From Candidatus Woesearchaeota archaeon (lineage in GTDB: Archaea > Nanobdellota > Nanobdellia > Woesearchaeales > DSVV01): a stretch of 64,000 nucleotides of DNA. How positions within the stretch are numbered: the stretch's first letter is position 1; the number at the start of each line of letters is the position of its first letter. A program made the position numbers and the translations under genes. Positions 1 through 64,000 of the stretch are shown here, piece by piece. The stretch is from positions 1 through 64,000 of the forward strand of contig JABJHR010000013.1 of the NCBI GenBank assembly GCA_018661705.1, in the 5' to 3' direction. The notes under the pieces are model-generated. The model ran no database searches, had not been told where the DNA came from, and worked only from the letters and a program-made list of their open reading frames with translations.

Positions 1-1
1 A

Positions 2-430
2 CAATTAGAACAAGCAAATACTGAAAAAGACAGATTAGTTGGAGAGAAAGAAGAACTTAGTATTGGATATGAAGCAAGAATACAAACACTAACAGAAGAG
101 AAAGAAAGATTAGATAGGGACTATGGTGGTAAAGTTAGTGAGTTAGAAACACAATTAGAACAAACAAATATTGAAAAAGATAGATTAGTTAGAGAGAAAG
201 AAGAACTTAGTATTGGATATGAAGCAAGATTACAAACACTAACAGAAGAAAAAGAAACACTAACAGAAGAGAAAGAAAGATTAGATAGAGACTATGGTGG
301 TAGAGTTAGTGAGTTAGAAACACAGTTAGAAAAAGCAAATGCTGAAAAAATAACATTAGTTGGAGAAAAAGAAGAACTTACTAAAGGATATGAAAAAAGA
401 GTACAAACACTAACAAAAGAAAAAGTAAAG
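2..430 (+). repeat. Tandem in-frame coiled-coil repeat, three units
   Basis: Unit 1 is 2-151 (50 codons), unit 2 is 152-322 (57 codons, with a 7-codon internal duplication of LTEEKET) and unit 3 starts at 323 and decays after about 430. Units 1 and 2 are nearly identical at the nucleotide level, which indicates recent duplication. More units may lie to the left of the window. Confidence 0.9.
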
Positions 431-1693
431 ATTATGGAAGAAGTAGTAATAATTATAAAAGAAGTCCAAAGATACAAAACAAAATTAGAAACTGCTGAGA
501 CTAAAATTAGGGATCTTAAAAGAATTCATTCTGAATATATTACTGAAGCTGAAAGAGCACAAACAGGAATAGAAGAAAAACTTTTTGGCTTTACACAAAC
601 AATAGAAAGTCTTGAAGCAAGATTAAAGGAATGTAATGACGATACATTAAGAGAAAGAGCAACCGCATTAAATGAAAAAGAAATTGCATTAGGAGAATAT
701 GAAATAAGATTAGGAGAAAAAGAAACTGGATTGGGAGAAAAAGAAGCATCTCTTGATGAAATAGCACAAAGATTAGATGAAAAACAAAGAGCACTAGGAG
801 AAAGAACAGAAGCTCTTCGTCAAGCTACAGAAGAATTAATGGAAAGACTTGGATATTTACCAAATGAAGTTATTGAAACAATTAAATCCTATTTGAAAAA
901 TACTAAACTTCAAGTAAAAACATCTGAAGGAACATATTCGTCAAAATCAGTTATTAGTGAAGCGAATAAAGAGATAATTGAGAGATTAGTAAATGAAGGC
1001 GTAATAAGTGGGGCTCCAACACAAGAAAATGCAACAAAAGTTTCTTATGAAGGCGTTAGTAGAAGAGAAGAATCAAAAACAGGAAACGGAAAAGGAATAT
1101 ATTATCATGAATTTACAATAGAAGGAGAATTATTTCAAGGTGAGAGAAATGAAAATGGTGTAATTATAAGAAAAGATGCACCAATAAAATATAGAATCTC
1201 TTTAGAAGTAAAAGTTGATCCAGAATTGAAAGAAAAGACTGCTAGACTTCATGAAAGGGGCTTGTATAATTTTAATCAGCCTGGGCCATTAACACATGAA
1301 ATCACTAATGCATCTGTTGAAAATACATGCATGCAAATTATTCTCCCAGAAAGTAAAACTTCAAATTATAGTAGCGAATCAATAATTAAAATCTTTTATC
1401 CTATGAAAGATAGAACTACAGACATTGGAGAAAAAAATAGAAGAATAGGAATGCTTCGAAAGATAGGTTTTCCAGATGGAATACTTCCTGATGCTGGGCT
1501 CGAAGGACAAGACCAGAATCCTGAAACAAAAGTAATTACAGAAGGAACATTATACTCAACATATCAATCAAAATTATCATATTTAATTGGTCAACTACCT
1601 GGAGCACTTAAAAAAAATGATAATGTTAGTTTCTTGCTTGAATATAATTTACCAGCAAGTACAGTTAAACATTCAGTACAAGGAGAAAACTAA
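2..1693 (+). CDS. C-terminal part of a long coiled-coil protein (5' end outside window)
   Basis: The frame is open from the left edge, so the true start lies outside the window. The first internal ATG, at 434, is not the start because the same coiled coil continues upstream without a stop. From 2 to about 430 there are three in-frame copies of a 50-57 residue unit (core LTEEKERLDRDYGG). From 668 to 814 there are seven consecutive 7-residue heptads of the type LGEKExx. From about nt 1020 the heptads end and the last ~220 residues look globular and beta-rich. No membrane segment is visible. The phosphatase gene begins 2 nt after the stop and the kinase follows, so the three are probably one operon. 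A scaffold or length-setting partner is plausible; the function is unknown. Confidence 0.85.
   Translation, partial: QLEQANTEKDRLVGEKEELSIGYEARIQTLTEEKERLDRDYGGKVSELETQLEQTNIEKDRLVREKEELSIGYEARLQTLTEEKETLTEEKERLDRDYGGRVSELETQLEKANAEKITLVGEKEELTKGYEKRVQTLTKEKVKIMEEVVIIIKEVQRYKTKLETAETKIRDLKRIHSEYITEAERAQTGIEEKLFGFTQTIESLEARLKECNDDTLRERATALNEKEIALGEYEIRLGEKETGLGEKEASLDEIAQRLDEKQRALGERTEALRQATEELMERLGYLPNEVIETIKSYLKNTKLQVKTSEGTYSSKSVISEANKEIIERLVNEGVISGAPTQENATKVSYEGVSRREESKTGNGKGIYYHEFTIEGELFQGERNENGVIIRKDAPIKYRISLEVKVDPELKEKTARLHERGLYNFNQPGPLTHEITNASVENTCMQIILPESKTSNYSSESIIKIFYPMKDRTTDIGEKNRRIGMLRKIGFPDGILPDAGLEGQDQNPETKVITEGTLYSTYQSKLSYLIGQLPGALKKNDNVSFLLEYNLPASTVKHSVQGEN
668..814 (+). repeat. 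Seven 21-nt tandem repeats encoding heptads
   Basis: Seven consecutive codon septets each begin with Leu and read LNEKEIA, LGEYEIR, LGEKETG, LGEKEAS, LDEIAQR, LDEKQRA and LGERTEA. Exact 7-residue periodicity without a stutter predicts a regular two-stranded coiled coil. Confidence 0.85.
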
Positions 1694-1695
1694 AA

Positions 1696-4600
1696 ATGGA
1701 TCATGAATCAGAAACACTCAAGCACCCAAGTCCTAAAAAGGAAGTTTGTGGAGACTTTTGTTTAGTTGACGCAATGGAGGAATATAAAAAAGCCTTGTTT
1801 GTTGTATGTGATGGATTAAGTGGACATATGGATAGTTTTGCAAGTAAGTATGCTGCCCAAAAATTAGATGAAAGAATAAGACGAAGATTCTTTAACAAAG
1901 ATCAAACACCACTTCAAGAAATAATAAAAATTGAAATTGATAAAATTGATCAAGAATTAAAAGCAGAACATGCAGGAACAACATTAGAATTTGCATTGTT
2001 AGATCAGGAAACTAGAATCTTGCACACAGCCCATACAGGAGATTCCAGAATTTATTTAATTGAAGGTGGCATGCAAGAAAAACCTTTTGTTGACTCAGAA
2101 TTGATATTAAGAACAATAGATCAAGCACACGGAGATGCAGACAGGGGACCATCTAATTGTTTAGGAGAAGGTGCACCAACAAATGTATTATATGATCGTT
2201 TTGATTTAAATCAAATGGATGAAACAGTATTTATACTTATGTGTACTGATGGACTAACTGCTCACAAAGTAACACATAGAGAACTTGAGAAAACATTTCA
2301 AGATTATAGTATGAATCAAGAATTAAATATAATTACTGACCGCTATAAACATTTAACAAGATATCCTTTTGATATGATAGTTCAAGGATTGGAAGATGGT
2401 GGAATTACAAAGGGTTATTGGAGAAAAATATTAGCTCATTTTGAAGAGAGAGGTCATCCATTAAATAACGAAGATTATAATATGAGACGAGAATTAATTG
2501 CTCCGTTAATTCATGAAGATAATCCTGATAAATTAATATATAGAGCCTTATTTGCCGATGCATATGCAACAGCAATAAGAGGAGTTCACGATGACACCAC
2601 ATTTTTAGTAGCTGATCTTAAAGGGAGTAGACATTATTTTACTCAACAACAAGAGGAAATACTTGAAACAAGAAGTGCAGAACAAGAAGTCGCACATCAA
2701 CAAGAACTTCAAAGAATTAAAACACGAGGAAAAAGTGCAGGAAAAAGAAAAGATGAGAGAATCGGAACGTTAAATGAAGAATTACGTAGGACAAAAGCAG
2801 ACTTAAGAGCAAAAGAAACAGAGTTTTCAAGTGCATCAGAAACAATTTCTGGATTAGAAACACAAGTAAAAGATATTACAGGGGAAAGAGACACATTAAC
2901 TGAAGAAAGAGATACTTTAACTGGAGAAAGAGATACACTCCAAACACAATATGAAGAAGAACAAAGATTAAAAACAACTGCAGAAGGAGAAAGAGATGAA
3001 GAGAGAAGAATAAAAGAAGAGAAAAATGGGTTGTTGGGGGGAATTATTAAATTATTGGATATTCCAGACGCAATGTTAGAAACAGTCCAGGAATATGTTA
3101 CAGCAGTAAAAGCAGATAGAAAAACTCTTGGTGAATTAGGAGAGGAAAAAGCAAATCTTGAAGCAACAATTGAAACTATGACTCAAGAAGTAAAAGATGA
3201 GAAAGAAAGAAGAGATGTTTCAGATGAAAAAAGAGAGAAAGCATATACTGCACAAATAGGACAATTAACTACAAAATTAAGAGCAATTGTAACAGAGTAT
3301 AATAGAGTTGTTGGAATGTATAAAGAATTACAAGAGCAGCAGAAAACCATGATTCCAGTTACAGAAGTAGAGGAAATGTTTGGAGTGGTAACGAATACGT
3401 TACAAGAAAGTATAGAACGTTTTATTGATTCTTATAAAGTAGAAGCAGAAAAAGAAACAGGAAAAAGAATAGAACAAGAAGCAGGAATTGAAGAATATGA
3501 TGCCGAAGCAATTATTGCAGATGCAATTAAAGATTATGATCCTGGAGAAAGAGGCGTAGAAACAAGTGACGATGGAACTCCAAGAAGGGGAACTGGATAT
3601 CAACAAAAAACAAAAACTAGAAGATCAGATTCACCAGATAAAGGAATAACAGACGTTGCAGATTTAGATATAGAATATCTTCCAGAATCTAAAGTGCCAA
3701 ATCCTGCAAAAAAAGATATAACATCAGAACAAAATACTACAGAATTAAGTGGAAAAGGAGCAGCATCAGTAGCCTTACCAAAACCAGAGATGGTGGTTGA
3801 AGTTGATCCTGCAGATGTAAACTGGGCAAGAGAAGGAGAAAAAGAAAATTTAGAAGAAGCAACAGTTGATACTCTTGTGGAAACCCTTAATTCAAGAGAT
3901 GGTGGAAGTAAAAAACAAAAAGTTACAGAACCACAAATTCCTAAAGTTGATCCACCTAAAACAGATGCAACAAGTGTTACAGCAGGGGAACTTGCAACAA
4001 GAAATGGTGGAATGATAGGACAAGATAAAACACCACCGCCATTACCTCCTACAGCTCCAGAACCTGCTAAAGAAAGAACACTTAGTTCTTTAAAAGAGTT
4101 TATTGATTATTACAAAAGTAAAGAAGAAACAAAAGATATTCCCCATGATAAGATAAAAAGAGCCATTGTTACAGCACATTTGTTACATTTTGCTAGTTAT
4201 CATAAAAGATTTTCATATGATAAACCAGATAAAGAATTAAGAACATCTTTAGGTAAATTACATAAAAGACAAAATTCAAGGATTTATAATTTTTTTATTG
4301 GCAGAGATATTATGGAAGAGAAATCAAAAGAGAAAAAAACAATTTCTAAAAGTGAAAATAATGTATGTTTAAGTTACATTACAGATATGAATAATGCAAG
4401 GCAAACAGATTATGGTTTTAGTAGATTACAAGAGATTATTGGGAAAAATAGAACAAGAAGCTCAGAATTATCAGAAGAACTTAATGCCCCATATCATCAA
4501 GAAATTCATGCATATGCTAATGCAATTTTAATTTCGAAAAAAAATAAAAAAAAAGGGAGATGGGGGAAAAAAATATTATGGGGGACTGTAGCACTATTGG

Positions 4601-5844
4601 CAATTGCTGCAGGAGGATATGGTGTTCATTATGCAATAAATCATGAGACCGTTGTAGGTTCAGACCCTACAGCTCAATCTGAAAAAACAGATCTTTTCAA
4701 TGATAAATATCAAAAAGGAAACCAAAAATTAGATGAAGAAGAAAAGAAATTAGAAGAGAAGGAAAAAAAAGAAGAAGCTGCAAAAAAAGAAGCAAAAGAA
4801 AAAGCTGATAAAGATGTGGAAAAAGTAATTGAGGAAGAAAAGGTTAAAGAAGCAGAACTATTAAAGGCTAAAGAAGCAAAAGCTGAAAAAGCAGCATTAG
4901 CAAAAACTAAAAGATTAGAAGCACAAAAAGAAAAAGAAAGACTAGAAAAAGAGAAAAAAACAGCGATAAAAGTTAAATTAGCATCTGAAAAAGCAGCATT
5001 AGCAGCAAAAAAGAAAACAGATAAAGCAGCCGTGGCAGCTGCAAAAGCTAAATCTAAGAAAAAAGCAGCGAAAAAAATAGAAGATAGCAAAGTTGTCAAA
5101 ACAAGTGACGAACCAAGCGCAGAATACAAAAAACAGATGACAGATGCATATAAAAATGGCATTCAAAGTAGTGGAGAACAAGCAGGTGGTCTTGAAACAG
5201 CAGTTGAAACGGCAAAACCAGCTGAAGTTAAGAACGATGATCCTTATTTAATAGCATTAACGGCTGCAATTAATGGCACAGGCACTAAATATACAACATA
5301 TGCCCAAATTACAACAATATCAAATCAAGCAAAGTTAAAAGTTGTAAAAGCAACAAAATATCTCAAATCTCAAGGATATAAAATAATACCTGATGGGAAA
5401 ACATTTTATGCAGAAAAAAGTGGACAAAAAGTTACCTTTAAGGATTCTGGCGAAAACGTGGTGGTTAATGGGATATTGAAAGGAAATGTAGAAGGAAATT
5501 ACGCCGCATATATAGGGGATAATCGCCTTACAAAAGTGTTAGGAGGAATATTTTATTTAAAAAAGACTAGTGGAAATCTGTGGAAACTAATATGTAAAAA
5601 AAATAAAGAAACCAGTTGTAAGGATACATTAGAAGCTTATGATCTTACTGAAGATAACTTAGATTACACAATAAAATTGGCCATTAAGAATCAAGAGGCA
5701 AATTGTACAGAAGTTTTCAAAACAGGTTATATCCCTGTAAGTGAAAGTGACATATGTTCAAAATATGATAAAACATTAGGAGATAATATCAGAGCAGGTG
5801 TTGCTGTTGCAACAAGATTAATTCAAATAGTAAAAGGTAACTAA
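1696..5844 (+). CDS. Giant membrane-anchored PP2C-family protein phosphatase
   Basis: A PPM/PP2C Ser/Thr phosphatase fused to a long coiled coil and a membrane anchor. Residues about 20-305 carry the family motifs in order: CDGLSG (Asp39-Gly40), TGDSR (Asp116), CTDGL (Asp185) and DDTT (Asp299-Asp300). These are the metal ligands, so the enzyme should be active. Residues about 315-600 are Glu/Lys-rich coiled coil, followed by a low-complexity linker with a proline run near 780-790 and one hydrophobic segment at about 960-980. Beyond it lie an Ala/Lys/Glu-rich helical stalk (about 1000-1130) and a globular C-terminal domain. Basic residues before the segment suggest a cytoplasmic phosphatase and an outside tail. 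ATG 1696 follows an AGGAG site; the kinase gene starts 1 nt after the stop. Enzyme class is secure; topology and substrate are inference. Confidence 0.9.
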   Translation: MDHESETLKHPSPKKEVCGDFCLVDAMEEYKKALFVVCDGLSGHMDSFASKYAAQKLDERIRRRFFNKDQTPLQEIIKIEIDKIDQELKAEHAGTTLEFALLDQETRILHTAHTGDSRIYLIEGGMQEKPFVDSELILRTIDQAHGDADRGPSNCLGEGAPTNVLYDRFDLNQMDETVFILMCTDGLTAHKVTHRELEKTFQDYSMNQELNIITDRYKHLTRYPFDMIVQGLEDGGITKGYWRKILAHFEERGHPLNNEDYNMRRELIAPLIHEDNPDKLIYRALFADAYATAIRGVHDDTTFLVADLKGSRHYFTQQQEEILETRSAEQEVAHQQELQRIKTRGKSAGKRKDERIGTLNEELRRTKADLRAKETEFSSASETISGLETQVKDITGERDTLTEERDTLTGERDTLQTQYEEEQRLKTTAEGERDEERRIKEEKNGLLGGIIKLLDIPDAMLETVQEYVTAVKADRKTLGELGEEKANLEATIETMTQEVKDEKERRDVSDEKREKAYTAQIGQLTTKLRAIVTEYNRVVGMYKELQEQQKTMIPVTEVEEMFGVVTNTLQESIERFIDSYKVEAEKETGKRIEQEAGIEEYDAEAIIADAIKDYDPGERGVETSDDGTPRRGTGYQQKTKTRRSDSPDKGITDVADLDIEYLPESKVPNPAKKDITSEQNTTELSGKGAASVALPKPEMVVEVDPADVNWAREGEKENLEEATVDTLVETLNSRDGGSKKQKVTEPQIPKVDPPKTDATSVTAGELATRNGGMIGQDKTPPPLPPTAPEPAKERTLSSLKEFIDYYKSKEETKDIPHDKIKRAIVTAHLLHFASYHKRFSYDKPDKELRTSLGKLHKRQNSRIYNFFIGRDIMEEKSKEKKTISKSENNVCLSYITDMNNARQTDYGFSRLQEIIGKNRTRSSELSEELNAPYHQEIHAYANAILISKKNKKKGRWGKKILWGTVALLAIAAGGYGVHYAINHETVVGSDPTAQSEKTDLFNDKYQKGNQKLDEEEKKLEEKEKKEEAAKKEAKEKADKDVEKVIEEEKVKEAELLKAKEAKAEKAALAKTKRLEAQKEKERLEKEKKTAIKVKLASEKAALAAKKKTDKAAVAAAKAKSKKKAAKKIEDSKVVKTSDEPSAEYKKQMTDAYKNGIQSSGEQAGGLETAVETAKPAEVKNDDPYLIALTAAINGTGTKYTTYAQITTISNQAKLKVVKATKYLKSQGYKIIPDGKTFYAEKSGQKVTFKDSGENVVVNGILKGNVEGNYAAYIGDNRLTKVLGGIFYLKKTSGNLWKLICKKNKETSCKDTLEAYDLTEDNLDYTIKLAIKNQEANCTEVFKTGYIPVSESDICSKYDKTLGDNIRAGVAVATRLIQIVKGN

Positions 5845-5845
5845 T

Positions 5846-8800
5846 ATGACAATAGATAAATATGTGGATTTCATAAACCCAAACAAAACACCAGAAGAGA
5901 AAATCATTGAAATTGTCGATGGTAGAAAAACATACAAGTTTTCTAGAGAAAGCCATAGTACAAGAGGAATCAAAAAAGGACATTTTAGTAAAGTATATTT
6001 TGATGATAATTTGGAAGCATGTATTAAAGTTGGAATGGGTATTAGCTATGAAGTAGAAAGAAATGAAAGACATGTTCTAGAAAAATTATTAGAAAAAGGA
6101 ATAATTAGCCTCCCAGAAGGAAAGGATCGTAGAACAGGAGAATTTGATTATCCATTATTATTTATCCCAGAAAGACCAAAAGGAAAAAAAGATGAACACA
6201 TTGCCGTTATGAGAGATTTAGAAAGTGAAGGATGCGTATCTCTAAAAAAAGTTATGGAATTAGATCTTGCAGAAGGTGCAACACCAGAAGAAGAAAAGTT
6301 CAAATTTAAAGGAAAAGCACTTCCACTTGAACATGCTCTTGCAATTTATACAACATTATTAGGAAAGTTAAGTATTTTACATGATGACGCAGAATTAATT
6401 CATACAGATTTAAAAGCTGCAAATATTTTTGTACAATATGATAGATTAGAAAAGATTGTTCAAGATGGAGATCAAAGAAGATTTTTAGAATTAGATCATC
6501 TAAAAGATCTTAAAGTTATGGATTTTGGATTAGCAAGAGAAAGACACGAACGTTGTGAATTATTATTTAATCATGAAGTTGGTGCAATAAAAGATGCTAC
6601 TGGAGATTATTCGAGTAGTTACCAAGGAAGAAGATCAAGAGAAGTTGCATTACATAATTCAGAAATTTCCCCATTAGAATTAATGATGCTTGGTTCTAAA
6701 AATGAAAGTGCACAACCGTGGATTGACATATATGAAGCTTCAAATTTATTTGTATGGATGGTAACCGGAAGATCTGCATTTTATCTAGGGGCAAAACATA
6801 TTGAAAAATATAATGGTATATTATCTAAATGGGACATAAGTGATGAAGAAAATATTGAATTTATAAAAGAAAGCAGAAGAGAATTAGAAAGAAAAAGAGC
6901 AAAAGAAGCAAAAGAATTACTTTTAGATTGTTCAGAATGGATTCCAGAAGACATAGCAACTCAAGCAATGGGAAAAATAATAGAAAGTAAATTTGAAGAA
7001 TTTGTTAATATCATTCAAGACTCTTATTCACAGATTATTACTAGAGTTGTTGCAAGAGATGGTGCAAAACCAGAGGATGGAGAAATCATGAGTAAATTAT
7101 ATCCCATCATAGAAGCAACAACTATGCCTGATCCTAAAAAGAAAGAAAAAAATCAAGGATACCAATATAATGATGCAAAAGAGGTGTCAGGACTAATAGA
7201 AAAGATCATGTTGCAGCATCCTTCCACTTCAGACAATGACCTTGTTAGGAGAGAAGTTATTCAAGATCCAATTGTTAAAAGAAACTATTCAATTAGTTCA
7301 ATAGATGATCAAATTGTACCTGTTACTTTTTCAAAAAACCCTGAAATCAGTACTTCAATTAATGAAGGAGAAACTGCAATTTCAGCAGTTGAAATTTCTC
7401 AATTATCACAGTTACCATATGAGACTGAATCAACACATAAACTTGAGTTTAAGAGAACTTTTAAAGAACATTGGACTGAATTTAAAGCAAAATATAGTAA
7501 AATTGGAAGAGGAATTAGTTATATTTTAGGTGGAGCAGCATTATTAACAGCTCTTGCAGGAGGCATATATTTAGTTGCAAATAGTAAAGCATGTACAGAA
7601 GATGAAACAACAACAACAACTGAAAGTTATGTGATTCCTGATGCAACACCTCTAACACTTATTCAAGACACTGAAACAGTTATTAATGAACAAACACAAG
7701 ATATTATTTCCCAACCAGAAAATGAAGAAAAGGTAAGTAAAGGAAAAGAAGAAAATCCTACAACATCTCCTCTTTGGGAATCACCACAAGAGGGAGATAT
7801 GAGTATACTAAGTGGGTTTGGAGAAGACATTATAAGAAAGGGTTTTGTAAATGCAAGTCCAAAATTAGAAACTCTTCTAAAAGCTGAGAGTGCTCTTAAA
7901 AAAGATACAAAAAAATCAACAGGTGAAACTAAAATTTCTCCTCCCACTGAAGTAGTATTACCACAACCAAAACAACCATTAGAAGAAAAAGTTCAAGATA
8001 AATCAGAAAAACCAACAACTAGTATAAAAACATTAGATGGAAAACCATTGGTTACAGAAGAGAGTAAAAAACCATATAAAAAAGAAGTTAAGCCAAAAAA
8101 ACCAATAAAGAAAAAAGCACCAACTGTTTATGAATTAGTTTCTAAATCATATAACACTCATGTTTCAAAACCTGTTGAAATTAAACTTGCAGATTTAATT
8201 AGAGATAGTTGTGGATGCACAGATGTTAAATATTCAGATATTGATAGTATTTTAAAAGGGGTAGTTGAAGGACACGGGTTAACTGCAAAATACAGTGCGC
8301 GATGGGGAAAACTTACAATCACTCCTGAAAAAATAAATAAAAAACCATACCGAGGAAATACTAGTTTTACTCTCAAATTAAATAATGGTGTAACAAAGAA
8401 ATATACAGTTACCTTTTTTAATAATCCACCTGTACGAGGAGAAAAAGCAGAAGATTTAGTATTAGTGGGTGAAGAAGAAAAAGAGATGAAAATAAATCTT
8501 CAGGATTATTTTACAGATCCAGATGGAAAACCAACTGCATATAAAATCATAGGGGAGTTACAAGGAGAAGGAGAAAATAATGCTAAAGGAATAATTGCTA
8601 CACCAGTTATTAGCGGCAAATATTTAGTTATAACAGCTGAAGGAAAAGATCGACACACCATGGGTAAAAATGGACCCGTTGATCAAAGAGCAGTATTAAA
8701 AATAGTTGCCCTAGACGAAAATTTCCAAACAGATGAAAATGAAGGAGCAGTTACACTTTCAATAAGTGTTGAAGACAGAAATGATTGTCCACAACTTGCT

Positions 8801-9478
8801 AGAAGTATTGATGATGTCCTTTATATTCCCGTAGGAACAACTGTTGAAATAGGTGGTGAAGGAAATAAATCAAAACCTCTATTTAAAGATAAAGATCTTG
8901 GTGGAAAACAATTTAGAGTAACTTCAGATAATGATGATGTAAAGGTATTTGGAAAACCTGGTGGAAAGACGGTGATAAAACAAGGAAGTCTACCAACAGA
9001 CACAGTAATCCCAATTACATTATATGCACAAGATAAGCAAGAAGATTATAAAGAAGATGAAAAATGTCAAGATGAAGAAGGGAATATGATTCCTTTCAAA
9101 GCACCACAAACAACAATAAATGTATTTTATCATGGTGAAAGATCTCTTAAGTTAGGCGGGAAAAGTTTAAAATATCAAGTAAATGGTGCATCTAAAGGAT
9201 ATGCAACCGCAATAACAATAAATAGTGAAGCAATAGCTGCACTTGAAAGTAGAATTAATGCGGACCATGCAAATATAGAGGGGAAATTAGTATTTGATGC
9301 GTCTGGAAAATGTATTGCCACTAGTTTTTGTTATAAGCAAGAAAATGGGGTTTGTAATGATGAACATTATAGCGTTGGTGACCTTCAAACATTCCTAGCA
9401 AAAGAACATATAAAAATTGCCGAAGGAGATATGATAAAAAAAGGTCCAATTAGAATAGATATTAATGGGATTAAGTAA
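5846..9478 (+). CDS. Giant membrane-anchored Ser/Thr protein kinase with cadherin-like ectodomain
   Basis: Residues about 35-340 form a Hanks-type kinase: a Gly-poor nucleotide loop near 43-50, the catalytic Lys in CIKVG (Lys61), the catalytic loop HTDLKAAN (His186-Asp188-Asn193) and the metal-binding DFG (226-228). All key residues are present, so it should be active. A linker leads to one hydrophobic segment at about 557-578. The ~630-residue remainder has a Thr/Glu/Lys/Pro-rich stalk and then modules containing DYFTDPDGKP and NDCPQ...IPVG motifs typical of cadherin-like/Ig-like domains, with a few Cys. The architecture resembles bacterial receptor kinases such as PknB. It is translationally coupled to the PP2C gene (1-nt gap), so the two probably act on the same substrates in opposite directions. 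Ligand and substrates are unknown. Confidence 0.92.
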   Translation: MTIDKYVDFINPNKTPEEKIIEIVDGRKTYKFSRESHSTRGIKKGHFSKVYFDDNLEACIKVGMGISYEVERNERHVLEKLLEKGIISLPEGKDRRTGEFDYPLLFIPERPKGKKDEHIAVMRDLESEGCVSLKKVMELDLAEGATPEEEKFKFKGKALPLEHALAIYTTLLGKLSILHDDAELIHTDLKAANIFVQYDRLEKIVQDGDQRRFLELDHLKDLKVMDFGLARERHERCELLFNHEVGAIKDATGDYSSSYQGRRSREVALHNSEISPLELMMLGSKNESAQPWIDIYEASNLFVWMVTGRSAFYLGAKHIEKYNGILSKWDISDEENIEFIKESRRELERKRAKEAKELLLDCSEWIPEDIATQAMGKIIESKFEEFVNIIQDSYSQIITRVVARDGAKPEDGEIMSKLYPIIEATTMPDPKKKEKNQGYQYNDAKEVSGLIEKIMLQHPSTSDNDLVRREVIQDPIVKRNYSISSIDDQIVPVTFSKNPEISTSINEGETAISAVEISQLSQLPYETESTHKLEFKRTFKEHWTEFKAKYSKIGRGISYILGGAALLTALAGGIYLVANSKACTEDETTTTTESYVIPDATPLTLIQDTETVINEQTQDIISQPENEEKVSKGKEENPTTSPLWESPQEGDMSILSGFGEDIIRKGFVNASPKLETLLKAESALKKDTKKSTGETKISPPTEVVLPQPKQPLEEKVQDKSEKPTTSIKTLDGKPLVTEESKKPYKKEVKPKKPIKKKAPTVYELVSKSYNTHVSKPVEIKLADLIRDSCGCTDVKYSDIDSILKGVVEGHGLTAKYSARWGKLTITPEKINKKPYRGNTSFTLKLNNGVTKKYTVTFFNNPPVRGEKAEDLVLVGEEEKEMKINLQDYFTDPDGKPTAYKIIGELQGEGENNAKGIIATPVISGKYLVITAEGKDRHTMGKNGPVDQRAVLKIVALDENFQTDENEGAVTLSISVEDRNDCPQLARSIDDVLYIPVGTTVEIGGEGNKSKPLFKDKDLGGKQFRVTSDNDDVKVFGKPGGKTVIKQGSLPTDTVIPITLYAQDKQEDYKEDEKCQDEEGNMIPFKAPQTTINVFYHGERSLKLGGKSLKYQVNGASKGYATAITINSEAIAALESRINADHANIEGKLVFDASGKCIATSFCYKQENGVCNDEHYSVGDLQTFLAKEHIKIAEGDMIKKGPIRIDINGIK

Positions 9479-9544
9479 TAAAGTTATAACTTTTTATTCT
9501 TTCTTTTTTAGAATCATTAAATTAATTAGAAAGAAAACTACAGA

Positions 9545-10933
9545 TTAATATTCTAATTTAAGTGTTGTTAAGAAACCATAAAAAGGTATTTGATCATATT
9601 TAGGAAGAAACTCATTTCCTTCAAGATTTCCTTCAGACATTCCTACAGCCATAACAAAACTAGGCTTCAGATAAATGTTTAAATCATCTGCAGATCTGAT
9701 TTGTACTTTTAGTGGCATCCCAACATCCATAATAACACTATTTTCTCTGTTAAAAAAACCATGAATATTTGAATCTGCTTTTGGCCCATGATAATACTGG
9801 CCACCAAGTGAAACTCCTAAGAGATCAAATTCCGCACCCTTTACATGAATTCTTCCAGGAGAAAAAAAGGAACTTATCTCTGCTCTTATACCAATCCCTT
9901 CTGTTTTATTCTCTACAAGATTATAATCAAATAAAAGTTCAGCCCGATAACTAAAATCTAATATCTGATCATTATCAAACAGATTTCCACTAATTTCATC
10001 CCCATAAAGTTTAAATCGCATGCTAAGTATATCTGTGAAGTTATGATCATTAATAAAATCTAATAAAAAAGTAAATCCAATTGGTACTGTTCTAAATACT
10101 CCTCTTGCTTCAAGTCCAGCACCGACAGTAAATTGATATGAAGAAAAATCTTCATTGCCAGACATGCCGGCAATCATTACAGGGTTTAATTGATTAACAA
10201 AAGGTAAACCCATTTTTATTGATAAGTCATACTCTGGAAAGGCTCTGAGTTGATTATTAATATCTCCTGAATTTGCAATCATTCGTTGATATTGTAATGT
10301 TGGATTAACAATTAATTTAGGATTAACTTTTTTAATTTTAAGTTTTACTTCTTTTGATGCAGTTTTATCAACAGGAAATCTTGAAACCACTTCTCCTTCT
10401 TTGTTTTTCAATAAATATGCAATTTTGAATATATTTTCACCATAACCATGGTTTCTTGGCTCAATTTTCACAAGATATAGATCTGAACCATTTAACCCTT
10501 TCTTATCACGTATAATAGTAACACCCTTAACATCAGTAACTTTTTTATCTAGATGCAAAGAAAAATTCTCATCATCACATACCTTAACAGTAACATTCGA
10601 ATGACAATAACCTGGATTATTTCTTTGATCCACATTAACGCATTTAGTTGCATTAAGAATTTTGGGTCTACAATACCTTTCACGTGCATTTGCTGTTGAT
10701 GGTGAAAACAAAAGTGAATATCCTAAAATAGCTGCACCAATTGTAGTTACGGTTGCAATTGCTGCTTTTTTTGCAATAGTTCCAGCATTTCTTCCTAAAG
10801 ATGAAAATGCAGAAGTGAGTTTAGAATAAAGATTATCAGATCTTTTAGTAGAACTTGTGTCAGCATCCATACCAGAATCTATAGAACCATTCGCAAGAAT
10901 TTTATTATCATTTAATACGTTTTCTAGGTTCAT
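9545..10933 (-). CDS. Exported protein with predicted beta-barrel C-terminal domain
   Basis: No family is recognised. A Ser/Thr-rich cytosolic start is followed by a hydrophobic segment (about residues 52-74) ending in an AxA-type cleavage site (STANA|RER). Residues about 85-220 contain several Cys and look like a small globular domain. From about 235 to the end, alternating hydrophobic/polar strands with aromatic belts (GVSLGGQYYHG, GFLTTLKLEY) recur, and the chain ends in an aromatic residue, as in bacterial outer-membrane barrels. It lies convergent to the kinase gene and has its own TATA-like sequence upstream. A barrel in an archaeon would be unusual, so the fold is inference; a beta-sandwich surface protein is the alternative. 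Confidence 0.75.
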   Translation of the reverse strand: MNLENVLNDNKILANGSIDSGMDADTSSTKRSDNLYSKLTSAFSSLGRNAGTIAKKAAIATVTTIGAAILGYSLLFSPSTANARERYCRPKILNATKCVNVDQRNNPGYCHSNVTVKVCDDENFSLHLDKKVTDVKGVTIIRDKKGLNGSDLYLVKIEPRNHGYGENIFKIAYLLKNKEGEVVSRFPVDKTASKEVKLKIKKVNPKLIVNPTLQYQRMIANSGDINNQLRAFPEYDLSIKMGLPFVNQLNPVMIAGMSGNEDFSSYQFTVGAGLEARGVFRTVPIGFTFLLDFINDHNFTDILSMRFKLYGDEISGNLFDNDQILDFSYRAELLFDYNLVENKTEGIGIRAEISSFFSPGRIHVKGAEFDLLGVSLGGQYYHGPKADSNIHGFFNRENSVIMDVGMPLKVQIRSADDLNIYLKPSFVMAVGMSEGNLEGNEFLPKYDQIPFYGFLTTLKLEY

Positions 10934-11073
10934 CTTATTATAATAAAGTAATATAGATCTATTTATATATCTTTCTATTTGTCATCCCTTCAGAGTAGAG
11001 ATGGCCTGTGTTTGAACTAAAAAAACAAAAAAAGTTCTAAAATAAAAAAACAAAATGAGATCATAAAGCAGGA

Positions 11074-11150
11074 ACTCAGTGGTCTTTGGCAGAGAGATGC
11101 TTAGCTTTGCTTAGATGATTTGCTTACTAAGATTTATCTAACCACTGAGT
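11074..11150 (-). terminator. Inverted repeat at the 3' end of the ATPase operon
   Basis: A perfect 10-bp inverted repeat (ACTCAGTGGT at 11074-11083, ACCACTGAGT at 11141-11150) encloses 57 nt and overlaps the last codons of the upstream gene. It would fold in the transcript end of the minus-strand operon; A/T-rich tracts follow. A terminator or 3'-end stability role is inferred. Confidence 0.5.
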
Positions 11151-12780
11151 CTGCTGTTTTTAAAAAGTTTCCAACATAGTTGGTGATTGGATTGTCTGAA
11201 GTAAATGTTCCAAACTTTGTTTCTGCATTATTTCTTAAATATGCAACTGCACTTTGAATAAATCCTTTTTCTTTATGTGTAAAGTCACCATTTAATTCAA
11301 AGGCATCAATTTTCTCTGCCATATTTTCTCCACTACCTAAAAAAGGAACGCCTTCATGTGTTTTACCATGTAAAAGATTATACAATGGTCTTAATTTTGA
11401 AGTAGTTGGTTTAGAAAGATCTTCTAAACTAACATAATCTGTTGCAAGATTATGTTCCGCACTATAATCAACAGAAACTGCAGGAGGCATTGTAGCATCA
11501 ACAATATCTTTTGTGATAACTGTATCTCCCACTCCTTGTTTAATTACTTGTGTATCAACAGAAACATCTACCACATTTGCATCTTCAATTACTTCCTCAA
11601 TCACAACACCAACTGCACCATATTGCATTTGAGAAATAGTTTCTAATTTATTAGAAACTAAATTAAAAAGTGCATGATAAGTTGCAACTTCCTTTCCAAA
11701 AAAAACCATATCTTTTAAATGTGGACGTCTGTTTAAGTAATTGTTATAAGATTTTAACTCATCAAAACTTGATTCTGTTACTCCTGATTCTTCAATTGAA
11801 TCACAAGCCATTATTACATCTAAAAAGCCTGATGCATCTTCCAAATATGAAATCTCTTCCCTTAATTTATTTCTTTGGTTAAAATATCTAGAACCTGCAG
11901 AAGCAACTTTTTCCATTTCCTGATAAAGTTCATTAGTTTCAGGAGTTAATGCTTGTTCTAAAAATTTTAATTTTTGTTTTTTTGATGCTTTTACTGGAAA
12001 ATTAGATAAATCTAAATGAACAGGCGGTAATTCATTACCTAAGATAAATGCTAAACCATTTGCCTTGAATTCATCCATTAAATTTCCAACTTCCTGAACA
12101 GATCCAGCGTTTTGATACTTTTCTAAAACTTTTTCTGGCTTTGCATTAGCAATATTATGAGCAGCCCTAGCATAAGCAACAATAAATGCATTTGGTGAAA
12201 CTTCATCAACAACATCATGCAAAAAATCTGCATTAATTGCATTTAATACACCATACATATTTGAAGCCAAAGTAGAAAGCTCTTCAACAACCATTAAAGT
12301 CTCTGCAGTAGAAGTTTTCTTTTTTTGTTTAGCTAATGTTGATATTAAATCTGTTAATTTACCAACAGAGGTAGTTAAATAATTTTTAGTTTTACTTGTT
12401 AATGAAGACGTCATTAAAAATAATCTCTCTTCAAATTCTTGTGCATCATCGGTTGAAATTGGGTCTCTTTCATCAATCAAACTTAAATATGTTGTTAAAT
12501 CTTCATTATAACCAACAACAGAAGTTTGAATCTCTTGAAATTTATTTAAAATATCTCCAACAAACTGTGCTCTTGCAATTTTCTCTAAGTCTTTAGTCAT
12601 CCCAGTAGAACATACAAGCATTTCTTTAAGACTTTTTCTTGAAGCTCCTTCTGCTAAAAGCGACTCAACAATATTATCTTCTGCATCAACATCATCTGTT
12701 CCAAGCATTGTTGGTATTAATGCTGATTTCATCATCTGTTCTCCCACCATATGTTCATCTACCATATATTCATCTGCCAT
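11134..12780 (-). CDS. Predicted all-helical protein of an ATPase operon, unknown function
   Basis: No known domain is recognised. The N-terminus is Met/acid-rich with short imperfect repeats (EYMVDEHMVGEQMM); the rest is predicted mostly alpha-helical with no membrane segment and one Cys-containing segment near residue 57. The start is supported by a GGTGAGGTG site about 6 nt upstream of ATG 12780. The preceding ATPase stop is only 3 nt away and the ribosome site lies inside that gene's last codons, so the two are translationally linked. An adaptor or substrate of the two ATPases is a reasonable guess from context only. Confidence 0.8.
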   Translation of the reverse strand: MADEYMVDEHMVGEQMMKSALIPTMLGTDDVDAEDNIVESLLAEGASRKSLKEMLVCSTGMTKDLEKIARAQFVGDILNKFQEIQTSVVGYNEDLTTYLSLIDERDPISTDDAQEFEERLFLMTSSLTSKTKNYLTTSVGKLTDLISTLAKQKKKTSTAETLMVVEELSTLASNMYGVLNAINADFLHDVVDEVSPNAFIVAYARAAHNIANAKPEKVLEKYQNAGSVQEVGNLMDEFKANGLAFILGNELPPVHLDLSNFPVKASKKQKLKFLEQALTPETNELYQEMEKVASAGSRYFNQRNKLREEISYLEDASGFLDVIMACDSIEESGVTESSFDELKSYNNYLNRRPHLKDMVFFGKEVATYHALFNLVSNKLETISQMQYGAVGVVIEEVIEDANVVDVSVDTQVIKQGVGDTVITKDIVDATMPPAVSVDYSAEHNLATDYVSLEDLSKPTTSKLRPLYNLLHGKTHEGVPFLGSGENMAEKIDAFELNGDFTHKEKGFIQSAVAYLRNNAETKFGTFTSDNPITNYVGNFLKTADSVVR

Positions 12781-12783
12781 TTT

Positions 12784-14733
12784 TTACACCTCACCGCCAG
12801 GTTTGTTTATTATTCTTTTTTTTTGAGTATGATCTTGAGCAGTTAAAACAGGATTACCAGAAACTGGAGATCCTGTTTCAATATTTGAAACAGAAGAATT
12901 CATCATAGCTATTTCTTGACTACATCTTTGATACCATTCATCCCTAACACCAGGATAACTTCTTTTCATGTATTCATCAGCACTTGCTAATGCATCTTCC
13001 CAATTAACTTCAATTGATGATGCAGGTTCTCTTAACAAAGTATAATCTGGATTTTTTGTTCCTTTCTTTTTCAAATACCTTAAACCTTCAAGAGTTGATA
13101 AACTCTCTTTAACAACATCTGTTTTATCGTAAAATCCTCTTTTTTCTAATCTTCCTAATAAGTCTTCTCCAGATAATTTGGAGTCACCATCAAATGCATT
13201 TATAACTAACCGATCTATGACTGAAATCCCCATAATATTATCATAAAACATTTGTCCATAAAGTTCATTAATATGCATATTATCAAAAACACTTGAAAAG
13301 AGATTATGACCTTGTTGAGATGATAATTCTTGTTTTGATCTCGCAAAATGATGATAAATAGTAGAACCATCAACTAATTTTTTATAATGCTTAATAAAAG
13401 ATCTTACTCTTACTGAAGAAACTAATTCCTTTGGAACAAGACTTGTAACATAAGGATAAAAGGGATTTCTTACATCAAAGTTTTGTGCTAATGCTTCTTT
13501 GACATGTCCTTTTAACAATTCAGAAATTTGTGATTTTTCTTTAGAAGCAAAACTACTTTCTGCAAAACTCTTAATAACACGTTCATTTTGTTCTGCACTA
13601 ATATCAGTATGAAAAACAATAAATCTTCTACTTAATTCAGGATCTTTTTTCTTAAAATAATCATTAGTTATTGCAAGAGTATAATAAACTGTTTTTCCTG
13701 CTGAAATTCTAAAGTCATCAACACCATCTTTTGCATTATTAGTTCTACTATAATCAGAACTTTTACCTTCTGTAAGATTCTTTATTATTTCTTTAAAAGT
13801 ATGTCCAGTAACTTTCTGAAGCTCTGTAATTACCCAATAATTATAATCATTAATTTTAGTATTATTGAATAAAGCTTTGTCAGATGTTTGTTGAAGTACT
13901 AATAATTCTTCCTGAGGAAATAATTCTAAAAAAGGATCCATAATTGCAGTCTTACCTGCGCCACTTAAACTTTCAATACCAACATGAGCTTTTGCTAACA
14001 AAGAATAAACCAATAGTTTCCTTAACTTGTATTCGCCAACTAAACCTTGCTCATCAAAATATTGATCAATATGTTCTGGAAGAAATGCATCTCTTCCTAA
14101 AGTAGTAATTACTTTAGTTGCAACATCTAAATTAGGTTCTTGAACAATAGTTGTTAAATCAGGATTAAAAATTTCAGATTCTTCAACATTAGAAACCGGC
14201 GTTTGTTTTGTTGCTTGTCCTTTTACATGACTATCTAAAACATCTGCTAAAGTTCTAACGGCACAATCTAAACATTCTTTTTTTACATACTCTGTCCCTA
14301 TACCAGGTGGAGTTGAGGCTGTTTGTGTTGAAGCTACACCTTGTGCAACATTTTCGTTTGGTTGTGCTACTGTACGTTCTCTTTGCGCAGAAGTTTCATA
14401 AGCACTAGCACCATTAGGGTCTGTTATTTCATCAAGACCATTATTAATTGCATTATCTAATGCATTACTTCCTGCTTGCATTAAATGTGAGGGAATTGCA
14501 CTACCACAAAATGCTGCTTTTACTAATGCATATTTCTCCTCATTACCAATATAAAATCTAACTCGTTGTTTTTTCCATTGTGCTTCGGCATCTAAAACTT
14601 TGACTAATGCTTCCTTAGAAAAAGTTCTATAAACAAGTCCGCCGTCTGAATGAATTTCTGCAATTGCCCTCTTCAAAATAGACATATCCTTGCCATATCT
14701 TACTAATTCCACAATTGCTCTGTCGTCATCCAT
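12784..14733 (-). CDS. P-loop ATPase with degenerate Walker A motif
   Basis: Around residue 264 (from ATG 14733, ~261) is the P-loop SLSGAGKTA, in which the first Gly of the usual GxxxxGKT is Ser. About 55 residues later comes a Walker B-like strand WVITELQK, then a sensor-like LAITND and a paired-Arg segment ELSRRF that fits an arginine finger. This order resembles AAA ATPases found with CHC2-type primases; that likeness is my inference. The N-terminal ~230 residues are of unknown type, with a CxxC-like pair in ECLDCAVR. ATG 14733 with AAGG 9-12 nt upstream is preferred over an upstream TTG at 14742. It sits between the AAA+ gene (6-15 nt gap) and the helical protein gene in one operon. Confidence 0.8.
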   Translation of the reverse strand: MDDDRAIVELVRYGKDMSILKRAIAEIHSDGGLVYRTFSKEALVKVLDAEAQWKKQRVRFYIGNEEKYALVKAAFCGSAIPSHLMQAGSNALDNAINNGLDEITDPNGASAYETSAQRERTVAQPNENVAQGVASTQTASTPPGIGTEYVKKECLDCAVRTLADVLDSHVKGQATKQTPVSNVEESEIFNPDLTTIVQEPNLDVATKVITTLGRDAFLPEHIDQYFDEQGLVGEYKLRKLLVYSLLAKAHVGIESLSGAGKTAIMDPFLELFPQEELLVLQQTSDKALFNNTKINDYNYWVITELQKVTGHTFKEIIKNLTEGKSSDYSRTNNAKDGVDDFRISAGKTVYYTLAITNDYFKKKDPELSRRFIVFHTDISAEQNERVIKSFAESSFASKEKSQISELLKGHVKEALAQNFDVRNPFYPYVTSLVPKELVSSVRVRSFIKHYKKLVDGSTIYHHFARSKQELSSQQGHNLFSSVFDNMHINELYGQMFYDNIMGISVIDRLVINAFDGDSKLSGEDLLGRLEKRGFYDKTDVVKESLSTLEGLRYLKKKGTKNPDYTLLREPASSIEVNWEDALASADEYMKRSYPGVRDEWYQRCSQEIAMMNSSVSNIETGSPVSGNPVLTAQDHTQKKRIINKPGGEV

Positions 14734-14748
14734 TTTCTTCAACCTTAA

Positions 14749-16338
14749 TTAAACTGCTGTGCGTGTTTGAGTAGATGGTTTTGATGTTGTTGCCCCATCA
14801 GTAGCTTGTTCCCCTAACAAACGAGAATATTTTTGGGGATCATCTTCCATTTGTACACTAAAATCATAGGTCAAAAGTTTATTACAAACATCAGCAGTTG
14901 TAATCCTTTGTTTTATTCCAAGGTCTATATTTGCTTCAAACCTCTCTAAAAGACAATCATATAGAACATTGTCAATTACTCTTCCTGAGCTATACTCTTG
15001 TCCAGTACGAGTAATTGCTAAAATGGGGTCTGCATCAATCTGATCAAAGATTTGTCCACCAAATCTTTTATCCTTAATTTCAGTTGAAGCATAAGATTCA
15101 ATCTTATTAATAATTGCTTGGTATATACCAACAACCCCTTCATCTGTTTTTGGATATCCTACTTCTAAAACTTTGAAACGTTGATTATTTGCAATAGCTG
15201 GATCCATAGATGATTTCTTATTTGTAGAACCAATTGTAATTATTGGGACTCCCAAATAATCCTGAAGACAACCATTCAGTGTCGTAACAACTTTATTGTC
15301 ATCTCTTTCTCCACCCTGAGGATTACTAGATCTTTTCATTGCAATTTGATCAATTTCATCAAAATAAATAATTGCACCCTTTACTTCAGATGCTAAAACA
15401 GCATTTTTAGCGCCTTCATAAAGATCAATAATTTTTTGTGAGGATTCATTATTAAACTTTGAAACAAGGTCACCACATTTTACATCATAAAATAAAAAAC
15501 CAGTCATATGTTGTAACATCCTTGCAAGAGTAGTTTTACCAGTGCCAGGTGGACCATTTAACAAAAGATTTTTAATTACTTTTCTTTGAGGAGCAAGTTG
15601 TAAATATTCTTGAAGATGGTTCATTCTCCTAACAACTCTTTGAAGCTCTGCTTTCACGTCTTCATGCCCGGAAATAAATTCATAATCATTTTGAACCTTT
15701 TGTCCGTTTGCATCAGGAGTTGCCACACCTGATGTTTGATATTTAGAAACATCAACTGTACTTGCCCTACTTTTCTTTTCTTGTTTATGTTCTTGAAATG
15801 TTAAAGGAATATTTTTTCCATTAACTGTAATACTTTTGGTCCCATTTACTTTTCCAAGAACACTTCGATAACTATTCTCAATTGCACTTAATGATTCTCT
15901 CATTGTCCAATCAAAAAATGCATCTGTTACTGATTCAAGTGGAACTGACTTTGATTTAGAAACAGCATCTGAATATAAGTCAAGTAATGTATCTTCAATT
16001 TTAAAAAAATCATCTCCAAATTTTAGTTTATCAGTTGCGAATCCATCAAAAGTTACATTCCCACCATAATCTAATAATTCTGAACTATATTTAGCTGCAA
16101 CATAATTGGAAAAAACAGTTGCTTCTGATGAATTCATACTACCTTTTCTAATTTTGTCATAAACTGCATGTTGTACAACAAAAAAAGACGTAATTGCATC
16201 TGAAACTCCACTTGGATTTTCAGTTCTACTTGAACGTTTAATTCTAGATTCAAGATCTGGTGCCCTAGCCCTAATCTTTCTTCCAATAGGGATACCAGCG
16301 TTAGATATATCTCTGCCAGTTATTTCTAAGCTGCTCAT
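14749..16338 (-). CDS. AAA+ ATPase of the CDC48/FtsH/Vps4-like classic clade
   Basis: A single AAA+ module occupies about residues 225-460. It has Walker A GPPGTGKTT (Lys268), Walker B IIYFDEID (Asp327-Glu328), sensor-1 ITIGSTNK and a pore-loop-like hydrophobic segment after helix 2. These are hallmarks of classic AAA unfoldases. The N-terminal ~220 residues match no adaptor domain I know and are mostly helical. The C-terminus is Thr/Ser-rich. The start at 16338 is preceded by a strong AGGAGGA site. With only one ATPase ring it would probably work as a hexamer that remodels or unfolds a partner. Neighbouring genes (coiled coil upstream, second ATPase downstream) are likely partners. The ATPase call is secure, the target unknown. 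Confidence 0.92.
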   Translation of the reverse strand: MSSLEITGRDISNAGIPIGRKIRARAPDLESRIKRSSRTENPSGVSDAITSFFVVQHAVYDKIRKGSMNSSEATVFSNYVAAKYSSELLDYGGNVTFDGFATDKLKFGDDFFKIEDTLLDLYSDAVSKSKSVPLESVTDAFFDWTMRESLSAIENSYRSVLGKVNGTKSITVNGKNIPLTFQEHKQEKKSRASTVDVSKYQTSGVATPDANGQKVQNDYEFISGHEDVKAELQRVVRRMNHLQEYLQLAPQRKVIKNLLLNGPPGTGKTTLARMLQHMTGFLFYDVKCGDLVSKFNNESSQKIIDLYEGAKNAVLASEVKGAIIYFDEIDQIAMKRSSNPQGGERDDNKVVTTLNGCLQDYLGVPIITIGSTNKKSSMDPAIANNQRFKVLEVGYPKTDEGVVGIYQAIINKIESYASTEIKDKRFGGQIFDQIDADPILAITRTGQEYSSGRVIDNVLYDCLLERFEANIDLGIKQRITTADVCNKLLTYDFSVQMEDDPQKYSRLLGEQATDGATTSKPSTQTRTAV

Positions 16339-16427
16339 TTTCTTTTCCTCCTAATCTATTTAAGATTAAATATTAAATAATCAATCTGATTTTTGAAAGG
16401 TTAAAAAATAAAAAAAATAAAAACAAA

Positions 16428-17594
16428 TTAATGTTGTTTTGAAGGACTAACTGATGCTGCCGCATAAGATGTGTCTGCAAAAGGGTCTAGATCATCCTTT
16501 TCAATCACTTTCCTCATTTGGTCATCAAACTCATTATTTTGTTTCAATCTTTCTTGTGCATTTTTTGACATGTATGCACTTGGAGATGAGTCATCAGTGT
16601 CAAGACCCAAACCAGGTTGTTCACCTAAACCAGAACCTCTGACTTGGTCTTTAATTCCATTAATCTGAGTTAGTTTGTCGGTGTAAACTTTTGCTGAATC
16701 TTTTGCAGTTTCCGCATTTCCTTCATGTCTCATTGCACGATCAATATATTCAATTGGATTATCTGTTATCGCTCCTGCTTTAACTTCTAATCCTGCATAT
16801 TCTCTTCTTTTACCATCTAGATCACTTTCGTCCTCCATTACTTTTCCAGCATATTCTTTTATTCTGCTTTTGTAAATAATGAATTGTTGCTGTGCTAGAT
16901 TATATTTTCCTTTAAATACACTAACGCTTGTCATTACTTTTGTTAATTCATCTATTTTTTCAAGATTTCCAGAAGTTACTTCTGCTTGAATGTTATCTTT
17001 TTGATCGTTTAAATCTTCTAATCTATCATTAGCAACATCCATTGCAGCTCTTGCTCTCATCTTTTTCTTAATGTAACCATTTTGTTGTGTTAAATTTCCA
17101 AGATAACTTTTTTCTAACTCAACAATGTCTGTTCTAACTTGAGCAATTTGTTCTTTAAGTTCTTGTGCTTCTAGATTTAAAACTTCATCTGGAGAAACTT
17201 TAACAACTTCTTCTGTTCTCCCAAGCAATGAATTAATCCCACTCTTAATTCCGTTTGCAACATAACCAAGCAAACCTTTTTGCCCTTCTTGTATTGGTTC
17301 TATACCTAAGATTCTTGCAACTTCTTCTTTTCCAGTTTCAAGAACTTTTTGCCTTTCTATAGGTGTTAATGCTGCTTTCTCGTCTGCTAAAAGATCTTCT
17401 AATTGTCTTTCTGCTTCTTGATTATTCATTTCTCTTTCAGCTGCAGTTTCAATTCCTGCTGGCGTTGGTGCAGGCCTTGCTGGTGTTTGAATTGTTGCCC
17501 CAGTTGTTCCTGTAGAATATTCACTCCCATTACCTGCTCCTGTTTCAATTGTTTGTAGACCTGGTTCAGGTCCTGGTTGTACTCCATCTTCCAT
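16428..17594 (-). CDS. Coiled-coil protein, operon partner of AAA+ ATPases
   Basis: The N-terminal ~60 residues are rich in Gly, Thr, Pro and Ala and look disordered. Residues about 60-300 are long amphipathic helices with heptad character (LNLEAQELKEQIAQVRTD region), and the C-terminus is acidic. There is no membrane segment and no known domain. ATG 17594 is chosen over a TTG at 17609 because GGAGGT lies 7 nt upstream of that ATG. It is the second gene of the operon that starts at 18364, directly upstream of the AAA+ gene. A structural filament or an ATPase adaptor is plausible from shape only. Confidence 0.8.
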   Translation of the reverse strand: MEDGVQPGPEPGLQTIETGAGNGSEYSTGTTGATIQTPARPAPTPAGIETAAEREMNNQEAERQLEDLLADEKAALTPIERQKVLETGKEEVARILGIEPIQEGQKGLLGYVANGIKSGINSLLGRTEEVVKVSPDEVLNLEAQELKEQIAQVRTDIVELEKSYLGNLTQQNGYIKKKMRARAAMDVANDRLEDLNDQKDNIQAEVTSGNLEKIDELTKVMTSVSVFKGKYNLAQQQFIIYKSRIKEYAGKVMEDESDLDGKRREYAGLEVKAGAITDNPIEYIDRAMRHEGNAETAKDSAKVYTDKLTQINGIKDQVRGSGLGEQPGLGLDTDDSSPSAYMSKNAQERLKQNNEFDDQMRKVIEKDDLDPFADTSYAAASVSPSKQH

Positions 17595-17686
17595 TTTGTT
17601 TACCTCCAAACTTTGATTGTTTGTTTTTGTTTTTGTTTTGTTTTTACTTAAAATAAATTTACCCTTGTTGTCTTGTCAATCTTGTT

Positions 17687-18364
17687 TTATTGATAATTAC
17701 CAAACAAACTTGATGTTGTTTCTTTCATCAATGAAACTAAATCTTCTTGTTGTGGTGCAACTTTATTTGGCGTTACACTTTCTTGAGAATATTTTTGTGC
17801 ATCTTTGTTTTCTTCTGCTAAACCTGTTTGCATTGGAAATGGCAAAGGTTGTGCAGAATAAGTTCTTTGACCCATAAAGTCATTATTTAAAACAACTTGA
17901 TCAATGTTTGTTGAATCTGAAAGAACTAATGCTCTTGCGCCATTAATTACTGTTGGTTCACATTTTGTAACTAAAGGATCAGCAGTTCCTGCTTCAACAT
18001 CATACTTAGCAAGTTCTTCTTGTTTTTTTTCTTCTTTCATTCCACTAAGAGTATTACAAAATCCTGCAACACCTTCAACATAATCTGTGTTTTCACTTTG
18101 TGCAGATTGAAATTCATTTTCTAAAACACCTGGGTTTGATCTAATATATGTGTCTGTTAAACCCAAAACATAACTTGCGTTTGCCGGTGATAATTCAATT
18201 TGTTCTACAATTGCTGTTGGTTGTTTTGTTTCAGCCACATTATTATTTCCTGGAACAACTCCTGTAAAATACAAAGCAGCACCAAGAGCCGCTGTTGCAA
18301 CAGCACCCATAACAAAATATAAACCATTTTCTTTTGCTCTTTTACCTAATTTTTCAAAAACCAT
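17687..18364 (-). CDS. Membrane-anchored protein, first gene of the ATPase operon
   Basis: A short basic N-terminus (VFEKLGKRAKENG) is followed by one hydrophobic segment at residues about 16-37, then ~185 residues that would lie outside the membrane and contain two Cys (GFCNTL and TKCEPT). The Gln/Glu/Ala-rich tail looks disordered. No family is recognised. GGGGAGGT lies upstream of ATG 18364. It is the promoter-proximal gene of the minus-strand cluster and shares its promoter type with the 24080 operon. It could be the membrane base for the cytosolic ATPases; that is inference from gene order. Confidence 0.8.
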   Translation of the reverse strand: MVFEKLGKRAKENGLYFVMGAVATAALGAALYFTGVVPGNNNVAETKQPTAIVEQIELSPANASYVLGLTDTYIRSNPGVLENEFQSAQSENTDYVEGVAGFCNTLSGMKEEKKQEELAKYDVEAGTADPLVTKCEPTVINGARALVLSDSTNIDQVVLNNDFMGQRTYSAQPLPFPMQTGLAEENKDAQKYSQESVTPNKVAPQQEDLVSLMKETTSSLFGNYQ

Positions 18365-18423
18365 CTTTCATACCTCCCCATCCTTCCTTTGTTTATTGTT
18401 TTTTTTATCAGCTTTAATTTACC

Positions 18424-18468
18424 CAAACTATAGTATGCTCGAAAATCTATATAAACTTGTGTTGTAGT
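18424..18468 (-). promoter_or_regulatory. Shared promoter block, copy 1 (ATPase operon)
   Basis: On the minus strand the block reads ACTACAACACAAG, then the TATA box TTTATAT, then after a fixed distance TACTATAGTTTG, where transcription should start. The copy at 24190-24234 matches both conserved ends with the same 33-nt spacing. The predicted leader of the 18364 gene is about 65 nt. Confidence 0.7.
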
Positions 18469-18580
18469 TGTTTATACGACGATGGAAGATTTACGGATGG
18501 TTCGGAAAAGTCACGGCAAGAAAGCTAATAATTGCGAAAGAAAAAGAGATGGTTATAATATAAAAAAAGAAAAAAATTAA

Positions 18581-18620
18581 TGAAAAAAAGAGCATCCGCC
18601 AGTGTTAAAGAGTATTATGC
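18581..18620. repeat. Family C block, copy C1
   Basis: Conserved core AGCATCCGCC followed by GTTAAAGAGTATTA. It matches C3 at 58682 (AGCATTCGCA, then GTTTAAGAGTATTA) and more weakly C2 at 27081. It lies just left of a family A element. Confidence 0.55.
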
Positions 18621-18634
18621 CAAATTATTTTAAA

Positions 18635-18736
18635 GAAAAAAACAACTACAATGGCCAGGCGAGTTGAACAAAGTGAGACGAGTAGGGTTTTCCCATAGGA
18701 AAAACACGTCTGAGCCGTTATTGTTGTTGTTTTTTG
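18635..18736 (+). repeat. Family A structured element, copy A1
   Basis: The outer A/T stem pairs AAAAAACAAC(T)ACAAT with ATTGTTGTTGTTTTTT with one mismatch. Inside come GGC/GCC, a one-nt bulge on the 3' strand, CAGGCG paired with CGTCTG (one G.U), a variable arm, the conserved CGAGTAGG, and a hairpin GTTTTCC/GGAAAAAC. The + strand gives the G.U-compatible fold. Confidence 0.7.
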
Positions 18737-18879
18737 CTCCTTTGTTATTGTTCATTAATCTTTTTATCTAAGCTAAATAGGCAACAAACTTTATAAATGT
18801 CAAAGCTATTCTTTATAAATAATAAGGGGGTAGTGATAATTAGATTAATAACAGTAGATTCACAGAATTAGGTGTAAAA

Positions 18880-19599
18880 ATGCATGAAAAAATATTAGAA
18901 GATTTAGGATTCAGTAAGAACGAAGCTAAATCTTATCTTGCACTTCTTGAATTAGGATCTGCAACTGCTGGACAAATTGCTGAAAAATCTAAAGTACATA
19001 GAACAAATGTTTATGATGCAGTTGAAAGAATGTATGAAAGAGGAGTTGTTTCTTATAGAACAGTTTCAAATGTGAAATATTTCCAAGCATCACCGCCACA
19101 AAGTTTGTTTAGACTGTTAAAAGAAAAAGAAGAAAGATTAAGTAATGTATTACCCGAACTTCTATTAAAATTAGAAATGTCTGAAAATAAAAGTGAAGCA
19201 CATATTTTTCAAGGATTAAAGGCATTATTTGATATTTTATATCACTTTCTTAGTTATAAAGATGACATTAGAGTTTATGGCATTCCAAAAAGTGTGCCAG
19301 AAATTGTAAGAACCTACATACCTCATTTTCATAAAAAAAGAATCCCTTTGAAAGTTAATATGTTGCATATATATAATCACGATGCTACAGAAAGAATTAA
19401 ATTACTTAAAAAAATGGAATTCACTGAAGCAAAAAGTTTACCTGAGAAATTTGATTCAAATGTTTCTACTTTTGTATGTGGAGATGAAGTAGTCTTAACA
19501 TCATGGGGGCCACCAATAATTTCAACACAAATAATCAATAAAACACTTGCAGAATCCTATAAAAGATATTTTGAAATTCTATGGAAAGAAGCAAAGTAG
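18880..19599 (+). CDS. TrmB-family transcriptional regulator
   Basis: The N-terminal ~70 residues are a TrmB winged helix (LGFSKNEAKSYLALLELG, then helix-turn-helix SKVHRTNVYDAVERM). A short coiled coil follows (about 85-110), then a C-terminal PLD-like/TrmB sensor fold (EAHIFQGLKALFDIL onward). TrmB proteins sense sugars or other small molecules and act as repressors or activators. Length (239 aa) is normal. Two other TrmB genes (29949 and 50865) share its domain order. It lies divergent to the ATPase operon, so control of that operon is possible but unproven. Confidence 0.93.
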   Translation: MHEKILEDLGFSKNEAKSYLALLELGSATAGQIAEKSKVHRTNVYDAVERMYERGVVSYRTVSNVKYFQASPPQSLFRLLKEKEERLSNVLPELLLKLEMSENKSEAHIFQGLKALFDILYHFLSYKDDIRVYGIPKSVPEIVRTYIPHFHKKRIPLKVNMLHIYNHDATERIKLLKKMEFTEAKSLPEKFDSNVSTFVCGDEVVLTSWGPPIISTQIINKTLAESYKRYFEILWKEAK

Positions 19600-19606
19600 T
19601 ATAGTC

Positions 19607-19850
19607 ATAAGTATTAAGTTCTAAGTTTGAAGTTGGTGAAAAGTAATTTAGTTTTGAGTAATGGGTCTTAAGTTCTGGGTGGGTAATCAGTAAGTAGTTA
19701 TGAGTTTAGTTGTGTTTTCTCAATACTAATTAACCTATAACCAAATCCCTTTACTGATTTACCCAAAACCAACTTATAACCCATAACTCAAAACCACTTA
19801 CCTATTTATTGTCCCAAAACCAACTTCTTACTTCTAACTTCAAACTACTT
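19607..19850. repeat. Family D A+T-rich fold-back, copy D1
   Basis: A ~240-nt imperfect inverted repeat between convergent genes. The left arm AGTTTTGAGTAATGGGTC..AAGTTC pairs with the right arm ..AACTTATAACCCATAACTCAAAACC, and the outermost TAAGTTTGAAGTTGG with CCAAC..ACTTCAAACT. The centre shares TCTCAATACTAATTAAC with D3. A bidirectional terminator or a MITE-like element is possible. Confidence 0.75.
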
Positions 19851-19852
19851 AC

Positions 19853-21274
19853 TTATTTATACCCGCATTCTAACTCTTTTTTATTTGTAAATAGAACATC
19901 TCTTTCAAATGTATCTGGAAAACATGCAAGATGTAATTTAGTATCTCCAAGCAAGGGCATGTATTCCTCTAAATGAAATAAATCTGAAGTTGGCAAATAA
20001 ACATCTTTACCAAAACCTTGTAAATTTTTTAGCATTAATTTGAAAGCCCCTATTGTTGCCCTATTATTGGGATGAGCATAATCAGATGCGAATGCATATT
20101 CTCTATCCATCATAAATAATCCTTGCGTCATATCAAAAGGCCCAAAAACAAAAAAGTCAAGTGTATCTGTAAACTCATCTATGATATATGGCATCCCAGA
20201 AACTTCCACCATACCACCAATCTCAGGAGCTGTTAAACCATAATCATTAATAAGTCCAACTAATTTTTCAACTTCAAATGGTGTTCGACAAAATGGAATA
20301 AAAATATTAATATCAGCTCCAGAAATTTCCATTGCTTTCTTAATAATATCGCATTCTAAATAAAGAGTTTCTCTTTCTTTCAATAACCTATAAGCCCCTC
20401 TTTTACCTTGGGCAGGGTTATCCTCTCTAAGTTCGTAAGTATCTCCACCTAATAATCTTTTAGAATCATCTGATCTTAAATCACATAATCTATAATTTAT
20501 TCTTTTTCCAGGTAAAAGTTTTGCAACATCTGCAATTTTCTTTGCCATTACATTAACATAAAGATCTCTTGCTGTGTAACCTGCCCTTGAACTAGAAAAA
20601 CCAAAAGATTCTGATAACAGTTTATCAAGATTTTTGTTTGCATCAGGATCTCTACTTTCAAGCAAACCCCTTGAATAATCCAACAAAGCACTAGGATGCA
20701 CTCCAAAAACAGAATTATTCAAAAAATCAGACCTCATAACGCCAACTCCTGCAACAGGAGCATGCAAAATTTGTTTTAGTCCGCCGACAAAACTACTAAT
20801 GGCAAAAACTTTTGTTTTTGGTGTTTCAAATTCAGGTAATGATTCCTTAGTTACTTTTAACTCAACTGCCCCATTTATAACATAACCAACAGCTGGCCCC
20901 ATAGTTATTTCTCCTGGACAAATAGTTATTTCTTGATCTTGTTTAATTAATTTTTTTGCATCATGAGCAGCATAAACTGCAGGTTTGTTCATTTCCCTTA
21001 ACATTTGAGAAAAATGCCCAGAGATAGTTCCTTCTTCAACAATAACACCGGCAGCCTGATTAATTAATGGAAACCAAGTAATATCTGCTTTTCTTAATAC
21101 CACTATAGAACTAGGATCAATAGTATTATATTTATCCTCATCAGGAACAATTAAAGCCTTACCTTGTGCAACTTTATCACTAATATATCTACCTGTTACA
21201 AATGGTTCATGTGCAGAAGGATCTCTAACAGAAACTCGTTCTCTGATTTCATTTCCTAAAAGATCTTGTTCCAT
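19853..21274 (-). CDS. PEP-utilizing enzyme-like protein lacking the ATP-grasp domain
   Basis: Residues about 30-150 are the swivelling phosphohistidine domain of PEP synthase/PPDK/PtsI, with EEGTISGHFSQM in place of the usual GGxTSHAA; His87 would be the phosphorylated residue. Residues about 155-470 are the PEP-binding TIM barrel, with NPAQGKRGAYRLLKE and FIPFCRTPFE matching PEP synthase motifs. The ATP-grasp domain (~350 aa) of PEP synthase and PPDK is absent, so it cannot make PEP from ATP alone. It could work with a separate kinase subunit or phosphocarrier, or be a PEP-dependent phosphotransferase. It is the last gene of the 24080 operon, 9 nt after the ComB-like gene. Fold secure, reaction uncertain. 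Confidence 0.85.
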   Translation of the reverse strand: MEQDLLGNEIRERVSVRDPSAHEPFVTGRYISDKVAQGKALIVPDEDKYNTIDPSSIVVLRKADITWFPLINQAAGVIVEEGTISGHFSQMLREMNKPAVYAAHDAKKLIKQDQEITICPGEITMGPAVGYVINGAVELKVTKESLPEFETPKTKVFAISSFVGGLKQILHAPVAGVGVMRSDFLNNSVFGVHPSALLDYSRGLLESRDPDANKNLDKLLSESFGFSSSRAGYTARDLYVNVMAKKIADVAKLLPGKRINYRLCDLRSDDSKRLLGGDTYELREDNPAQGKRGAYRLLKERETLYLECDIIKKAMEISGADINIFIPFCRTPFEVEKLVGLINDYGLTAPEIGGMVEVSGMPYIIDEFTDTLDFFVFGPFDMTQGLFMMDREYAFASDYAHPNNRATIGAFKLMLKNLQGFGKDVYLPTSDLFHLEEYMPLLGDTKLHLACFPDTFERDVLFTNKKELECGYK

Positions 21275-21283
21275 TTTCTAAAA

Positions 21284-21973
21284 TTAATATTGTGCTTTCT
21301 CAAGAACACCTGTTTTGAGATTATACTTCATAACAAAATCAAATTTATTAAATTCTAAACATAAATTAAAATCTTCTTGAGGAGAATGTGTTAATGTTGG
21401 ATCAAAAAATCTCTCTGCCGTTCTATCAGATCTTATTTTATCGTATGTTGTTTGATAATTAATTGATTTACCTTGCAATAAATCTTGTAATGACTCTGCA
21501 AAGAGGTTATCTTCAAGTGCATCCTCATCTCCTGAGTTACCCATACAAACTAAAGTTACTTTTTCTGGATTTCTATGCTTGATATAATTAGCAATTGCTT
21601 CAATTCCTAAAAATGCACCTACAAGAACTTCATCTGCCTTTTCAGAATCAACATTTCCTAATCCTGTAGTTCCACGAGTAGATTTCAAGATTAATGTTTT
21701 ATCATAAAAAGCTAAATCCTTTATTTCTAAAGGAGAATTACCATAATCAAAACCTTCAACTTTCTTACCTCGTGTTTCACCAATAAGAATAGAATCAGGA
21801 TAAGATTCTTTCATTGCAAACGCCGCATCATCACCATTAACTGGCATTACTTGCTTTGCATTATTTGCAAGAAGATAATAAGCAGTAGAAAATGCTCTAA
21901 AAACATCAATAATTACTACAATGCCTTCTGCATTTCTAGCTCCATCAATGTTTTTTGTTATTGAGATCTGCAT
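21284..21973 (-). CDS. ComB-like 2-phosphosulfolactate phosphatase family protein
   Basis: The full 229-aa length matches ComB. Recognisable are VVIIDVFRAFSTA near the start, GETRGKKVEGFDYGNSP near residue 65-80, LKSTRGTTGL where ComB has LTTTNGTR, and CMGNSGDEDALEDNLFAE. ComB is a Mg-dependent phosphatase that converts 2-phosphosulfolactate to sulfolactate in coenzyme M synthesis from PEP and sulfite. No other coenzyme M gene is present and nothing here suggests a methanogen, so the substrate may be a different phosphorylated acid. The neighbour is a PEP-binding protein, which is suggestive because PEP is the parent compound of the ComB substrate. Confidence 0.85.
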   Translation of the reverse strand: MQISITKNIDGARNAEGIVVIIDVFRAFSTAYYLLANNAKQVMPVNGDDAAFAMKESYPDSILIGETRGKKVEGFDYGNSPLEIKDLAFYDKTLILKSTRGTTGLGNVDSEKADEVLVGAFLGIEAIANYIKHRNPEKVTLVCMGNSGDEDALEDNLFAESLQDLLQGKSINYQTTYDKIRSDRTAERFFDPTLTHSPQEDFNLCLEFNKFDFVMKYNLKTGVLEKAQY

Positions 21974-21993
21974 TTTACCCTTTGATTTTTTAT

Positions 21994-23172
21994 TTATCTT
22001 AAATTCTCAGGCATTGCTGAGAAAAAGTCAATCTTGAATTGTGTAGCTTGTGGTTCAGACGCATATTTTTCTTTTAGCGAGTTGATTCTTGCAAAGACAT
22101 CTTTAACACTAATATACATTGCACCATCATTGTTAAAAACCCTATATGAGTTTTCCTCGTCAACAACTCCCTTTGTTTGTCTTACTATTCTCACTGGAGC
22201 TGTTTTTCCAGTTCCTAATGTTTCAACCACTAAACCAGAACCTGCTCTTAGTGCTTCATATGTTGGCTTAAAAGCAAGCTCTTTAACAATCTCTAAATCA
22301 CCATATTTGCCAGTAATATTTTTTGGTCTGCCTTTAGGATTTGTAACTAAACCATATTTAATTTTAGAATATGAAATTGATGTTGATTTTGGAAAAAATA
22401 AATATCTGACGCCTGTACCATCACTTAATTCATAATCCATTTCAACATTTTCCTCTAAACCTTCTACAGGAACACCATGTGCACCCCTTACTTCTGCTTC
22501 AAAAGCTTTTCTAAATGCCTCTAAATTTGATTTTAAAGATGATGCTTTGAAAAACTCAGCCGCAGCAGCATCACTCACTTGAGCTAATCTTGTTTGTTCA
22601 AGATAAACAGCCATTTTCTGAACTCCAGAATCAAGTGGTAATTTTTTATTTGTATCTTTATCAAGCATTGAGAAATCTTTCTTGTTTTGAACTGTTGAAT
22701 GTTCTTCATCAAAGCGCTCCATTTGACCCATAAGATATTCAATTGAAACAAAAGGTGTGTCTTGTACTTTTCTTACTTTTTCTTTTGTTACACTATCCAT
22801 ATTATCTGAAACAATTTGCTCAAGAAAAATCTTTAATCTTGTCAAAGTTACTTCATGACCAATTCTTGTTTGCTTGAAAAATGCAGTTAAAATTTTTTTC
22901 CCATCTAAAGTGTGATTATTTGTATATCCACCGATTAAAATCCCATCTGTATCCACACCTGCAATTTGTTTTGCTAGTTCAAAATCATTATCAATAACTG
23001 CATTTTTAAATGAATTAATCCCATAATCATTCAGGGTAGGAACAGCTGTTCTTCTTACATAATCAAATGCCCTTAAATTAAATTCAGCAATATCAGTATC
23101 TGATAAACCAGAAGTATTTGTTTTATCAAGAAGTGTTGGTAATTTAATTAATCTAGTATTAGTTCTCTTCAT
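21994..23172 (-). CDS. Unknown 392-residue protein of the ComB-like operon
   Basis: I do not recognise it. It is a mixed helical/strand protein without membrane segments; the C-terminal ~150 residues look beta-rich with Gly-turns (GSGLVVETLGTGKTAP). The GTGKT string is not a P-loop because the preceding spacing is wrong. ATG 23172 is preferred to a start at 23226: a G-rich GGGGGCGGA site ends about 3 nt before it. It sits between two small membrane-protein genes (upstream) and the ComB-like gene. Confidence 0.75.
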   Translation of the reverse strand: MKRTNTRLIKLPTLLDKTNTSGLSDTDIAEFNLRAFDYVRRTAVPTLNDYGINSFKNAVIDNDFELAKQIAGVDTDGILIGGYTNNHTLDGKKILTAFFKQTRIGHEVTLTRLKIFLEQIVSDNMDSVTKEKVRKVQDTPFVSIEYLMGQMERFDEEHSTVQNKKDFSMLDKDTNKKLPLDSGVQKMAVYLEQTRLAQVSDAAAAEFFKASSLKSNLEAFRKAFEAEVRGAHGVPVEGLEENVEMDYELSDGTGVRYLFFPKSTSISYSKIKYGLVTNPKGRPKNITGKYGDLEIVKELAFKPTYEALRAGSGLVVETLGTGKTAPVRIVRQTKGVVDEENSYRVFNNDGAMYISVKDVFARINSLKEKYASEPQATQFKIDFFSAMPENLR

Positions 23173-23284
23173 AGTTCCGCCCCCATTTGAGATATTTTTA
23201 CCTATAATAAAGAAACACCCCCACATTTTTAAGTTTTTGCATGATTTTAGTCATTTTCAGTGTAATTTTAAACATTAAACAACC

Positions 23285-23623
23285 TTATTTTTGCGTAGTT
23301 TTTGGTGTGTAACCACACTTTTTCCAAGGCATATAAACTCTCTTTACCATACACTCTAGATTATCCATTCTTTTTTCATGGCCTATATAAGAGCTAAAAA
23401 AAGTATCAACTTGAGATTGAGAATATGTGTCTTTTGCTCTTAGTTCCATAACATATTCAGGATGATCTTTTAAGATTTGTTCAGATAAATAAAGAGCAGA
23501 ATCTGCCATTTGGGTTGTTTGTTTTACTTCATCTGATCTAAGAGTTTGGAATGCTCTAATACCAACTGCTGAAAAATATAATGCAAATGCAGTAATTGCT
23601 AATTTTTTTATTAATCCTCCCAT
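23285..23623 (-). CDS. Small single-span membrane protein
   Basis: 112 residues with an N-terminal hydrophobic segment (about 8-24, ITAFALYFSAVGI) and a mostly helical remainder with two Cys (NLECMV, KKCGYT). ATG 23623 is selected because AGGAGGG lies directly upstream; the alternative start at 23698 lacks one and would lie inside the previous gene. The stop TAG of the upstream gene overlaps this ribosome site, indicating coupled translation. No family is recognised. Confidence 0.75.
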   Translation of the reverse strand: MGGLIKKLAITAFALYFSAVGIRAFQTLRSDEVKQTTQMADSALYLSEQILKDHPEYVMELRAKDTYSQSQVDTFFSSYIGHEKRMDNLECMVKRVYMPWKKCGYTPKTTQK

Positions 23624-23633
23624 TTTAACCCTC

Positions 23634-24080
23634 CTAAGATAATCTTTTCTTAACTTCACCAACGATATAAGCAGCTGCTGTTGCCATTCCTTTAACACCA
23701 GCCATCATCCCAGCATGTTTATAATCACTAGTTGCCATTGCATATTGTACTTCAGGAGCATAAGATGCTAAAACCCCTATTAATCCTGCAATTCTTTTTG
23801 GTTGTGTTTTTGCTGAACCAGCAATATAACCAAAACCCATTGCAGTTGCATTTGAAACAGGATCTGTCATGTTAATATCATAAGGTATTGGTATAAAAGA
23901 TGCTGCTTTAGTTGCGTACATTACAAAAGATGCAACACCACCCCATGCAGCTCCACCAAGAAAATCTTCCAAGCCTGTTGTTTGTTGATGTGCTGTTTTT
24001 GAATTTGTTGTAGAATTTGTTTTTGATTTTGCAGGTGTATTTTCTGCTTGTGCTCTTTGTGCATATGCTGTTTTTGCCAT
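23634..24080 (-). CDS. Small multi-span membrane protein, first gene of the operon
   Basis: 148 residues. The first ~40 are Thr/Gln/Lys-rich and probably cytosolic. About three Ala/Gly-rich hydrophobic stretches follow (GAAWGGVASFVMYATKAA, NATAMGFGYIAGSA, AGLIGVLASYAPEV). A GGGGAGGAT site precedes ATG 24080. It heads the operon driven from 24190-24234, and its ~110-nt leader contains a strong hairpin. No family is recognised. Confidence 0.75.
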   Translation of the reverse strand: MAKTAYAQRAQAENTPAKSKTNSTTNSKTAHQQTTGLEDFLGGAAWGGVASFVMYATKAASFIPIPYDINMTDPVSNATAMGFGYIAGSAKTQPKRIAGLIGVLASYAPEVQYAMATSDYKHAGMMAGVKGMATAAAYIVGEVKKRLS

Positions 24081-24128
24081 TTTATCCTCCCCACTTGTTT
24101 TTATGAATTATTTTTGTTTATTAAATGC

Positions 24129-24173
24129 AAACCAGCACAACCAAGATTCCACTTGGTTGCGTTTGTCTGGTTT
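24129..24173 (-). promoter_or_regulatory. Leader hairpin of the 24080 operon
   Basis: Two stacked stems: AAACCAG (24129-24135) pairs with CTGGTTT (24167-24173) and CAACCAAG (24138-24145) pairs perfectly with CTTGGTTG (24152-24159), with a 6-nt loop. It lies in the predicted transcript about 50 nt upstream of the start codon. A regulatory leader RNA is possible; no known riboswitch class is recognised. Confidence 0.55.
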
Positions 24174-24189
24174 TAGGGTAAATTAATCT

Positions 24190-24234
24190 CAAACTATAGT
24201 AAGACAGTTAAGTAATATAAACATGCGTTGTAGT
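24190..24234 (-). promoter_or_regulatory. Shared promoter block, copy 2 (membrane protein/ComB-like operon)
   Basis: Minus-strand ACTACAACGCATG, TATA box TTTATAT, and TACTATAGTTTG at exactly the same 33-nt spacing as copy 1 at 18424-18468. The sequence between the conserved parts differs, so the match is not simply a recent duplication. Confidence 0.7.
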
Positions 24235-24332
24235 AGCCACTACATCAATTCGGAAAAAAAGAACTTATTGTTATGATATTTACTTAATTTCCAAAAAAAT
24301 TTAAAATTAAAATTCCTGAGAAACATGCAAAA

Positions 24333-24379
24333 ATAATCCCGACTAAAGTCGAAATTATTAAGCTTGATTAACATCAAGC
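24333..24379. repeat. Nested hairpins
   Basis: AATAAT..CGACT-AA-AGTCG..ATTATT is followed at 24362-24379 by GCTTGAT-taac-ATCAAGC (perfect 7-bp stem). These abut a truncated family A element and lie downstream of the minus-strand gene 24430-25704, so they may serve in 3'-end formation. Confidence 0.5.
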
Positions 24380-24405
24380 AACAACAATGGCACAGACGGA
24401 CTTTT
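24378..24405 (-). repeat. Family A element, truncated copy A2
   Basis: GGCACAGACGGACTTT preceded by AACAACAAT reproduces one side of copy A3 (27141-27230) exactly; the complementary other half is missing. Functional orientation would be minus. It looks like a half-deleted element. Confidence 0.6.
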
Positions 24406-24429
24406 TTTAATCTATTCAAAAGAAAAAAA

Positions 24430-25704
24430 TCATATCCCATCAATAATTTTACTTCTCTTATCGTGCATGTAACTTTGTCTTGCATTGTCTGAATCAAATG
24501 AATGCCAAGCATATTTGTTATTATAGCTAAACCAAACATCACCAATTCCCATGCCATCACTTCTGTGTTTTGAGGTTGGCATTAAATGGAGTTTTCTCTC
24601 TGGAATTTGATCAAATGAAGTTGTACTATTCAAATGATGCCATGTTTTTAAGTCATCTTCTAAAACATAAACTGTACTATGGCCACCGTCATCTAAACCA
24701 CGTGCAGCATTTACTCTTCCACAAACCACTCTTACTCTAAAATTAGGAACACCTGCACCAATTAAATAACTAGCTAACTCATTTGCCCAGTCATCACAAT
24801 CACCTTTTCCTATATCTCTTAATTCATAAGGCATTAACCAATACTCTGCTTTGCCAGTGATTGCTTCATCATGTTCATACTCAAACCTTGTTCTTGTAAA
24901 TCTATAAATATTCATGATTTCATCATTACATTTATTTGGATCTGTTACAATTAAAGGATTTTTGTGATGATGATTATCTTTTAAATCTTGTTGAACATAT
25001 CCGTCATCAGGAATTATAAAATTACTAACATCTACTTTAGTCATTCTCCCAGTTGTATCTGGTAAAGATCTTGCTTTGTAAAATATTTTTGTTTTAGGCC
25101 TATTACAATTCCAAGTTTCTGCAACTGCAGTACTAACCTTTCTCAACTCTTCTACATAATTCCATTTGTATGTACCATTTGCTAATGCTTTTTTTGCTCT
25201 TCTATTTAATCTCCAGTTTTTGAATTTCTTATTCTCTGCATCAGAATAAAAACCAAAACTTTTACTTAATTTATCATAGGTTAATGCAATTTCATCCATT
25301 TGCATGTTTGCTTTAGATCTGTCAAAAGTATCACCACTTAATCCTAATTTCGCCTGCTTATAACTTTCTCCTAGAGCATTTACAAAAGAAACTAAAGAAT
25401 TATCTAACATTAAATAAACTTGATCAACATTTTCTTGAATTCCTTGAACTTGAGTAAAAATATCTAAAAACACACTATTTTCTGCCCCACCATTACTTAA
25501 ACCTTGTATATATTGCTCGGGTAATGATGTCACTATATTAATTGCGTCTCTTAACTCTACAAATCTCTCAACTGCTTCTCTTGATCTTGGTGTTTTAACA
25601 AGCTCTTCTAATTCAGAATCTACTTCTTTAAGATCAACAAACTCTGCAACAATATGTTGATCTGATTGTCTCCATTGTTTTTTTAATTCCCATTGATCTG
25701 CCAT
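24430..25704 (-). CDS. Transglutaminase-like cysteine protease-fold protein
   Basis: Residues about 1-230 are helical and of unknown type. Residues about 250-390 form a transglutaminase-like domain: the catalytic Cys is in GKGDCDDWANELASYL, the catalytic His in DGGHSTVYV, and the third position falls in HHLNSTTS, where Asn rather than Asp is likely. Such domains act as proteases, amidases or non-catalytic folds. There is no signal peptide, so it is probably cytosolic. Its promoter (25772-25794) shares the ACTAC..TTTATAT signature with the operons at 18364 and 24080. The domain call is fairly firm; activity is uncertain. Confidence 0.8.
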   Translation of the reverse strand: MADQWELKKQWRQSDQHIVAEFVDLKEVDSELEELVKTPRSREAVERFVELRDAINIVTSLPEQYIQGLSNGGAENSVFLDIFTQVQGIQENVDQVYLMLDNSLVSFVNALGESYKQAKLGLSGDTFDRSKANMQMDEIALTYDKLSKSFGFYSDAENKKFKNWRLNRRAKKALANGTYKWNYVEELRKVSTAVAETWNCNRPKTKIFYKARSLPDTTGRMTKVDVSNFIIPDDGYVQQDLKDNHHHKNPLIVTDPNKCNDEIMNIYRFTRTRFEYEHDEAITGKAEYWLMPYELRDIGKGDCDDWANELASYLIGAGVPNFRVRVVCGRVNAARGLDDGGHSTVYVLEDDLKTWHHLNSTTSFDQIPERKLHLMPTSKHRSDGMGIGDVWFSYNNKYAWHSFDSDNARQSYMHDKRSKIIDGI

Positions 25705-25771
25705 TGTTCCCCTCGCACAGTTAGTTATTTTCTCTTAAATCCGGAAAATCTAACATTAATTAGGGAGAATT

Positions 25772-25794
25772 TCTATATAAAGAAGTGTAGTAGT
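25772..25794 (-). promoter_or_regulatory. Shared-type promoter, copy 3 (transglutaminase-like gene)
   Basis: On the minus strand ACTACTACACTTC runs into the TATA box TTTATATAGA. It matches the upstream half of copies 1 and 2 but lacks the TACTATAGTTTG downstream part. Confidence 0.5.
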
Positions 25795-25841
25795 GGAGTG
25801 GACAACATTATATTATAAATAAAAAAGGAAGATTATATATC

Positions 25842-26678
25842 ATGAAGAAAGGCAATGCAGTATATGTATGGACAAAGGCAAACATATTTGATGATACTGA
25901 ATTTGTAGAGATTTGTAAGCAGTTTGATGTTTCAAATGTGTTTTTATCTGCGTACAATACTAGAAAAACATCAGAAGCAAGTGCACAATTTTCAACATTT
26001 AATATGTTTTGCACTGCTAATAATCTTGATGTTTATGCAATGGCCTCTACAAATGAATTTGCTTTGAACCACAGAATTGCGTTAGAATATATTGATGATA
26101 TTGTTGCATTTAATGATTCAGTTGGAGAAACTCAAAGATTTAAAGGAATACATTTTGATATTGAACCATATTGTTTACCGCAATACCAAGAAGGAAGCGA
26201 AGAAGACAAGATGGTAGTTTGGAAAAACTATTTAGATATGACTGTAAAAAGCTTTCAAAAATCAAAAGAAAATGGAATAGAATTTGGATTAAGTATTCCT
26301 TATTGGTTAAAATTAGGAAATAGAGTAGGTATAGACATAAATCTAGATGGTAACATGAAACCAGTATCTTATCATATCATTGATAATTCTGATCATGTCT
26401 CAATAATGGCTTACAGAAACGAACCAGGGCATGTTGTTGAGGCAGTTGGTGATGAAATAATTTATGCAGAAGATAGAAATATTGAAACAGGTAGTTTCCA
26501 TTATTCTGAAAATCCTAACAAAAATGTTTTTGTTGCTGTTGAAGATTTAAGCATGATGCCAAAGGTTGTTGAATTTATGGATTTTTTGTATAAAGATTTC
26601 TCCAGTTATGCAGGAATTGCAATACATCCTTATAGAAATCTGAGAGATGTTGTTAAAAAAAGAGAAAATGTTAAATAA
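25842..26678 (+). CDS. GH18-like TIM-barrel glycosidase-like protein
   Basis: The beta-4 motif FKGIHFDIEPY carries a DxE pair like the DxxDxE catalytic motif of GH18/GH85-type TIM barrels, and downstream strands (FGLSIPYW, HVSIMAYRN) match the expected barrel strands with Tyr/Met-rich active-site residues. It has 278 residues and no signal peptide, so it would be cytosolic or use an unrecognised export route. A GAAGATT sequence precedes ATG 25842 and TATA-like sequence lies at about 25808-25820. It is followed by a small membrane-protein gene (21-nt gap). Substrate is unknown; a non-catalytic barrel is possible. Confidence 0.7.
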   Translation: MKKGNAVYVWTKANIFDDTEFVEICKQFDVSNVFLSAYNTRKTSEASAQFSTFNMFCTANNLDVYAMASTNEFALNHRIALEYIDDIVAFNDSVGETQRFKGIHFDIEPYCLPQYQEGSEEDKMVVWKNYLDMTVKSFQKSKENGIEFGLSIPYWLKLGNRVGIDINLDGNMKPVSYHIIDNSDHVSIMAYRNEPGHVVEAVGDEIIYAEDRNIETGSFHYSENPNKNVFVAVEDLSMMPKVVEFMDFLYKDFSSYAGIAIHPYRNLRDVVKKRENVK

Positions 26679-26699
26679 AATAAATTCTTTAAGAGTTAT

Positions 26700-27047
26700 A
26701 TGAACAAAAAACTAAAGAAAACAATCTATTGGTTACCAAGAATTTTAATGATATTATTTATTTGTTTTATTTCAATGTTTGCATTCGATATGTTTGATGA
26801 AGGTAGCTTTTGGAAGATGTTAATTGGATTTTTTATTCATATGCTTCCTACTTTTGCGTTAGTTATATTATTAACAATAGCATGGAAATGGGAAAAGATA
26901 GGTGGAATATTAATAATCTTATTAGGAATAATATTCACAATATTCTTCAACACGTACAAAGAAGTAATAAGTTTCTTATTAATTTCAATGCCAGTATTTA
27001 TTGTAGGTGGATTGTTCTTATGGAGCTGGTGGTTGAAAAAGAAATAA
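26700..27047 (+). CDS. Small four-span membrane protein (DUF7670-like)
   Basis: 115 residues with about four hydrophobic segments starting from IYWLPRILMILFICF, then MLPTFALVILLTIAWKW, GGILIILLGIIFTIFF and FLLISMPVFIVGGLFLW. This order and the PRIL/AWKWE signatures recall a widespread small membrane-protein family I know as DUF7670; function is unknown. It lies 21 nt after the GH18-like gene, probably the same transcript. Confidence 0.8.
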   Translation: MNKKLKKTIYWLPRILMILFICFISMFAFDMFDEGSFWKMLIGFFIHMLPTFALVILLTIAWKWEKIGGILIILLGIIFTIFFNTYKEVISFLLISMPVFIVGGLFLWSWWLKKK

Positions 27048-27080
27048 AAAGTTTTATAGTTTAAATTTGAAAAAACTAAA

Positions 27081-27117
27081 AATCCTAGTGAAAAAAGAAG
27101 CATCCGCAATTGTAATG
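27081..27117 (+). repeat. Family C block, copy C2
   Basis: AATCCTAGTGAAAAA followed by GAAGCATCCGCAATTGT is almost identical to C3 at 58682 (AATCCTAACGAAAAA, TAGCATTCGCAATTGT). It lies between the DUF7670-like gene and a family A element. Confidence 0.7.
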
Positions 27118-27140
27118 TTCATAAGTAAATAATATATAAG

Positions 27141-27230
27141 CAAAAAATAATAACAACAAAGGCACAGACGGACTTTACATTGTAAAGTCCTACTCGGTTT
27201 CACCTCGTCTGGCCATGTTATTATTTTTTG
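27141..27230 (-). repeat. Family A structured element, copy A3
   Basis: A perfect 15-bp outer stem (CAAAAAATAATAACA at 27141-27155 with its complement at 27216-27230) encloses GGC/GCC, a one-nt bulge, CAGACG/CGTCTG, the small arm GGT-gaa-ACC, the conserved GAGTAGG and a ten-base-pair arm GGACTTTACA/TGTAAAGTCC. The orientation given (minus) is that of the conserved GARTAGG strand. Confidence 0.8.
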
Positions 27231-27260
27231 TATAAGAGGGTTAAATCATAAACTATTTCA

Positions 27261-27297
27261 ACACTAGGCCGAAGGCAATGTCACTCACTAAACTTTA
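27261..27297 (+). repeat. Family B block, copy B1
   Basis: ACACTAGGCCGAAGGCAATG followed by TCACTCACTAAACTTT. Its hairpin GCC-GAA-GGC replaces GTCC-GAA-GGAC of copy B4, a compensatory change. Confidence 0.65.
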
Positions 27298-27326
27298 AAG
27301 AAATTAAAGAAAATAAAAATAAAAGA

Positions 27327-27701
27327 TTACTTTTTCTTCTTTTTTGGTTTTTCTACGTTAACTGTTACTTCTTGTTCTATAACAACAGAATCTCCTTTGT
27401 CAAAGCTCTTAAATTGCCATAGCATTCTTAAACCGTGATAAGCACTCAAGATAAAACCAAATATTGAAGCAATGTATTCTATTATGACATATCCTAAAGA
27501 TAAAGTTATTAAGAACATTAAGATGTTCACAAATAATCCTTTGGTTTTATTCACAAATAGGAATACAATATTTGCAATGATTAACAAAATCAAGAGATAT
27601 CTTACATTATACGCCTCTGTAAAGAAAACAGCAAACAAAAATAAAAGAAAAATTAGACCAGCAATAACCAATTGAGTTAACATTAAATTCTTTTTTTCCA
27701 T
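27327..27701 (-). CDS. Small multi-span membrane protein
   Basis: 124 residues with about four hydrophobic stretches (LTQLVIAGLIFLLFLFAVFF; RYLLILLIIANIVFLFV; GLFVNILMFLITLSLGYVII; AYHGLRML region) and a Lys-rich tail. A GGGGGAG site precedes ATG 27701, and the stop of the Cys-rich secreted protein lies 1 nt upstream, so the two are co-transcribed. No family is recognised. Confidence 0.8.
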   Translation of the reverse strand: MEKKNLMLTQLVIAGLIFLLFLFAVFFTEAYNVRYLLILLIIANIVFLFVNKTKGLFVNILMFLITLSLGYVIIEYIASIFGFILSAYHGLRMLWQFKSFDKGDSVVIEQEVTVNVEKPKKKKK

Positions 27702-27702
27702 T

Positions 27703-29868
27703 TTACTTCATCTCCCCCTCATTAATAATTGGTTCTTCTGTAATATCAACATTATTGCTGTAATCAGAACTACTTTCTGATTCTTTCATTAAAGAGATGA
27801 TATCTCCAGTGTTAAAAAACATTTTAAACAATGCATACCTTGGCCTTATCTTAACACCTTCACGCCATAGTTTTGAAAGTCCACCAACAATACTAAAGAA
27901 TTGTCCGGGACCACCATCATCATCTATGTTTACCCAATGTGGACCTTGGATTTTATCACCCTCAATTTCAAAAGTGATGTAATTAATAAACCCATACAAC
28001 AGGTCATAATCAATTGTAATTGAGATGTCTTCATCATCTTCTGGTTCAACATCTGTTACTATAACAGCAACATCTGGATTAATCTGCAAATATTTTTTAG
28101 CAATTGAACCTTCTTCATCTACTAGTTCCAATCTTACATCAAAACTACCACTATATTTATCAGCTAAGTTATTAATAATCGCCATTTTTCCTTCATCACT
28201 TCTGATTTCAGCAACATCTTTAGCAGACGGCCCAATTGTGTTTAGTTCTGACATTTTATAATCAATTAATTTTTTAACAACTTCCTTCTCAGGAATCCAT
28301 GCATATTTGTAAAGTGTTGTCCAATGTTTTACTGGTGTAAATTCTACTGGAATTGATTTTTCCCAAACTTCCACATGAGTATTTTCATTGTCATAAGTAA
28401 ATTCAATTCTTTTAAATCCCTCTGGCCAAGCTGCATTTTCCATTGGGCCACAATGAAAACCTTGAGAGATTTCATTTTCATTCCAAGTTAACATTTCTAA
28501 CATTCTTCTTAAACCATTACCACCATTCATAACCTTTTCAGGGTCGTCTCCAATAAAATCTTCAAAATACCATCTTGCAAATTCTTCATTAATATCTTTT
28601 TGATAGATTTTTCTTAATTCAACTAAAGGTTTAATTTGTTCTCCACAACCCATATCCATATGAAAATTATTTAACTCATTAAAATAATCTAGGCCAGGAC
28701 CATTAGCACCAATATTAATGTCTGAATTATATTTGCCACAATTTCCGTTTATTCTGATTTCTCCATCTGGTTGTTCCTCACATTTTTCTTGTTCTTTACA
28801 CTCATGATTACATTTTTTGTTGGTTTCACAAATTTCTTCACAAACTTGTTCATCATAACAATCTTGCCAGCAATTATTATTGCATACTTCTTTTGGCGTG
28901 CAAACATCTTCACAATTCTCACTTGATTCATTTAATCCTGTTTCTTCATTAAATTCAATTGTTGTTTCACAAACATTTTCACAAGTTTCCTCATCATGAC
29001 ATTCAGAATCACACTTTTGTTCACAATGTTGTTCTGGATGACAATTTTCAAAACAATTTTCTTCATCTTCACAAACATCTTCACAAAATTGATCATTCCA
29101 ACATTCTGTTCTAAATTGTTGCTTAATCATTTTAGAATACATTTTTTCTTTTCCTTTGTATTGCATGTTTGGAGGAGGCATATTAGAGGGAGGCATGTTT
29201 GGATCAAGTTCTATAAATTCATCATCTGAACTTAAAATTTCATCCATTAACTCTTCACATTCATTTTGTTGCAATTGACTAATCTTTTTTTTAAACTTTC
29301 CAAATGATTCCCTTATCTCTTCAAAATTAGGCATGGTAGATAATTCTAAATCAGAATTATCAGCTGTTGCAAGTTTTAAATCAATATAGAAATCATTAAA
29401 CTCTGCAACTAAATTAGTAGTATCAGTAACTCCTTTTGTTGGCCTTATTTCAAAACGAATATCATAATAAGCCTTACCTTCTTCTTCTCTTTCTTCATAA
29501 TATTCTTTATCTTGTCTAAAATGAGGTTGTGCCATAAAAATAACATCAAAATCATCAGTTGTAAACACTTTTTGATATTCATTTCCCATTGGCATCATAG
29601 GTTTATTAAAATTATCTTTGTTATCATTTTTTTCAAAAACAGCTTGAATTTCAGATTCTTCAAATGCTCTCTTCTCTGTTTTATCTAGTTGTTCATACAT
29701 CTTTCTTTCTGCATAATCTAAATAAACAACTAATTGTGGAGCTGTTATTTCCCCAGAATTATACTGATTAACATAGGTCTCTACAGTATCCATGTCCTGG
29801 CCTAATGAAGCAAAGCAAACAGGTAATATCAACAGAATTAATATTGGAATTATTAGGCTCTTTTTCAT
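27703..29868 (-). CDS. Cys-rich secreted or surface protein
   Basis: The N-terminus (KKSLIIPILILLILPVCFAS) is a signal peptide, so the 721-residue protein is exported. Residues about 235-375 contain roughly two dozen Cys in short repeats such as CEDVCEDEENC, CEQKCDSEC and CNNNCWQDC, rich in Glu, Asp, Asn and His. This suggests disulfide knots or metal binding. Flanking regions are ordinary globular sequence without a recognised domain, and the C-terminus is acidic. It is followed by a small membrane-protein gene. The Cys block probably arose by internal duplication. Confidence 0.8.
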   Translation of the reverse strand: MKKSLIIPILILLILPVCFASLGQDMDTVETYVNQYNSGEITAPQLVVYLDYAERKMYEQLDKTEKRAFEESEIQAVFEKNDNKDNFNKPMMPMGNEYQKVFTTDDFDVIFMAQPHFRQDKEYYEEREEEGKAYYDIRFEIRPTKGVTDTTNLVAEFNDFYIDLKLATADNSDLELSTMPNFEEIRESFGKFKKKISQLQQNECEELMDEILSSDDEFIELDPNMPPSNMPPPNMQYKGKEKMYSKMIKQQFRTECWNDQFCEDVCEDEENCFENCHPEQHCEQKCDSECHDEETCENVCETTIEFNEETGLNESSENCEDVCTPKEVCNNNCWQDCYDEQVCEEICETNKKCNHECKEQEKCEEQPDGEIRINGNCGKYNSDINIGANGPGLDYFNELNNFHMDMGCGEQIKPLVELRKIYQKDINEEFARWYFEDFIGDDPEKVMNGGNGLRRMLEMLTWNENEISQGFHCGPMENAAWPEGFKRIEFTYDNENTHVEVWEKSIPVEFTPVKHWTTLYKYAWIPEKEVVKKLIDYKMSELNTIGPSAKDVAEIRSDEGKMAIINNLADKYSGSFDVRLELVDEEGSIAKKYLQINPDVAVIVTDVEPEDDEDISITIDYDLLYGFINYITFEIEGDKIQGPHWVNIDDDGGPGQFFSIVGGLSKLWREGVKIRPRYALFKMFFNTGDIISLMKESESSSDYSNNVDITEEPIINEGEMK

Positions 29869-29948
29869 ATTAATATACCTAATCAGTATACAAGTATATA
29901 TATTTTGTTGTTAGATAGAAGCTATTTGTTATTATATATGAAGAGAAT

Positions 29949-30686
29949 TCAACAATTACCCCACAACATATCAAAGTAATTTAAATGAGACCTAACAATT
30001 TCTTTATTTTGTATCTTTATTGCAATTGGTTCTTTAGTCCATTGAATGAATATGCAGTTATTTCCGTAGATGATTGTAGTCGTTGGGTTAGTATAAGTGT
30101 CTTTAATGAACTTGTATTGTAATAGTTTTCTTTGTTTTAGTTTGTTTTTTATCTTTTGGGGAAAGATTGAACGTTGTTTTATTTTTGCTTCTGCTCTTTT
30201 CTTGTGCCATAACTCAAAATAAGGCCCAAACAAAGTTTTAAATTGTAATTCTGCTGCAATTAATGAAATTGGTTTTTTTTCTAAAAGAATTTCCTCAAAT
30301 AACATTCTTAATCCCTTTTTCCCAACAAATATGTTTGCCTCTAATGATTGTTTATCGGGATTAATTTGTTTTTTTAGTTGAGAGATTTGTTTTTTTAGAT
30401 TTGTTTTTGTTTGAGCTAGTTTATCTTCTTGATTTCCAATTATTGAAAGTAAAACTTCAGGAGTTTTTGCTTCAAACCATTTTATTTTGTTTTTTGTTAT
30501 AAATGAAATCACGCCTTTGTTTATTAGTCTATCTAATGCTTCATACACATTTGTTCTATTTATTTTTGTTTCAGAACTTAGTTTGTTAGCATAGTTAGCT
30601 CCATTCTTTAGAAGATGTAAATATAGTTTTATTTCTGACGGGCTAAAACCTAAATTAGATAATGTTGTTGTTATATTTTCTGTCAT
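29949..30686 (-). CDS. TrmB-family transcriptional regulator
   Basis: The N-terminal winged helix (LGFSPSEIKLYLHLLKNG, recognition helix TKINRTNVYEALDRL) is followed by a coiled coil and a TrmB C-terminal domain (EANIFVGKKGLRMLFEEI onward). ATG 30686 is preferred over a start at 30737 because family members begin just before this helix and a TATA-like element lies ~25 nt upstream, consistent with a leaderless transcript. An 8-bp inverted repeat (30711-30759) sits between this gene and the divergent gene at 30777, a candidate operator for both. Confidence 0.9.
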   Translation of the reverse strand: MTENITTTLSNLGFSPSEIKLYLHLLKNGANYANKLSSETKINRTNVYEALDRLINKGVISFITKNKIKWFEAKTPEVLLSIIGNQEDKLAQTKTNLKKQISQLKKQINPDKQSLEANIFVGKKGLRMLFEEILLEKKPISLIAAELQFKTLFGPYFELWHKKRAEAKIKQRSIFPQKIKNKLKQRKLLQYKFIKDTYTNPTTTIIYGNNCIFIQWTKEPIAIKIQNKEIVRSHLNYFDMLWGNC

Positions 30687-30710
30687 TAAACAAAGGAATG
30701 TAATTGAATT

Positions 30711-30759
30711 TAAAACAGTTGTGGTGCTAGGAGGCAACTAAGGTTTAAATGCTGTTTTA
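30711..30759. promoter_or_regulatory. Candidate operator between divergent genes
   Basis: Inverted repeat TAAAACAG (30711-30718) and CTGTTTTA (30752-30759), with an inner GTTG/CAAC pair. It overlaps TATA-like TTTAAAT sequences on both strands, so a bound regulator could control both the TrmB gene and the gene at 30777. Confidence 0.45.
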
Positions 30760-30776
30760 CATTACCTAAAATTAAA

Positions 30777-31577
30777 ATGAGATTCAATAATTTAATTGGA
30801 ATTGTAGATGATGATATGCGTTCAATAGAGCGTCACATGTGGTATTCTGAAGGAGAAACAAGAGTTATAGAAGGTGTCAAATATTATAATCGAAATTACT
30901 CTTTTCATGGATTAATGAAATCATTTGAAAAAGATCCAAAAAAAGAATCAAGATCATTTCTTGATAAATGTCCTGGAATGTGTTTTATTAATTTAGAATT
31001 GTTTGTAAATAAATCTCTTGATACCGAAGATGTTTTGTATGGATCATGGGATATGAAAAAAAAGTTAGAACAAGGGGGATATAAAGACTTAGAAATTAGT
31101 GATAATCCACCCTTCAAGCAAGTATTAGAAGTACTTAAAAAACTATTTCATAAGCATGGAGAAATTTATTTTATGGACGCTAGCTTAAAAAAACATTCTG
31201 AAATATTTAAACAAGATGAGTATTCAAATACAACTAGGGGTCCTGTTATTTCAATGGACTTATTTGAAGAGTATTTTTCAAAGATTCCAATTATCAGATA
31301 TATGAATAGAAGACATCATAATTTTACTTATTCACTCTTTAATTATCATGAATGGACCCATATTGTAAAGTTTGCAGACTTCATTAAAGAAACATACGAA
31401 GAAGATACTAGTTGGAGAGCAAAACTCAAAGATAAACGTTTCCCAGAATCAAAAGTAGACAGAATAATCAAAGATTACATAAGTTTAATTCCTCGACATG
31501 AGGAAGACCATAAAGTCTTTGGAAAATATTATGATAGATTTAGAAATGTTGTGAGAAATAATTTAATGAGTGAATAA
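30777..31577 (+). CDS. Unknown 266-residue soluble protein
   Basis: I do not recognise it. It is rich in His, Tyr and charged residues, has no signal peptide or membrane segment, and contains His/Glu-containing strings (YHEWTHIVKFADF, IPRHEEDHKVFG) that could bind metal, though no known metal motif fits. TTTAAAT lies ~28 nt upstream of ATG 30777, fitting a leaderless start. It is divergent to the TrmB gene, which may regulate it. Confidence 0.75.
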   Translation: MRFNNLIGIVDDDMRSIERHMWYSEGETRVIEGVKYYNRNYSFHGLMKSFEKDPKKESRSFLDKCPGMCFINLELFVNKSLDTEDVLYGSWDMKKKLEQGGYKDLEISDNPPFKQVLEVLKKLFHKHGEIYFMDASLKKHSEIFKQDEYSNTTRGPVISMDLFEEYFSKIPIIRYMNRRHHNFTYSLFNYHEWTHIVKFADFIKETYEEDTSWRAKLKDKRFPESKVDRIIKDYISLIPRHEEDHKVFGKYYDRFRNVVRNNLMSE

Positions 31578-31587
31578 AAAAAGAAAA

Positions 31588-32919
31588 TTAAACAATTGCC
31601 TTCTTTATTTCCCATTCAAACCATACAATTGCAACAACCGATGCAACAATTGAGGCAATTACAATAGAAGTTATAACTGATAAATATCCATAACCAAGAA
31701 CAAATACAAATAAGTAAGATAGTGGTGTTGAAACTAAGATTGTTCTTAATAGATTAATTATTAGGCCAGGCATTCCATAACCCATGCCTTGTAGTGTTCT
31801 TCCTATAACCATTGTTATTCCCATAAATGGATATGCTAATACAACAATACGTAGATATGGAATTCCAAGTTCTATTAAAACAGGATCTGATGTGAAAATC
31901 TTGTATATAAAGCTAGGAAATATAAAAAATAATCCACCAACAACTATTGTGTATAAAACCCCTATCTTAATTGCATGCCAAACAATGCCTTTGATTAAAT
32001 CTACTCGTTTTGCTCCGAAAAACATTCCAACTAATGTCATAACTGCAAATGATCCAGCCATTACTGGCATGATTACAACACTCTCTGCTCTAAATCCAAT
32101 TCCAAATGCTGCAACATGATCAGTTCCAAAGTACGACATGAACCAATTAAAGATCATCAAAAAAACTGACATTACAATCATCATAATGCTAGCAGGGAGA
32201 CCAACCATTAAAATTTCTTTAATTAACTTTGTGGAAAAAGTAAAATTTTGTGGATGAATATGTAAATAAGATTTTGTGTGTAAAAAATAGGAATACAGGA
32301 TTAATCCAATTGTGAATGAAATAACAGTTGCAATTGCTGCTCCTTTAACACCTAAACCAAGAACATAAATAAAAATTGGATCTAAAACAATATTCAATAG
32401 TAAAGTAAAGATCTGGATTTTCATGGGTGTTTTTGTGTCTCCTTGTGAAACAAAGATATTATTAATAATATAGGCTGAAAACATAAATATAGAACCCATT
32501 AAAACTATTGAAAAATAATCTACTGCTAATTCTATGACAGCGGGTGTTGCCCCAAATAAATTAAACATAGGCCTGATAAAGATTAAACCTAAAACCACTG
32601 AAATTATAAAAAAGAATATTCCCAATAATATCCCATGCATTGCTGTGTTTTCCGCTCCCTCCTTATTCTTTTCCCCCATAAATCTTGAAATTCTAGAGCT
32701 CATACCAACAGCAATACCTGAGTTTATGCCTATTAGTATAAAGAATAGTGGAAATGAGAATGTTAATGCAGCAATTGAATCAGCACCCAATCTACCAACA
32801 AAAGCAGTATCTACCACATTATATAATGTTTGAACTAGCATAGCAATCAACATTGGCCAAGCTAGTTTGTATAATGCTTTTCTCGGGTTTGAGATAAATT
32901 CATCTACTTTATTTTTCAT
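31588..32919 (-). CDS. MATE-family efflux transporter
   Basis: 443 residues with 12 predicted membrane segments in two halves. The start ALYKLAWPMLIAMLVQTLYN and VDTAFVGRLG match the MATE signature, and the second half repeats the motif (ILMVGLPASIMMIVMSVF). MATE proteins export cationic drugs or metabolites using a Na+ or H+ gradient. TATA TTTATAAA at 32941-32950 places transcription at the start codon. It is convergent with the gene at 30777. Substrate unknown. Confidence 0.95.
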   Translation of the reverse strand: MKNKVDEFISNPRKALYKLAWPMLIAMLVQTLYNVVDTAFVGRLGADSIAALTFSFPLFFILIGINSGIAVGMSSRISRFMGEKNKEGAENTAMHGILLGIFFFIISVVLGLIFIRPMFNLFGATPAVIELAVDYFSIVLMGSIFMFSAYIINNIFVSQGDTKTPMKIQIFTLLLNIVLDPIFIYVLGLGVKGAAIATVISFTIGLILYSYFLHTKSYLHIHPQNFTFSTKLIKEILMVGLPASIMMIVMSVFLMIFNWFMSYFGTDHVAAFGIGFRAESVVIMPVMAGSFAVMTLVGMFFGAKRVDLIKGIVWHAIKIGVLYTIVVGGLFFIFPSFIYKIFTSDPVLIELGIPYLRIVVLAYPFMGITMVIGRTLQGMGYGMPGLIINLLRTILVSTPLSYLFVFVLGYGYLSVITSIVIASIVASVVAIVWFEWEIKKAIV

Positions 32920-32940
32920 AATTAGATCTTTTGTTAGGGG

Positions 32941-32950
32941 TTTTATAAAT
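32941..32950 (-). promoter_or_regulatory. TATA box of the MATE gene
   Basis: Minus-strand ATTTATAAAA centred about 27 nt upstream of ATG 32919, implying a leaderless mRNA. Confidence 0.6.
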
Positions 32951-33020
32951 GTTTAGGGTTTAAGTTATTTGCATAAATAAATGTCAAGATTATTGTGTAA
33001 CCCAGGCGTAAACATAGAAA

Positions 33021-33030
33021 TATTTATAAA
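33021..33030 (+). promoter_or_regulatory. TATA box of the antiporter gene
   Basis: TATTTATAAA centred about 28 nt upstream of ATG 33054, implying a leaderless mRNA. Confidence 0.6.
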
Positions 33031-33053
33031 GGGATTGGAGTTCCTTATTCACT

Positions 33054-34637
33054 ATGAAGTGGGACAAAGCTAATAAAAACATAGTAAGATTAGTACTAGT
33101 TTCTGTGTTAATTTTTATATTGTTAGTTGCACCTACAGTATTTTCTGAAGTAGAGAAATATAGTGATGAAAAAGATTTTATAGAAATAGACTTTGAGAAA
33201 ACTGCACCAGAAGTAGTTGATGAAACAGAACATGTTGATGAAATAACTTCCCATGATGCAGAAAATGAAGAGATTGAAGAAACACATACTGATGCCGAAG
33301 AATCTCATGATGAAGCTGAAGATGGAGAACATGAAGCAGCAGGCGGTCATGGAATGGGCTTTGCAACAACTTTCTTATGGATTGCAGTTATATTATTCTT
33401 TGCAAAACTATCAAGTTTAATAGAAAAGTGGGGACAACCTGCTGTATTGGGAGAATTAATTATTGGAGTTGTATTAGGAAATTTAGTATTATTAGGAATT
33501 ACTATTTTTGAACCAATTAAACAAAATTCTATTATTATATTTTTAGCAGAATTAGGAGTAGTTATATTATTATTCCAAATTGGATTAGAATCAAATATTA
33601 AAGAAATGAGTAAAGTTGGAGTAAGAGCAGGACTAGTAGCTATTTTAGGTGTTGTTATTCCTTTCTTGGTTGGAACTTTACTTGGACCATTTTTCTTACC
33701 AGGATTATCATCTAATGCATATCTATTCTTAGGAGCAACATTAACTGCAACATCTGTAGGAATCACAGCAAGAGTATTCAAAGATTTAGGAACATTAAAT
33801 ACAGCAGAAGCTAAGATTGTTTTAGGAGCTGCAGTAATTGATGATATATTAGGACTAATTATATTAGCAGTTGTATCTGCTATGGTAACTCTTGGAGCTG
33901 TTAGTATTGGAATGGTTAGTTGGATTTTAGCAAAAGCAATTCTTTTCCTTGTGGGTTCAATTGTATTAGGACAATTATTAGCACCACGGATCAGCAAAGC
34001 ATTTTCTAAAGTTAATACTGGAGTTAGTATGAAATTTACATTAATAATTATATTTTGTTTAGTATTTGCTTATCTTGCTCAATTTATTGGATTAGCACCA
34101 ATTGTTGGAGCATTTGCAGCAGGTTTAATATTAGATCCAGTACATTTCCGTTACTTTAAAGATCCAAAGATTGTTAGAGATGTTAAAGATAAAATTAGTG
34201 GATATGGTTCAGGTCTTAAGACTGGCCTTACAAAAGTAATGAACAAACATGCAGAAAGACATATTGAGGATTTTATTGAACCATTAAGCATGTTTTTAGT
34301 CCCTATATTTTTCGTAACAACTGGTATAGCAGTTAATATTGAAACAATGTTTAATCTTCCAGTATTACTTGTTGCATTAGGTATCACTGCAGTTGCAATC
34401 CTTGGTAAACTTGTTGCAGGTTTAGTTGCAGGAGATGTTAACAAATGGATTGTTGGATGGGGAATGGTACCTAGGGGAGAAGTTGGTTTAATCTTTGCAA
34501 CAATTGGAAAAGGACTAGGAGTTGTATCAGATACTGTATTCTCAGTAATTGTTATAATGGTTATACTTACTACATTAATACCACCAATTGTATTGAATTA
34601 TTTAATTAAAAAAGAGAATAAGAAAAAAAGTAAGTAG
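33054..34637 (+). CDS. CPA2-family cation/proton antiporter with His/acid-rich N-terminal domain
   Basis: Residues about 95-520 are a monovalent cation:proton antiporter. ELGVVILLFQIGLESN and TSVGITARVFKDLG are family motifs, and AAVIDDILG carries the Asp-Asp pair of electrogenic members. The C-terminal GMVPRGEVGLIFA is also typical. Unusually, an N-terminal hydrophobic segment (about 9-28) is followed by ~60 residues rich in Glu, Asp and His (for example EIEETHTDAEESHDEAED) on the outer side. This could bind metal or sense pH. There is no C-terminal TrkA domain. A fold-back repeat (D2) follows the gene. Confidence 0.93.
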   Translation: MKWDKANKNIVRLVLVSVLIFILLVAPTVFSEVEKYSDEKDFIEIDFEKTAPEVVDETEHVDEITSHDAENEEIEETHTDAEESHDEAEDGEHEAAGGHGMGFATTFLWIAVILFFAKLSSLIEKWGQPAVLGELIIGVVLGNLVLLGITIFEPIKQNSIIIFLAELGVVILLFQIGLESNIKEMSKVGVRAGLVAILGVVIPFLVGTLLGPFFLPGLSSNAYLFLGATLTATSVGITARVFKDLGTLNTAEAKIVLGAAVIDDILGLIILAVVSAMVTLGAVSIGMVSWILAKAILFLVGSIVLGQLLAPRISKAFSKVNTGVSMKFTLIIIFCLVFAYLAQFIGLAPIVGAFAAGLILDPVHFRYFKDPKIVRDVKDKISGYGSGLKTGLTKVMNKHAERHIEDFIEPLSMFLVPIFFVTTGIAVNIETMFNLPVLLVALGITAVAILGKLVAGLVAGDVNKWIVGWGMVPRGEVGLIFATIGKGLGVVSDTVFSVIVIMVILTTLIPPIVLNYLIKKENKKKSK

Positions 34638-34647
34638 TTCTAAGTAA

Positions 34648-34752
34648 GAAGTTATAAGTGGGTACGTAGTTTAATAGTTTGTAGTATTGCAAAAACTACT
34701 TACTAGTTTACTTACAACCCACTACAAACTTAAAACTACCAACTTATAACTT
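34648..34752. repeat. Family D A+T-rich fold-back, copy D2
   Basis: AAGTTATAAGTGGGTACGTAG on the left pairs with ..CTACCAACTTATAACTT on the right; the arms use the same TAAGTA/AAGTTATAAGT vocabulary as D1, D3 and D4. It lies between two co-directional genes. Confidence 0.7.
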
Positions 34753-34917
34753 TATTTAGTTTTTTCTTAAAACCTTTTGTCATTTCTTCTCGACACCTGT
34801 CGATATTGTGTGAAACTTTAAAAAGGGAAAATCTAATAATAATATGTAGAAATAGTAAAAAGTTTAGGTAATCTACTGTCGAACCAGTTAGGTTGATCAA
34901 ATAATTGAGGTGAAAAA

Positions 34918-35400
34918 ATGAGCAAAATAATACTAACAAATATTGAACCAGGATTAAACGCAGATTCTTCAGAAATGGCAAATGTAGTTATACAAAGAAT
35001 AGGATTAATGCCAAGAAAAAAAGGCAGTACAGAGAAGATGCATCGCGTCTTAATTGATATGTATGAACGTGCAAAGTTAGCCACCAGGGAAAAAGACCCT
35101 AAACAAGCAATAATGACAGTCGAGAACATGGGTGTTTCTGCAGGCATTACTAGACAAACTATGTATGAGTATTTACGAAGATGGTTAGAACTAGATTTAA
35201 TAATTAAAACTAGCTATATTGATGAATGGAATAAAGTTGTAATTGGATATAAACTAAATGGTACAACAATTGAACAAGCATTTGAACGAGCTAAAAAGAA
35301 AGTACATAAACATTTAGATGAAACTAGCAAATATGTTGTTGAAATGCAAAAGCTGTTAAAGAATGAGAAGATAAGTGATGCAGCTAATAGGAAAAGTTGA
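34918..35400 (+). CDS. Helix-turn-helix DNA-binding protein
   Basis: 160 residues. Residues about 65-95 contain VENMGVSAGITRQTMYEYLRR, a good helix-turn-helix, and the following strand pair (LIIKTSYID..KVVIGYKLNG) fits the wing of a winged helix. The C-terminal ~45 residues are amphipathic helix and may dimerise. I regard it as a DPANN-type regulator of unknown targets. GAGGTG lies 7 nt upstream of ATG 34918. A family B block begins 9 nt after its stop. Confidence 0.75.
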   Translation: MSKIILTNIEPGLNADSSEMANVVIQRIGLMPRKKGSTEKMHRVLIDMYERAKLATREKDPKQAIMTVENMGVSAGITRQTMYEYLRRWLELDLIIKTSYIDEWNKVVIGYKLNGTTIEQAFERAKKKVHKHLDETSKYVVEMQKLLKNEKISDAANRKS

Positions 35401-35408
35401 TTATTTAA

Positions 35409-35440
35409 TTAGGTCTGGAGGACGTGCTTCTCAAAAATTT
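35409..35440 (+). repeat. Family B block, copy B2
   Basis: AGGTCTGGAGGACGTG followed by CTTCTCAAAAATTT. The hairpin GTCT-GGA-GGAC has a U.G pair on the + strand, which supports + as the functional strand. Confidence 0.55.
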
Positions 35441-35460
35441 CAGGGGTCATATTTTATTGA

Positions 35461-35571
35461 GAAAAAACAACTTGGCCGGATGAGGTGGGGCGAATTGAGT
35501 GAGTTCTACGAACTCACAAGTACCAGCCGAATAGGACTTTAGTCCGTCCGTGCCCTGGTTGTTATTTTTTC
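35461..35571 (+). repeat. Family A structured element, copy A4 with inserted hairpin
   Basis: The outer stem GAAAAAACAAC pairs with GTTGTTATTTTTTC; inside are GGC/GCC with a bulged T, CGGATG/CGTCCG (one U.G), GAATAGG and GGACT-tt-AGTCC. The small arm of other copies is expanded here by a perfect 8-bp hairpin (GTGAGTTC 35499-35506, GAACTCAC 35510-35517). Confidence 0.75.
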
Positions 35572-35688
35572 ATTATAATTAAAATTAACAAAATAGTTAT
35601 TATTAATTTAATTAAAAGAAAAGTCATAGCAAAAAGAGCCTGACGGCAAATTAAAAAAAAAATCAATAAAAAAATAAAGAAAAAGAAA

Positions 35689-36393
35689 TTATCCAACATA
35701 ACTCATTTGTTTCTTTTTAACTTCTTCCTGAGCTTTGCCGCCTTGTTCCATAATACCTTTTAGTTTTTCTTCAAACTTTTTAGCTGTTTCGTATAATGGT
35801 TTTGGATCAATTTTTAGATTAAGATAACTATCCAATAATTCAATTAGTTTTGCAGCGGCATTTGAGTCTGGAAGTTGTGAATGAGTGTCTGCAAAAAATG
35901 CATTTATTTTTCTTTTTGTTTTCAACAATAATGCAGATGTTGCACCAACAATAATTCCTTCGTTTAGTTCTTTACCAAACTTTTTGAAAAACTTTTTCTT
36001 TTTCTCTTCACTTGTGAAGAAAAATGTTTGTGATTCTTGTTGTTGTGTAGTACTTCCAACACCTTCTAAACAAATAATTTCTTTTGCATTTGTTTGCTTT
36101 GCTAAATCTTCAATTAAATCCGCAACTGCCCATTCAATATTTTGAGTAGTTAAAATAGAATGTACAACAATAATATTATGTTTTTTGTTATAAAAAATTC
36201 CAACAGGATCTACTACCCTACCACTATGTATAGCAATTGTAGCTGGCATGTTTTCAAACCAATATCTTCCTAATTGTTCGCAATCAAGATGTTCAAGTAA
36301 ATATTCTGTTGCGATAGTTCCGACTAGCCCAAATCCTGGGAAACCAGTGATTATTATTGGGTTTTTCACCTTTTTTTTTAATGTTAGTTTCAT
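35689..36393 (-). CDS. PAC2-family protein (proteasome assembly chaperone-like)
   Basis: The start contains IITGFPGFGLVGTIATEYLLEHL, the signature of the PAC2/PbaB superfamily, and the 234-residue length is normal. Archaeal members (PbaA/PbaB) bind the proteasome core or act in its assembly; some have unknown roles. The C-terminal helix (KPLYETAKKFEEKLKGIME) fits family helices, and the Lys-rich tail is variable. It is cytosolic. It is convergent with the HTH gene at 34918 with a family A element between them. Confidence 0.92.
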   Translation of the reverse strand: MKLTLKKKVKNPIIITGFPGFGLVGTIATEYLLEHLDCEQLGRYWFENMPATIAIHSGRVVDPVGIFYNKKHNIIVVHSILTTQNIEWAVADLIEDLAKQTNAKEIICLEGVGSTTQQQESQTFFFTSEEKKKKFFKKFGKELNEGIIVGATSALLLKTKRKINAFFADTHSQLPDSNAAAKLIELLDSYLNLKIDPKPLYETAKKFEEKLKGIMEQGGKAQEEVKKKQMSYVG

Positions 36394-36442
36394 TGTAATT
36401 ATTTTAGATATATTCTGATATATAAGCTTTGTGTATAAGAAT

Positions 36443-36594
36443 ATAGTTTTGAGTAATGGGTTTTGGGTCTTGAGTTGGTTAACAGTAATAAGTTATGAGT
36501 ATCACTACTTTTTCTCAATACTAATTAACACATAACCAAATCTCATTACTAATTTACTCAGAACCAACTCCTAACTCATTACTCAAAACACAGA
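36443..36594. repeat. Family D A+T-rich fold-back, copy D3
   Basis: AGTTTTGAGTAATGGG on the left pairs with AACTCATTACTCAAAAC on the right, and GAGTTGGTTAAC with ..AACCAACTC. The centre TCTCAATACTAATTAAC is shared with D1. It separates two minus-strand genes. Confidence 0.75.
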
Positions 36595-36603
36595 ACTATT
36601 TAC

Positions 36604-37509
36604 TTATCTATGCATTTCTCTTACTTGATCCATTGTTACATAAGAATCAATTGTTAATGAGTAAGGTGCAAGTTTTTTTAGAAGAACTTTATCAAATCTA
36701 TGAGCACTTGTAATATGTTTTGCTCTCCAACTACGATCTTTAAAATCTGAATTTTGCTCGTTAACTGGTAAAAATAATCTCACATCCCCATCAGAACACC
36801 TCATTGAACCACTCATAGGATGATTATATAATAAATCAGAGACTGAAGAATCACTCATGACATAAACATGTGCCACCCCAGATAATTCATAAGAAACACG
36901 ATGAACATCTGGAACTGGTTGATTGGTATTATTATTAGTACTAATTAATATGATTGGTAACTCCCTTGTTATATCAAAAACTTGTTTTGGGAAGTGCCTA
37001 ATATTATCCTCATTTAACATTGTAATTTCCGTTGAAATATGTTTTTTTCTTCTTGCACCATATTTTCCAATCAATAATGGAACTAAACTTGGCTTAGATA
37101 TTGGTTTGTAAAAAGGTGATAAAACTTTTCCTTCCCAACCATTGAATAATGCAATTTCTACTTTATATGGAGCACCTACATCTTGAACAGCTGCAAAAGT
37201 AACTCCCCAATTAAATCCTTCTTTTGCAGGATCTGGATGTTCTAATGTCATTCCAAAATAATTTGGTGTAAAAGGATTATCATCCCTAGGACTAACAATT
37301 GTTTCAATCCTTCTATTATCATCTGTTGTTAAATTAATACTTTGCTCAAAACCTTCAAATTCTTCTTCAGAAAAACGATTTCCAAGAAATGATTTCGCAA
37401 TCGCAATAATTCCATCTAATGTTGGCTCTTCTAGAAAATTAGTTGGCCTTTGCTGCCCTAAAATAATTTGTGATCCTAAAATAAATGATGATTTGTATCT
37501 TTGTTTCAT
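36604..37509 (-). CDS. Unknown 301-residue protein
   Basis: I do not recognise it. It is a mixed alpha/beta soluble protein without signal peptide or membrane segments; near residue 215-255 are a VYVMSDSS strand and a basic-rich loop. The predicted transcript start region has a CCTTG-TAA-CAAGG palindrome (37521-37533) between a TATA box (37545-37555, ATTTATAAATG) and ATG 37509, which may be an operator. It is divergent to the IleRS gene. Confidence 0.7.
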   Translation of the reverse strand: MKQRYKSSFILGSQIILGQQRPTNFLEEPTLDGIIAIAKSFLGNRFSEEEFEGFEQSINLTTDDNRRIETIVSPRDDNPFTPNYFGMTLEHPDPAKEGFNWGVTFAAVQDVGAPYKVEIALFNGWEGKVLSPFYKPISKPSLVPLLIGKYGARRKKHISTEITMLNEDNIRHFPKQVFDITRELPIILISTNNNTNQPVPDVHRVSYELSGVAHVYVMSDSSVSDLLYNHPMSGSMRCSDGDVRLFLPVNEQNSDFKDRSWRAKHITSAHRFDKVLLKKLAPYSLTIDSYVTMDQVREMHR

Positions 37510-37520
37510 TTTTCCAGTTC

Positions 37521-37533
37521 CCTTGTAACAAGG
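37521..37533. promoter_or_regulatory. Palindrome between TATA box and start of the 37509 gene
   Basis: CCTTG-TAA-CAAGG lies 12-24 nt upstream of the start codon and downstream of the TATA box, an expected repressor position in archaea. Confidence 0.4.
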
Positions 37534-37697
37534 AAAATTTCATCATTTATAAATGTTTTGACCAATTACCACTATAAAGAGGTTACAGATCAAATAAACA
37601 GCAATATTTATATATAAACCCTATATTCACCAGTACACATACCTATTTATAATCAATATATAATAAAGCAATAAAAAAGAGAAAATAAGGTGCCATA

Positions 37698-40600
37698 ATG
37701 AGTGAAAAAACAATAGAAAAACCAAAAAATAACATATTCATACCAATGGAAGAAGAAATTCTTGAACATTGGGGTAAAACTAAGATTTATGCTAAAGCTA
37801 AAGATAAAAATAGCTCTAATGAAAAATTCTATTTTCTAGATGGACCACCATACACATCTGGAAGAGTTCACATTGGTACTGCTTGGAATAAAACACTCAA
37901 AGACATGGTTCTTAGATACAAAAGAATGAAAGGTCTTAATGTTTGGGACAGAGCTGGTTATGACATGCATGGAATGCCAACTGCTCAAGCTGTTCAAAAA
38001 AAGTTAGATCTAAAAAATAAAGATGAAATTAAGAAATACGGTATGGACAAGTTTGTAAAAGCATGTGAAGAATTCTCAATAACAAACATGGACAAAATGA
38101 GCGAAGACTTCAAAAGGTTAGGAGTCTGGATGGATTTTGATAATCCCTATTATACAGCAAATTCAAAATACATGGAAAGCTGCTGGTGGCTAATTAAAAA
38201 AGCAGATGAAAACAAAAGATTGTATTTAGGAGAAAAAACAATGCATTGGTGTTCCCATTGTGGAACTGCATTAGCTAAACATGAATTAGAATATCAAAAT
38301 GTAAGAGATGATTCTATCTTCCTAAAATTAAAAGTAGTGGGAAGTGAAAATGAATATTTAATTATATGGACAACAACACCATGGACAATTCCTTTTAACC
38401 TTGGAGTTATGGTTAATCCGGGATTAGATTATGCAAAGATAAAAGTTAATGTTGCAAAAGAAGGAGAAGAAGAAGAAATTGAACAATGGGTTGTAGCAAA
38501 AGGATTAATGGGAGCATTTATGGGAAGTGTTGTCAACAAAAAGTTTGAAGTTATTGAAGAATTTAAAGGAGAAAAATTAGAAGGTGTGAAATATATTCAC
38601 CCATGTCATGATATAGCTCCTGAAACTTATGATGAACTAGATAAAAACCATGACAACACATTTTCAGTAGTATTAAGTGAAGAATATGTTGATTTGTCAG
38701 CAGGAACAGGATTAGTTCACATGGCCCCAGGTTGTGGTCCTGAAGATTATGAAATTGGACATAGAAATGGGATCCCACCATTTAATAATCTAAATGAACA
38801 TGGTTATTTCCCTGATAATTTTGGAGCATTCTCTGGATGGAAAGCTAAAACTGATGATAAAAAGTTTATTGAGAAATTCAAAGACATGAGAATCTTAATT
38901 GAATCAACTGAAGTAGAACATGATTATGCACATTGTTGGAGATGTAAAGAACCAGTAATATTTAGAACAACAAAACAATGGTTCTTTAAAATTGAAGACC
39001 TAAAAGAAACAATGCGAGAACTAAATAAAGAAATTTATTGGGTTCCAGAGTTTGCAGGCAGTAAAAGTTTTGATTCCTGGTTAGCAAACTTAAGAGATAA
39101 TGGAATTACAAGACAAAGATTTTGGGGAACTCCTCTGCCAGTATGGAAATGTAGAAAAGAAGAATGTGAACATTATGTTGTAATTGGTTCTGTTAAAGAA
39201 TTAGAAGAAAAAGCAGGCAAAGATAATATGCCTGAAAACTTACATAAACCATGGATTGATAATGTTAAATTTAAATGTGAAAAATGTGGAGAAGAAATGA
39301 CACGAGAACCAGACATTTTAGATGTTTGGATTGATGCTGGTGTTGCTTCATGGGCATGTCTTGATTATCCACACAGAGAAGATCACATGAATGATTTATT
39401 CCCTGCACAATACATCATGGAAGGAATTGATCAAGTTAGAGGATGGTTTAACATGTTGTTTGTTGCATCAATGGTTGCAATGAATAAACCAAGTTACAAA
39501 GCAGTTTACATGCATGGTTTTATTAATGATGCACAAGGCAGAAAGATGTCAAAAAGTGTAGGCAATTATATTTTGCCAGAAGAAGTTATTAATAGTTATG
39601 GTAGTGAAACACTAAGATATTATATGGTTGGTGGCACAAAACCAGGTGTTGATCTTAATTATAATTTTGATGATATGAAAGTTAAGTTTAGGAATTTAGG
39701 TATTTTATGGAATTTACATAAATTTGCAATTGACTTAAAGAAAACTAATGAATTAAAGGTAGAAGAAGTTGATAAAAGCAAATGTGGATTACCTGAAAAA
39801 TATATTTTATCAAAATTAAATTCAACATTGGCAAATGTTTCTAGAATGTATGAAAAATATTTGCTAAATGAAATTCCTAATGCGGTTGAAGAATTGTATT
39901 TAGAGTTATCTAGAACATATGTTCAATTAATCAGAGATAAAGCTAGAAGTGGAAGTACTGAGGAGAAACAATTAGTGTTAGATGTTATGTACAAAGTAAT
40001 TTTAGAAACTTTGAAGATGTTTGCACCTGTTTGTCCAATGGTAACTGAAAAAATCTATTTAAATCTAAAAGAAGAGTTTGATTTAGAAGAAGAAAGTATT
40101 CACTTAACTACTTGGTCAGAAGCTGATGAAAGCATGATTGATGAAAAAATAGAAAAAGATTTTGAAGTTGCAAAAGATGTAATTCAAGCAATTTTATCAG
40201 CAAGAGAAAAAGTACAGTTAGGAGTTAGATGGCCATTGAAAAGTATGATCTTTACATCTCCTGAAAAAGAATTAAGAGAAGCTGTAAAAGAAATGAATTC
40301 AATGATCAAAACACAAACTAATGTTAAAGAAGTTGGTATTGGTGAAGAGTTTAAAGCTGTAAAAATCAAAGTTAAACCAAATTATAAAACAATTGGTGTA
40401 AAATATTCAAATGAAGTTCCACAAATCATTACACATTTAGTTAATGCAAATGATAGTGCTGTTGTAAAAAAACTAGATGATAAAGGATGTTATGAATTTA
40501 AACTTAGTGGAAAGGATATTAAACTATTAAAAGAAGATTTTATAGTTGAAAAAGAAACTCCAGAACATATTGTTGAAGGAGATAGCAAAAAAGGAAATGT

Positions 40601-40895
40601 TTACATTGATACCACTAGAAATAATGAGTTAGACAGTGAAGGTTATGCACGAGAAATCATGAGACGGATCCAAACATTGAGAAAGAATGCAGGATTACAA
40701 AAAAATGATAAAATTAAGTTGTGTATAGCTATTGATACTTCATTATTAGAAATGGTTGAACCATTTGAAGCAGAAATAAAAGAAAAATGTGGAGGAGAAG
40801 ACTTTCACATTGGTGATGACAAAAAACAATTCAAAGACGTGTTAGAAACAAAGATTAAAGGCAAAGATGTTTGGATTAGTTTAGAGAAGGTTTAA
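37698..40895 (+). CDS. ileS: Isoleucyl-tRNA synthetase
   Basis: Class I aminoacyl-tRNA synthetase of normal length (1065 aa) that charges tRNA-Ile. The HIGH-type motif appears as HIGT (58-61, GRVHIGTAWNK) and KMSKS at 616-620. Between them are the CP1 editing domain (TTTPWTIPFNLGVMV, then GTGLVHMAPGCGPEDYE) and Cys pairs (CSHCG; CRKEEC) that would bind zinc. The C-terminal tRNA-binding region (ARSGSTEEKQ onward) resembles archaeal/eukaryotic enzymes rather than standard bacterial ones. Start ATG 37698 has AAGGTG 6 nt upstream. TATA-like sequences lie at 37608-37618. Confidence 0.97.
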   Translation: MSEKTIEKPKNNIFIPMEEEILEHWGKTKIYAKAKDKNSSNEKFYFLDGPPYTSGRVHIGTAWNKTLKDMVLRYKRMKGLNVWDRAGYDMHGMPTAQAVQKKLDLKNKDEIKKYGMDKFVKACEEFSITNMDKMSEDFKRLGVWMDFDNPYYTANSKYMESCWWLIKKADENKRLYLGEKTMHWCSHCGTALAKHELEYQNVRDDSIFLKLKVVGSENEYLIIWTTTPWTIPFNLGVMVNPGLDYAKIKVNVAKEGEEEEIEQWVVAKGLMGAFMGSVVNKKFEVIEEFKGEKLEGVKYIHPCHDIAPETYDELDKNHDNTFSVVLSEEYVDLSAGTGLVHMAPGCGPEDYEIGHRNGIPPFNNLNEHGYFPDNFGAFSGWKAKTDDKKFIEKFKDMRILIESTEVEHDYAHCWRCKEPVIFRTTKQWFFKIEDLKETMRELNKEIYWVPEFAGSKSFDSWLANLRDNGITRQRFWGTPLPVWKCRKEECEHYVVIGSVKELEEKAGKDNMPENLHKPWIDNVKFKCEKCGEEMTREPDILDVWIDAGVASWACLDYPHREDHMNDLFPAQYIMEGIDQVRGWFNMLFVASMVAMNKPSYKAVYMHGFINDAQGRKMSKSVGNYILPEEVINSYGSETLRYYMVGGTKPGVDLNYNFDDMKVKFRNLGILWNLHKFAIDLKKTNELKVEEVDKSKCGLPEKYILSKLNSTLANVSRMYEKYLLNEIPNAVEELYLELSRTYVQLIRDKARSGSTEEKQLVLDVMYKVILETLKMFAPVCPMVTEKIYLNLKEEFDLEEESIHLTTWSEADESMIDEKIEKDFEVAKDVIQAILSAREKVQLGVRWPLKSMIFTSPEKELREAVKEMNSMIKTQTNVKEVGIGEEFKAVKIKVKPNYKTIGVKYSNEVPQIITHLVNANDSAVVKKLDDKGCYEFKLSGKDIKLLKEDFIVEKETPEHIVEGDSKKGNVYIDTTRNNELDSEGYAREIMRRIQTLRKNAGLQKNDKIKLCIAIDTSLLEMVEPFEAEIKEKCGGEDFHIGDDKKQFKDVLETKIKGKDVWISLEKV

Positions 40896-40961
40896 TTTTT
40901 ATTTTTCATTTAATAAAAAAAAGGTGTTCTGATTAGTTAAAATTATTTTGGGGGAAGAAAA

Positions 40962-41741
40962 ATGAGTATGTTTAATAAAGTAATGGAAGCATTGTATATG
41001 AATGTACCTATCATAGGCAATGATGTAGCTAAAGCTGTTAATGAAGTTCATAGAAATATGATTGTTGAATCACCTCAAGTTGTAAGTGCAAGAATACAAG
41101 AGAAAGAATGGGCAAAACCAAGTTTTGTTGTTGGTATGGCTGTTTACGAAATGGGAGAAAGAGAGGAAAAACCAGTTATTAGATTAGTAAAAATGAGTGA
41201 AAGCCCATTTGTTTTAGATTCTGGAGATTTAGATGGCCACCGTATGAATGTAACAGGATGTTCACCTTATATGATTCTTAGAGAAGGTGGAAGGGTATTA
41301 AAAACTGGAAGATCTTTTTATTTAGAACAATTAGTAGGACCAGAAGAAGAAGACAAAAACTATTTTGATGTTGAAACTGCTAGCCCCATTGATCTAAAGT
41401 TAAACAGGTTTCAAAGAAGTGTGTTAAATTGGACAATTGGCTATGACCATTCACACACCATTGAAAGTAATGTTGTTGATGCATACAACAAATTAGGGAT
41501 TCAAGATATAAGATTTGAGTTTATGAAACCTAGTGTTGTTAGAGAGATGATTGAAGAATATGGTGGACCTATTGCACAGATGTGTATTCTAGAATCAATG
41601 CCAGAAGCAACTACTGAAAACTCAACATTACTTTATGCAGGTGCTGGTACAAGTATGGGATTAGAAGGAAAATATATTAGATCAATCTCTCATGCACATG
41701 CAGATGCGGCACATGAAGTTAGTAGAAGATTGAGAGGGTGA
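40962..41741 (+). CDS. Unknown 259-residue soluble protein
   Basis: I do not recognise it. It has no signal peptide or membrane segment and mixed secondary structure, with a His-containing string HAHADAAHEVSRRL at the C-terminus and GYDHSHTIES near residue 165; these could bind metal but match no known motif. A GGGGGAAG site precedes ATG 40962. It lies 66 nt after IleRS on the same strand and may be co-transcribed. A family B block begins 17 nt after the stop. Confidence 0.75.
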   Translation: MSMFNKVMEALYMNVPIIGNDVAKAVNEVHRNMIVESPQVVSARIQEKEWAKPSFVVGMAVYEMGEREEKPVIRLVKMSESPFVLDSGDLDGHRMNVTGCSPYMILREGGRVLKTGRSFYLEQLVGPEEEDKNYFDVETASPIDLKLNRFQRSVLNWTIGYDHSHTIESNVVDAYNKLGIQDIRFEFMKPSVVREMIEEYGGPIAQMCILESMPEATTENSTLLYAGAGTSMGLEGKYIRSISHAHADAAHEVSRRLRG

Positions 41742-41757
41742 TTGTTTTATTTTTTTA

Positions 41758-41790
41758 ACTAGGTTCGAAGGACATGTAGCTCAAGAGTTT
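41758..41790 (+). repeat. Family B block, copy B3
   Basis: ACTAGGTTCGAAGGACATG followed by TAGCTCAAGAGTTTTTT; the hairpin GTTC-GAA-GGAC contains a U.G pair on the + strand. Confidence 0.6.
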
Positions 41791-41811
41791 TTTACTTTTA
41801 TTTTGTTTATA

Positions 41812-41900
41812 GAAAAAACAACAACATCATAGGCACGGACGGACTTTATTTCATAAAGCCCTATTCGGCTTCGCCTCATCCGGCCATGTTATTGTTTTTC
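41812..41900 (-). repeat. Family A structured element, copy A5
   Basis: Minus-strand reading: outer stem GAAAAACAATAACAT with ATGTTGTTGTTTTTTC, GGC/GCC with a bulged T, CGGATG/CGTCCG (one U.G), small arm GGC-gaa-GCC, conserved GAATAGG, and CTTTAT-gaa-ATAAAG. The small arm differs from A3 at both sides of one pair (T-A to C-G). Confidence 0.8.
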
Positions 41901-41946
41901 ATTTAAGCTGTTAGAAAAAATCAATCATTAAAAGAAAAAGTAAAAA

Positions 41947-42822
41947 CTACATTCCTAATTCTTTTTCAATGGCTTTTTCAAACACAGAATAATGTTGGTT
42001 TCCCTGGACCATATTTTTCCCATTGACAAAAAAAGAAGGTGTTCCTAATACTCCTGTTTCTACAGCTTTGTCAAAATCTGCTTGAACTTGTGCAGAATAT
42101 TTACCAGAAGAATAAGATTGATTAAACAAATCCATGTCCATACCTAATTGTTCGGCTAATAATTCAAAAGTATTTTCATTTAATGTTTCTTGATTTAAAA
42201 ATAACAAATCATGATATTCCCAGAACATTCCTTGTTCTTTTGCACATTCAGCTGCTTCTGCTGATTCTGTTGAATACTCATGAAAATCTAAAGGCATATC
42301 TTTGAAAACAAAATTAACAACACCTTGGCTGATATAATTATCTAGAATTGATGGTAAGGTTTCATCATGGAATAATTTACTATAAGGGCATTTATAACCA
42401 CCAAACATTACAATTGTAACAGGTGCATCTGAACTTCCTAAAACAGGATCATCTGAGTTTACAATACCACTATAAACAATTAAGATATCATCAGAAATAT
42501 CATCAATTCCAGGTAAATCTTTATTTATACCATCTAATCCTATTGAATCTTTAGTATCTAAAACATCTTGTTGTGCAAGTTCATCTAAACTAATATCAGT
42601 AGAACCATCTTCAAAAGAATCATCACCTGGTTTAGTGTGGAACTCTGAACTAATTATGTCAACAAAACTATCTGTACTATAATCAGGTAAAAATAAATCA
42701 TAAGCAGTATCTGCCGTCATTATTGGAACTACTCTTTCACTTCCGCAACCATTAAATGCAAAGAAAAGTGTAGCTATTGCAAGACCTTCTAATGCTATTT
42801 TTAGTGGATTGTATGTTTTCAT
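41947..42822 (-). CDS. DsbA-like thioredoxin-fold lipoprotein with a CPYS active site
   Basis: The N-terminus has a hydrophobic segment ending in FNGC (Cys26), a lipobox-like site, then ~100 acidic linker residues that would project from the membrane. Residues about 130-285 are a DsbA/thioredoxin_4 domain: active site GGYKCPYSKLFH, and the cis-proline loop GTPSFFVNGK. The second active-site Cys of CxxC is Ser, so it cannot form the usual internal disulfide. It may act as an isomerase/reductase by mixed disulfide or as a binding protein. Its promoter region is opposite the HTH gene at 43097. Confidence 0.88.
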   Translation of the reverse strand: MKTYNPLKIALEGLAIATLFFAFNGCGSERVVPIMTADTAYDLFLPDYSTDSFVDIISSEFHTKPGDDSFEDGSTDISLDELAQQDVLDTKDSIGLDGINKDLPGIDDISDDILIVYSGIVNSDDPVLGSSDAPVTIVMFGGYKCPYSKLFHDETLPSILDNYISQGVVNFVFKDMPLDFHEYSTESAEAAECAKEQGMFWEYHDLLFLNQETLNENTFELLAEQLGMDMDLFNQSYSSGKYSAQVQADFDKAVETGVLGTPSFFVNGKNMVQGNQHYSVFEKAIEKELGM

Positions 42823-43096
42823 ATTGTAAGGTAATGTAGTTGTGTTTTTAAAGATTCTGATGGTTTTAAGTTCTTACTATTTCTTATGATTTTTTCTTAT
42901 TTCTTTTAATCAACCACTAGACAAATTTATTCTATTTCTAAGCATAGATTAAAGGTTTTTAGCAATGTTGTCCACTGGCTTAAAACACTTGAAAGTATTA
43001 AATTTACTTGTTTGAAGAGTTTTGGAAGGTTGCAGTGGACATCCTATTGTGAGGTATATAAACTACTTCTGCCTATAATAACTATGGTGAAATAAA
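42823..43096. promoter_or_regulatory. Divergent intergenic region with inverted repeat
   Basis: It contains TGTCCACTG (42969-42977) and CAGTGGACA (43033-43041), a perfect 9-bp inverted repeat separated by 55 nt, and a TATA box (GTATATAAAC, 43053-43063) before the HTH gene at 43097. AATGTTGTCCACT (42964-42976) recurs in reverse at 25797-25809. Confidence 0.5.
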
Positions 43097-43567
43097 ATGT
43101 CCAAGCAAAAAGTTTCCAAAGACACTCCTTTAATGGAGCTAACATTAAGAAGGTATGAACGCCCTGATAAAATGAGTGCTCGTGAATTAATTAAGAAGTT
43201 CTGTTTAAGTATGGGGCTATTACAACCAGGTGATTCAAGAGATATTATCGTCGACATCCTCTATGTTTTGTTGAGAGCAAAAGCTAGCCAGAAAATAATG
43301 ACATCCGAACAAATAAACATTGAAGTTAGAAAATTAAGAGAAGAAAATAAATTAACGCAGTTAGGAGTTGCACCATCAAATGTTAGAAGACAGATAAAAA
43401 GACTAAGAGACCTGCTATTAGTAGAGAAAATAAGAAATAATTACAGAATTCATGAATTTGCTGCTCTGAGTGATAGTTATAGGGAGAAATTTGAACAATA
43501 TCTGCTGCCAAGCGTTGTTATGCGAATAAATGACTATTTTAAAGAGATTGATCGAGTTTTTAATTAG
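43097..43567 (+). CDS. Helix-turn-helix protein, probable regulator
   Basis: 156 residues, basic. Residues about 55-115 form a winged-helix-like region: helices ILYVLLRAKASQKIMTSEQI and PSNVRRQIKRLRDLLLVEKI, then a short hairpin KIRNNYRIHEFA. No membrane segment. It has its own promoter. A candidate operator pair lies upstream, so autoregulation is possible. The last seven codons (EIDRVFN) are repeated after the DUF1016 gene. Confidence 0.7.
   Translation: MSKQKVSKDTPLMELTLRRYERPDKMSARELIKKFCLSMGLLQPGDSRDIIVDILYVLLRAKASQKIMTSEQINIEVRKLREENKLTQLGVAPSNVRRQIKRLRDLLLVEKIRNNYRIHEFAALSDSYREKFEQYLLPSVVMRINDYFKEIDRVFN
43541..43563 (+). repeat. Direct repeat, left copy (flanks DUF1016 gene)
   Basis: The 23 nt encoding the last residues of the HTH gene recur at 44636-44658 with 2 mismatches. 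Confidence 0.7.
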
Positions 43568-43576
43568 GTTTATATA

Positions 43577-44613
43577 ATGAAAAAAAACAAAAAAATAGGT
43601 TTTGGAAAAGAGTATAATAAGTTTTTAATTGAGATTAAACAAAGAATAAGTGAAGCACAATACGCTGCTTTGAGTTCAGTAAATAAAAGACTAATTGAAT
43701 TATATTGGGATATTGGTAAAAAGATTACAGAGCAACAGAAAAAACATAGTTGGGGAAAAGCAATTGTTGAAAATCTATCTGGGGATTTACAAAAGAACTT
43801 TGTTGGAATAAAAGGATTCTCTGTCCAAAATCTATGGTATATGAGACAATTTTACTTAAATTATAAGGACAATTCAAAACTCCAACCAATGGTTGGAGAA
43901 ATCAGCTGGGTAAAAAATGTAATTATAATGAGTAAATGTAAAGACAATCTTGAAAGAGAATTTTATATTTTAATGACTAAAAATATGGTTGGACAAAAAA
44001 TATTTTGATCCATCAAATAGAAAATAAGACATATGAAAAGTATTTGTTGAATCAAACAAACTTCGATGAAACATTGCCGACGAAATATCAGAAACAAGCT
44101 AAATTTGCAATTAAAGATGAATATACATTTGATTTCTTAGAATTAAGTGAAGAACATTCAGAAAAAGAACTAGAAAATTCTCTTATGGAAAAAATTAGAC
44201 AATTTTTGGTTGAGATGGGAGGGTATTTTTGTTTTATTGGTAATCAATACCGGATGAAAGTAGAAAATGAGGATTTTTTTATTGATTTATTATTATTCCA
44301 CAGAAAATTAAATTGTTTAATAGCAATTGAGTTAAAGATTGGAAAATTTAAACCAGAATATGCTGGAAAAATGCAATTTTACCTTTCTGTTTTAAATGAC
44401 AAAATAAAATTAGCTAATGAAAATCCTTCAATTGGAATAATTATTTGTAAAAGTAAAAATAGAACAATTGTTGAATATGCATTAAAAGACACGAACAAGC
44501 CAATTGGTGTTGCCACATACAATATAACAGATAAATTACCGAAAAAATTATCAAAATACTTGCCATCTAAACAAGACATTACAGATAAATTAAAAACCTT
44601 AAATAATAGCTGA
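43577..44613 (+). pseudogene. DUF1016 (YhcG-like) PD-(D/E)XK nuclease, interrupted by a -1 frameshift
   Basis: The first part (43577-44008) is the DUF1016 N-terminal domain (NLWYMRQFYLNY, VGEISWVKNVIIMSKCKD). The second part (44005-44613, other frame) is the nuclease domain (FFIDLLLFHRKLNCLIAIELKIGKFKPEY, with the Asp and Glu-Leu-Lys of the PD-(D/E)XK site). Family members continue EFYIxMTKKYGWTKN..LIHQIEN, and that sequence is restored by adding one A to the A5 run at 43979-43983. So one base has been lost, by real mutation or assembly error. In bacteria such proteins accompany restriction systems. The gene lies between direct repeats of the HTH gene end, suggesting it was inserted. Confidence 0.88.
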
Positions 44614-44635
44614 AGACTTATCTAATCAGAAATTC

Positions 44636-44658
44636 AAGGAGATTGATCGGGTTTTTAA
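44636..44658 (+). repeat. Direct repeat, right copy (flanks DUF1016 gene)
   Basis: Matches the 3' end of the HTH gene at 43541-43563 with 2 mismatches in 23 nt, and would still encode EIDRVFN. It marks the right border of the putative insertion. Confidence 0.7.
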
Positions 44659-44724
44659 CTGATTTAAGCTGTAATTAAGCTGTTTTTTACCAAATATCTA
44701 CTATTAAGTGATAAAAATATAGTA

Positions 44725-44735
44725 ATATTTAAAAA
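44725..44735 (+). promoter_or_regulatory. TATA box of the tandem methyltransferase-like genes
   Basis: ATATTTAAAAA is centred about 30 nt upstream of ATG 44760, implying a leaderless transcript for the three-gene operon. Confidence 0.55.
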
Positions 44736-44759
44736 CAGTATATAATTACTTATCTATAT

Positions 44760-46145
44760 ATGGCTCTATATGTAAATAAATCTTATAGTGATCCTGTTAA
44801 ACAATTAAGTAGGGATGTTGTTGTAGATTTTGTTAGAAAGCACTATCAACCACATGAAATTAGAAAATTAAAAGTAGCTTGTTTTCCTGGCCCAGAAATG
44901 TTAGAAGTTACGCACCAATGGGATCAATTAGGAATTCAAAGAAGAAATGTTTATGGTTTTGAATCTCACCCACAAAGCTACCAAAGATTATGTGAAAGAG
45001 TTTCTCAAGAAACAAAAAAAAGTAGAATAAAAACATTTAATGAAGATGTTGCTGATTTCTTAGAACGAGAAAACCAAAGATTTGATATTATTTTCTTAGA
45101 TTATGATGGGTTTTTTGGAAGAAATGTTGATAGAGTTCTTCATGCAATCTCAGAAGAGCAAAGACTGGCAGAAAGAGGAATTGTTGGAATTAATGTAAGA
45201 GAAGGAAGAGAGCATAAAAAAAGACAAAGAGATTACTTAATGAGTCTTTCTCATTTTTCAATGGATGAAACAAACACCCCTAACTTACCAGGATTAGAAA
45301 TTCCTCACGCAGGAAAAAAGAAATTAACAATAGATGAGCACGCAGATAGAATAATTGCTATTAATGATTATATGGATAGAAAAATTGAGGAGAGAGATTA
45401 TGATTTAACTGAAATACGAAATTCAGTTTTTACGAGAACAATTTTAACTAGGTTGTTCCAGGGAAAAAGACTTGACCAGATGCCAAACTTGTTTGTAGAA
45501 GGAGTAATAAGAGAACATGTTGAACATTACAAACGATTTTTCACTGAATTAAATGCAAAAACAGATGGCAGATTCTTTAGAAATGATCCTAAACTAGAAG
45601 AAGCAGTAAAAAGCGACGACATTGATTATATACCTAATTTGCCAGGATTTAAAACAACAATAATTGATGCACTTTACGAGAACACTGGGCTTTCAGTTCA
45701 AGAAGTTGCTTATTTCTATTCAAAAGAAAGATTTGCTTATTACATGCAAGACCATGATTGTTTCAAATATATTAGCAAACCAGGAAATGTTCCAATGATT
45801 GGTGATTTATTTTTGTTTGATCAAAGAAGAGATCTTTTTGATAGTAGAATTGTGAAATATTGGGCTCTTCCAGCAGAAGAAGGTGACAAAGCCTATGGTC
45901 TCGCTAGAGATTTTGGATCAACTGCAAACAAAAGAAAGAAAGCAGCAGAAAAAGCATACAAAAAAGCAGAAAAGAGGAGAAAACCTGGAGCTTATGAAAG
46001 ATATAGACAAGAGGTTATAAAAATCAATGCAGAAGCAATGGCAGCAAAAGACGAATTACTAATGGATTTTTGGAAACATTTTGTTATTTGGAATGAACAA
46101 ACACATCAATTTGAAGCAACAAGAAGATTACTGAGGTTAGAATAA
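44760..46145 (+). CDS. Rossmann methyltransferase-like protein, tandem paralogue 1
   Basis: Residues about 35-150 resemble a class I SAM-methyltransferase fold: CFPGPEMLEV at the position of motif I, an acidic residue after strand 2 (YGFES), FNEDVADFL, and FDIIFLDYDGFF as motif IV. The Gly-rich loop is altered (PGPEM), so cofactor binding is uncertain. A helical middle and a strongly conserved block KYISKPGNVPMIGDLFLFDQRRD (near 340-365, split here only by variation) follow, and a Lys-rich helical tail closes the protein. The same layout occurs in the next two genes. There is no signal peptide. Function is unknown; nucleic acid or small-molecule methylation is possible. Confidence 0.75.
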   Translation: MALYVNKSYSDPVKQLSRDVVVDFVRKHYQPHEIRKLKVACFPGPEMLEVTHQWDQLGIQRRNVYGFESHPQSYQRLCERVSQETKKSRIKTFNEDVADFLERENQRFDIIFLDYDGFFGRNVDRVLHAISEEQRLAERGIVGINVREGREHKKRQRDYLMSLSHFSMDETNTPNLPGLEIPHAGKKKLTIDEHADRIIAINDYMDRKIEERDYDLTEIRNSVFTRTILTRLFQGKRLDQMPNLFVEGVIREHVEHYKRFFTELNAKTDGRFFRNDPKLEEAVKSDDIDYIPNLPGFKTTIIDALYENTGLSVQEVAYFYSKERFAYYMQDHDCFKYISKPGNVPMIGDLFLFDQRRDLFDSRIVKYWALPAEEGDKAYGLARDFGSTANKRKKAAEKAYKKAEKRRKPGAYERYRQEVIKINAEAMAAKDELLMDFWKHFVIWNEQTHQFEATRRLLRLE

Positions 46146-47536
46146 TGCAACATTCATTCCTAGAGGATCCCATGAAACAATTAAACAGGGATGCATATGC
46201 TGGTTTTATTAGAAGGCACAAGAAGCCAAAGGAATTAAGAAATGCCTCTGTATTGTGCATGTCTGGACCTGAGATGAGTGAAGTATTGGCTCTATGGGAT
46301 GGATTAAAGGTAAAAAGAAAGAACATTACTAGTGTTGAAAAAGGAGATGATGAGTATATAGAATTAGAAGAAAGAGTTGCACAAGAACCAGAAGGACAAA
46401 GAATTAAGACTGAAAAAGCTGATATTTTAGATTTCTTAAGAACTACAGACAAACAATTTGATTTTATATTCTTAGATTATTGTGGAATGTTTGATTCTGA
46501 TGTAAGACAAGCAGCATATACAATTTCTAGAAGACAACTTTTGAAAGAAAACGGAATTGTTGCTATTAACATAAGAGAAGGAAGAGAGGATTTAGTAAAA
46601 CAATCAGAATATGTGCTTGCAACTGAATGGTTTGATTCAGGAATAACAGTATCATTTGATGATATAGGAACTGAGAGTTATGATATTGGAGCCCTAGAAG
46701 AGAAGCTTGCAAGAGAGGTAATTCAAGAATACGAAAAACACAAAAAAACAGCAGAAGAAAATAAAGACAAACTAAAAGAATTTAGAAGAACAAGCTTAGC
46801 TAGAACAATTATCTATGGAATGTTTTGTGGAAAAATACAAACACAAATGCCTGAGTTATATCCACCAGAACTAATTGAATGGACAGTAAAAAGTGTCAGA
46901 AAAATGTATGCAAAAGTTAATGAATTAACAGAGGGTTTATTATTCAAAAGAGAACCTATGTTTGCAAGAGCATATGCAAAAAATGATGTTGACACATTAA
47001 TGCAACATTCATGGTTTATGATTCAATCTCAAATAGCAATTATTAATCATTTCCAAAAATTGGGAAGTAATTCCAATGTGTTCCATTATTTAGAAGCAAA
47101 AGCAAGACGACCATACTTTCTGCAGGACATGGAATGCTTCAGATACACTAGTCAACCAGGAAATAGTTCAATGTTCGGTGCAATTGGATTATTTGACCAG
47201 AGAAGAGATTTCTTTGATGAAAATAATATTGGATTTTATTTTGGAAAAGAAAATGGCACTTTAATGATTTATAATGGAGATACTAGAAAAGCACAAAGAG
47301 AAATTAAAAGAGCAGAAGAAAGATTTTATAAAAAAGCACAAGATAGAAGTCGAAGAAGACGTGGAAGAAACAATGGCATAGTATCAAGAGAAATATTAGA
47401 CAGAGAAATAGAGGGGATAAAAAGTCGAGACCTTCGAAGACAAGGCGAGTACATCAGACAATACATGCAATTCTATGAAGCACAACTTAAACACATGGAA
47501 ACTTTTATTCCAAATGTAAGGGAGTTGAGACTATGA
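46145..47536 (+). CDS. Rossmann methyltransferase-like protein, tandem paralogue 2
   Basis: Same architecture as its neighbours: CMSGPEMSEVLALWDGL, FDFIFLDYCGMF and GIVAINIREGRE in the Rossmann-like half, and YTSQPGNSSM then LFDQRRDFFD in the C-terminal half. The N-terminus SFLEDPMKQLNRD matches SFLDDPVKQLWRE of paralogue 3. Its ATG overlaps the preceding stop region and it overlaps the next gene by 4 nt, so the three are translationally coupled. The C-terminal Arg-rich helix (SRRRRGRNN) may contact nucleic acid. Function unknown. Confidence 0.75.
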   Translation: MQHSFLEDPMKQLNRDAYAGFIRRHKKPKELRNASVLCMSGPEMSEVLALWDGLKVKRKNITSVEKGDDEYIELEERVAQEPEGQRIKTEKADILDFLRTTDKQFDFIFLDYCGMFDSDVRQAAYTISRRQLLKENGIVAINIREGREDLVKQSEYVLATEWFDSGITVSFDDIGTESYDIGALEEKLAREVIQEYEKHKKTAEENKDKLKEFRRTSLARTIIYGMFCGKIQTQMPELYPPELIEWTVKSVRKMYAKVNELTEGLLFKREPMFARAYAKNDVDTLMQHSWFMIQSQIAIINHFQKLGSNSNVFHYLEAKARRPYFLQDMECFRYTSQPGNSSMFGAIGLFDQRRDFFDENNIGFYFGKENGTLMIYNGDTRKAQREIKRAEERFYKKAQDRSRRRRGRNNGIVSREILDREIEGIKSRDLRRQGEYIRQYMQFYEAQLKHMETFIPNVRELRL

Positions 47537-48843
47537 CTCATTCATTCCTAGATGATCCAGTAAAACAATTATGGAGAGAGAAAGTAATAGAGTTTGTTAG
47601 AAAGCAATATGGTGTTGGAAAATTAAGCAAACTAAAAGTTCTTTGTATGCCTGGTTCTGAAATGGGGGAAGTATTAAGAGTTTGGGATGAATTAGGTGTT
47701 AGAAGAAAAAATATTTATGGTGTAGAGTATGGAGACGAAGAATTTGCAGAGTTAGAAGCAAGAGTTAAAGAGCTTCCAAACAAACAAAGAATTAGATTGT
47801 ATAATGGGGATGTTGCTGATTTTCTAAGAGATGAAAACACCGTCTTTGATATTATTAACTTAGATTATTGCAGTTATTTTAGCAGAGATGTTGGAAAAGC
47901 ATTGAATGAAATTACTCAAAGACAAAGATTGGCAGAAAAAGGTATTCTTGGTGTTAATGTTTTAGAGAGAAGAGAAACAAAAGCACGGCAAAGAGATTAT
48001 TTAGACATATCTGCTTTATTTGATGAAGGGCTTGTTAAATATGTAGATCCTAAGAGAGAAAAAGGAAATAATAAAATAACATTTGAAGAAGGCGTCAGAG
48101 AATTTGTAAAAGAGATAAAATTTCCTTCTGATTATTCAATTGAAAAAGGTATTGATTTAAGAGACTTAAGACAACAAATATTTACAAGAAGCATTGCCTT
48201 AGGATTTCAAGTAGGAATTAATCCAATGGATCTTCCTAATTTATTCCCACCAGAATTTTTAAAATCTATGCTGGAGATTGTTATTAAATTTTTCTTAGCA
48301 GCAGATAAAGAATCAGATGGTAGATATTTTAGAGAGTATGATTATGCAAAAGAAATTATTGAAGGAGAAAATCTAAGAGATATTGCTGTTACCCCAAATA
48401 TGTCAACACTTTTACAAGCACAACTTAAACAACAACATGCAAAACAAGGATTACATCCATCTGTTGCTGGTTTTATTTATTTGAAATATAAAAAACCTTA
48501 TTTTGTAGAAGATGTAGCAAGTTATAGATATGCTAGCCAACCTTCTGGATCACCAATGATTTGTGATTTATTCTATTTGGATCAGAGAAGAGAATGGTTT
48601 AATCCAGAAAAAGCTGATATGGTCTTAAATAAAATTAATGGTACTTATAAGTCAGTTTGGAAAAATACAAAAAGTGGACAAAAAAAAATAAGACAGCTTG
48701 CAAGAAATGAAAGAGAAGCAACATTATTAAGTAATGCTGATTATGAGGAACAAAGAAATTATATGATAGAACTTGATCAAAAGTATACTGCATATATAAG
48801 ATCATTAGAACAACTAAAACCAGACAGAATTAGGTTAAGTTAG
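47533..48843 (+). CDS. Rossmann methyltransferase-like protein, tandem paralogue 3
   Basis: Third copy of the family (436 aa): CMPGSEMGEVLRVWDELG, FDIINLDYCSYF, GILGVNVLERRE, and the conserved YASQPSGSPM..DLFYLDQRREWF block. It begins 4 nt inside the previous gene. The copies have diverged widely while keeping the two conserved cores, which argues for three distinct roles or a hetero-oligomer rather than recent duplication. The operon ends just before a tRNA gene with its own TATA box. Confidence 0.75.
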   Translation: MTHSFLDDPVKQLWREKVIEFVRKQYGVGKLSKLKVLCMPGSEMGEVLRVWDELGVRRKNIYGVEYGDEEFAELEARVKELPNKQRIRLYNGDVADFLRDENTVFDIINLDYCSYFSRDVGKALNEITQRQRLAEKGILGVNVLERRETKARQRDYLDISALFDEGLVKYVDPKREKGNNKITFEEGVREFVKEIKFPSDYSIEKGIDLRDLRQQIFTRSIALGFQVGINPMDLPNLFPPEFLKSMLEIVIKFFLAADKESDGRYFREYDYAKEIIEGENLRDIAVTPNMSTLLQAQLKQQHAKQGLHPSVAGFIYLKYKKPYFVEDVASYRYASQPSGSPMICDLFYLDQRREWFNPEKADMVLNKINGTYKSVWKNTKSGQKKIRQLARNEREATLLSNADYEEQRNYMIELDQKYTAYIRSLEQLKPDRIRLS

Positions 48844-48847
48844 AAAA

Positions 48848-48857
48848 CTTTAAAAAG
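48848..48857 (+). promoter_or_regulatory. TATA box of the tRNA-Val gene
   Basis: CTTTAAAAAG is centred 29 nt upstream of the first tRNA base (48882). Confidence 0.6.
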
Positions 48858-48901
48858 AAACAGATTGTCTTAGAAATATATGGGCCTATGGTCTAGTGGC
48901 T

Positions 48902-48941
48902 ATACACAAAAATCAGAATTATCTGGTTTTTTGAACCATAG
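48902..48941 (+). other. tRNA intron 1, D-loop (position ~20/21)
   Basis: 40 nt, removed between T48901 and A48942. It contains an internal hairpin CAGA-atta-TCTG and an A-rich/T-rich helix next to the splice motif. The splice helix has 4 pairs, including one G.U. Confidence 0.8.
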
Positions 48942-48980
48942 ATGACATCGCCTTGACTTGGCGAGGATCCCCGGTTCAAG

Positions 48981-49018
48981 ACGCTTTAAATCTCTGAAAG
49001 AGAGTTATAGCATGAAAC
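48981..49018 (+). other. tRNA intron 2, T-loop (position 59/60)
   Basis: 38 nt, removed between G48980 and T49019. It folds into GCT-t-TAA/TTA-t-AGC and TCTCT-gaa-AGAGA. The splice helix TTCA/TGAA is flanked by 3-nt bulges, with one C.A mismatch on the intron side. Confidence 0.82.
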
Positions 49019-49081
49019 TCCGGGTGGGCCCATTTTCTTTATAATTAATTTTATATTATGAATGAAAATCCCCTCTAAACT

Positions 49082-49090
49082 CTTATAAAC
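49082..49090 (+). promoter_or_regulatory. TATA box of the DUF3810-like gene
   Basis: CTTATAAAC is centred about 26 nt upstream of ATG 49112, implying a leaderless transcript. Confidence 0.55.
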
Positions 49091-49111
49091 CTTGCTGCAT
49101 TACCTTCTATT

Positions 49112-50161
49112 ATGAGCCTTACTAATATAGTTGGAGATTTATATCATAAGCACTTTTATAGACATTACTCTAATGTAATGGGAAGAGTTAGTGATACATT
49201 TAAGTTTACAGCATTAGAAGCACTAATTGCACCTGTAGTTTATTTACCAGAAACATTAATAGCTTATTATGCGTTTAATAGTATCTTGTCTTCTTTTAAT
49301 GGACCAGGAAATCCTACTGCGAATGGTTCACCAGGAGGGCTTGTCATGAATCTTTTAATGGGATTAGCAGGTGCAGCAGGATTATATGTAACAACCTATG
49401 GTGTAAATCATTTGAGAACACCATTAACAAAAAAATTAGAATTAAAAGAAAAGAAAATAGATATTGAGAAAGAACTTAATTATACTATTGGAAAATTAAA
49501 TAAATTATCGGAGTCTCCTGAACTTGAGCAGAAAGAATATCATGATTTAATAAAAGAAAATATGGAAAAAGTTCTTGAAGATATTTATGATTACAAAGTA
49601 AGAGTTCCAAAAAGAGTTAAAACAACTATTTTCAGAAAAGTTATGAGAAAAGATGGTTGGATGGGTATGATGAATCCAGTATTAACAGAAGTTATCTCAG
49701 CTTGTCCTGATAACTTACAAATTGATATTCACTCTTCCACCCATGAAAGAACCCATATTACAGGAGTATGTAATGAATCAGAAGCAGAATTATTAACATA
49801 CATTGCATTACATAAAACAGATAATCCTTCATTACAATATCAAGCATATTTTATGAGATTAGAAAGTTTAATAAGTCAATATGGTTATAGAAAATTTGAA
49901 TCCTATTGCGAAAAAACACAATTAAATGAAAGAACATGGCAAGAAATAGAGGATATTGATAAATACATGAAAGAAGCAGAAAAATTAGGTTGGTATGGAA
50001 AAATAAGAAAAGGTATTGGAGATACAATTAGATATATTCTTCCCAAAAGAAAAAAATCTAAAAAAGAAAGAATAAGTGCAAGAATTGATAAAGTTTATAT
50101 TTCTAGACCATTGATTTTAATGAGTGCATATGATCCACCTACCGCAAATACAGTTAAATAA
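49112..50161 (+). CDS. Membrane protein with HExxH motif, DUF3810-like metallopeptidase
   Basis: Two hydrophobic segments near the N-terminus (about 30-58 and 75-95) are followed by a ~250-residue soluble part. Residues 211-215 read HERTH, a HExxH zinc site, in the context THERTHITGVCNESEAELL. The downstream Glu (222-226) fits the third ligand, and this Gly..E.EA pattern recalls DUF3810/gluzincin peptidases. Arg-rich segment RVPKRVKTTIFRKVMRK precedes it. It starts as a leaderless gene after the tRNA. Substrate unknown; membrane-associated proteolysis is the best guess. Confidence 0.7.
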   Translation: MSLTNIVGDLYHKHFYRHYSNVMGRVSDTFKFTALEALIAPVVYLPETLIAYYAFNSILSSFNGPGNPTANGSPGGLVMNLLMGLAGAAGLYVTTYGVNHLRTPLTKKLELKEKKIDIEKELNYTIGKLNKLSESPELEQKEYHDLIKENMEKVLEDIYDYKVRVPKRVKTTIFRKVMRKDGWMGMMNPVLTEVISACPDNLQIDIHSSTHERTHITGVCNESEAELLTYIALHKTDNPSLQYQAYFMRLESLISQYGYRKFESYCEKTQLNERTWQEIEDIDKYMKEAEKLGWYGKIRKGIGDTIRYILPKRKKSKKERISARIDKVYISRPLILMSAYDPPTANTVK

Positions 50162-50168
50162 CCCTAAT

Positions 50169-50178
50169 CTTTTTAAAC
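50169..50178 (+). promoter_or_regulatory. TATA box of the yhhQ-like gene
   Basis: CTTTTTAAAC is centred about 27 nt upstream of ATG 50200. Confidence 0.5.
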
Positions 50179-50199
50179 AGTAAGAGGTTTCCTTCTATC

Positions 50200-50868
50200 A
50201 TGTCAAATGAATTATTATGGATTATATTATTGCTAGTAAACTGTTTTATGGTAGTTTTTGCATATAGGTTTTTTGGTAAGACAGGATTGTATGTATGGAC
50301 TGCAGCTGCTGTAATATTAGCTAATATTCAGGTTTTAAAAACAGTGCAATTATTTGGAATGGTTGCAACGTTAGGTAATATTATTTATGGAAGTCTTTTC
50401 TTAAGTACTGATATATTATCAGAAAACCATGGTAAAAAGGCAGCAAGAAAAGCAGTATGGATTGGTTTCTTTGTGTTAATTGCAGCAACAATTATAATGC
50501 AAATTTGTTTACAATTTATTCCAGATGCAAGTGATTTTGCACATGGTTCATTAGAAGTATTATTTGGATTTTTACCAAGGATTGCATTAGCAAGTTTAAC
50601 TGCATACTTAATTTCACAAAACTTTGATGTTTGGTATTTTCATTTTTTGAAGAAAAAAACAAAAGGAAAATATCTTTGGTTAAGAAATAATATGACAACA
50701 ATGACATCACAATTCTTTGATTCATTAATATTTGTAATGATTGCTTTCTGGGGAGTATTTCCTAACACAGTATTATGGGAGATCTTTCTGACAACTTATG
50801 TATTAAAATGGATTGTAGCTTTAATAGATACTCCTTTTATTTATTGGGCAAAGAGTATGAAAAATTAA
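50200..50868 (+). CDS. yhhQ: Queuosine precursor transporter (YhhQ/QPTR family)
   Basis: 222 residues, six to seven predicted membrane segments. The signatures LSTDILSENHGKKAARKAVWIGF and SQFFDSLIFVMIAFWG are diagnostic of the YhhQ (DUF165) family, which imports queuosine precursors (preQ0, preQ1 or queuine). It is leaderless. The bacterial-type TGT at 54313 and QueH at 55743 would use the imported base. It converges on the TrmB gene, overlapping its end by 4 nt. Confidence 0.93.
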   Translation: MSNELLWIILLLVNCFMVVFAYRFFGKTGLYVWTAAAVILANIQVLKTVQLFGMVATLGNIIYGSLFLSTDILSENHGKKAARKAVWIGFFVLIAATIIMQICLQFIPDASDFAHGSLEVLFGFLPRIALASLTAYLISQNFDVWYFHFLKKKTKGKYLWLRNNMTTMTSQFFDSLIFVMIAFWGVFPNTVLWEIFLTTYVLKWIVALIDTPFIYWAKSMKN

Positions 50869-51608
50869 GATTCACATCTATCCCACATATGTTTCCAAAA
50901 AGTTCTGTAACCATCTGCCAACAATTTATTCTTTAAAACAAATTGAATTGGTTCTTCAAATAATTGTCCTGGTTTGGCGCCTACAAAAGTAACAACATAA
51001 TCTCCGAATATATCTACCATAGTATTGCTTGAATATTCCTTAGGTAAAAATTTGTATGGTTTACCTACTAATTTTAGGATTTCAGGTTTTTCTGTTTTAA
51101 CTTCATGATCAAAGATATGATAAAACTTAATACCAAGTCTTTTTCTTTCTCTATCAAAATGTTTAAGATAATGCTTAAGCCTAGGATCAAGCCACATTGC
51201 TTTTGCTCCCATAAAATAAACAGGTTGTTTTTGCTCAAGAATTAATTGAAGATAGGTTTTGACACCCTCAATCCCCCTAAATATATGTGCTTCTGCTTCA
51301 GCTTCAACTGCCTTATGCAATTTTTTCATATCAGGAAGAAAAGAATCTAAAGCTGTTTCTTTTTCCTTTATAATCTCTTTTAACCTTTCAGGAGAAATTG
51401 CCTTGAATAATCGCTCACCTTTGGTAAATGTTTCAGATGCTAGACCTTTTTCAATTAATTTGTTTAAAGCATCATAGACATTCCTCCTATGAACATTGGA
51501 TTTGATAGATATATTACTTGTATTAGACTCTCCTAAGTAAAGTAAAGCTTCATATACCCTTGATTCATTCAATGTGAGACCTATTTTCTGAAGGATTTCT
51601 TGATACAT
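50865..51608 (-). CDS. TrmB-family transcriptional regulator
   Basis: Winged helix at the N-terminus (IGLTLNESRVYEALLYLG, recognition helix SNVHRRNVYDALNKL), a coiled coil, then the TrmB C-terminal domain beginning EAHIFRGIEGVKTYL. It is closest in layout to the TrmB gene at 18880 (EAHIFQGLKALFDIL). ATG 51608 matches family starts; the open frame extends further upstream without family similarity. Two palindromes (51641-51653, 51685-51700) lie just upstream, between this gene and the exported protein gene at 51829, which it may regulate. Confidence 0.92.
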   Translation of the reverse strand: MYQEILQKIGLTLNESRVYEALLYLGESNTSNISIKSNVHRRNVYDALNKLIEKGLASETFTKGERLFKAISPERLKEIIKEKETALDSFLPDMKKLHKAVEAEAEAHIFRGIEGVKTYLQLILEQKQPVYFMGAKAMWLDPRLKHYLKHFDRERKRLGIKFYHIFDHEVKTEKPEILKLVGKPYKFLPKEYSSNTMVDIFGDYVVTFVGAKPGQLFEEPIQFVLKNKLLADGYRTFWKHMWDRCES

Positions 51609-51640
51609 ATTAATCAGTCCGTGGTTAGTAGTTAGTGGTA

Positions 51641-51653
51641 TGTAGTTACTACA
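51641..51653. promoter_or_regulatory. Palindrome TGTAGT-T-ACTACA, candidate TrmB operator
   Basis: Perfect 6-bp arms 33 nt upstream of the TrmB start; TACT/AGTA half-sites are typical of TrmB operators. Confidence 0.5.
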
Positions 51654-51684
51654 AACACCATTATTTATATAGTTTTCTAATATT

Positions 51685-51700
51685 GGTGGTACATACCACC
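51685..51700. promoter_or_regulatory. Palindrome GGTGGTA-CA-TACCACC, candidate operator
   Basis: Perfect 7-bp arms between the TATA-like elements of the divergent genes at 51608 and 51829. Confidence 0.5.
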
Positions 51701-51828
51701 CCAAAAGTTTATATGGTTTGAGGCTAGTTAGTATTGTAAAGGAGTAACAAAGCAAAGAAGGAAGTTACTGCTTAGAAAGTTCTTGTAAGCTAGATAATGC
51801 TAGCGAGAGCTGTAAGGAGGTAAACAAA

Positions 51829-52611
51829 ATGTCATTAATAAAGAAACTTAGAGAATGGAGAGTAAGACATAAAGTTGCAGCTGCAATAATGGAAGGTGCA
51901 ACATTATATGCGGGAACAAACGCAGCAGTTGCAGCAGTTGAAACATTTGTACAACCACAACAACAAATAGTTGAAACAATTGTGGACACAGTAATTCCAT
52001 CAGCACAAGCTGATTATTTTGATGGATGTCGTGGCCCAGAGATGTTTCAGTTAGATCAAAGAGTAACTTTAAGTGAAGGAACACCTGGTTATACATTGCT
52101 ACCAAAAGTTTTCATTGATCAAAATGAAGATGGACATAGTTTTTTTGGTGTAACACCTTTTATGTACACACCTGGACAAAAACCGGCAGTTGGTGTCGGA
52201 GCTGGAATGTTCGTTGATTTAGGAGAGCATGTAAAAATGCTAGGAGTGGTTCCAGTAGTTTACAATACAGAGGGTGAAGCATTAAACATAAACCCAACTG
52301 TGTATGCAACAATTATGGCTGGAAAATTTTTAATTGATCCAAGAGTTAGTTATTTAGCAAGCATTAATGAACAAGGAACAACACATAATTTAGCATTTGG
52401 AACAACTGTTGGATTAATGATTGATAATGTTGTAATTGGTGGAGATGTTGAAACTGCAATAGATCCAGCAAATGCACAATCAGAACAACTTGAAGGAAAC
52501 CTAAAGTATGGTGGAATCATTAGAGTTGATCTTGATAAGCAACATAAGAACTGGATGCAAGCTTACTTTGGAAAAGATTCAGTTACTGTTGGCTTTAGAG
52601 CTAACTTTTAA
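51829..52611 (+). CDS. Exported protein with predicted outer-membrane-like beta-barrel
   Basis: 260 residues. The basic start and Ala-rich hydrophobic segment end in PSAQA|DYF, an AxA signal peptidase site near residue 60. The rest consists of alternating strands with Gly/aromatic girdles (FFGVTPFMYTPG, AVGVGAGMFVDLG, LAFGTTVGLMID) and ends in VTVGFRANF. A C-terminal Phe with hydrophobic residues at alternate positions is the insertion signal of bacterial outer-membrane barrels. AAGGAGGT gives a strong ribosome site. It is divergent to a TrmB gene. The barrel is inference from pattern and very unexpected in an archaeon. Confidence 0.75.
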   Translation: MSLIKKLREWRVRHKVAAAIMEGATLYAGTNAAVAAVETFVQPQQQIVETIVDTVIPSAQADYFDGCRGPEMFQLDQRVTLSEGTPGYTLLPKVFIDQNEDGHSFFGVTPFMYTPGQKPAVGVGAGMFVDLGEHVKMLGVVPVVYNTEGEALNINPTVYATIMAGKFLIDPRVSYLASINEQGTTHNLAFGTTVGLMIDNVVIGGDVETAIDPANAQSEQLEGNLKYGGIIRVDLDKQHKNWMQAYFGKDSVTVGFRANF

Positions 52612-53039
52612 TTTATTTTTTCTTTTATTATTACTTCTAATTCTTTTATCAACCATTTACATTTTTCAACTGCATTTTTTGCAACTTCAAACTTCAACTT
52701 TTTACCATAATAAATTAAAGAATTTCTCTTATATCTGCAATCATCAAAGATTCTAAACATCTTTTGTTCTTCCATAACATCCCGCACATAAAACCCAACG
52801 CAAATATGATTGTTCACTTTAAAACCATCTAATAATAAAATCGCATGAAGCAGTTCAAGAACAGACGAATAGTAACCTTCAAAAATATAATTTACATCTT
52901 CTTCAGTTATAGAATTTTTATTTAAGAATAAGTTTCTTCCTTTAACCGTATCAATTAAAGACCTAACTTTTGAGGTATCAAGTTTTATACTTATAGAAGA
53001 ATTATTAATAATACAATCATTCCAACATATTTCTTTCAT
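52608..53039 (-). CDS. HEPN-domain protein with altered catalytic motif (HepT-like)
   Basis: 143 residues, all helical, encoded with the MNT protein and overlapping it by 23 nt. This is the usual HEPN/MNT toxin-antitoxin order seen in archaea. The HEPN RNase motif RxxxxH appears as KRNSLIYYG, with Tyr in place of His, so RNase activity may be lost, or another His may serve. HEPN proteins of this kind are inactivated by AMPylation by the partner MNT. Other Cys-containing loops (EICWNDC, DDCRYK) are present. Function as a toxin is uncertain. Confidence 0.8.
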   Translation of the reverse strand: MKEICWNDCIINNSSISIKLDTSKVRSLIDTVKGRNLFLNKNSITEEDVNYIFEGYYSSVLELLHAILLLDGFKVNNHICVGFYVRDVMEEQKMFRIFDDCRYKRNSLIYYGKKLKFEVAKNAVEKCKWLIKELEVIIKEKIN

Positions 53040-53568
53040 TTAGTACCTCAATGAAACCATTCAATGTGATTCCATTAAGTATATTATTAGCTAAATGATT
53101 ATTAGAGATTTCCTTAAGATTCTTAAGAACAAACAACTGAATATCTTTTTTTAGTCTTTTCTCAAATTTGGAAAGGTCTATTTTTTCTTTTAAAACAGTC
53201 TCAACAAATATATCAATATCACTATCTTCTGTATCCTCTCCTCTAGAGTATGATCCAAATAATATAATTGTGGGGTTGCTATAATATTCAATTAAATAAT
53301 CAATTAATCCCGAGGAATGTAATTGTTTTATATTAAAATAAGTTTTTTCAAATAAGTAAATTTTAGATGACCTATCAGCTGAATAAAGTTTCACACCAGC
53401 AATAATTTCATGTCTAAGTATTCCTTCTTTTTCTAATTCTTTTGCATAACGAATTGCAGAAGGTAACGGTATCTTTACTTCCCTTTCTATTTGTCTAACT
53501 CTAAGTTTAACTGCCGGATTGATGAAGAAATATTCCATTAATTTGATTTTGATACTTTTTGTTATCAT
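53017..53568 (-). CDS. Winged-helix plus MNT nucleotidyltransferase (antitoxin-like)
   Basis: Residues about 1-85 form a winged helix (VRQIEREVKIPLPSAIRYAKELEKEG), and residues about 95-175 a minimal nucleotidyltransferase with IILFGSYSRGEDTEDSDIDIFVE, the GSxxRG and DxD motif needed for AMP/NMP transfer. So it likely binds its own promoter and modifies the HEPN partner. The palindrome at 53569-53588 touches its start codon and fits this. TATA GCATATAAAC at 53591-53600 implies a leaderless transcript. Confidence 0.9.
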   Translation of the reverse strand: MITKSIKIKLMEYFFINPAVKLRVRQIEREVKIPLPSAIRYAKELEKEGILRHEIIAGVKLYSADRSSKIYLFEKTYFNIKQLHSSGLIDYLIEYYSNPTIILFGSYSRGEDTEDSDIDIFVETVLKEKIDLSKFEKRLKKDIQLFVLKNLKEISNNHLANNILNGITLNGFIEVLNERNMLE

Positions 53569-53588
53569 TTGATAAGATTAGTTATCAA
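53562..53588. promoter_or_regulatory. Operator-like palindromes at the MNT start codon
   Basis: TTGATAA-gattag-TTATCAA (53569-53588) and an overlapping TTATCA-tt-TGATAA (53562-53575) make three alternating half-sites covering the start codon and lying just downstream of the TATA box. This position would block transcription, fitting autoregulation by the winged-helix MNT protein. Confidence 0.6.
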
Positions 53589-53599
53589 GAGTTTATATG

Positions 53600-53630
53600 C
53601 TTTTCGGTTTTACAAAGTAAAACTGAAAAG
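53600..53630. terminator. Strong hairpin between the unknown gene and the MNT/HEPN operon
   Basis: CTTTTCGGTTTTAC (53600-53613) pairs with GTAAAACTGAAAAG (53617-53630), 13 of 14 bp. It lies 32 nt after the stop of the gene at 53662 and abuts the TATA box of the MNT gene, so it could be a terminator or an operator. Confidence 0.5.
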
Positions 53631-53661
53631 GATTGAAGTTTCTTCAATATTTTTTAATTTC

Positions 53662-54303
53662 TCATCCGCCCCATCCAACAATATGTATCTCTTTAGTCTT
53701 GTATTGATCTTCAAGTATTCCTAATGTCTTTCTTAACAATTCTCTGTCTGTATCACGAAGCCCAGGAAGAGAAAGTATTCCCTCTTTTTGTGTTAATAAA
53801 TCAGTCACCATTGCATTACCTGCATCAGTAAATGTTTCACCACGTGGAAAACCACCGGTATCATGAGAAATCCCTAAATTTTTTGAACTCATATGCACGT
53901 AAGGATCATTTGATGGCTGGTACCTACCAAATTCAAATGCAACCACTGCACTATTATCTTCTTCACAGCCCGCATCCAATTGTTGTACTAAACTTCTAGC
54001 AACATAACCTAATTTAGCTGAGAAACTTTGCATAACTGATAATGGTGATGTTGGGAAAAAATAATTATTAAAACTAATCTTTGCATAAGGTGTTTCAAGA
54101 CCATAACTAAAAGCCTCGCCAATATCATCAGGAATTCTCTCTCTAAGAGAATCTGGTAATTCATCCATACTTTCTCTACCAAAAAATTTATGAGGAGGAT
54201 TTCTTCCAATTTCTCTCCAAACTAATGCTCCTAAATCTTCAAATGAAGCTGAGAATATATTACTTACTCTTACTTGTGGTTTTTCTGCTGGTTCTGACAT
54301 CAT
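53662..54303 (-). CDS. Unknown 213-residue protein linked to TGT
   Basis: I do not recognise it. It is a soluble mixed-fold protein with Gly/Pro-rich loops and two acidic/Cys segments (DAGCEEDNS). No signal peptide. GAGGTG lies just upstream of the paired ATG codons (54303, 54300); the second has better spacing. It follows the TGT stop by 9 nt, so it is probably in the same transcript, but a link to queuosine is only positional. Confidence 0.7.
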   Translation of the reverse strand: MMSEPAEKPQVRVSNIFSASFEDLGALVWREIGRNPPHKFFGRESMDELPDSLRERIPDDIGEAFSYGLETPYAKISFNNYFFPTSPLSVMQSFSAKLGYVARSLVQQLDAGCEEDNSAVVAFEFGRYQPSNDPYVHMSSKNLGISHDTGGFPRGETFTDAGNAMVTDLLTQKEGILSLPGLRDTDRELLRKTLGILEDQYKTKEIHIVGWGG

Positions 54304-54312
54304 TTCACCTCA

Positions 54313-55599
<1,287 letters not shown>

Positions 55600-55690
55600 T
55601 CACCAACAATGGCGCGCTGATGAGCCAAAGGCGAATAGGATTTTTGAGCGAAGTGAAAAAGTCCGTGAGCGCTGCCATTATTGTTGGTGA
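55600..55690 (+). repeat. Family A structured element, copy A6
   Basis: TCACCAACA..ATGGC pairs with GCCAT..TGTTGGTGA; inside are GCGCT.ATG/CGT.AGCGC with one G.G mismatch, a bulged T, small arm GCC-aaa-GGC (reversed pairs relative to A3/A5), conserved GAATAGG, and a longer terminal arm. It sits between the divergent TGT and QueH genes. Confidence 0.75.
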
Positions 55691-55742
55691 TGTTATTTAT
55701 TTAACAGGAAAATTTAAATAAACATCAAATAAACTAAAAGAT

Positions 55743-56285
55743 ATGAAAAAACTACTATTACACACATGTTGTGCTTGCTGTTCTACTGAAGTAATTGAAA
55801 GATTAAAGAAAGAGTATGATATTACCTTGTTTTTTTCTAATTCAAACATTTATCCAATTGAAGAATATGAAAAAAGGTTAGAAGAAGCAAAAAAGATTGC
55901 AGAGATTATGGAATTAGACTTAGTTGAGGATGAATATTTAAGTTTAGAATGGGAAATGTTTGTTGGTGGTTTAGAAAATTATAAAAAAATGCCAGAAGGT
56001 GGTAGAAGATGTGAACTTTGTTTTAAATTTAACTTAACAAGAACTGCAAAGTTTGCAAAAGACTTTAAATTTGATTTGTTTACAACAACACTTACTATTT
56101 CTCCACACAAAGATCATGAAATGATTAATAAGATCGGAGAGAAAATCAGCAAAAGATATAATGTAAATTTTTTAAAAAGTAATTTTAAAGAAAACAATGG
56201 ATTTAATAAATCATTAGAACATTCTAAGAAACATAAACTGTATCGGCAGAATTATTGCGGCTGTAAATATAGTAAAAGAAAATAA
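55743..56285 (+). CDS. queH: Epoxyqueuosine reductase QueH
   Basis: 180 residues (QueH/DUF208). Conserved Cys clusters are HTCCACCSTE at the start, RRCELCFKFN near residue 95, and YCGCK near the C-terminus, which bind the iron-sulfur/metal centre. QueH reduces epoxyqueuosine to queuosine as the last step of queuosine synthesis. Together with YhhQ and the bacterial-type TGT it indicates a queuosine pathway. QueA, which makes epoxyqueuosine, is not in the window. A leaderless or weak-RBS start at 55743 is likely. Confidence 0.95.
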   Translation: MKKLLLHTCCACCSTEVIERLKKEYDITLFFSNSNIYPIEEYEKRLEEAKKIAEIMELDLVEDEYLSLEWEMFVGGLENYKKMPEGGRRCELCFKFNLTRTAKFAKDFKFDLFTTTLTISPHKDHEMINKIGEKISKRYNVNFLKSNFKENNGFNKSLEHSKKHKLYRQNYCGCKYSKRK

Positions 56286-56298
56286 TTATTCTAAACGA

Positions 56299-57315
56299 TT
56301 AATGCGCAGGAATTGATTCATAAATTCCATGATCTTTTCTACCAGCTTTGGAATCTCCAAGTTTAATCTTTGCGTTTCCCCTCGTCAAATAAGCATCTTT
56401 ACAATATTCATTTAATCTTAAAGCTCTATTGGCAGCAACGATTGCTTTTTGATAATTACCGCATTTAAATTCTGCGTATGCTTGAAGTTCATTATATTTA
56501 TATGATTCTGGACAAAATAAAACAGCTGTTTTAAAATCATTTAACGCACCAAGAAAGTTTCCTAATTCTGTTCTTGTAATGCCTCGATTAACATAGTGAA
56601 TTGTTTCACTAGTTTCTAATCTTATTAAAGCACTGTAATCTTTTTCTGCAGATGCAAATTGTTTATTTTGAACAAGCAAAGAAACTCTGTCTAATAATGC
56701 AATTTTAAACTCAGGCCAAATATTTAATGCAGCAGAATGATAATCTAATGCTTTTTTATCATAAGTTTTTGCTTCAAATTGTTTTGCTTTTGCGTTGAAA
56801 GCAATTGCAGCTAAATAAATTAAAGAGAATGATTTATCACCTGCATAAGCAGAAGAAGCAAACCCATTTCCACTTGTATTCTCAACATTTACAATTCTTC
56901 TATTACGTCTTAATCTAGTAAGAACATGATCTTTTGCTAAAACAATCTCTGATCTAATATGAGATCTTTCTAATAAAACAGCATACAAAGAAGTTAAACC
57001 AATACAATTTCCTGATTTTTGTCCAGCTAACTCTGCATCAACAACATCTGTTAACGAAGTATTTGAATTGTATCTATCTGGATTATTCATCCACAAGAAT
57101 TCATGCAAAGAAAAAGCAATCTCTAATTCATTTAACACAGCAGGAGTTCTTTTAGTTAGGAAATTCTTAAATGCACTATGCATATTACCAATCTTGGATT
57201 TGTAAGCACTCATTTGTAACTGTGTTTCTAACCCAGATGCAACTAATAACGCATGCTCTAATGATCCTCTCTTATGCTTTCTTAAATCATTTATTGCTCC
57301 ATCTATTGAAATCAT
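56299..57315 (-). CDS. Transglutaminase-like (SirB1-type) protein with TPR repeats
   Basis: Residues about 60-190 form a SirB1/transglutaminase-like domain with the Cys in GNCIGLTSLYAVLLE and the His in AKDHVLTRL, followed by VNVENTSG, in which Asn/Glu would be the third residue. From about 200 on there are at least three TPR motifs (SAEKDYSALIRL, GNFLGALNDFKTAV, GNYQKAIVAANRALRLNE), which bind other proteins. No signal peptide. It has its own promoter with TATA TCTATATAACT. SirB1-type proteins are poorly characterised; the partner is unknown. Confidence 0.85.
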   Translation of the reverse strand: MISIDGAINDLRKHKRGSLEHALLVASGLETQLQMSAYKSKIGNMHSAFKNFLTKRTPAVLNELEIAFSLHEFLWMNNPDRYNSNTSLTDVVDAELAGQKSGNCIGLTSLYAVLLERSHIRSEIVLAKDHVLTRLRRNRRIVNVENTSGNGFASSAYAGDKSFSLIYLAAIAFNAKAKQFEAKTYDKKALDYHSAALNIWPEFKIALLDRVSLLVQNKQFASAEKDYSALIRLETSETIHYVNRGITRTELGNFLGALNDFKTAVLFCPESYKYNELQAYAEFKCGNYQKAIVAANRALRLNEYCKDAYLTRGNAKIKLGDSKAGRKDHGIYESIPAH

Positions 57316-57436
57316 ACAGTAAAATAGTAGTTATATAGATATAAAGAAGCGCTGTATGGAGAAGGACAACGAAAAGAACCTAAGCACAAAGAGTTTGGCA
57401 AATAGAAAAAATAAAAACCAATTATTACACACATAA

Positions 57437-57504
57437 TGGAACATGCGTTCCAAACCAGTATAAAAAGATGGAATAAACAGTACATATTTCCATTATTTAT
57501 GGAA
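57437..57504. promoter_or_regulatory. Two palindromes upstream of the small membrane gene
   Basis: TGGAAC-ATGC-GTTCCA (57437-57452) and TTCCAT-tattt-ATGGAA (57488-57504). TATA-like ATATACATATAAAG follows at about 57503. They may be operators for the small gene and the AsnA-like gene. The rest of 57316-57550 is A+T-rich without coding character. Confidence 0.45.
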
Positions 57505-57550
57505 TATACATATAAAGAAGCTTGTCCATATAGTATTATGGGTGAGACAA

Positions 57551-57655
57551 ATGGAAAGTGCAAGTTTAGAATATGAAATAAGAAAACCAATAATTAAGAT
57601 TAGGCCACTGCACCTAGCAATTGCAGCAATTGTGTTAATAATCTATTTATTATAA
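57551..57655 (+). CDS. 34-residue predicted membrane peptide
   Basis: ATG 57551 with GGTGAG 5-10 nt upstream opens a 34-codon frame: a charged N-terminus (ESASLEYEIRKP) and a C-terminal hydrophobic run (LAIAAIVLIIYLL). It ends 10 nt before the next gene, whose GGTGA site follows its stop. Position, ribosome site and the single hydrophobic segment support a real small protein, but length alone prevents certainty. Confidence 0.55.
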   Translation: MESASLEYEIRKPIIKIRPLHLAIAAIVLIIYLL

Positions 57656-57665
57656 GGGTGAAAAA

Positions 57666-58613
57666 ATGAAAACAATGTTAAAAATAGAAAAACCAATCCA
57701 CAAGATAGCAGATAAAATTAGTAGCAAAGAAATGGATGCAATACTTAGGATACAATCATGTGCATTAAAGGCAATTCATGATTTTATGTACTCTAGAGAA
57801 ATTTTGCAGCTAATGCCTGTAATGTTATCTACAATTACAGACCCATTATGCCATAGTGTATATGATGCAAAGATAAAATACATGGAACAAGAGCTAATGT
57901 TAACAAAAAGTATGATTTTGCATAAACAAATGGCATTAATGTCTGATAGTAGAAAAGCGATTTACATTATTAGTCCAAACATAAGGCTAGAGAAAGAGGA
58001 ATGTAAAGATAGTGGGAGACACCTAATAGAGTTTTCACAAGTTGACTTTGAATTCAAAGATGTGAAAAAAGAATTCATTAAAGATTTCATGGAAGACTTA
58101 TTTATTAGTGTAATCTCGCGGGTTAAAGAGGATTGCAAAAAAGAGTTAGAAGCATTAGGTAGAGATTTAGTAATTCCAACTAAACCTTTTGCAAGGATCT
58201 CTACAAAAGATGCAATTAGATTAGGAGAAGAGTTTGAAACTATCCTATCAGAAAAAGCAACAGAACCATTTTGGTTATTAGACCATGAAAGAGAATTTTA
58301 TGATAAAGAACATGAAGAAAAATCTAAAGTTTATCTAAACTATGATCTTGTTTATCCAGAAGGTTTTGGTGAAGCACTTTCAGGAGGAGAAAGAGAGCAC
58401 GAACATGAAAAAATCATTGAAAGAATGATCAGATCAGGAACAAAACCAGAACACTATACAGAATATCTAGAATTAGCAAAACATGGAAAACTTCCTAAAA
58501 CAGCAGGAGGAGGTTTTGGAGTAGAAAGATTACTAAGATTCCTTACTGGGAAAAAAGATATTGCAGATGTTTGTTTGTTTGCAAAGAAACCAGGGATGAA
58601 AGTTTTAATTTAG
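57666..58613 (+). CDS. AspRS/AsnRS-like asparagine synthetase homologue (AS-AR type)
   Basis: 315 residues forming only the class II aminoacyl-tRNA synthetase catalytic core: MILHKQMALM and RHLIEFSQVDFEF (motif 2 region) match AspRS/AsnRS, and GGGFGVERLLRFLTG is motif 3. The N-terminal anticodon-binding domain is absent. In Pyrococcus a protein of this type makes asparagine from aspartate, so the same is likely here. HKQMALMSDSRKAIYII matches the archaeal paralogue rather than bacterial AsnA. It follows a small membrane peptide gene and precedes family C and B blocks. Confidence 0.85.
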   Translation: MKTMLKIEKPIHKIADKISSKEMDAILRIQSCALKAIHDFMYSREILQLMPVMLSTITDPLCHSVYDAKIKYMEQELMLTKSMILHKQMALMSDSRKAIYIISPNIRLEKEECKDSGRHLIEFSQVDFEFKDVKKEFIKDFMEDLFISVISRVKEDCKKELEALGRDLVIPTKPFARISTKDAIRLGEEFETILSEKATEPFWLLDHEREFYDKEHEEKSKVYLNYDLVYPEGFGEALSGGEREHEHEKIIERMIRSGTKPEHYTEYLELAKHGKLPKTAGGGFGVERLLRFLTGKKDIADVCLFAKKPGMKVLI

Positions 58614-58681
58614 ATTTTGAATAATAATGTGTTAGGAAAAAAAAGAGAAGGATTTAAAAAAAAGGGGGAAATAAAAAAAAG

Positions 58682-58731
58682 AATCCTAACGAAAAATAGC
58701 ATTCGCAATTGTTTAAGAGTATTACACTGCA
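58682..58731 (+). repeat. Family C block, copy C3
   Basis: AATCCTAACGAAAAATAGC then ATTCGCAATTGTTTAAGAG. It matches C2 at 27081 and C1 at 18581. Unlike those loci, no family A element follows here; a B block does. Confidence 0.65.
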
Positions 58732-58743
58732 TGTCACATTACA

Positions 58744-58782
58744 ACACTAGGTCCGAAGGACATGTCGCTCACGAAACTTTTT
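58744..58782 (+). repeat. Family B block, copy B4
   Basis: ACACTAGGTCCGAAGGACATG then TCGCTCACGAAACTTTTTT. The hairpin GTCC-GAA-GGAC is perfect. It has the same relation to the convergent gene's 3' end as B1-B3. Confidence 0.65.
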
Positions 58783-58802
58783 TAATAACAACATTAAAAG
58801 AA

Positions 58803-59585
58803 TTAATCACTTTCCATTCTTTCAAATGAATAACTACCATCATACTTTTCTATTTCTTTTTCAACATACTTTGTAACTTGATCTAGAATTTTCTCTGCAG
58901 TTTTATATTCTTCTGCTTTAACATCTAATTTATATGCGCCTGCTCCTAATGATCTAATTGAAGCATTCTCTGATAAAGCAAGAGCGCCACCTAAAACAGT
59001 TTTAATAACTTCAACACCATCACTTTTATAGGTGCTAATAAAGATTTTACCAGACAGCATTACTTCTGGTGGTTTTATTCTTTGTCTGATTAGTTCATTA
59101 AGTTGTTTAGCTAACTCTGGTTTAATTCCTAATTTTTCTAAAGATAAATCAGCAACAACAACTTGCTCAAAACATTCATACAAAGAAGCATATTTTTCAA
59201 ATATAATTGAAGTAAGTTCATCATATAACTTTCTAAACTCTAATTTCTTTTCTTTTGCAATAAACTCTACAATTTTCTCAGACATTTGTTCATGCTTGAC
59301 TAAACTTAATTTTTTTCTTCTTTGCCCATCGTTAACTCTCCTCAAACTAACATCAATAAGATTTCTATCTTTGTTTACTTTTAAGATAACACAAATAATA
59401 ATCTTACCTTCTTTAACATAATCTCTAATGTTTCTAATTCTTCCTGGAGAAACTTCACTAATGTGCAACATTGCTCTTAAATCATACTCATCCAAATTAA
59501 CAAAAACAGAATTGTAATGTACAGTCTTAACAGTACAAATTACTAATTCACCGTCATTTGGATAACCTGATTTTCTGTAAAACAT
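58803..59585 (-). CDS. Translation initiation factor aIF2, alpha subunit
   Basis: 260 residues. The N-terminal S1 domain (VICTVKTVHYNSVFVNLDEY, AMLHISEVSPGRIRNIRDYVKEG, IDVSLRRV) is followed by the helical and C-terminal alpha/beta domains typical of aIF2-alpha. The subunit forms part of the heterotrimer that brings Met-tRNAi to the ribosome. It follows the S27e gene, the usual archaeal order. A fold-back repeat (D4) separates the two. Confidence 0.95.
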   Translation of the reverse strand: MFYRKSGYPNDGELVICTVKTVHYNSVFVNLDEYDLRAMLHISEVSPGRIRNIRDYVKEGKIIICVILKVNKDRNLIDVSLRRVNDGQRRKKLSLVKHEQMSEKIVEFIAKEKKLEFRKLYDELTSIIFEKYASLYECFEQVVVADLSLEKLGIKPELAKQLNELIRQRIKPPEVMLSGKIFISTYKSDGVEVIKTVLGGALALSENASIRSLGAGAYKLDVKAEEYKTAEKILDQVTKYVEKEIEKYDGSYSFERMESD

Positions 59586-59592
59586 TTTTATA

Positions 59593-59687
59593 GTGTGTAG
59601 TAAGTAGTTTTAAGTATGAAGTGGGTTATAAGTTAATTAGTTTGAAGTAAACTTATAACTTACAACTTAAAACTTATTACTTTAGTC
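59593..59687. repeat. Family D A+T-rich fold-back, copy D4
   Basis: AGTAAGTAGTTTTAAGTATG pairs with ..TACAACTTAAAACTTATTACT, and GTTATAAGTTAA with ..AACTTATAAC. It lies in the ~95 nt between S27e and aIF2-alpha and would fold in their transcript. Confidence 0.7.
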
Positions 59688-59867
59688 TAATACCTCTAAA
59701 ATTCTTGCTCTGATTTTGCTTTTTCCACCAGTTGGTCCAACTAATGGTTTACTACAAACCAAGCATTTTACTAATGTTGAACTTTTTCCGAATGTAATTT
59801 GTTCATTTTTACATTTAGGACATCTGATTTTGATAAATTTACTTGTTGGTTCTTTTGGTTCATACAT
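59682..59867 (-). CDS. rps27e: Small ribosomal subunit protein eS27 (S27e)
   Basis: 61 residues with the S27e zinc ribbon CPKC(x)..CLVC and the typical SKFIKIRCPKCKNEQITFG start. ATG 59867 is used because GGAGGT lies 8 nt upstream; an upstream start at 59882 would add five residues not found in the family. The predicted transcript has a ~95-nt leader. It is the first gene of the S27e/aIF2-alpha operon. Confidence 0.95.
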   Translation of the reverse strand: MYEPKEPTSKFIKIRCPKCKNEQITFGKSSTLVKCLVCSKPLVGPTGGKSKIRARILEVLD

Positions 59868-59995
59868 GATTATGACCTCCATATGTTAAAAGACGTTAGT
59901 TTTGGACGATTCTGGGTCTTATAGAGCCCGAAATGCCCCTAAAATCTCTCCCAGCTTTAGCTGGTTATTATGCTTGAAATAGATGAGGATTTATA
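59868..59995 (-). promoter_or_regulatory. Promoter and structured leader of the S27e operon
   Basis: TATA CATTTATAAATCC at about 59982-59995 would start transcription near 59965. The leader then begins with CCAGC-taaa-GCTGG (59951-59964) and contains G/C-rich stretches near 59913-59930. A long structured leader is unusual here because most genes are leaderless. Confidence 0.5.
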
Positions 59996-60063
59996 AATGT
60001 TTAGTCTGATTATGTGTAAAATCTTGTTATTTAATGGAATTAATAGATTTTAAGAAGTAAATA

Positions 60064-61716
60064 CTAAAGATCTTTCCAAACCTTTTGGACAACATGTTCA
60101 GAATGTCCTTCTTTTGAAATACAAGGTGTTATTTTGTAAGTTGGTTGGCCATTTCTTAATAATGTCATAAGATATTGACCAATTCCTTCTTCTTTAAATT
60201 TTTCAATTAAATTAGAATTATGTGTTATAACAAGAGTATTAATTAATTTTTCATAAAACTTCATCAAAGCTTTATATCCTATTTCAGTTTGTTCATCAAA
60301 TGTTGTTCCACCAACAATTTCATCAAGAATATTTAAACTTCTAGAAGTAGATTCATCATAAGCAGCTTTAACTTGTTTAAGTTCTTCTTCTAATCTCCCA
60401 CCATCATAATTTGCACCACCAATTAATGGAACCCTAATTCTAATTTTATCTGCAATTCCAATATTTGCATAACCTGCTTGAACATAACCACCAATTTGCC
60501 CCATAATTTGGTTGCGAGCAATTGTTAAAGACAAAGTTGTTTTCCCATTACTGTTTGGACCTGATAGAAATGTTAGTCTATCTTTTCCTAATATAACATC
60601 ATTTTCCTTACAATATTCATTCTTAACAGACATTGCTGGATCTCTTAAATCAGTTGCCTCAAAATAATGTTGTTCTGCATCTGTTATTACAGGTAATATT
60701 TTTTTATCATTAGATCTTTTTGAATGTTCATAAAAAGACATGAATTCATCTAATTGTCCTGTTGATTCAAATAAATCGGATGTTGCTTGATCACGAGATA
60801 CAGTTCCAAGTAAAGCACCATAACCATTTGAACTAATCAGTCTTTTAATCCAAGCAGCAAGATTTGAAAGCATTGCAACTCCTGATCTTGGAATCATAAT
60901 ATTAAAAGTAGATTCATCAATACCAAATCCTGAAAGATCAAGAGGAGTATATTTAGTAAGAGCATATAAACCAACCAGACCTAAAGTTGTAAGAGCAAAA
61001 GCACAATTTCCAGGAGTTACACCAGTAGGTCTCATTTTCCAACCAAGAGTTAAGAAACTAATTTTATCTTTTGTTACTACATCTCCCATTACATTGTAAA
61101 CAGGTTCAGTTAACAAAGTATGAGCCCTTGAATCAGCAAATTGTTTTAATGATTCAACAAGATGTTTTCCATATTTAGATTCAGGCATTGGAATTTTTTC
61201 TGCAGCTTCAAGTAATTCAGGAATCGCTTGTTTTAATTTCTTAAAAGAGTCCATAACATTAGGTCCTGTTTCAAAATAAGAATTAAATGCTTTTACCATA
61301 TTTGCTTCATGTCTTTTAAAAACTGATAAATAATCTTGAACAGCTGTTCTTAATTCTTCATTTTCAGCAATTTCTGTTAGTGCTTCTTGTTTTGCTAGAA
61401 TAAATTCTAAATCTTGTGGTGGTTTAATCATTGATCTGAACAAAAAACCACTGCCGGTTCTTGTTGTTGTGAAATCCATGTCATCATGAAACTCACTTAA
61501 TTTTAGAAGTTTGTAAGTATCAAAATCAACAAACAGATCTTTAACATCAGTAAAAGCTCTGCCATAATCATCAGAATAAGTTTTGCCAAAAACATCTCTT
61601 TTAAGATTTAATTTTGGATTTCCCCTTCTACAATGAGCATAAGAAAAAAAATGATCATTATTAATAATACCTAACATAGGCTTATATGTTTCTGCAAGAG
61701 TAGTTTCTATAGACAT
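60064..61716 (-). CDS. MutS-family DNA-binding ATPase homologue
   Basis: 550 residues. The C-terminal ~190 are a MutS ATPase domain: Walker A GPNSNGKTT (near 385-394), Walker B LNILDEIVGGTT, and signature TSRSLNILDEI. The N-terminal region has hydrophobic stretches (FALTTLGLVGLYAL) and no mismatch-binding Phe-x-Glu motif, so it is not classical MutS. The lever/clamp helices match MutS/MSH generally; homologues in DPANN are of unknown role. ATG 61716 is chosen over a TTG 3 nt upstream; TATA ATCTTTAAAA lies ~29 nt upstream. Recombination or structure-specific DNA binding is plausible. Confidence 0.88.
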   Translation of the reverse strand: MSIETTLAETYKPMLGIINNDHFFSYAHCRRGNPKLNLKRDVFGKTYSDDYGRAFTDVKDLFVDFDTYKLLKLSEFHDDMDFTTTRTGSGFLFRSMIKPPQDLEFILAKQEALTEIAENEELRTAVQDYLSVFKRHEANMVKAFNSYFETGPNVMDSFKKLKQAIPELLEAAEKIPMPESKYGKHLVESLKQFADSRAHTLLTEPVYNVMGDVVTKDKISFLTLGWKMRPTGVTPGNCAFALTTLGLVGLYALTKYTPLDLSGFGIDESTFNIMIPRSGVAMLSNLAAWIKRLISSNGYGALLGTVSRDQATSDLFESTGQLDEFMSFYEHSKRSNDKKILPVITDAEQHYFEATDLRDPAMSVKNEYCKENDVILGKDRLTFLSGPNSNGKTTLSLTIARNQIMGQIGGYVQAGYANIGIADKIRIRVPLIGGANYDGGRLEEELKQVKAAYDESTSRSLNILDEIVGGTTFDEQTEIGYKALMKFYEKLINTLVITHNSNLIEKFKEEGIGQYLMTLLRNGQPTYKITPCISKEGHSEHVVQKVWKDL

Positions 61717-61740
61717 CAATATACAGTATTTTACTAGGGT

Positions 61741-61750
61741 TTTTAAAGAT
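61741..61750 (-). promoter_or_regulatory. TATA box of the MutS-like gene
   Basis: Minus-strand ATCTTTAAAA centred about 29 nt upstream of ATG 61716, consistent with a leaderless transcript. Confidence 0.55.
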
Positions 61751-61835
61751 TATGGTGTATTTAGGCATTATTCTTCGAATATTCTCCGATTTATTCTCAA
61801 TAAACTTTATTAAGATCAAAATATTGAGAATAGAT

Positions 61836-62954
61836 ATGAAAATATTTAGAAAATTAGTGTTAATTGCTATAATAATAGGTGTTGTGTACTTTTTGAAAGG
61901 AAACATGGGAATTACTGGGATGACTATTATGGATGTTCAAGATATAGTCAAAGATAAAATAGAAGATAAAGTTGTTGTTCAAGAAGATATTCCATTGCCT
62001 GTTGTTTTTTTCTGTCCAAAATATAATTGTGAAGCTGTAATGGTTGATCTGATTAAGAATGCTAAAAAATCGGCACATTGTGCTTTATTTGATTTAGATT
62101 TATATGAATTAATTTCTATGTTTGATGAAAGAAGTGAAGAAATAGATGTAAAAATAGTTGTTGATAATGATAATTATGAAGAAATTGAAGAAAGCTATGG
62201 CAAAGAATTAGAATTTGTTAAAATTGATAATGGAAATCAATTAAGCCATAACAAATTTTGTATAATTGATGGAAAAGTTGTATCAACAGGATCATTTAAT
62301 CCAACTTTTAATGGAAACGAAAAAAATAATAACAATTTAGTTGTAATTGAATCTGATTATTTATCTGAAAACTACGAAGATGAATTTGAAGAGTTATGGA
62401 AAGGATACTTTGGAAGAAGTAATAAAGATAAACAAAAGAAAGTTAAATATCCAAAAATAGAAGGAGATGAGATAATTATTGAAAACTATTTCTGTCCAGA
62501 AGATGATTGTGAAGGACATGTCCTTGATGTTTTAAAAAATGCAGAAGAAAGTGTAAAGTTCATGGTGTTTAGTTTTACTTCTGATCCAATTGGAGAAAAA
62601 TTAGTAGAGATGCATGAAAATGGCATAATTGTTGAAGGAGTTTTAGAGAAAAAACAAAACACTAACAAATATTCAGAGTACCATAGATTAATAGAAGCAG
62701 GTGTTGATGTAATTTATGATAATAATAAGTATAACATGCACCATAAAAATGGTTTACAAACACATTACCCTAAATCTGGTTTACTCCATCACAAAGTTTT
62801 CATTATTGATGATCACATAGTCATTACTGGTAGCTACAATCCGACAGCATCAGGCACTGAAAAGAATGATGAAAACATTCTAATCATTTATAGTGATGAT
62901 GTTGCTGCTGAGTTTGTTGATGAGTATGATCTTATTATGAGTAGGAATAAATAA
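61836..62954 (+). CDS. Phospholipase D-superfamily protein with two HKD motifs
   Basis: 373 residues. An N-terminal hydrophobic segment (KLVLIAIIIGVVYFLKG) anchors or exports it. Two HxK(x)4D motifs are present: SHNKFCIID (His138, Lys140, Asp145) and HHKVFIID (His318, Lys320, Asp325), each followed by ITG/STGS(F/Y)NPT. Two active sites in one chain form a complete PLD enzyme, as in nucleases (Nuc) or phosphatidyl transferases. Paired Cys occur in FCPKYNCEA and FCPEDDCEG. ATG 61836 is preferred to a start at 61752. A fragment of a second PLD lies at the right edge of the window. Confidence 0.88.
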   Translation: MKIFRKLVLIAIIIGVVYFLKGNMGITGMTIMDVQDIVKDKIEDKVVVQEDIPLPVVFFCPKYNCEAVMVDLIKNAKKSAHCALFDLDLYELISMFDERSEEIDVKIVVDNDNYEEIEESYGKELEFVKIDNGNQLSHNKFCIIDGKVVSTGSFNPTFNGNEKNNNNLVVIESDYLSENYEDEFEELWKGYFGRSNKDKQKKVKYPKIEGDEIIIENYFCPEDDCEGHVLDVLKNAEESVKFMVFSFTSDPIGEKLVEMHENGIIVEGVLEKKQNTNKYSEYHRLIEAGVDVIYDNNKYNMHHKNGLQTHYPKSGLLHHKVFIIDDHIVITGSYNPTASGTEKNDENILIIYSDDVAAEFVDEYDLIMSRNK

Positions 62955-62966
62955 AAAAGAAAAAAA

Positions 62967-63806
62967 TTAATAATTCTCATCATAAAGGTTAAAACCTGTA
63001 GGGGTTTCATCAATACATCTTTTTACAGCCCCTAATGTTTTAGGTAGAGGAGATGACAACCATTCATTAGAGTTTTGTACTTTTTCATTAGGACACATGG
63101 AAGCAAAAGAGGCAGTCCCTAAACCAGAAGACCCTGGAAAATATTCCTCATTAACAGTTTGAATATAGGAAAATTTAGTTTTTCCTAGTAAACCTTCTGA
63201 AATAAAAGTGATGCTTTTGGTGATAGGAACTCCCATATACACTTCTACACAATAATCTATTTGTTGAGCTAGATTTTGGTAAGTATCAAATGTATCAAAA
63301 TCACTATAACCCAGTTCAATTAACCTATCTACACAATCACTATCTCCTAAATTATGACCAACAGGAACAAGTTCTCTGCATTCACCACTTACACAACTAT
63401 ATCCTTCCTTACATGGTTTGTTAATATAAGTAGCACTTCCATCTCTTTTACATATTCCTTCTCTTTGAACTTCATATAATTTTCCAGAATCATCTTCAAA
63501 AAAGTCACAGAAGTCAGAAAAGATCGCAACTGAATCACCGTCTAAGTAGGATAATGCATAACCTTCATGATAAACATCATTACCATCTCTATCTTTACAA
63601 GTTTTTACTTGATTAGCAGGTAAGGCTCTTTTAGAAACCACTCCCCTTGCTTCACCAGCTAAATCACCACCCTCACTAACAACTAATTCACCTTCACTAA
63701 CACTCGTTGTTCCGCCATTATTAACCATTAATACAACACCAACAACAGCTACAATTGCAACAATTGCTAACAAATACATAGAATACATATTTTCTTTTTT
63801 TGCCAT
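62967..63806 (-). CDS. Signal-anchored Cys-rich surface protein
   Basis: 279 residues: a short Lys-rich start, one hydrophobic segment (LLAIVAIVAVVGVVLMV, about 12-28), a Gly/Ser linker, then ~230 residues with about twelve Cys in CKxRDG, DFCDFF, GICKRDG, PCKEGYSCVSGECR patterns. Such type II anchored DPANN surface proteins are common; the Cys pairs should form disulfides outside the cell. A GGTGAT site precedes ATG 63806. No enzyme domain is seen. Confidence 0.8.
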   Translation of the reverse strand: MAKKENMYSMYLLAIVAIVAVVGVVLMVNNGGTTSVSEGELVVSEGGDLAGEARGVVSKRALPANQVKTCKDRDGNDVYHEGYALSYLDGDSVAIFSDFCDFFEDDSGKLYEVQREGICKRDGSATYINKPCKEGYSCVSGECRELVPVGHNLGDSDCVDRLIELGYSDFDTFDTYQNLAQQIDYCVEVYMGVPITKSITFISEGLLGKTKFSYIQTVNEEYFPGSSGLGTASFASMCPNEKVQNSNEWLSSPLPKTLGAVKRCIDETPTGFNLYDENY

Positions 63807-63888
63807 TTTATCACCTTTTTTATAATAATATACTCTTTATTGTTACTTATATTTATATAATTTACTAAAATATCCATAAATCACTTAC

Positions 63889-64000
63889 ATGCACCATAAA
63901 ACATTCATAATTGATGATAATGTTGTTATAACTGGAAGTTATAACCCTAGTGCTTCTGGAACTGGAAAGAATGATGAGAATATAGTTATTATTTCTTCAG
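63889..64000 (+). pseudogene. Truncated PLD-family C-terminal fragment, runs off the window
   Basis: Reading from ATG 63889, HHKTFIIDDNVVITGSYNPS then GTGKNDENIV closely matches residues 318-350 of the PLD protein at 61836 (HHKVFIID..). An in-frame stop lies just upstream at 63877-63879, so the N-terminal three quarters are missing. It is a duplicated remnant or a very short gene whose end is outside the window. Confidence 0.65.

Follow-up and report, generated by a model that had tools for sequence, protein, structure and literature searches.

We analysed a window of 64,000 nucleotides, positions 1 to 64,000 of contig JABJHR010000013.1 from a Candidatus Woesearchaeota archaeon (assembly GCA_018661705.1; 1,654,130 bases in 19 contigs, 92.8% complete). 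An earlier reading made from the sequence alone (the sequence-only reading) had placed a predicted exported β-barrel protein beside a kinase at positions 9545 to 10933, and the open reading frame (ORF) is found exactly there, on the minus strand. The features of this locus, of a second locus in the same window and of related genes from other genomes of the order are listed in Table 1.

Table 1 Positions of the barrel gene, its parts and neighbours, and of other barrel-like genes (window positions unless a locus is named)
Feature	Position	Strand	Basis or remark
Exported β-barrel protein (main finding)	9545..10933	-	462-aa ORF, ATG start; relatives
Long N-region, residues 1-57, ahead of hydrophobic core	10763..10933	-	Translation
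Hydrophobic core and AxA signal-peptidase-like site, residues 58-83	10685..10762	-	Hydropathy, alignment
β-Rich N-terminal domain, residues 84-205, with C88, C98, C110, C119	10319..10684	-	Alignment, low-confidence model
Predicted 12-strand transmembrane β-barrel, residues 206-462 (257 aa, to the last residue)	9548..10318	-	Models, structural matches, alternation
Last strand, residues 453-462, β-signal-like C terminus ending in Tyr	9548..9577	-	C-terminus test; model strand 451-461
TATA-box-like sequence 25 nt before the barrel ATG	10959..10970	-	Inferred from sequence alone
Transmembrane Ser/Thr-kinase-like protein with outer repeat domains	5846..9478	+	Pfam; convergent to barrel gene
PP2C-type phosphatase-like N terminus, coiled coil, membrane span	1696..5844	+	2j82 match
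Coiled-coil protein adjoining phosphatase gene	434..1693	+	No family match; module membership not shown
548-aa module protein directly upstream of barrel gene	11134..12780	-	Relatives
652-aa module protein, ATPase-like	12784..14742	-	P-loop read from sequence; relatives
AAA+ ATPase of module	14749..16338	-	PF00004, E 1.3e-22
393-aa coiled-coil module protein	16428..17609	-	Relatives
225-aa membrane-anchored module protein	17687..18364	-	Relatives
TrmB-family regulator, divergent from module	18880..19599	+	PF01978, E 9.1e-18
TrmB-family regulator, divergent from second barrel-like gene	50865..51755	-	PF01978, E 5.4e-16
Second exported barrel-like protein, 260 aa, ends VGFRANF	51829..52611	+	C-terminus test, family profile
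Exported PF13557-passing proteins	L042:1471-2229, L044:1228-2043, L046:1471-2277		Three genomes of the order

The hydropathy profile of the 462-aa protein contains one hydrophobic stretch, with its peak centred on residues 61–72, and the long region ahead of it is common to all four aligned family sequences. After the peak comes Ala-Asn-Ala at residues 81–83 (positions 10685–10693). An AxA-type signal cleavage site had been proposed, and the aligned sequences support the site: they read ANA, AEA, AEA, and VEA, i.e., AxA in three and VxA in the fourth; cleavage itself has not been demonstrated. Residues 84–205 form a lysine-rich domain whose four cysteines are invariant in three of the four sequences in the alignment, and whose strands are drawn by the low-confidence model of the window protein. 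The TATA-box-like sequence upstream suggests, on the letters alone, that the barrel gene may have its own promoter and a near-leaderless transcript. It could be argued that the signal is not cleaved and that the N-terminal helix tethers the barrel outside a single cytoplasmic membrane, where it would insert into that membrane or into a surface layer. The 57-residue region before the core is unusually long and resembles that of a type II anchor, and a second membrane is not known, but an AxA-type site lies immediately after the core in all four sequences, and single-chain barrels of such a kind are known from outer membranes. We regard a tethered barrel as improbable.

A protein search of 99 genomes, including that of the window, detected two full-length relatives (genomes G005 and G008) in the same family as the window genome, and a full-length 477-aa protein from G001 came to light when 352 genomes of the order were searched with a profile. 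With the profile redrawn to include the G001 sequence, only G000 and G001 were matched among 371 genomes of the phylum. The barrel gene is carried by 4 of 11 genomes of this Woesearchaeota family, the window genome included, and the relatives are 22 to 29% identical to the window protein. No credible relative was detected outside the family among the 352 genomes searched with the profile. A hit in G069 was rejected since it lies on the opposite strand of another gene; hits in G251 and G061 were rejected since both map to the region of a conserved 238–240-aa gene, which we take to be that of ribosomal protein S3Ae; and a hit in G203 was dropped as chance (one stop, 34 positions, E 0.0097). The protein has no family match in Pfam (E up to 10, all four members), NCBIfam, or PHROG, and no relative among PDB sequences, the best (E 0.56) being a chance match. 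No relative was found in phage records, and 28 pattern matches in viral contigs yielded none.

Barrel-type strands were assessed in residues 206–462 by comparing the alternation of the sequence with that of shuffled versions. The alternating strands that had been read from the sequence are borne out: every one of 1000 shuffles scored lower than the window protein (z 3.6), which also ranked first of 40 window ORFs (z 3.56; the next was 2.38), and the same domain in the three relatives gave z of 3.1, 2.2, and 3.6. Composition is barrel-like in all four sequences, with 3.4 to 5.9% lysine, 9.3 to 11.9% glycine, and 13.2 to 14.9% Phe, Tyr, and Trp, in contrast to the outer part of the neighbouring kinase, with 9.7 to 14.0% lysine and 6.2% aromatic residues. 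A C-terminal aromatic residue, likewise claimed, is only partly a family trait, since Tyr is the last residue in the window protein and its G001 relative but Leu takes its place in the other two. The alternating hydrophobic pattern at positions −1, −3, −5, −7, and −9 is satisfied at four or five of the five places in all four sequences, and of the 45 window ORFs that reach 150 aa, only two have a β-signal-like end of this sort, 9545–10933 and 51829–52611. When three of the sequences were compared with the fourth over the 12 strands of the better model, the parity of the more hydrophobic face agreed in 36 of 36 cases, with no coordinates available to assign that face to the inside or the outside. 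This agreement is supportive rather than decisive, because aligned relatives tend to agree.

Two AlphaFold2 models were made. The first, of the window protein aligned with two relatives, is of low confidence (pLDDT 42.8, pTM 0.39, 302 of 462 residues below 50) and has 12 to 13 long strands between residues 212 and 461 in its C-terminal half, the last spanning 451–461. The second, of the barrel domain of the relative from JAGVYH010000004.1, which is 29% identical to that of the window protein, contains 12 strands that fill the domain to the last residue but one (pLDDT 67.4, pTM 0.63), and four of the five models from that run had a pLDDT of 59 to 67. In the relative's model the strands, even in number, run up and down and close into a barrel, and the window model agrees with it in outline, at low confidence. 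The models are not fully independent, because they rest on the same three sequences.

Structural matches were sought with Foldseek and VIA-align, and both tools gave bacterial outer-membrane barrels; for VIA-align, the stated typical best Z of models without a clear match is 7 to 8. The window model matched best, over residues 205–462, the COG4313 outer-membrane channel 4rl8 (Z 17.0, 213 aligned, rmsd 3.3), and the relative's domain model matched best the porin 8xua (Z 14.6, 186 aligned, rmsd 3.6). All 50 of the best 50 matches for each model are outer-membrane or designed transmembrane barrels, as judged from their titles or from what is known of the proteins. Foldseek with the relative's domain model likewise gave such barrels for 49 of its best 50 matches, the remaining one being 9j9n, an artificial metalloprotein whose title does not say whether it is a barrel. 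The top matches of a fold search in viral structures were phage-borne proteins, either outer-membrane-like or uncharacterised. The structure-search tool cautions that low-confidence models can mislead. Structure prediction had been named as a check on the sequence-only reading, and a confident non-barrel model as its refutation; both models are barrels, neither a sandwich nor a propeller, and no such refuting model appeared, although the window protein's own model is of low confidence.

An artefact is made less likely by the agreement of two sequences on a barrel, its even strand number, a C terminus that lies inside the last strand, and the outcome of the sequence tests, although both models draw on the same three sequences. 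Taken by itself, the assignment of the C-terminal domain as a membrane β-barrel is one that we hold with good confidence. The C-terminal half might instead be a soluble or surface-layer β-fold, from whose alternating strands models built on shallow alignments drew a barrel. Soluble β-proteins also show alternation, the pLDDT of the window model is low, the alignments contain three sequences, and no outer membrane is known in an archaeon of this kind. A hydrophobic core could not, however, fill a closed barrel as wide as one of 12 strands, so that a single hydrophobic face should point outward; low lysine, high glycine and aromatic content, a C terminus that ends in the last strand, and another exported family of the order that reaches the PF13557 cut-off (described below) also speak for the membrane barrel. 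A soluble fold is in our view unlikely.

The neighbouring gene at 5846–9478 had been called a kinase; it does match Pkinase (E 1e-6), although at 28.8 bits it falls just below the curated cut-off of 31.7. The barrel gene is convergent to the kinase-like gene in all four carrier genomes; the contig of G001 holds only the outer part of the kinase-like protein. In the phosphatase-like protein, residues 28–190 match 2j82 (E 8.8e-5), and Pfam gives no match for it. On the other side of the barrel gene, the order of the genes for the 548-aa, 652-aa, AAA+, coiled-coil, and 225-aa proteins is kept in G005 and G008, with the coiled-coil protein of G005 placed by its likeness to that of G001. Relatives of the 548-aa protein occupy the same place in G005 and G008 and lie on another contig in G001, and the 652-aa protein has a PHROG match (E 3.8e-9) of unknown function. 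Of the 11 family genomes, the four that carry the barrel also have near full-length matches to the AAA+ protein, of at least 184 bits; in the others, matches are confined to the AAA region and do not exceed 66 bits, or are absent at the limit applied. The TrmB protein next to the module is 70 to 72% identical in the other three carrier genomes. In G001, a genome of the same genus, the AAA+ module lies beside the same TrmB gene, and the module and the barrel-kinase pair are on different contigs (loci L015 and L036), so the two halves can separate. The shared neighbourhood and co-occurrence link the barrel and the kinase to the AAA+ module but do not reveal their functions. Farther along the window, 24430–25704 (minus strand) encodes a protein that resembles a transglutaminase only weakly (E 0.0027, below cut-off); near the module in G005 lies a relative of it, 66% identical over the C-terminal part.

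Bacterial outer membranes, mitochondria, and plastids are the known sites of membrane β-barrels, which are inserted there by Omp85-type proteins. A search for BamA-like genes had been suggested as a further check, and it gave no BamA or Omp85 match in any of the four carriers; of 14 control genomes, it matched 8, 7 of them over the cut-off. Across the order, 2 of 336 genomes were matched, neither credibly. The match in G196, over the cut-off, lies in a 136-aa frame close to the end of a contig (L047:1489-1842), with unknown bases nearby; an Omp85-like C-terminal fragment is neighboured there by a truncated RNase-Z-like ORF, and the stretch is likely a chimeric assembly. The match in G157 falls short of the cut-off and overlaps with a 522-aa surface-type protein that contains repeats and is not an Omp85. 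TamB was absent from all 18 genomes with at least one barrel family; the controls of both the Omp85 and the TamB search gave matches in diderm bacteria.

Outer-membrane barrels are bacterial traits, and bacterial contamination of the assembled genome could in principle have supplied the gene. The G196 match, a contig-end fragment fused to an unrelated ORF, appears to be a case of that kind. The same neighbourhood nevertheless recurs in separately assembled genomes, a TrmB gene stands beside the barrel locus, and a member of the second barrel-like family sits on a 1.0-Mb contig (G074). We find contamination barely credible.

The second barrel-like protein of the window belongs to a family whose profile matches 18 of 277 genomes of the order, from 12 families. 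Among its 19 ORFs, 16 end in Phe, Leu, or Ile, and 14 in Asn followed by one of these. A divergent TrmB-family gene is present within the fetched stretch at 14 of the 19 loci; the TrmB profile used for this count was built partly from the same loci, and Pfam independently confirms TrmB at nine loci of barrel-like genes. The second family and its kin show moderate alternation, with z of at least 2 in 15 of 22. The curated PF13557 cut-off is passed by one member of the second family (L042) and by two further proteins (L044 and L046). Such matches occur in 3 of 336 genomes of the order, and the 14 control genomes have none. PF13557 is an outer-membrane channel family, and 4rl8 bears its name in the PDB. 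Profile comparison of the second family with the PF13557 group gave a probability of 68.5% (E 4.6e-5, single pair), and from this likeness of sequence they are probably related. The PF13557-group profile reaches the solved channel 4rl8 only at E 0.0082, and a single group member used as a query found nothing. A common origin of the main barrel with the other barrel families was not found (profile comparison probabilities 0.3% and 0.4%).

Two other genes touch on the second family. A paralogue on contig C1 of the window genome (L043:1492-2358) is 49% identical to the 51829–52611 protein over its first 51 residues and different in the rest, so that the two share a common export segment on different mature proteins; with an alternation z of −0.2, we do not call L043 a barrel. 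Upstream of the second barrel-like gene, 49112–50161 (plus strand) encodes a DUF3810 protein (E 3.2e-29) of unknown function.

The sequence-only reading had stated that archaea of this type have no known outer membrane. That agrees with the open-access PMC literature searched, in which no report of an outer membrane in Woesearchaeota was found, but it does not extend to archaea at large: two-membrane envelopes have been described in Ignicoccus, ARMAN, SM1, and Methanomassiliicoccus (PMC4243693). For a barrel relative in DPANN, the same literature gave only one sentence, on a possible distant relative of the PopA superfamily in Altiarchaeales (PMC12228718); reports elsewhere are not excluded. 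A paper on an outer-membrane barrel database names archaea only in a reference title (PMC9581022), passages of a review of archaeal cell biology do not mention barrels (PMC7613921), and neither do passages of a DPANN review, in which the word itself was not looked for (PMC6349945).

Our preferred reading is of an integral outer-membrane-type barrel that is exported, resides in the archaeon's own outer membrane, is sensed by the kinase, and is served by the AAA+ module; we give this full statement a probability of about 0.5. The protein would cross the cytoplasmic membrane by the Sec route and be cleaved after Ala83, as inferred from the conserved AxA-type signal. Its C-terminal half is predicted by both models to close into a 12-strand barrel, and the alternation and the width of the barrel suggest a hydrophobic face toward lipid and a polar lumen, with the four-cysteine domain placed, by inference, in the space between the membranes. 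The remaining steps are drawn from neighbourhood and co-occurrence: the most likely place for the barrel is an outer lipid membrane belonging to the archaeon, where it would serve as a channel or an anchor; its state may be sensed by the convergent receptor-like kinase together with the PP2C-type protein; and its export or assembly may be served by the AAA+ module. We favour a real outer membrane over a one-off, because the order holds further exported barrel-like families (18 of 277 genomes for the second family and 3 of 336 for PF13557).

The main rival to residence in the archaeon's own membrane is that the barrel is released and serves as an attachment or a leak pore in the membrane of a host or a partner; insertion into such a membrane had been suggested by the sequence-only reading. 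If the partner were a diderm bacterium, its BamA could take up the β-signal-like C terminus, explaining the missing insertase. The lack of Omp85 in all four carriers would fit, as would the β-signal-like end in all four proteins and the narrow, fast-diverging family (22 to 29% identity), and there is a precedent in the porin-like PopA of Bdellovibrio, whose transfer into prey is discussed in PMC12228718. Yet the barrel gene is grouped with the cell's own sensor kinase and phosphatase, the TrmB-linked second family (18 of 277) resembles regulated uptake rather than attack, and no partner is known for this genome. We consider insertion into a partner cell rather unlikely, without setting it aside.

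Extending the preferred reading, we propose only tentatively that some Woesearchaeota have a true outer membrane with several bacterial-type barrel families and an insertion mechanism other than Omp85, in which the main barrel would be a signalling-linked channel and the TrmB-linked family regulated nutrient channels. Outer-membrane barrels of this type and two-membrane archaea were already known; what we regard as new is that archaea with no detectable insertase have a barrel family of the outer-membrane type. If this is true, DPANN archaea either have an overlooked outer membrane with its own route of insertion or place barrels in the membranes of other cells. The finding bears on the envelope of uncultivated Woesearchaeota, on the contact between DPANN archaea and their partners, and on the need of Omp85 for barrel insertion, and the barrel protein is open to direct expression and testing.

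Among known systems, the outer-membrane pore protein of Ignicoccus hospitalis reportedly forms a pore in an archaeal outer membrane; it is small and is not known to be of the bacterial barrel type. Proteins of the PopA superfamily are also outer-membrane barrels, but they have 16 strands and are oligomeric, whereas the main barrel is modelled with 12 strands. The autotransporters EspP, NalP, and BrkA, as well as FapF, have an N-terminal domain followed by a C-terminal barrel, and their β-domains match the window model with Z of 14.3 to 16.1; the autotransporter Pfam profile has no match to the main barrel at E up to 10, and, unlike the autotransporters, the low-confidence window model has no pore-spanning helix before the barrel. 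The oligogalacturonate porins KdgM and VhGalP, and NanC, are small barrels that match the window model (Z 15.3 to 16.8) and the relative's model (13.3 to 14.6), but they are bacterial, single-domain proteins, and no sequence similarity to the main barrel was found. The COG4313 channel (PF13557, Phenol_MetA_deg; 4rl8) differs from the main barrel, which has an additional N-terminal cysteine domain and an archaeal host without detectable Omp85, and the PF13557 profile does not match the main barrel at E up to 10 (profile comparison with A6, probability 0.4%). It nevertheless has the same fold, being the best match of the window model (Z 17.0) and the second match of the relative's model (Z 14.3), and is likewise an exported 12-strand barrel whose C terminus lies in the last strand.

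Follow-up and report, generated by a model that had tools for sequence, protein, structure and literature searches.

The window analysed here, a stretch of 64,000 nucleotides of contig JABJHR010000013.1 from a Candidatus Woesearchaeota archaeon, carries on its forward strand a gene for tRNA-Val(GAC) that is interrupted by two introns, one in the D-loop and one in the T-loop (Table 1). Joining the three exons gives GGGCCTATGGTCTAGTGGCTATGACATCGCCTTGACTTGGCGAGGATCCCCGGTTCAAGTCCGGGTGGGCCCA, a tRNA of 73 nt with the discriminator A73 counted in. The product has an acceptor stem of 7 bp, a D-arm with the loop AGTGGCTA, an anticodon stem of 5 bp closed by the loop TTGACTT, which presents the anticodon GAC, and a T-stem of 5 bp with the loop TTCAAGT. 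All stem pairs are intact except 13:22 of the D-stem, a T.T opposition that counts against a functional reading. A TATA-box-like element, TTTAAAAA, lies about 26 nt 5' of the tRNA start and may act as its promoter, and the T-rich stretch on the 3' side is a possible transcription terminator. Directly upstream of the gene stand three genes in tandem, similar in appearance and encoding 461, 463 and 436 aa. Elsewhere in the window are two very large adjacent proteins which, judged from their translations alone, contain PP2C phosphatase-like and Ser/Thr-kinase-like motifs and transmembrane stretches.

Table 1. Features of the tRNA-Val(GAC) locus and of its surroundings, in positions of the window.
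Feature	Position	Strand	Basis
tRNA-Val(GAC) gene, two introns	48882-49032	+	Cloverleaf parse, ARAGORN, homologues
Exon 1: 5' halves of acceptor stem and D-stem, most of D-loop	48882-48901	+	Cloverleaf parse, ARAGORN
Intron 1, 40 nt, D-loop, position 20a/21 (site 20/21)	48902-48941	+	BHB parse, homologues
Exon 2: remainder of D-arm, anticodon arm (GAC), variable region, 5' half of T-stem, T-loop positions 54-59	48942-48980	+	
Intron 2, 38 nt, T-loop, position 59/60	48981-49018	+	BHB parse, homologues
Exon 3: T60, 3' halves of T-stem and acceptor stem, discriminator A73	49019-49032	+	
BHB 1, central helix GTGG / CCAT	48896-48899 / 48936-48939		
BHB 1, bulges CTA / AGA	48900-48902 / 48940-48942		
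BHB 2, central helix TTCA / TGAA	48975-48978 / 49013-49016		
BHB 2, bulges AGA / ACT	48979-48981 / 49017-49019		
TATA-box-like element	48849-48856	+	Sequence; promoter role inferred
T-rich stretch, possible terminator	49033-49056	+	Sequence; role inferred
Three tandem similar-looking genes	44760-48843		
Two very large adjacent proteins	1696-9478		Translations

Both insertions are framed by a bulge-helix-bulge (BHB) motif. The central helix is complete in each case, with four of four pairs (one of them G.U in the first motif), and it is flanked by two bulges of exactly 3 nt. In the second motif the outer helix is formed by the five T-stem pairs of the tRNA itself. Against this regularity, the inner helix of both motifs has a mismatch at, or adjoining, its first pair near the bulge. 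The first-pass annotation had described this gene with the same helices, the same bulges and the same 73-nt product with T-loop TTCAAGT; these claims were borne out by the BHB geometry, by a cloverleaf scan, by ARAGORN and by homologues, and its intron boundaries proved right to the base. For the first intron, excision in another register, removing 36 or 38 nt and leaving a longer D-loop, gives parses within 0.5 points of the preferred one. However, these parses have a weaker BHB or a lengthened D-loop, and only the 40-nt excision yields the D-loop AGTGGCTA found in the intronless orthologue of a congener (G001), which makes the other registers very unlikely.

The unspliced window yielded no tRNA with ARAGORN and no Rfam family reaching threshold, a silence that fits the reading of the insertions as introns. 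ARAGORN calls tRNA-Val(gac) only when both introns are removed; the removal of either one alone gives no call. By using an intron-tolerant cloverleaf finder, which allowed for every BHB-compatible excision and was applied to the two strands each of the window and of a single dinucleotide-shuffled control, the locus was recovered as the top match with the same boundaries, at a cloverleaf score of 32 against 30 for the runner-up, and the single shuffled copy gave no match scoring 29 or more. The precursor also folds better than all of 200 shuffles (z = -4.6). Self-splicing introns of group I or II might be considered instead, given that rRNA genes of Woesearchaeota and of other DPANN archaea can carry group I introns (PMC6125680), but 38-40 nt is much too short for a ribozyme and its conserved core, the window holds no Rfam family at threshold, and the boundaries agree with BHB geometry, so that the probability of this alternative is negligible. 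The blindness of ARAGORN and Rfam to tRNA-Val(GAC) means that essential tRNAs in Woesearchaeota may escape generic annotation.

Comparison with related genomes bears on the reading of the gene as functional. In the congener, tRNA-Val(GAC) is intronless and shows four differences in 73 positions from the spliced host tRNA, two of them making up one compensated T-stem pair (G-C to A-T). A member of another family of the same order (G028) carries tRNA-Val(GAC) introns at both of the same sites, of 18 and 25 nt and with different intron sequences. At the D-loop site the exon-intron helix covaries, from GTGG/CCAT in the host to GTGG/CCAC in the 18-nt intron of G028 and GCGG/CCGT in an insert at this site in G050, the last read by eye; at the T-loop site it is TTCA/TGAA in tRNA-Val(GAC) and TTCG/CGAA in the sister tRNA-Val(TAC) of the same genome. 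The 59/60 intron recurs in this sister gene and in tRNA-Val of G018, G028, G041 and G052; in G018 it is accompanied by an intron at 37/38. The upstream DNA with the TTTAAAAA box, back to about 48835/48849, matches that of the tRNA-Val(GAC) genes of the congener and of G028 at 78-81%. The host's tRNA-Val(TAC) has introns at 37/38 and 59/60, and its spliced form is identical to that of the congener, which is without the T-loop intron; thus, introns have been gained or lost within the genus while the mature tRNA stayed unchanged. Position 33 of tRNA is a near-universal T, and the tRNA-Val(GAC) genes of three relatives (L025 of G050, L031 of G023 and L030 of G030) have instead C at this position, in the anticodon loops TCGACAT or TCGACAC.

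These comparisons also weigh on two less favourable readings of the locus. It could be a decaying tRNA pseudogene with two insertions, the valine GUC/GUU codons being read by another tRNA; two insertions in one small gene would accord with this. However, neither a second tRNA-Val(GAC), one of the findings that the first-pass annotation had named as speaking against its own reading, nor a second copy of its anticodon arm was found in the assembly, which is 92.8% complete. The intact stems, with 13:22 as the sole exception, the compensated T-stem change, the adherence of both insertion ends to BHB rules and the similar interruption of most other host tRNA genes all argue against decay, and a pseudogene is thus improbable. 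An assembly artefact, in the form of a chimeric or error-laden contig, is more improbable still: the genome is fragmented into 19 contigs, but unrelated assemblies, G028 and G018 among them, have introns at the same sites, and errors do not make two BHB motifs whose removal restores a tRNA.

Within its own genome (1.65 Mb), such a gene is ordinary. The Rfam tRNA model gave 12 matches above cut-off and 21 in all, and from these matches and their neighbours 23 tRNA genes were read, an incomplete sample, drawn from stretches around matches, that is biased against heavily interrupted genes. Interruptions were seen in 21 of the 23: 18 were clearly parsed with introns, three were interrupted with an unsettled parse (L011, L016 and L019), and two were intronless. 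Two introns were found in six tRNAs, namely Val(GAC), Val(TAC), Arg(TCT), Arg(CCT), an elongator-like Met(CAT) and a Ser-like gene. Among the host genes, introns are seen repeatedly at 20/21 and 59/60, and this recurrence of introns and of positions makes tRNA-Val(GAC) a typical gene of its genome. Two of the host genes, tRNA-Gly(GCC) and the Ser-like tRNA (L018 and L022), have T-loop introns that share most of 42 bases, AAACTGTGTTT...AAAACGCAGTTTT, with a score of 47 against 22 for the best of 200 shuffles, a likeness that suggests the copying of an intron between tRNAs. The tRNA-Val(GAC) introns were likewise checked for signs of transposition, and showed no clear similarity to other T-loop introns.

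The type of splicing endonuclease, which the first-pass annotation had named as a point to be sought in the genome, could be tentatively assigned from the sequence. One gene (EndA) was found, with a match at C19:4144-4404 and an open frame of 177 aa from an in-frame ATG. The protein aligns over its length with the enzyme of M. jannaschii (E 1e-33) and with the alpha subunit of N. equitans (4e-35), the latter (3iey_A) being among its closest solved relatives. Aligned with 28 relatives, the protein retains the catalytic Tyr, His and Lys, and its acidic C-terminal loop reads DEEGD, as compared with DADGD in M. jannaschii. In this alignment, neither the insertion of an Aeropyrum-like sequence (3p1z_B) nor a crenarchaeal or ARMAN extra loop is seen. 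No second PF01974 match was found in the host genome, where a divergent beta subunit could escape the search or sit in the missing 7%, and most of 60 related genomes likewise have a single match. The enzyme is therefore probably of the alpha4 type, that is, a homotetramer.

Taken with the gene's anatomy, these data indicate that the locus is very probably a functional, and apparently the only, tRNA-Val(GAC) gene of this archaeon, bearing two archaeal BHB introns. Its precursor would fold into the two BHB motifs, EndA would cut within each 3-nt bulge and free introns of 40 and 38 nt, and RtcB would then join the three exons into the 73-nt tRNA. Both enzymes are encoded in the genome, and rtcB itself carries an insert. 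What counts against this explanation is that non-canonical introns have been associated with heteromeric endonucleases bearing an extra loop (PMC4090602), an association with which a single alpha4-like enzyme does not agree. A strict requirement for 3-nt bulges has been described for an alpha-prime-2 enzyme (PMC12397907), and BHBs as strict as those of tRNA-Val(GAC) would be in keeping with an enzyme that is itself strict. With strict motifs on one side and, as the only enzyme found, a small alpha4-like one on the other, the heteromeric rule for non-canonical introns is called into question.

Genes of this kind are known, and so are the intron positions. The first-pass annotation had held the combination to be rare, which is too strong: 20/21 and 59/60 are already listed among the archaeal non-canonical intron sites (PMC4090602), G028 has the same intron pair, and multi-intron tRNAs are common in some soil Asgard archaea (PMC11291895). 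The Thermoproteales (Pyrobaculum and relatives) similarly carry as many as three BHB introns in one tRNA gene, at canonical as well as non-canonical positions (PMC4090602; PMC8450103), with a mean of 0.84 introns per tRNA gene (PMC8450103). However, the endonucleases of Crenarchaeota are heteromeric (PMC4090602), whereas the host is a DPANN archaeon in which the small alpha4-like enzyme is the only one found. The soil Asgard archaea (Atabeyarchaeia and Freyarchaeia) belong to a different phylum but are alike in their dense, multiple tRNA introns: at least one intron is present in 92-95% of the tRNA genes of three genomes, and some of these archaea have several introns in over half of their tRNA genes, often at non-canonical sites (PMC11291895). 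Nanoarchaeum equitans is also a DPANN archaeon with tRNA introns, and its endonuclease alpha subunit is near the host EndA. It differs in having alpha and beta subunits, while the host has one gene found, with an acidic C-terminal loop as in M. jannaschii, and in having split tRNAs, none of which is involved at the tRNA-Val(GAC) locus. A DPANN lineage thereby joins the intron-dense archaea.

The more novel observation, and one strongly supported by sequence comparison, concerns rtcB, which encodes the tRNA ligase. In the host, a single rtcB gene was found; it lies outside the window (C3:2385-3731) and holds a 33-nt insert with two in-frame stops, placed inside AMPDAHQGY-[insert]-GFSIGG (the HQGY^GF motif). 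The congener has nearly the same insert, and inserts interrupt the gene at this place in relatives G042, G047 and G057 as well; in G055 (L115) a BHB-like insert splits HWGYGF between its H and W, two codons 5' of the common site. A pattern search for interrupted rtcB returned 27 records in a named genome collection (Woesearchaeota, Nanoarchaeota, Aenigmatarchaeota and Micrarchaeota by title) and, within the order, 19 of 352 genomes. In all 28 distinct sequences, from several DPANN phyla, the insert occupies one and the same site, in phase 1, and its removal restores the Tyr codon of HxGYGF. The inserts measure 27-33 nt, many of them not a multiple of three, and all four central BHB pairs are formed in 23 of the 28. 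Over the nine central and inner pairs, 94% of cells are standard pairs, a share that drops to 27-62% on shifting the 3' strand by 1-3 bases, and several positions show at least three pair types. The host's own motif is weak, with two of four central pairs, and for this reason its cleavage is less certain.

On these comparative grounds, the rtcB inserts are quite likely to be spliced. If so, they would be a second example of introns that recur in protein-coding genes of archaea, and to our knowledge the first to affect the sealing enzyme. Precedent is known from the pre-mRNA intron of cbf5 in Crenarchaeota (PMC2738675), which concerns another gene and another phylum, whereas rtcB encodes the enzyme that seals BHB splice junctions. 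In the literature searched, which was without most subscription journals and without any preprints, no report was found of introns in rtcB or of tRNA introns of Woesearchaeota. A tentative, and rather doubtful, proposal is that in many DPANN archaea, whose sole rtcB gene would have one or two BHB introns in catalytic motifs, RtcB is made only after EndA has cut, with existing RtcB sealing its own mRNA, and that the intron possibly serves as a feedback valve. A load of pre-tRNA would tie up EndA and RtcB and, in doing so, change the splicing of rtcB. This feedback role is the less certain part of the rtcB reading. If true, the machinery of tRNA splicing would depend on itself, and the dense tRNA introns of the host would be tied to the control of the ligase.

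A second BHB insert, of 12-32 nt, is present in seven rtcB genes (L126, L127, L131, L136, L141, L147 and L149), and its removal restores the metal-binding motif GGxG(F/Y)D(I/V)NCG. The rtcB gene L140 is also interrupted at this motif, with an apparent intein following INC.

Follow-up and report, generated by a model that had tools for sequence, protein, structure and literature searches.

Bacteria, mitochondria, and plastids are the known settings of membrane beta-barrels, whose presence normally goes together with an outer membrane and with Omp85. To our knowledge, Omp85 is thought necessary wherever membrane beta-barrels occur in these three settings. The closest described structures are the monomeric 12-stranded oligosaccharide porins KdgM and NanC and the bacterial channels of COG4313, which correspond to the Pfam family PF13557 (Phenol_MetA_deg) and are represented by the structure 4rl8. 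Ihomp1 of Ignicoccus is a small, largely helical protein that is not known to form a beta-barrel. It belongs to an outer-membrane pore complex, a pore in an archaeal outer membrane according to Burghardt et al. 2007 as cited in PMC4243693. Several archaea have double membranes, among them Ignicoccus, members of the ARMAN group, and the SM1/Altiarchaeum lineage (PMC4243693, PMC8871954). The PopA superfamily of Bdellovibrio comprises lipid-trapping membrane barrels, and a possible distal relative was mentioned in the DPANN Altiarchaeales (PMC12228718). The literature searched contained no report of membrane beta-barrels in Woesearchaeota, the mention in Altiarchaeales being the only one of a possible distant relative, and none of a second membrane in Woesearchaeota.

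Archaeal regulators of the TrmB/TrmBL1 type sense sugars and use palindromic sites next to the BRE/TATA elements (PMC4158304). Published TrmB proteins activate transcription from sites upstream of BRE/TATA and repress it from sites lying over or downstream of these elements (PMC4158304, PMC4706686).

Herein, we analyzed a window of 64,000 nucleotides from a Candidatus Woesearchaeota genome of 1.65 Mb (92.8% complete). The gene at positions 51829..52611 (+) had been read from the sequence as coding for a barrel-like protein, either gained from a bacterium or representing an archaeal barrel class not described before. The fold prediction, amphipathicity, and family conservation reported below support the barrel reading, and the best explanation, which we consider rather probable, is a 12-stranded channel that resembles porins, passes solutes through the envelope of the archaeon itself, and is controlled by a TrmB-type regulator.

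Sequence, family, and predicted fold of the barrel protein

The gene starts with ATG, is preceded by a Shine-Dalgarno-like AAGGAGGT (51814..51821, +), and encodes 260 aa. The protein had no match in Pfam, NCBIfam, or PHROGs, and its family was recognized by single-sequence, profile, and motif searches. The protein can be divided into a leader of residues 1-61 (51829..52011, +), a putative signal sequence ending AQA|DYF; the start of the mature protein, residues 62-72 (52012..52044, +), with the family signature D-Y-F-D-G-C-R-G-P; and residues 73-260 (52045..52608, +), a predicted 12-stranded transmembrane beta-barrel that ends in the conserved R-x-N-F. The site PSAQA|DYF, placed near residue 60 by the initial annotation, is present, and the putative cleavage would fall after Ala61, which is invariant in the relatives. 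The 61-residue leader of the window protein is unusually long, basic, and only weakly hydrophobic with an A-x-A|D site (by eye). Leaders of about 60 residues characterize its subgroup, whereas in distant relatives the A|D-x-F site is preceded by an ordinary leader of 22-30 residues. Another protein encoded in this genome (L002:1501-2355; G000:C1:131176) has 51 N-terminal residues that are 49% identical to the barrel leader; its body is different and beta-rich, possibly a further barrel.

The C-terminus VTVGFRANF was likewise found as annotated. With its last residues SVTVGFRANF, the protein shows the C-terminal aromatic feature of a beta-signal, and it is the only one among the 43 genes of the window whose product ends in Phe. 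The "textbook" C-terminal Phe is not universal in the family: the aligned members end mostly in F or L, and in some the NF is followed by a few charged residues.

Across the 22 aligned sequences, Ala61 and Pro70 were invariant, and Asp62, Gly66, Arg68, and Asn259 were each at least 90% conserved. The family can be described by the signature A-D-x-F-D-G-x-R-G-P...R-x-N-F/L, with conserved glycines and aromatic residues scattered between. When 99 genomes were searched with the window protein alone, eight of them, its own genome counted, had relatives. A profile of seven sequences detected the family in 22 of the 352 genomes searched in the order; with a profile of 22 sequences, it was detected in 19 of 371 genomes of a phylum sample, two of which (L059 and L060) lie outside the order in other families of the same class, each with a divergent TrmB gene. 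When a single sequence was used to scan genome contigs no relatives were retrieved, whereas a motif scan based on the alignment, covering approximately 85,000 bacterial and archaeal species, yielded nine relatives, all labeled Candidatus Woesearchaeota or "archaeon" and none bacterial. No match was obtained among phages, plasmids, and viral contigs, and a viral or plasmid origin of the gene was rejected. These results show that the barrel resemblance is not due to chance and that a conserved archaeal family stands behind the window gene; judged by sequence, its known members are so far confined to Woesearchaeota and closely related DPANN archaea. It is patchy, occurring in about 6% of genomes, indicating that it is not an essential envelope component.

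The structure was predicted with AlphaFold2 from an alignment of 10 sequences, the window protein and nine relatives. The model had 12 strands over residues 73-259, with a pLDDT of about 80 and a pTM of 0.63 (moderate confidence). The model of a relative that is 28% identical (L039) had the same 12 strands and a mean pLDDT of 80.7, and both models were meander (up-and-down) barrels with an even strand number. In the VIA-align comparison, all top matches of the window model were bacterial outer-membrane barrels or designed transmembrane barrels, with Z values of 20.4 for EspP, 19.5 for 4rl8, 18.8 for KdgM, 16.8 for NanC, and 15.5 for the designed 12-strand barrel 9fdg. Foldseek matches agreed. 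The best matches of the L039 model included VhGalP, KdgM, and 4rl8 (Z 17.3 for 4rl8). Profile searches of PDB sequences with the family gave nothing useful.

When residues were shuffled within strands 5000 times, no shuffle reached the alternating hydrophobicity of the window protein, and that of L039 exceeded 4999 of 5000. The register expected to face the lipid carried no charged residue (0/60 in the window protein and 0/58 in L039); since it was chosen as the more hydrophobic one, with the lipid-facing side deduced rather than taken from coordinates, the shuffle test and not the charge count carries the weight. Closure of the barrel follows in the same indirect way from full-length alignment to closed 12-strand barrels. 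Taken together, the fold is very probably a transmembrane beta-barrel: a predicted fold lacking a closed barrel would have refuted the initial annotation, but the two models were 12-stranded barrels and did not refute it.

Compared with the described systems, the window model resembles the COG4313 channel 4rl8 in its 12 strands and similar size (196 residues aligned at 2.9 A), but the hosts are archaea with no detected Omp85 and the proposed regulation by TrmB is private to them. It also shares strand number and size with KdgM and NanC (KdgM, 164 of 171 residues at 2.4 A), whereas sequence identity is 8-12% and sequence searches detected no homology to the solved members, so that the match is structural only. 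PopA, with 16 strands, a FadL-like plug, and a pentameric assembly, differs from the 12-stranded archaeal family. A relationship to MspA, suggested by weak matches in two relatives (E 0.07-0.15), was taken as chance.

The PF13557 profile did not match the window protein at E=1 or at E=0.1, and the protein was therefore not filed in that family; one of the 22 aligned family members did match. In an archaeal sister subgroup that shares the D-x-F-x-G-x-R-G-P motif (L023, L024, L026, and L027), L024, the same gene as L009, matched PF13557 above the gathering score (E=2.6e-9), and the profile of this subgroup matched the core-family profile with a probability of 96.5 (E=7e-10). Two further barrel candidates of the PF13557 type in the order (L040:1228-2040 and L042:1474-2268) have no DG.RGP motif and adjoin TrmB genes of another subfamily, and a barrel beside a TrmB gene may be a repeated theme.

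The TrmB-family regulator and its putative operator

Divergent to the barrel gene lies a gene for a TrmB-family regulator (50865..51608, -; 247 aa from ATG; the listed ORF extends to 51755 from a TTG start). It belongs to a subfamily that we call HRRNVYD, and its orthologues adjoin barrel genes. The regulator has the winged helix of TrmB and TrmBL1 (PF01978, E=4e-16), but it scores far below the NCBIfam equivalog cut-offs, and its C-terminal part, in which a sugar-binding domain was looked for, had no Pfam match.

Between the two genes, we located a putative palindromic operator, GGTGGTACATACCACC, at 51685..51700. The TATA box of the barrel promoter, TTTATATG (51708..51715, +), begins 7 bp after it with conserved spacing, and a likely TATA box of the divergent TrmB promoter, TATATAAA (51664..51671, -), was recognized by eye. 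A palindrome next to BRE/TATA is the arrangement described for TrmB/TrmBL1 (PMC4158304), but the site itself, GGTGGTANNTACCACC, is new and replaces TACT-N3-AGTA or TATCAC-N5-GTGATA.

The operator is the sole site of the genome within one mismatch, with one further site at two mismatches elsewhere. Within two mismatches, it was found upstream of all 16 main-family barrel genes with enough upstream DNA, two further loci being left out because they are cut by contig ends. Across the main-family loci, the arms GGTGG...CCACC were invariant except at one inner position, and most promoters had a TATA-like box 7 bp past the operator on the barrel side. In the PF13557-like subgroup, a longer palindrome of related sequence lies beside the subgroup's own TrmB gene. 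A site within one mismatch occurred in 27 of 232 genomes, including 11 of the 14 sampled genomes with a barrel (Fisher p=2e-9, kinship not corrected); in one of these 11 (G088), the site and the barrel are at different loci.

We also considered whether the operator is specific to the barrel, and this was rejected: in about a dozen genomes, an HRRNVYD-type TrmB gene with the site was present and no barrel was detected. The site thus goes with the regulator, which has the barrel as one target among others. Strict co-evolution of regulator and barrel in the main family was likewise not supported, as the distances correlated weakly (r=0.14, 441 of 5000 permutations). In two genomes (L070 and L083), the same pair of TrmB gene and operator is divergent to a gene for an SSF sodium:solute symporter with the same 7-bp spacing, a hint at transport; most of the non-barrel genes beside the operator do not encode transporters. 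In many barrel loci (L032, L035, L036, L038, and L039), the TrmB gene upstream of the barrel apparently shares an operon with a nucleotidyltransferase-like gene and a gene of 110 aa.

On the side of the barrel gene, the operator stops immediately upstream of the BRE. By analogy with the published TrmB proteins, activation of the barrel promoter would be likelier than repression on account of this position, and steric repression is possible.

Origin, membrane location, and competing explanations

Origin from a bacterium was assessed by comparing the barrel gene with its neighbors. Its codon usage (rank 27 of 43 window genes) and GC3 (0.162 against a mean of 0.165) were typical, whereas its overall GC was higher (0.364 against a gene mean of 0.312, sd 0.024); in view of the typical GC3, we read the latter as an effect of amino-acid composition. 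Compared with the sister species, dN/dS was about 0.25 (dN 0.12 and dS 0.50 for the mature part), indicating purifying selection. The neighborhood of Vut_1, TrmB, barrel, TGT, and QueH is largely kept in sister MAGs. Recent acquisition from a bacterium, or contamination of the MAG by a foreign contig, would agree with the raised overall GC and with a fold that is otherwise bacterial, but the flanking genes are archaeal, barrel genes adjoin archaeal TrmB genes throughout many of the order's families, and the searches gave no bacterial relative, so that we regard this explanation as extremely improbable. Of the two origins initially proposed, these findings make an archaeal barrel class more likely than a recent bacterial import. 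A deep bacterial origin is conceivable, given that a sister subgroup matches PF13557.

No homologue of Omp85, POTRA, or TamB was found in the genome of the window (92.8% complete) or in 98 relatives; bacterial controls were positive, and a very diverged form could escape this search. For these 99 genomes of the order, there is thus no known insertion route for the barrel, which would use an unrecognized route, insert spontaneously, or go into the membrane of another cell. Insertion free of Omp85 in some Woesearchaeota, either into a second membrane of their own that bears porins or into the membrane of a partner, seems to us plausible, if somewhat short of probable.

In the porin-like reading, the leader would take the protein through Sec and be cut after Ala61, and the mature chain would fold into an up-and-down barrel, hydrophobic on the outside and polar in its lumen. 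The barrel would insert outside the cytoplasmic membrane, most likely into the archaeon's own outermost membrane, and would pass small solutes. The divergent regulator would bind the palindrome between both promoters and set the expression of the barrel in response to a solute ligand.

The location in the archaeon's own envelope has to be weighed against export of the barrel, free or in vesicles, into the membrane of a host or prey as a nutrient leak, where the BAM machinery of a diderm partner could insert it via the C-terminal F. Keeping a C-terminal F or L in a lineage with no Omp85, POTRA, or TamB of its own would be understandable in this way. Cultivated DPANN archaea are ectosymbionts (PMC11291902, PMC11329633), and PopA of Bdellovibrio is a precedent of a barrel reported to insert into a prey membrane (PMC12228718). 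However, neither a delivery system nor information on a host was found, the charged tails after the terminal F in some relatives weaken the BAM signal, and TrmB control, though compatible with either location, points to nutrient sensing. We consider export into a partner unlikely.

The function as a solute channel also has competitors. A surface adhesin, an enzyme, or a structural envelope protein with a plugged barrel would account for the strong conservation of residues 62-72 (DYFDGCRGPEM), which precede the first strand, are among the most conserved, and could be a plug or an active site; the fold matches moreover include non-porin barrels, namely autotransporter beta-domains, OMPLA, and LpxR. 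Against such a role, the top full-length matches of the smaller relative L039 were oligogalacturonate porins, and the operator faces solute symporters in two genomes; a barrel of this kind is rather improbable. That AlphaFold2 mistook a soluble or S-layer-associated barrel for a membrane one is very unlikely: the pTM is moderate and archaea are normally monoderm with an S-layer, but the alternating hydrophobicity is strong, the hydrophobic register is free of charge, and the best matches were all transmembrane barrels with Z values well above those of common arrangements. A barrel family that is conserved in archaea, comes with a regulator of its own, and occurs in lineages with no detectable Omp85 raises three testable questions, namely whether DPANN archaea have a second membrane, how a barrel is inserted without BAM, and whether channels are placed in partners.

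Neighboring genes and a further barrel-like protein

Genes of queuosine salvage lie close to the barrel gene, encoding a Vut_1/YhhQ-type transporter (50200-50868), TGT (54313-55554), and QueH (55743-56285). Of 336 genomes of the order, 39 have QueH, and its distribution does not follow that of the barrel, although it is close to the barrel in the two nearest relatives. A functional link between queuosine and the barrel was therefore rejected, and the proximity was taken as local synteny. The gene at 49112-50161 (+) encodes a DUF3810 protein (PF12725, E=3e-29), a mostly bacterial family.

The other barrel-like protein of the window (9545-10933, -) is 462 aa long. Its C-terminal half is rich in beta structure, and it also contains a Cys-rich segment and, internally, a stretch resembling a signal sequence. 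It had no Pfam match and is not detectably homologous to the barrel protein at 51829-52611. Its relatives occur in two genomes of the same family (L029 and L030), between like neighbors. At 1696-9478, close to genes for AAA-type ATPases, a large phosphatase-like protein is encoded beside a large protein that resembles serine/threonine kinases and has extracytoplasmic repeats, and this arrangement is partly kept around the relatives in L029 and L030.
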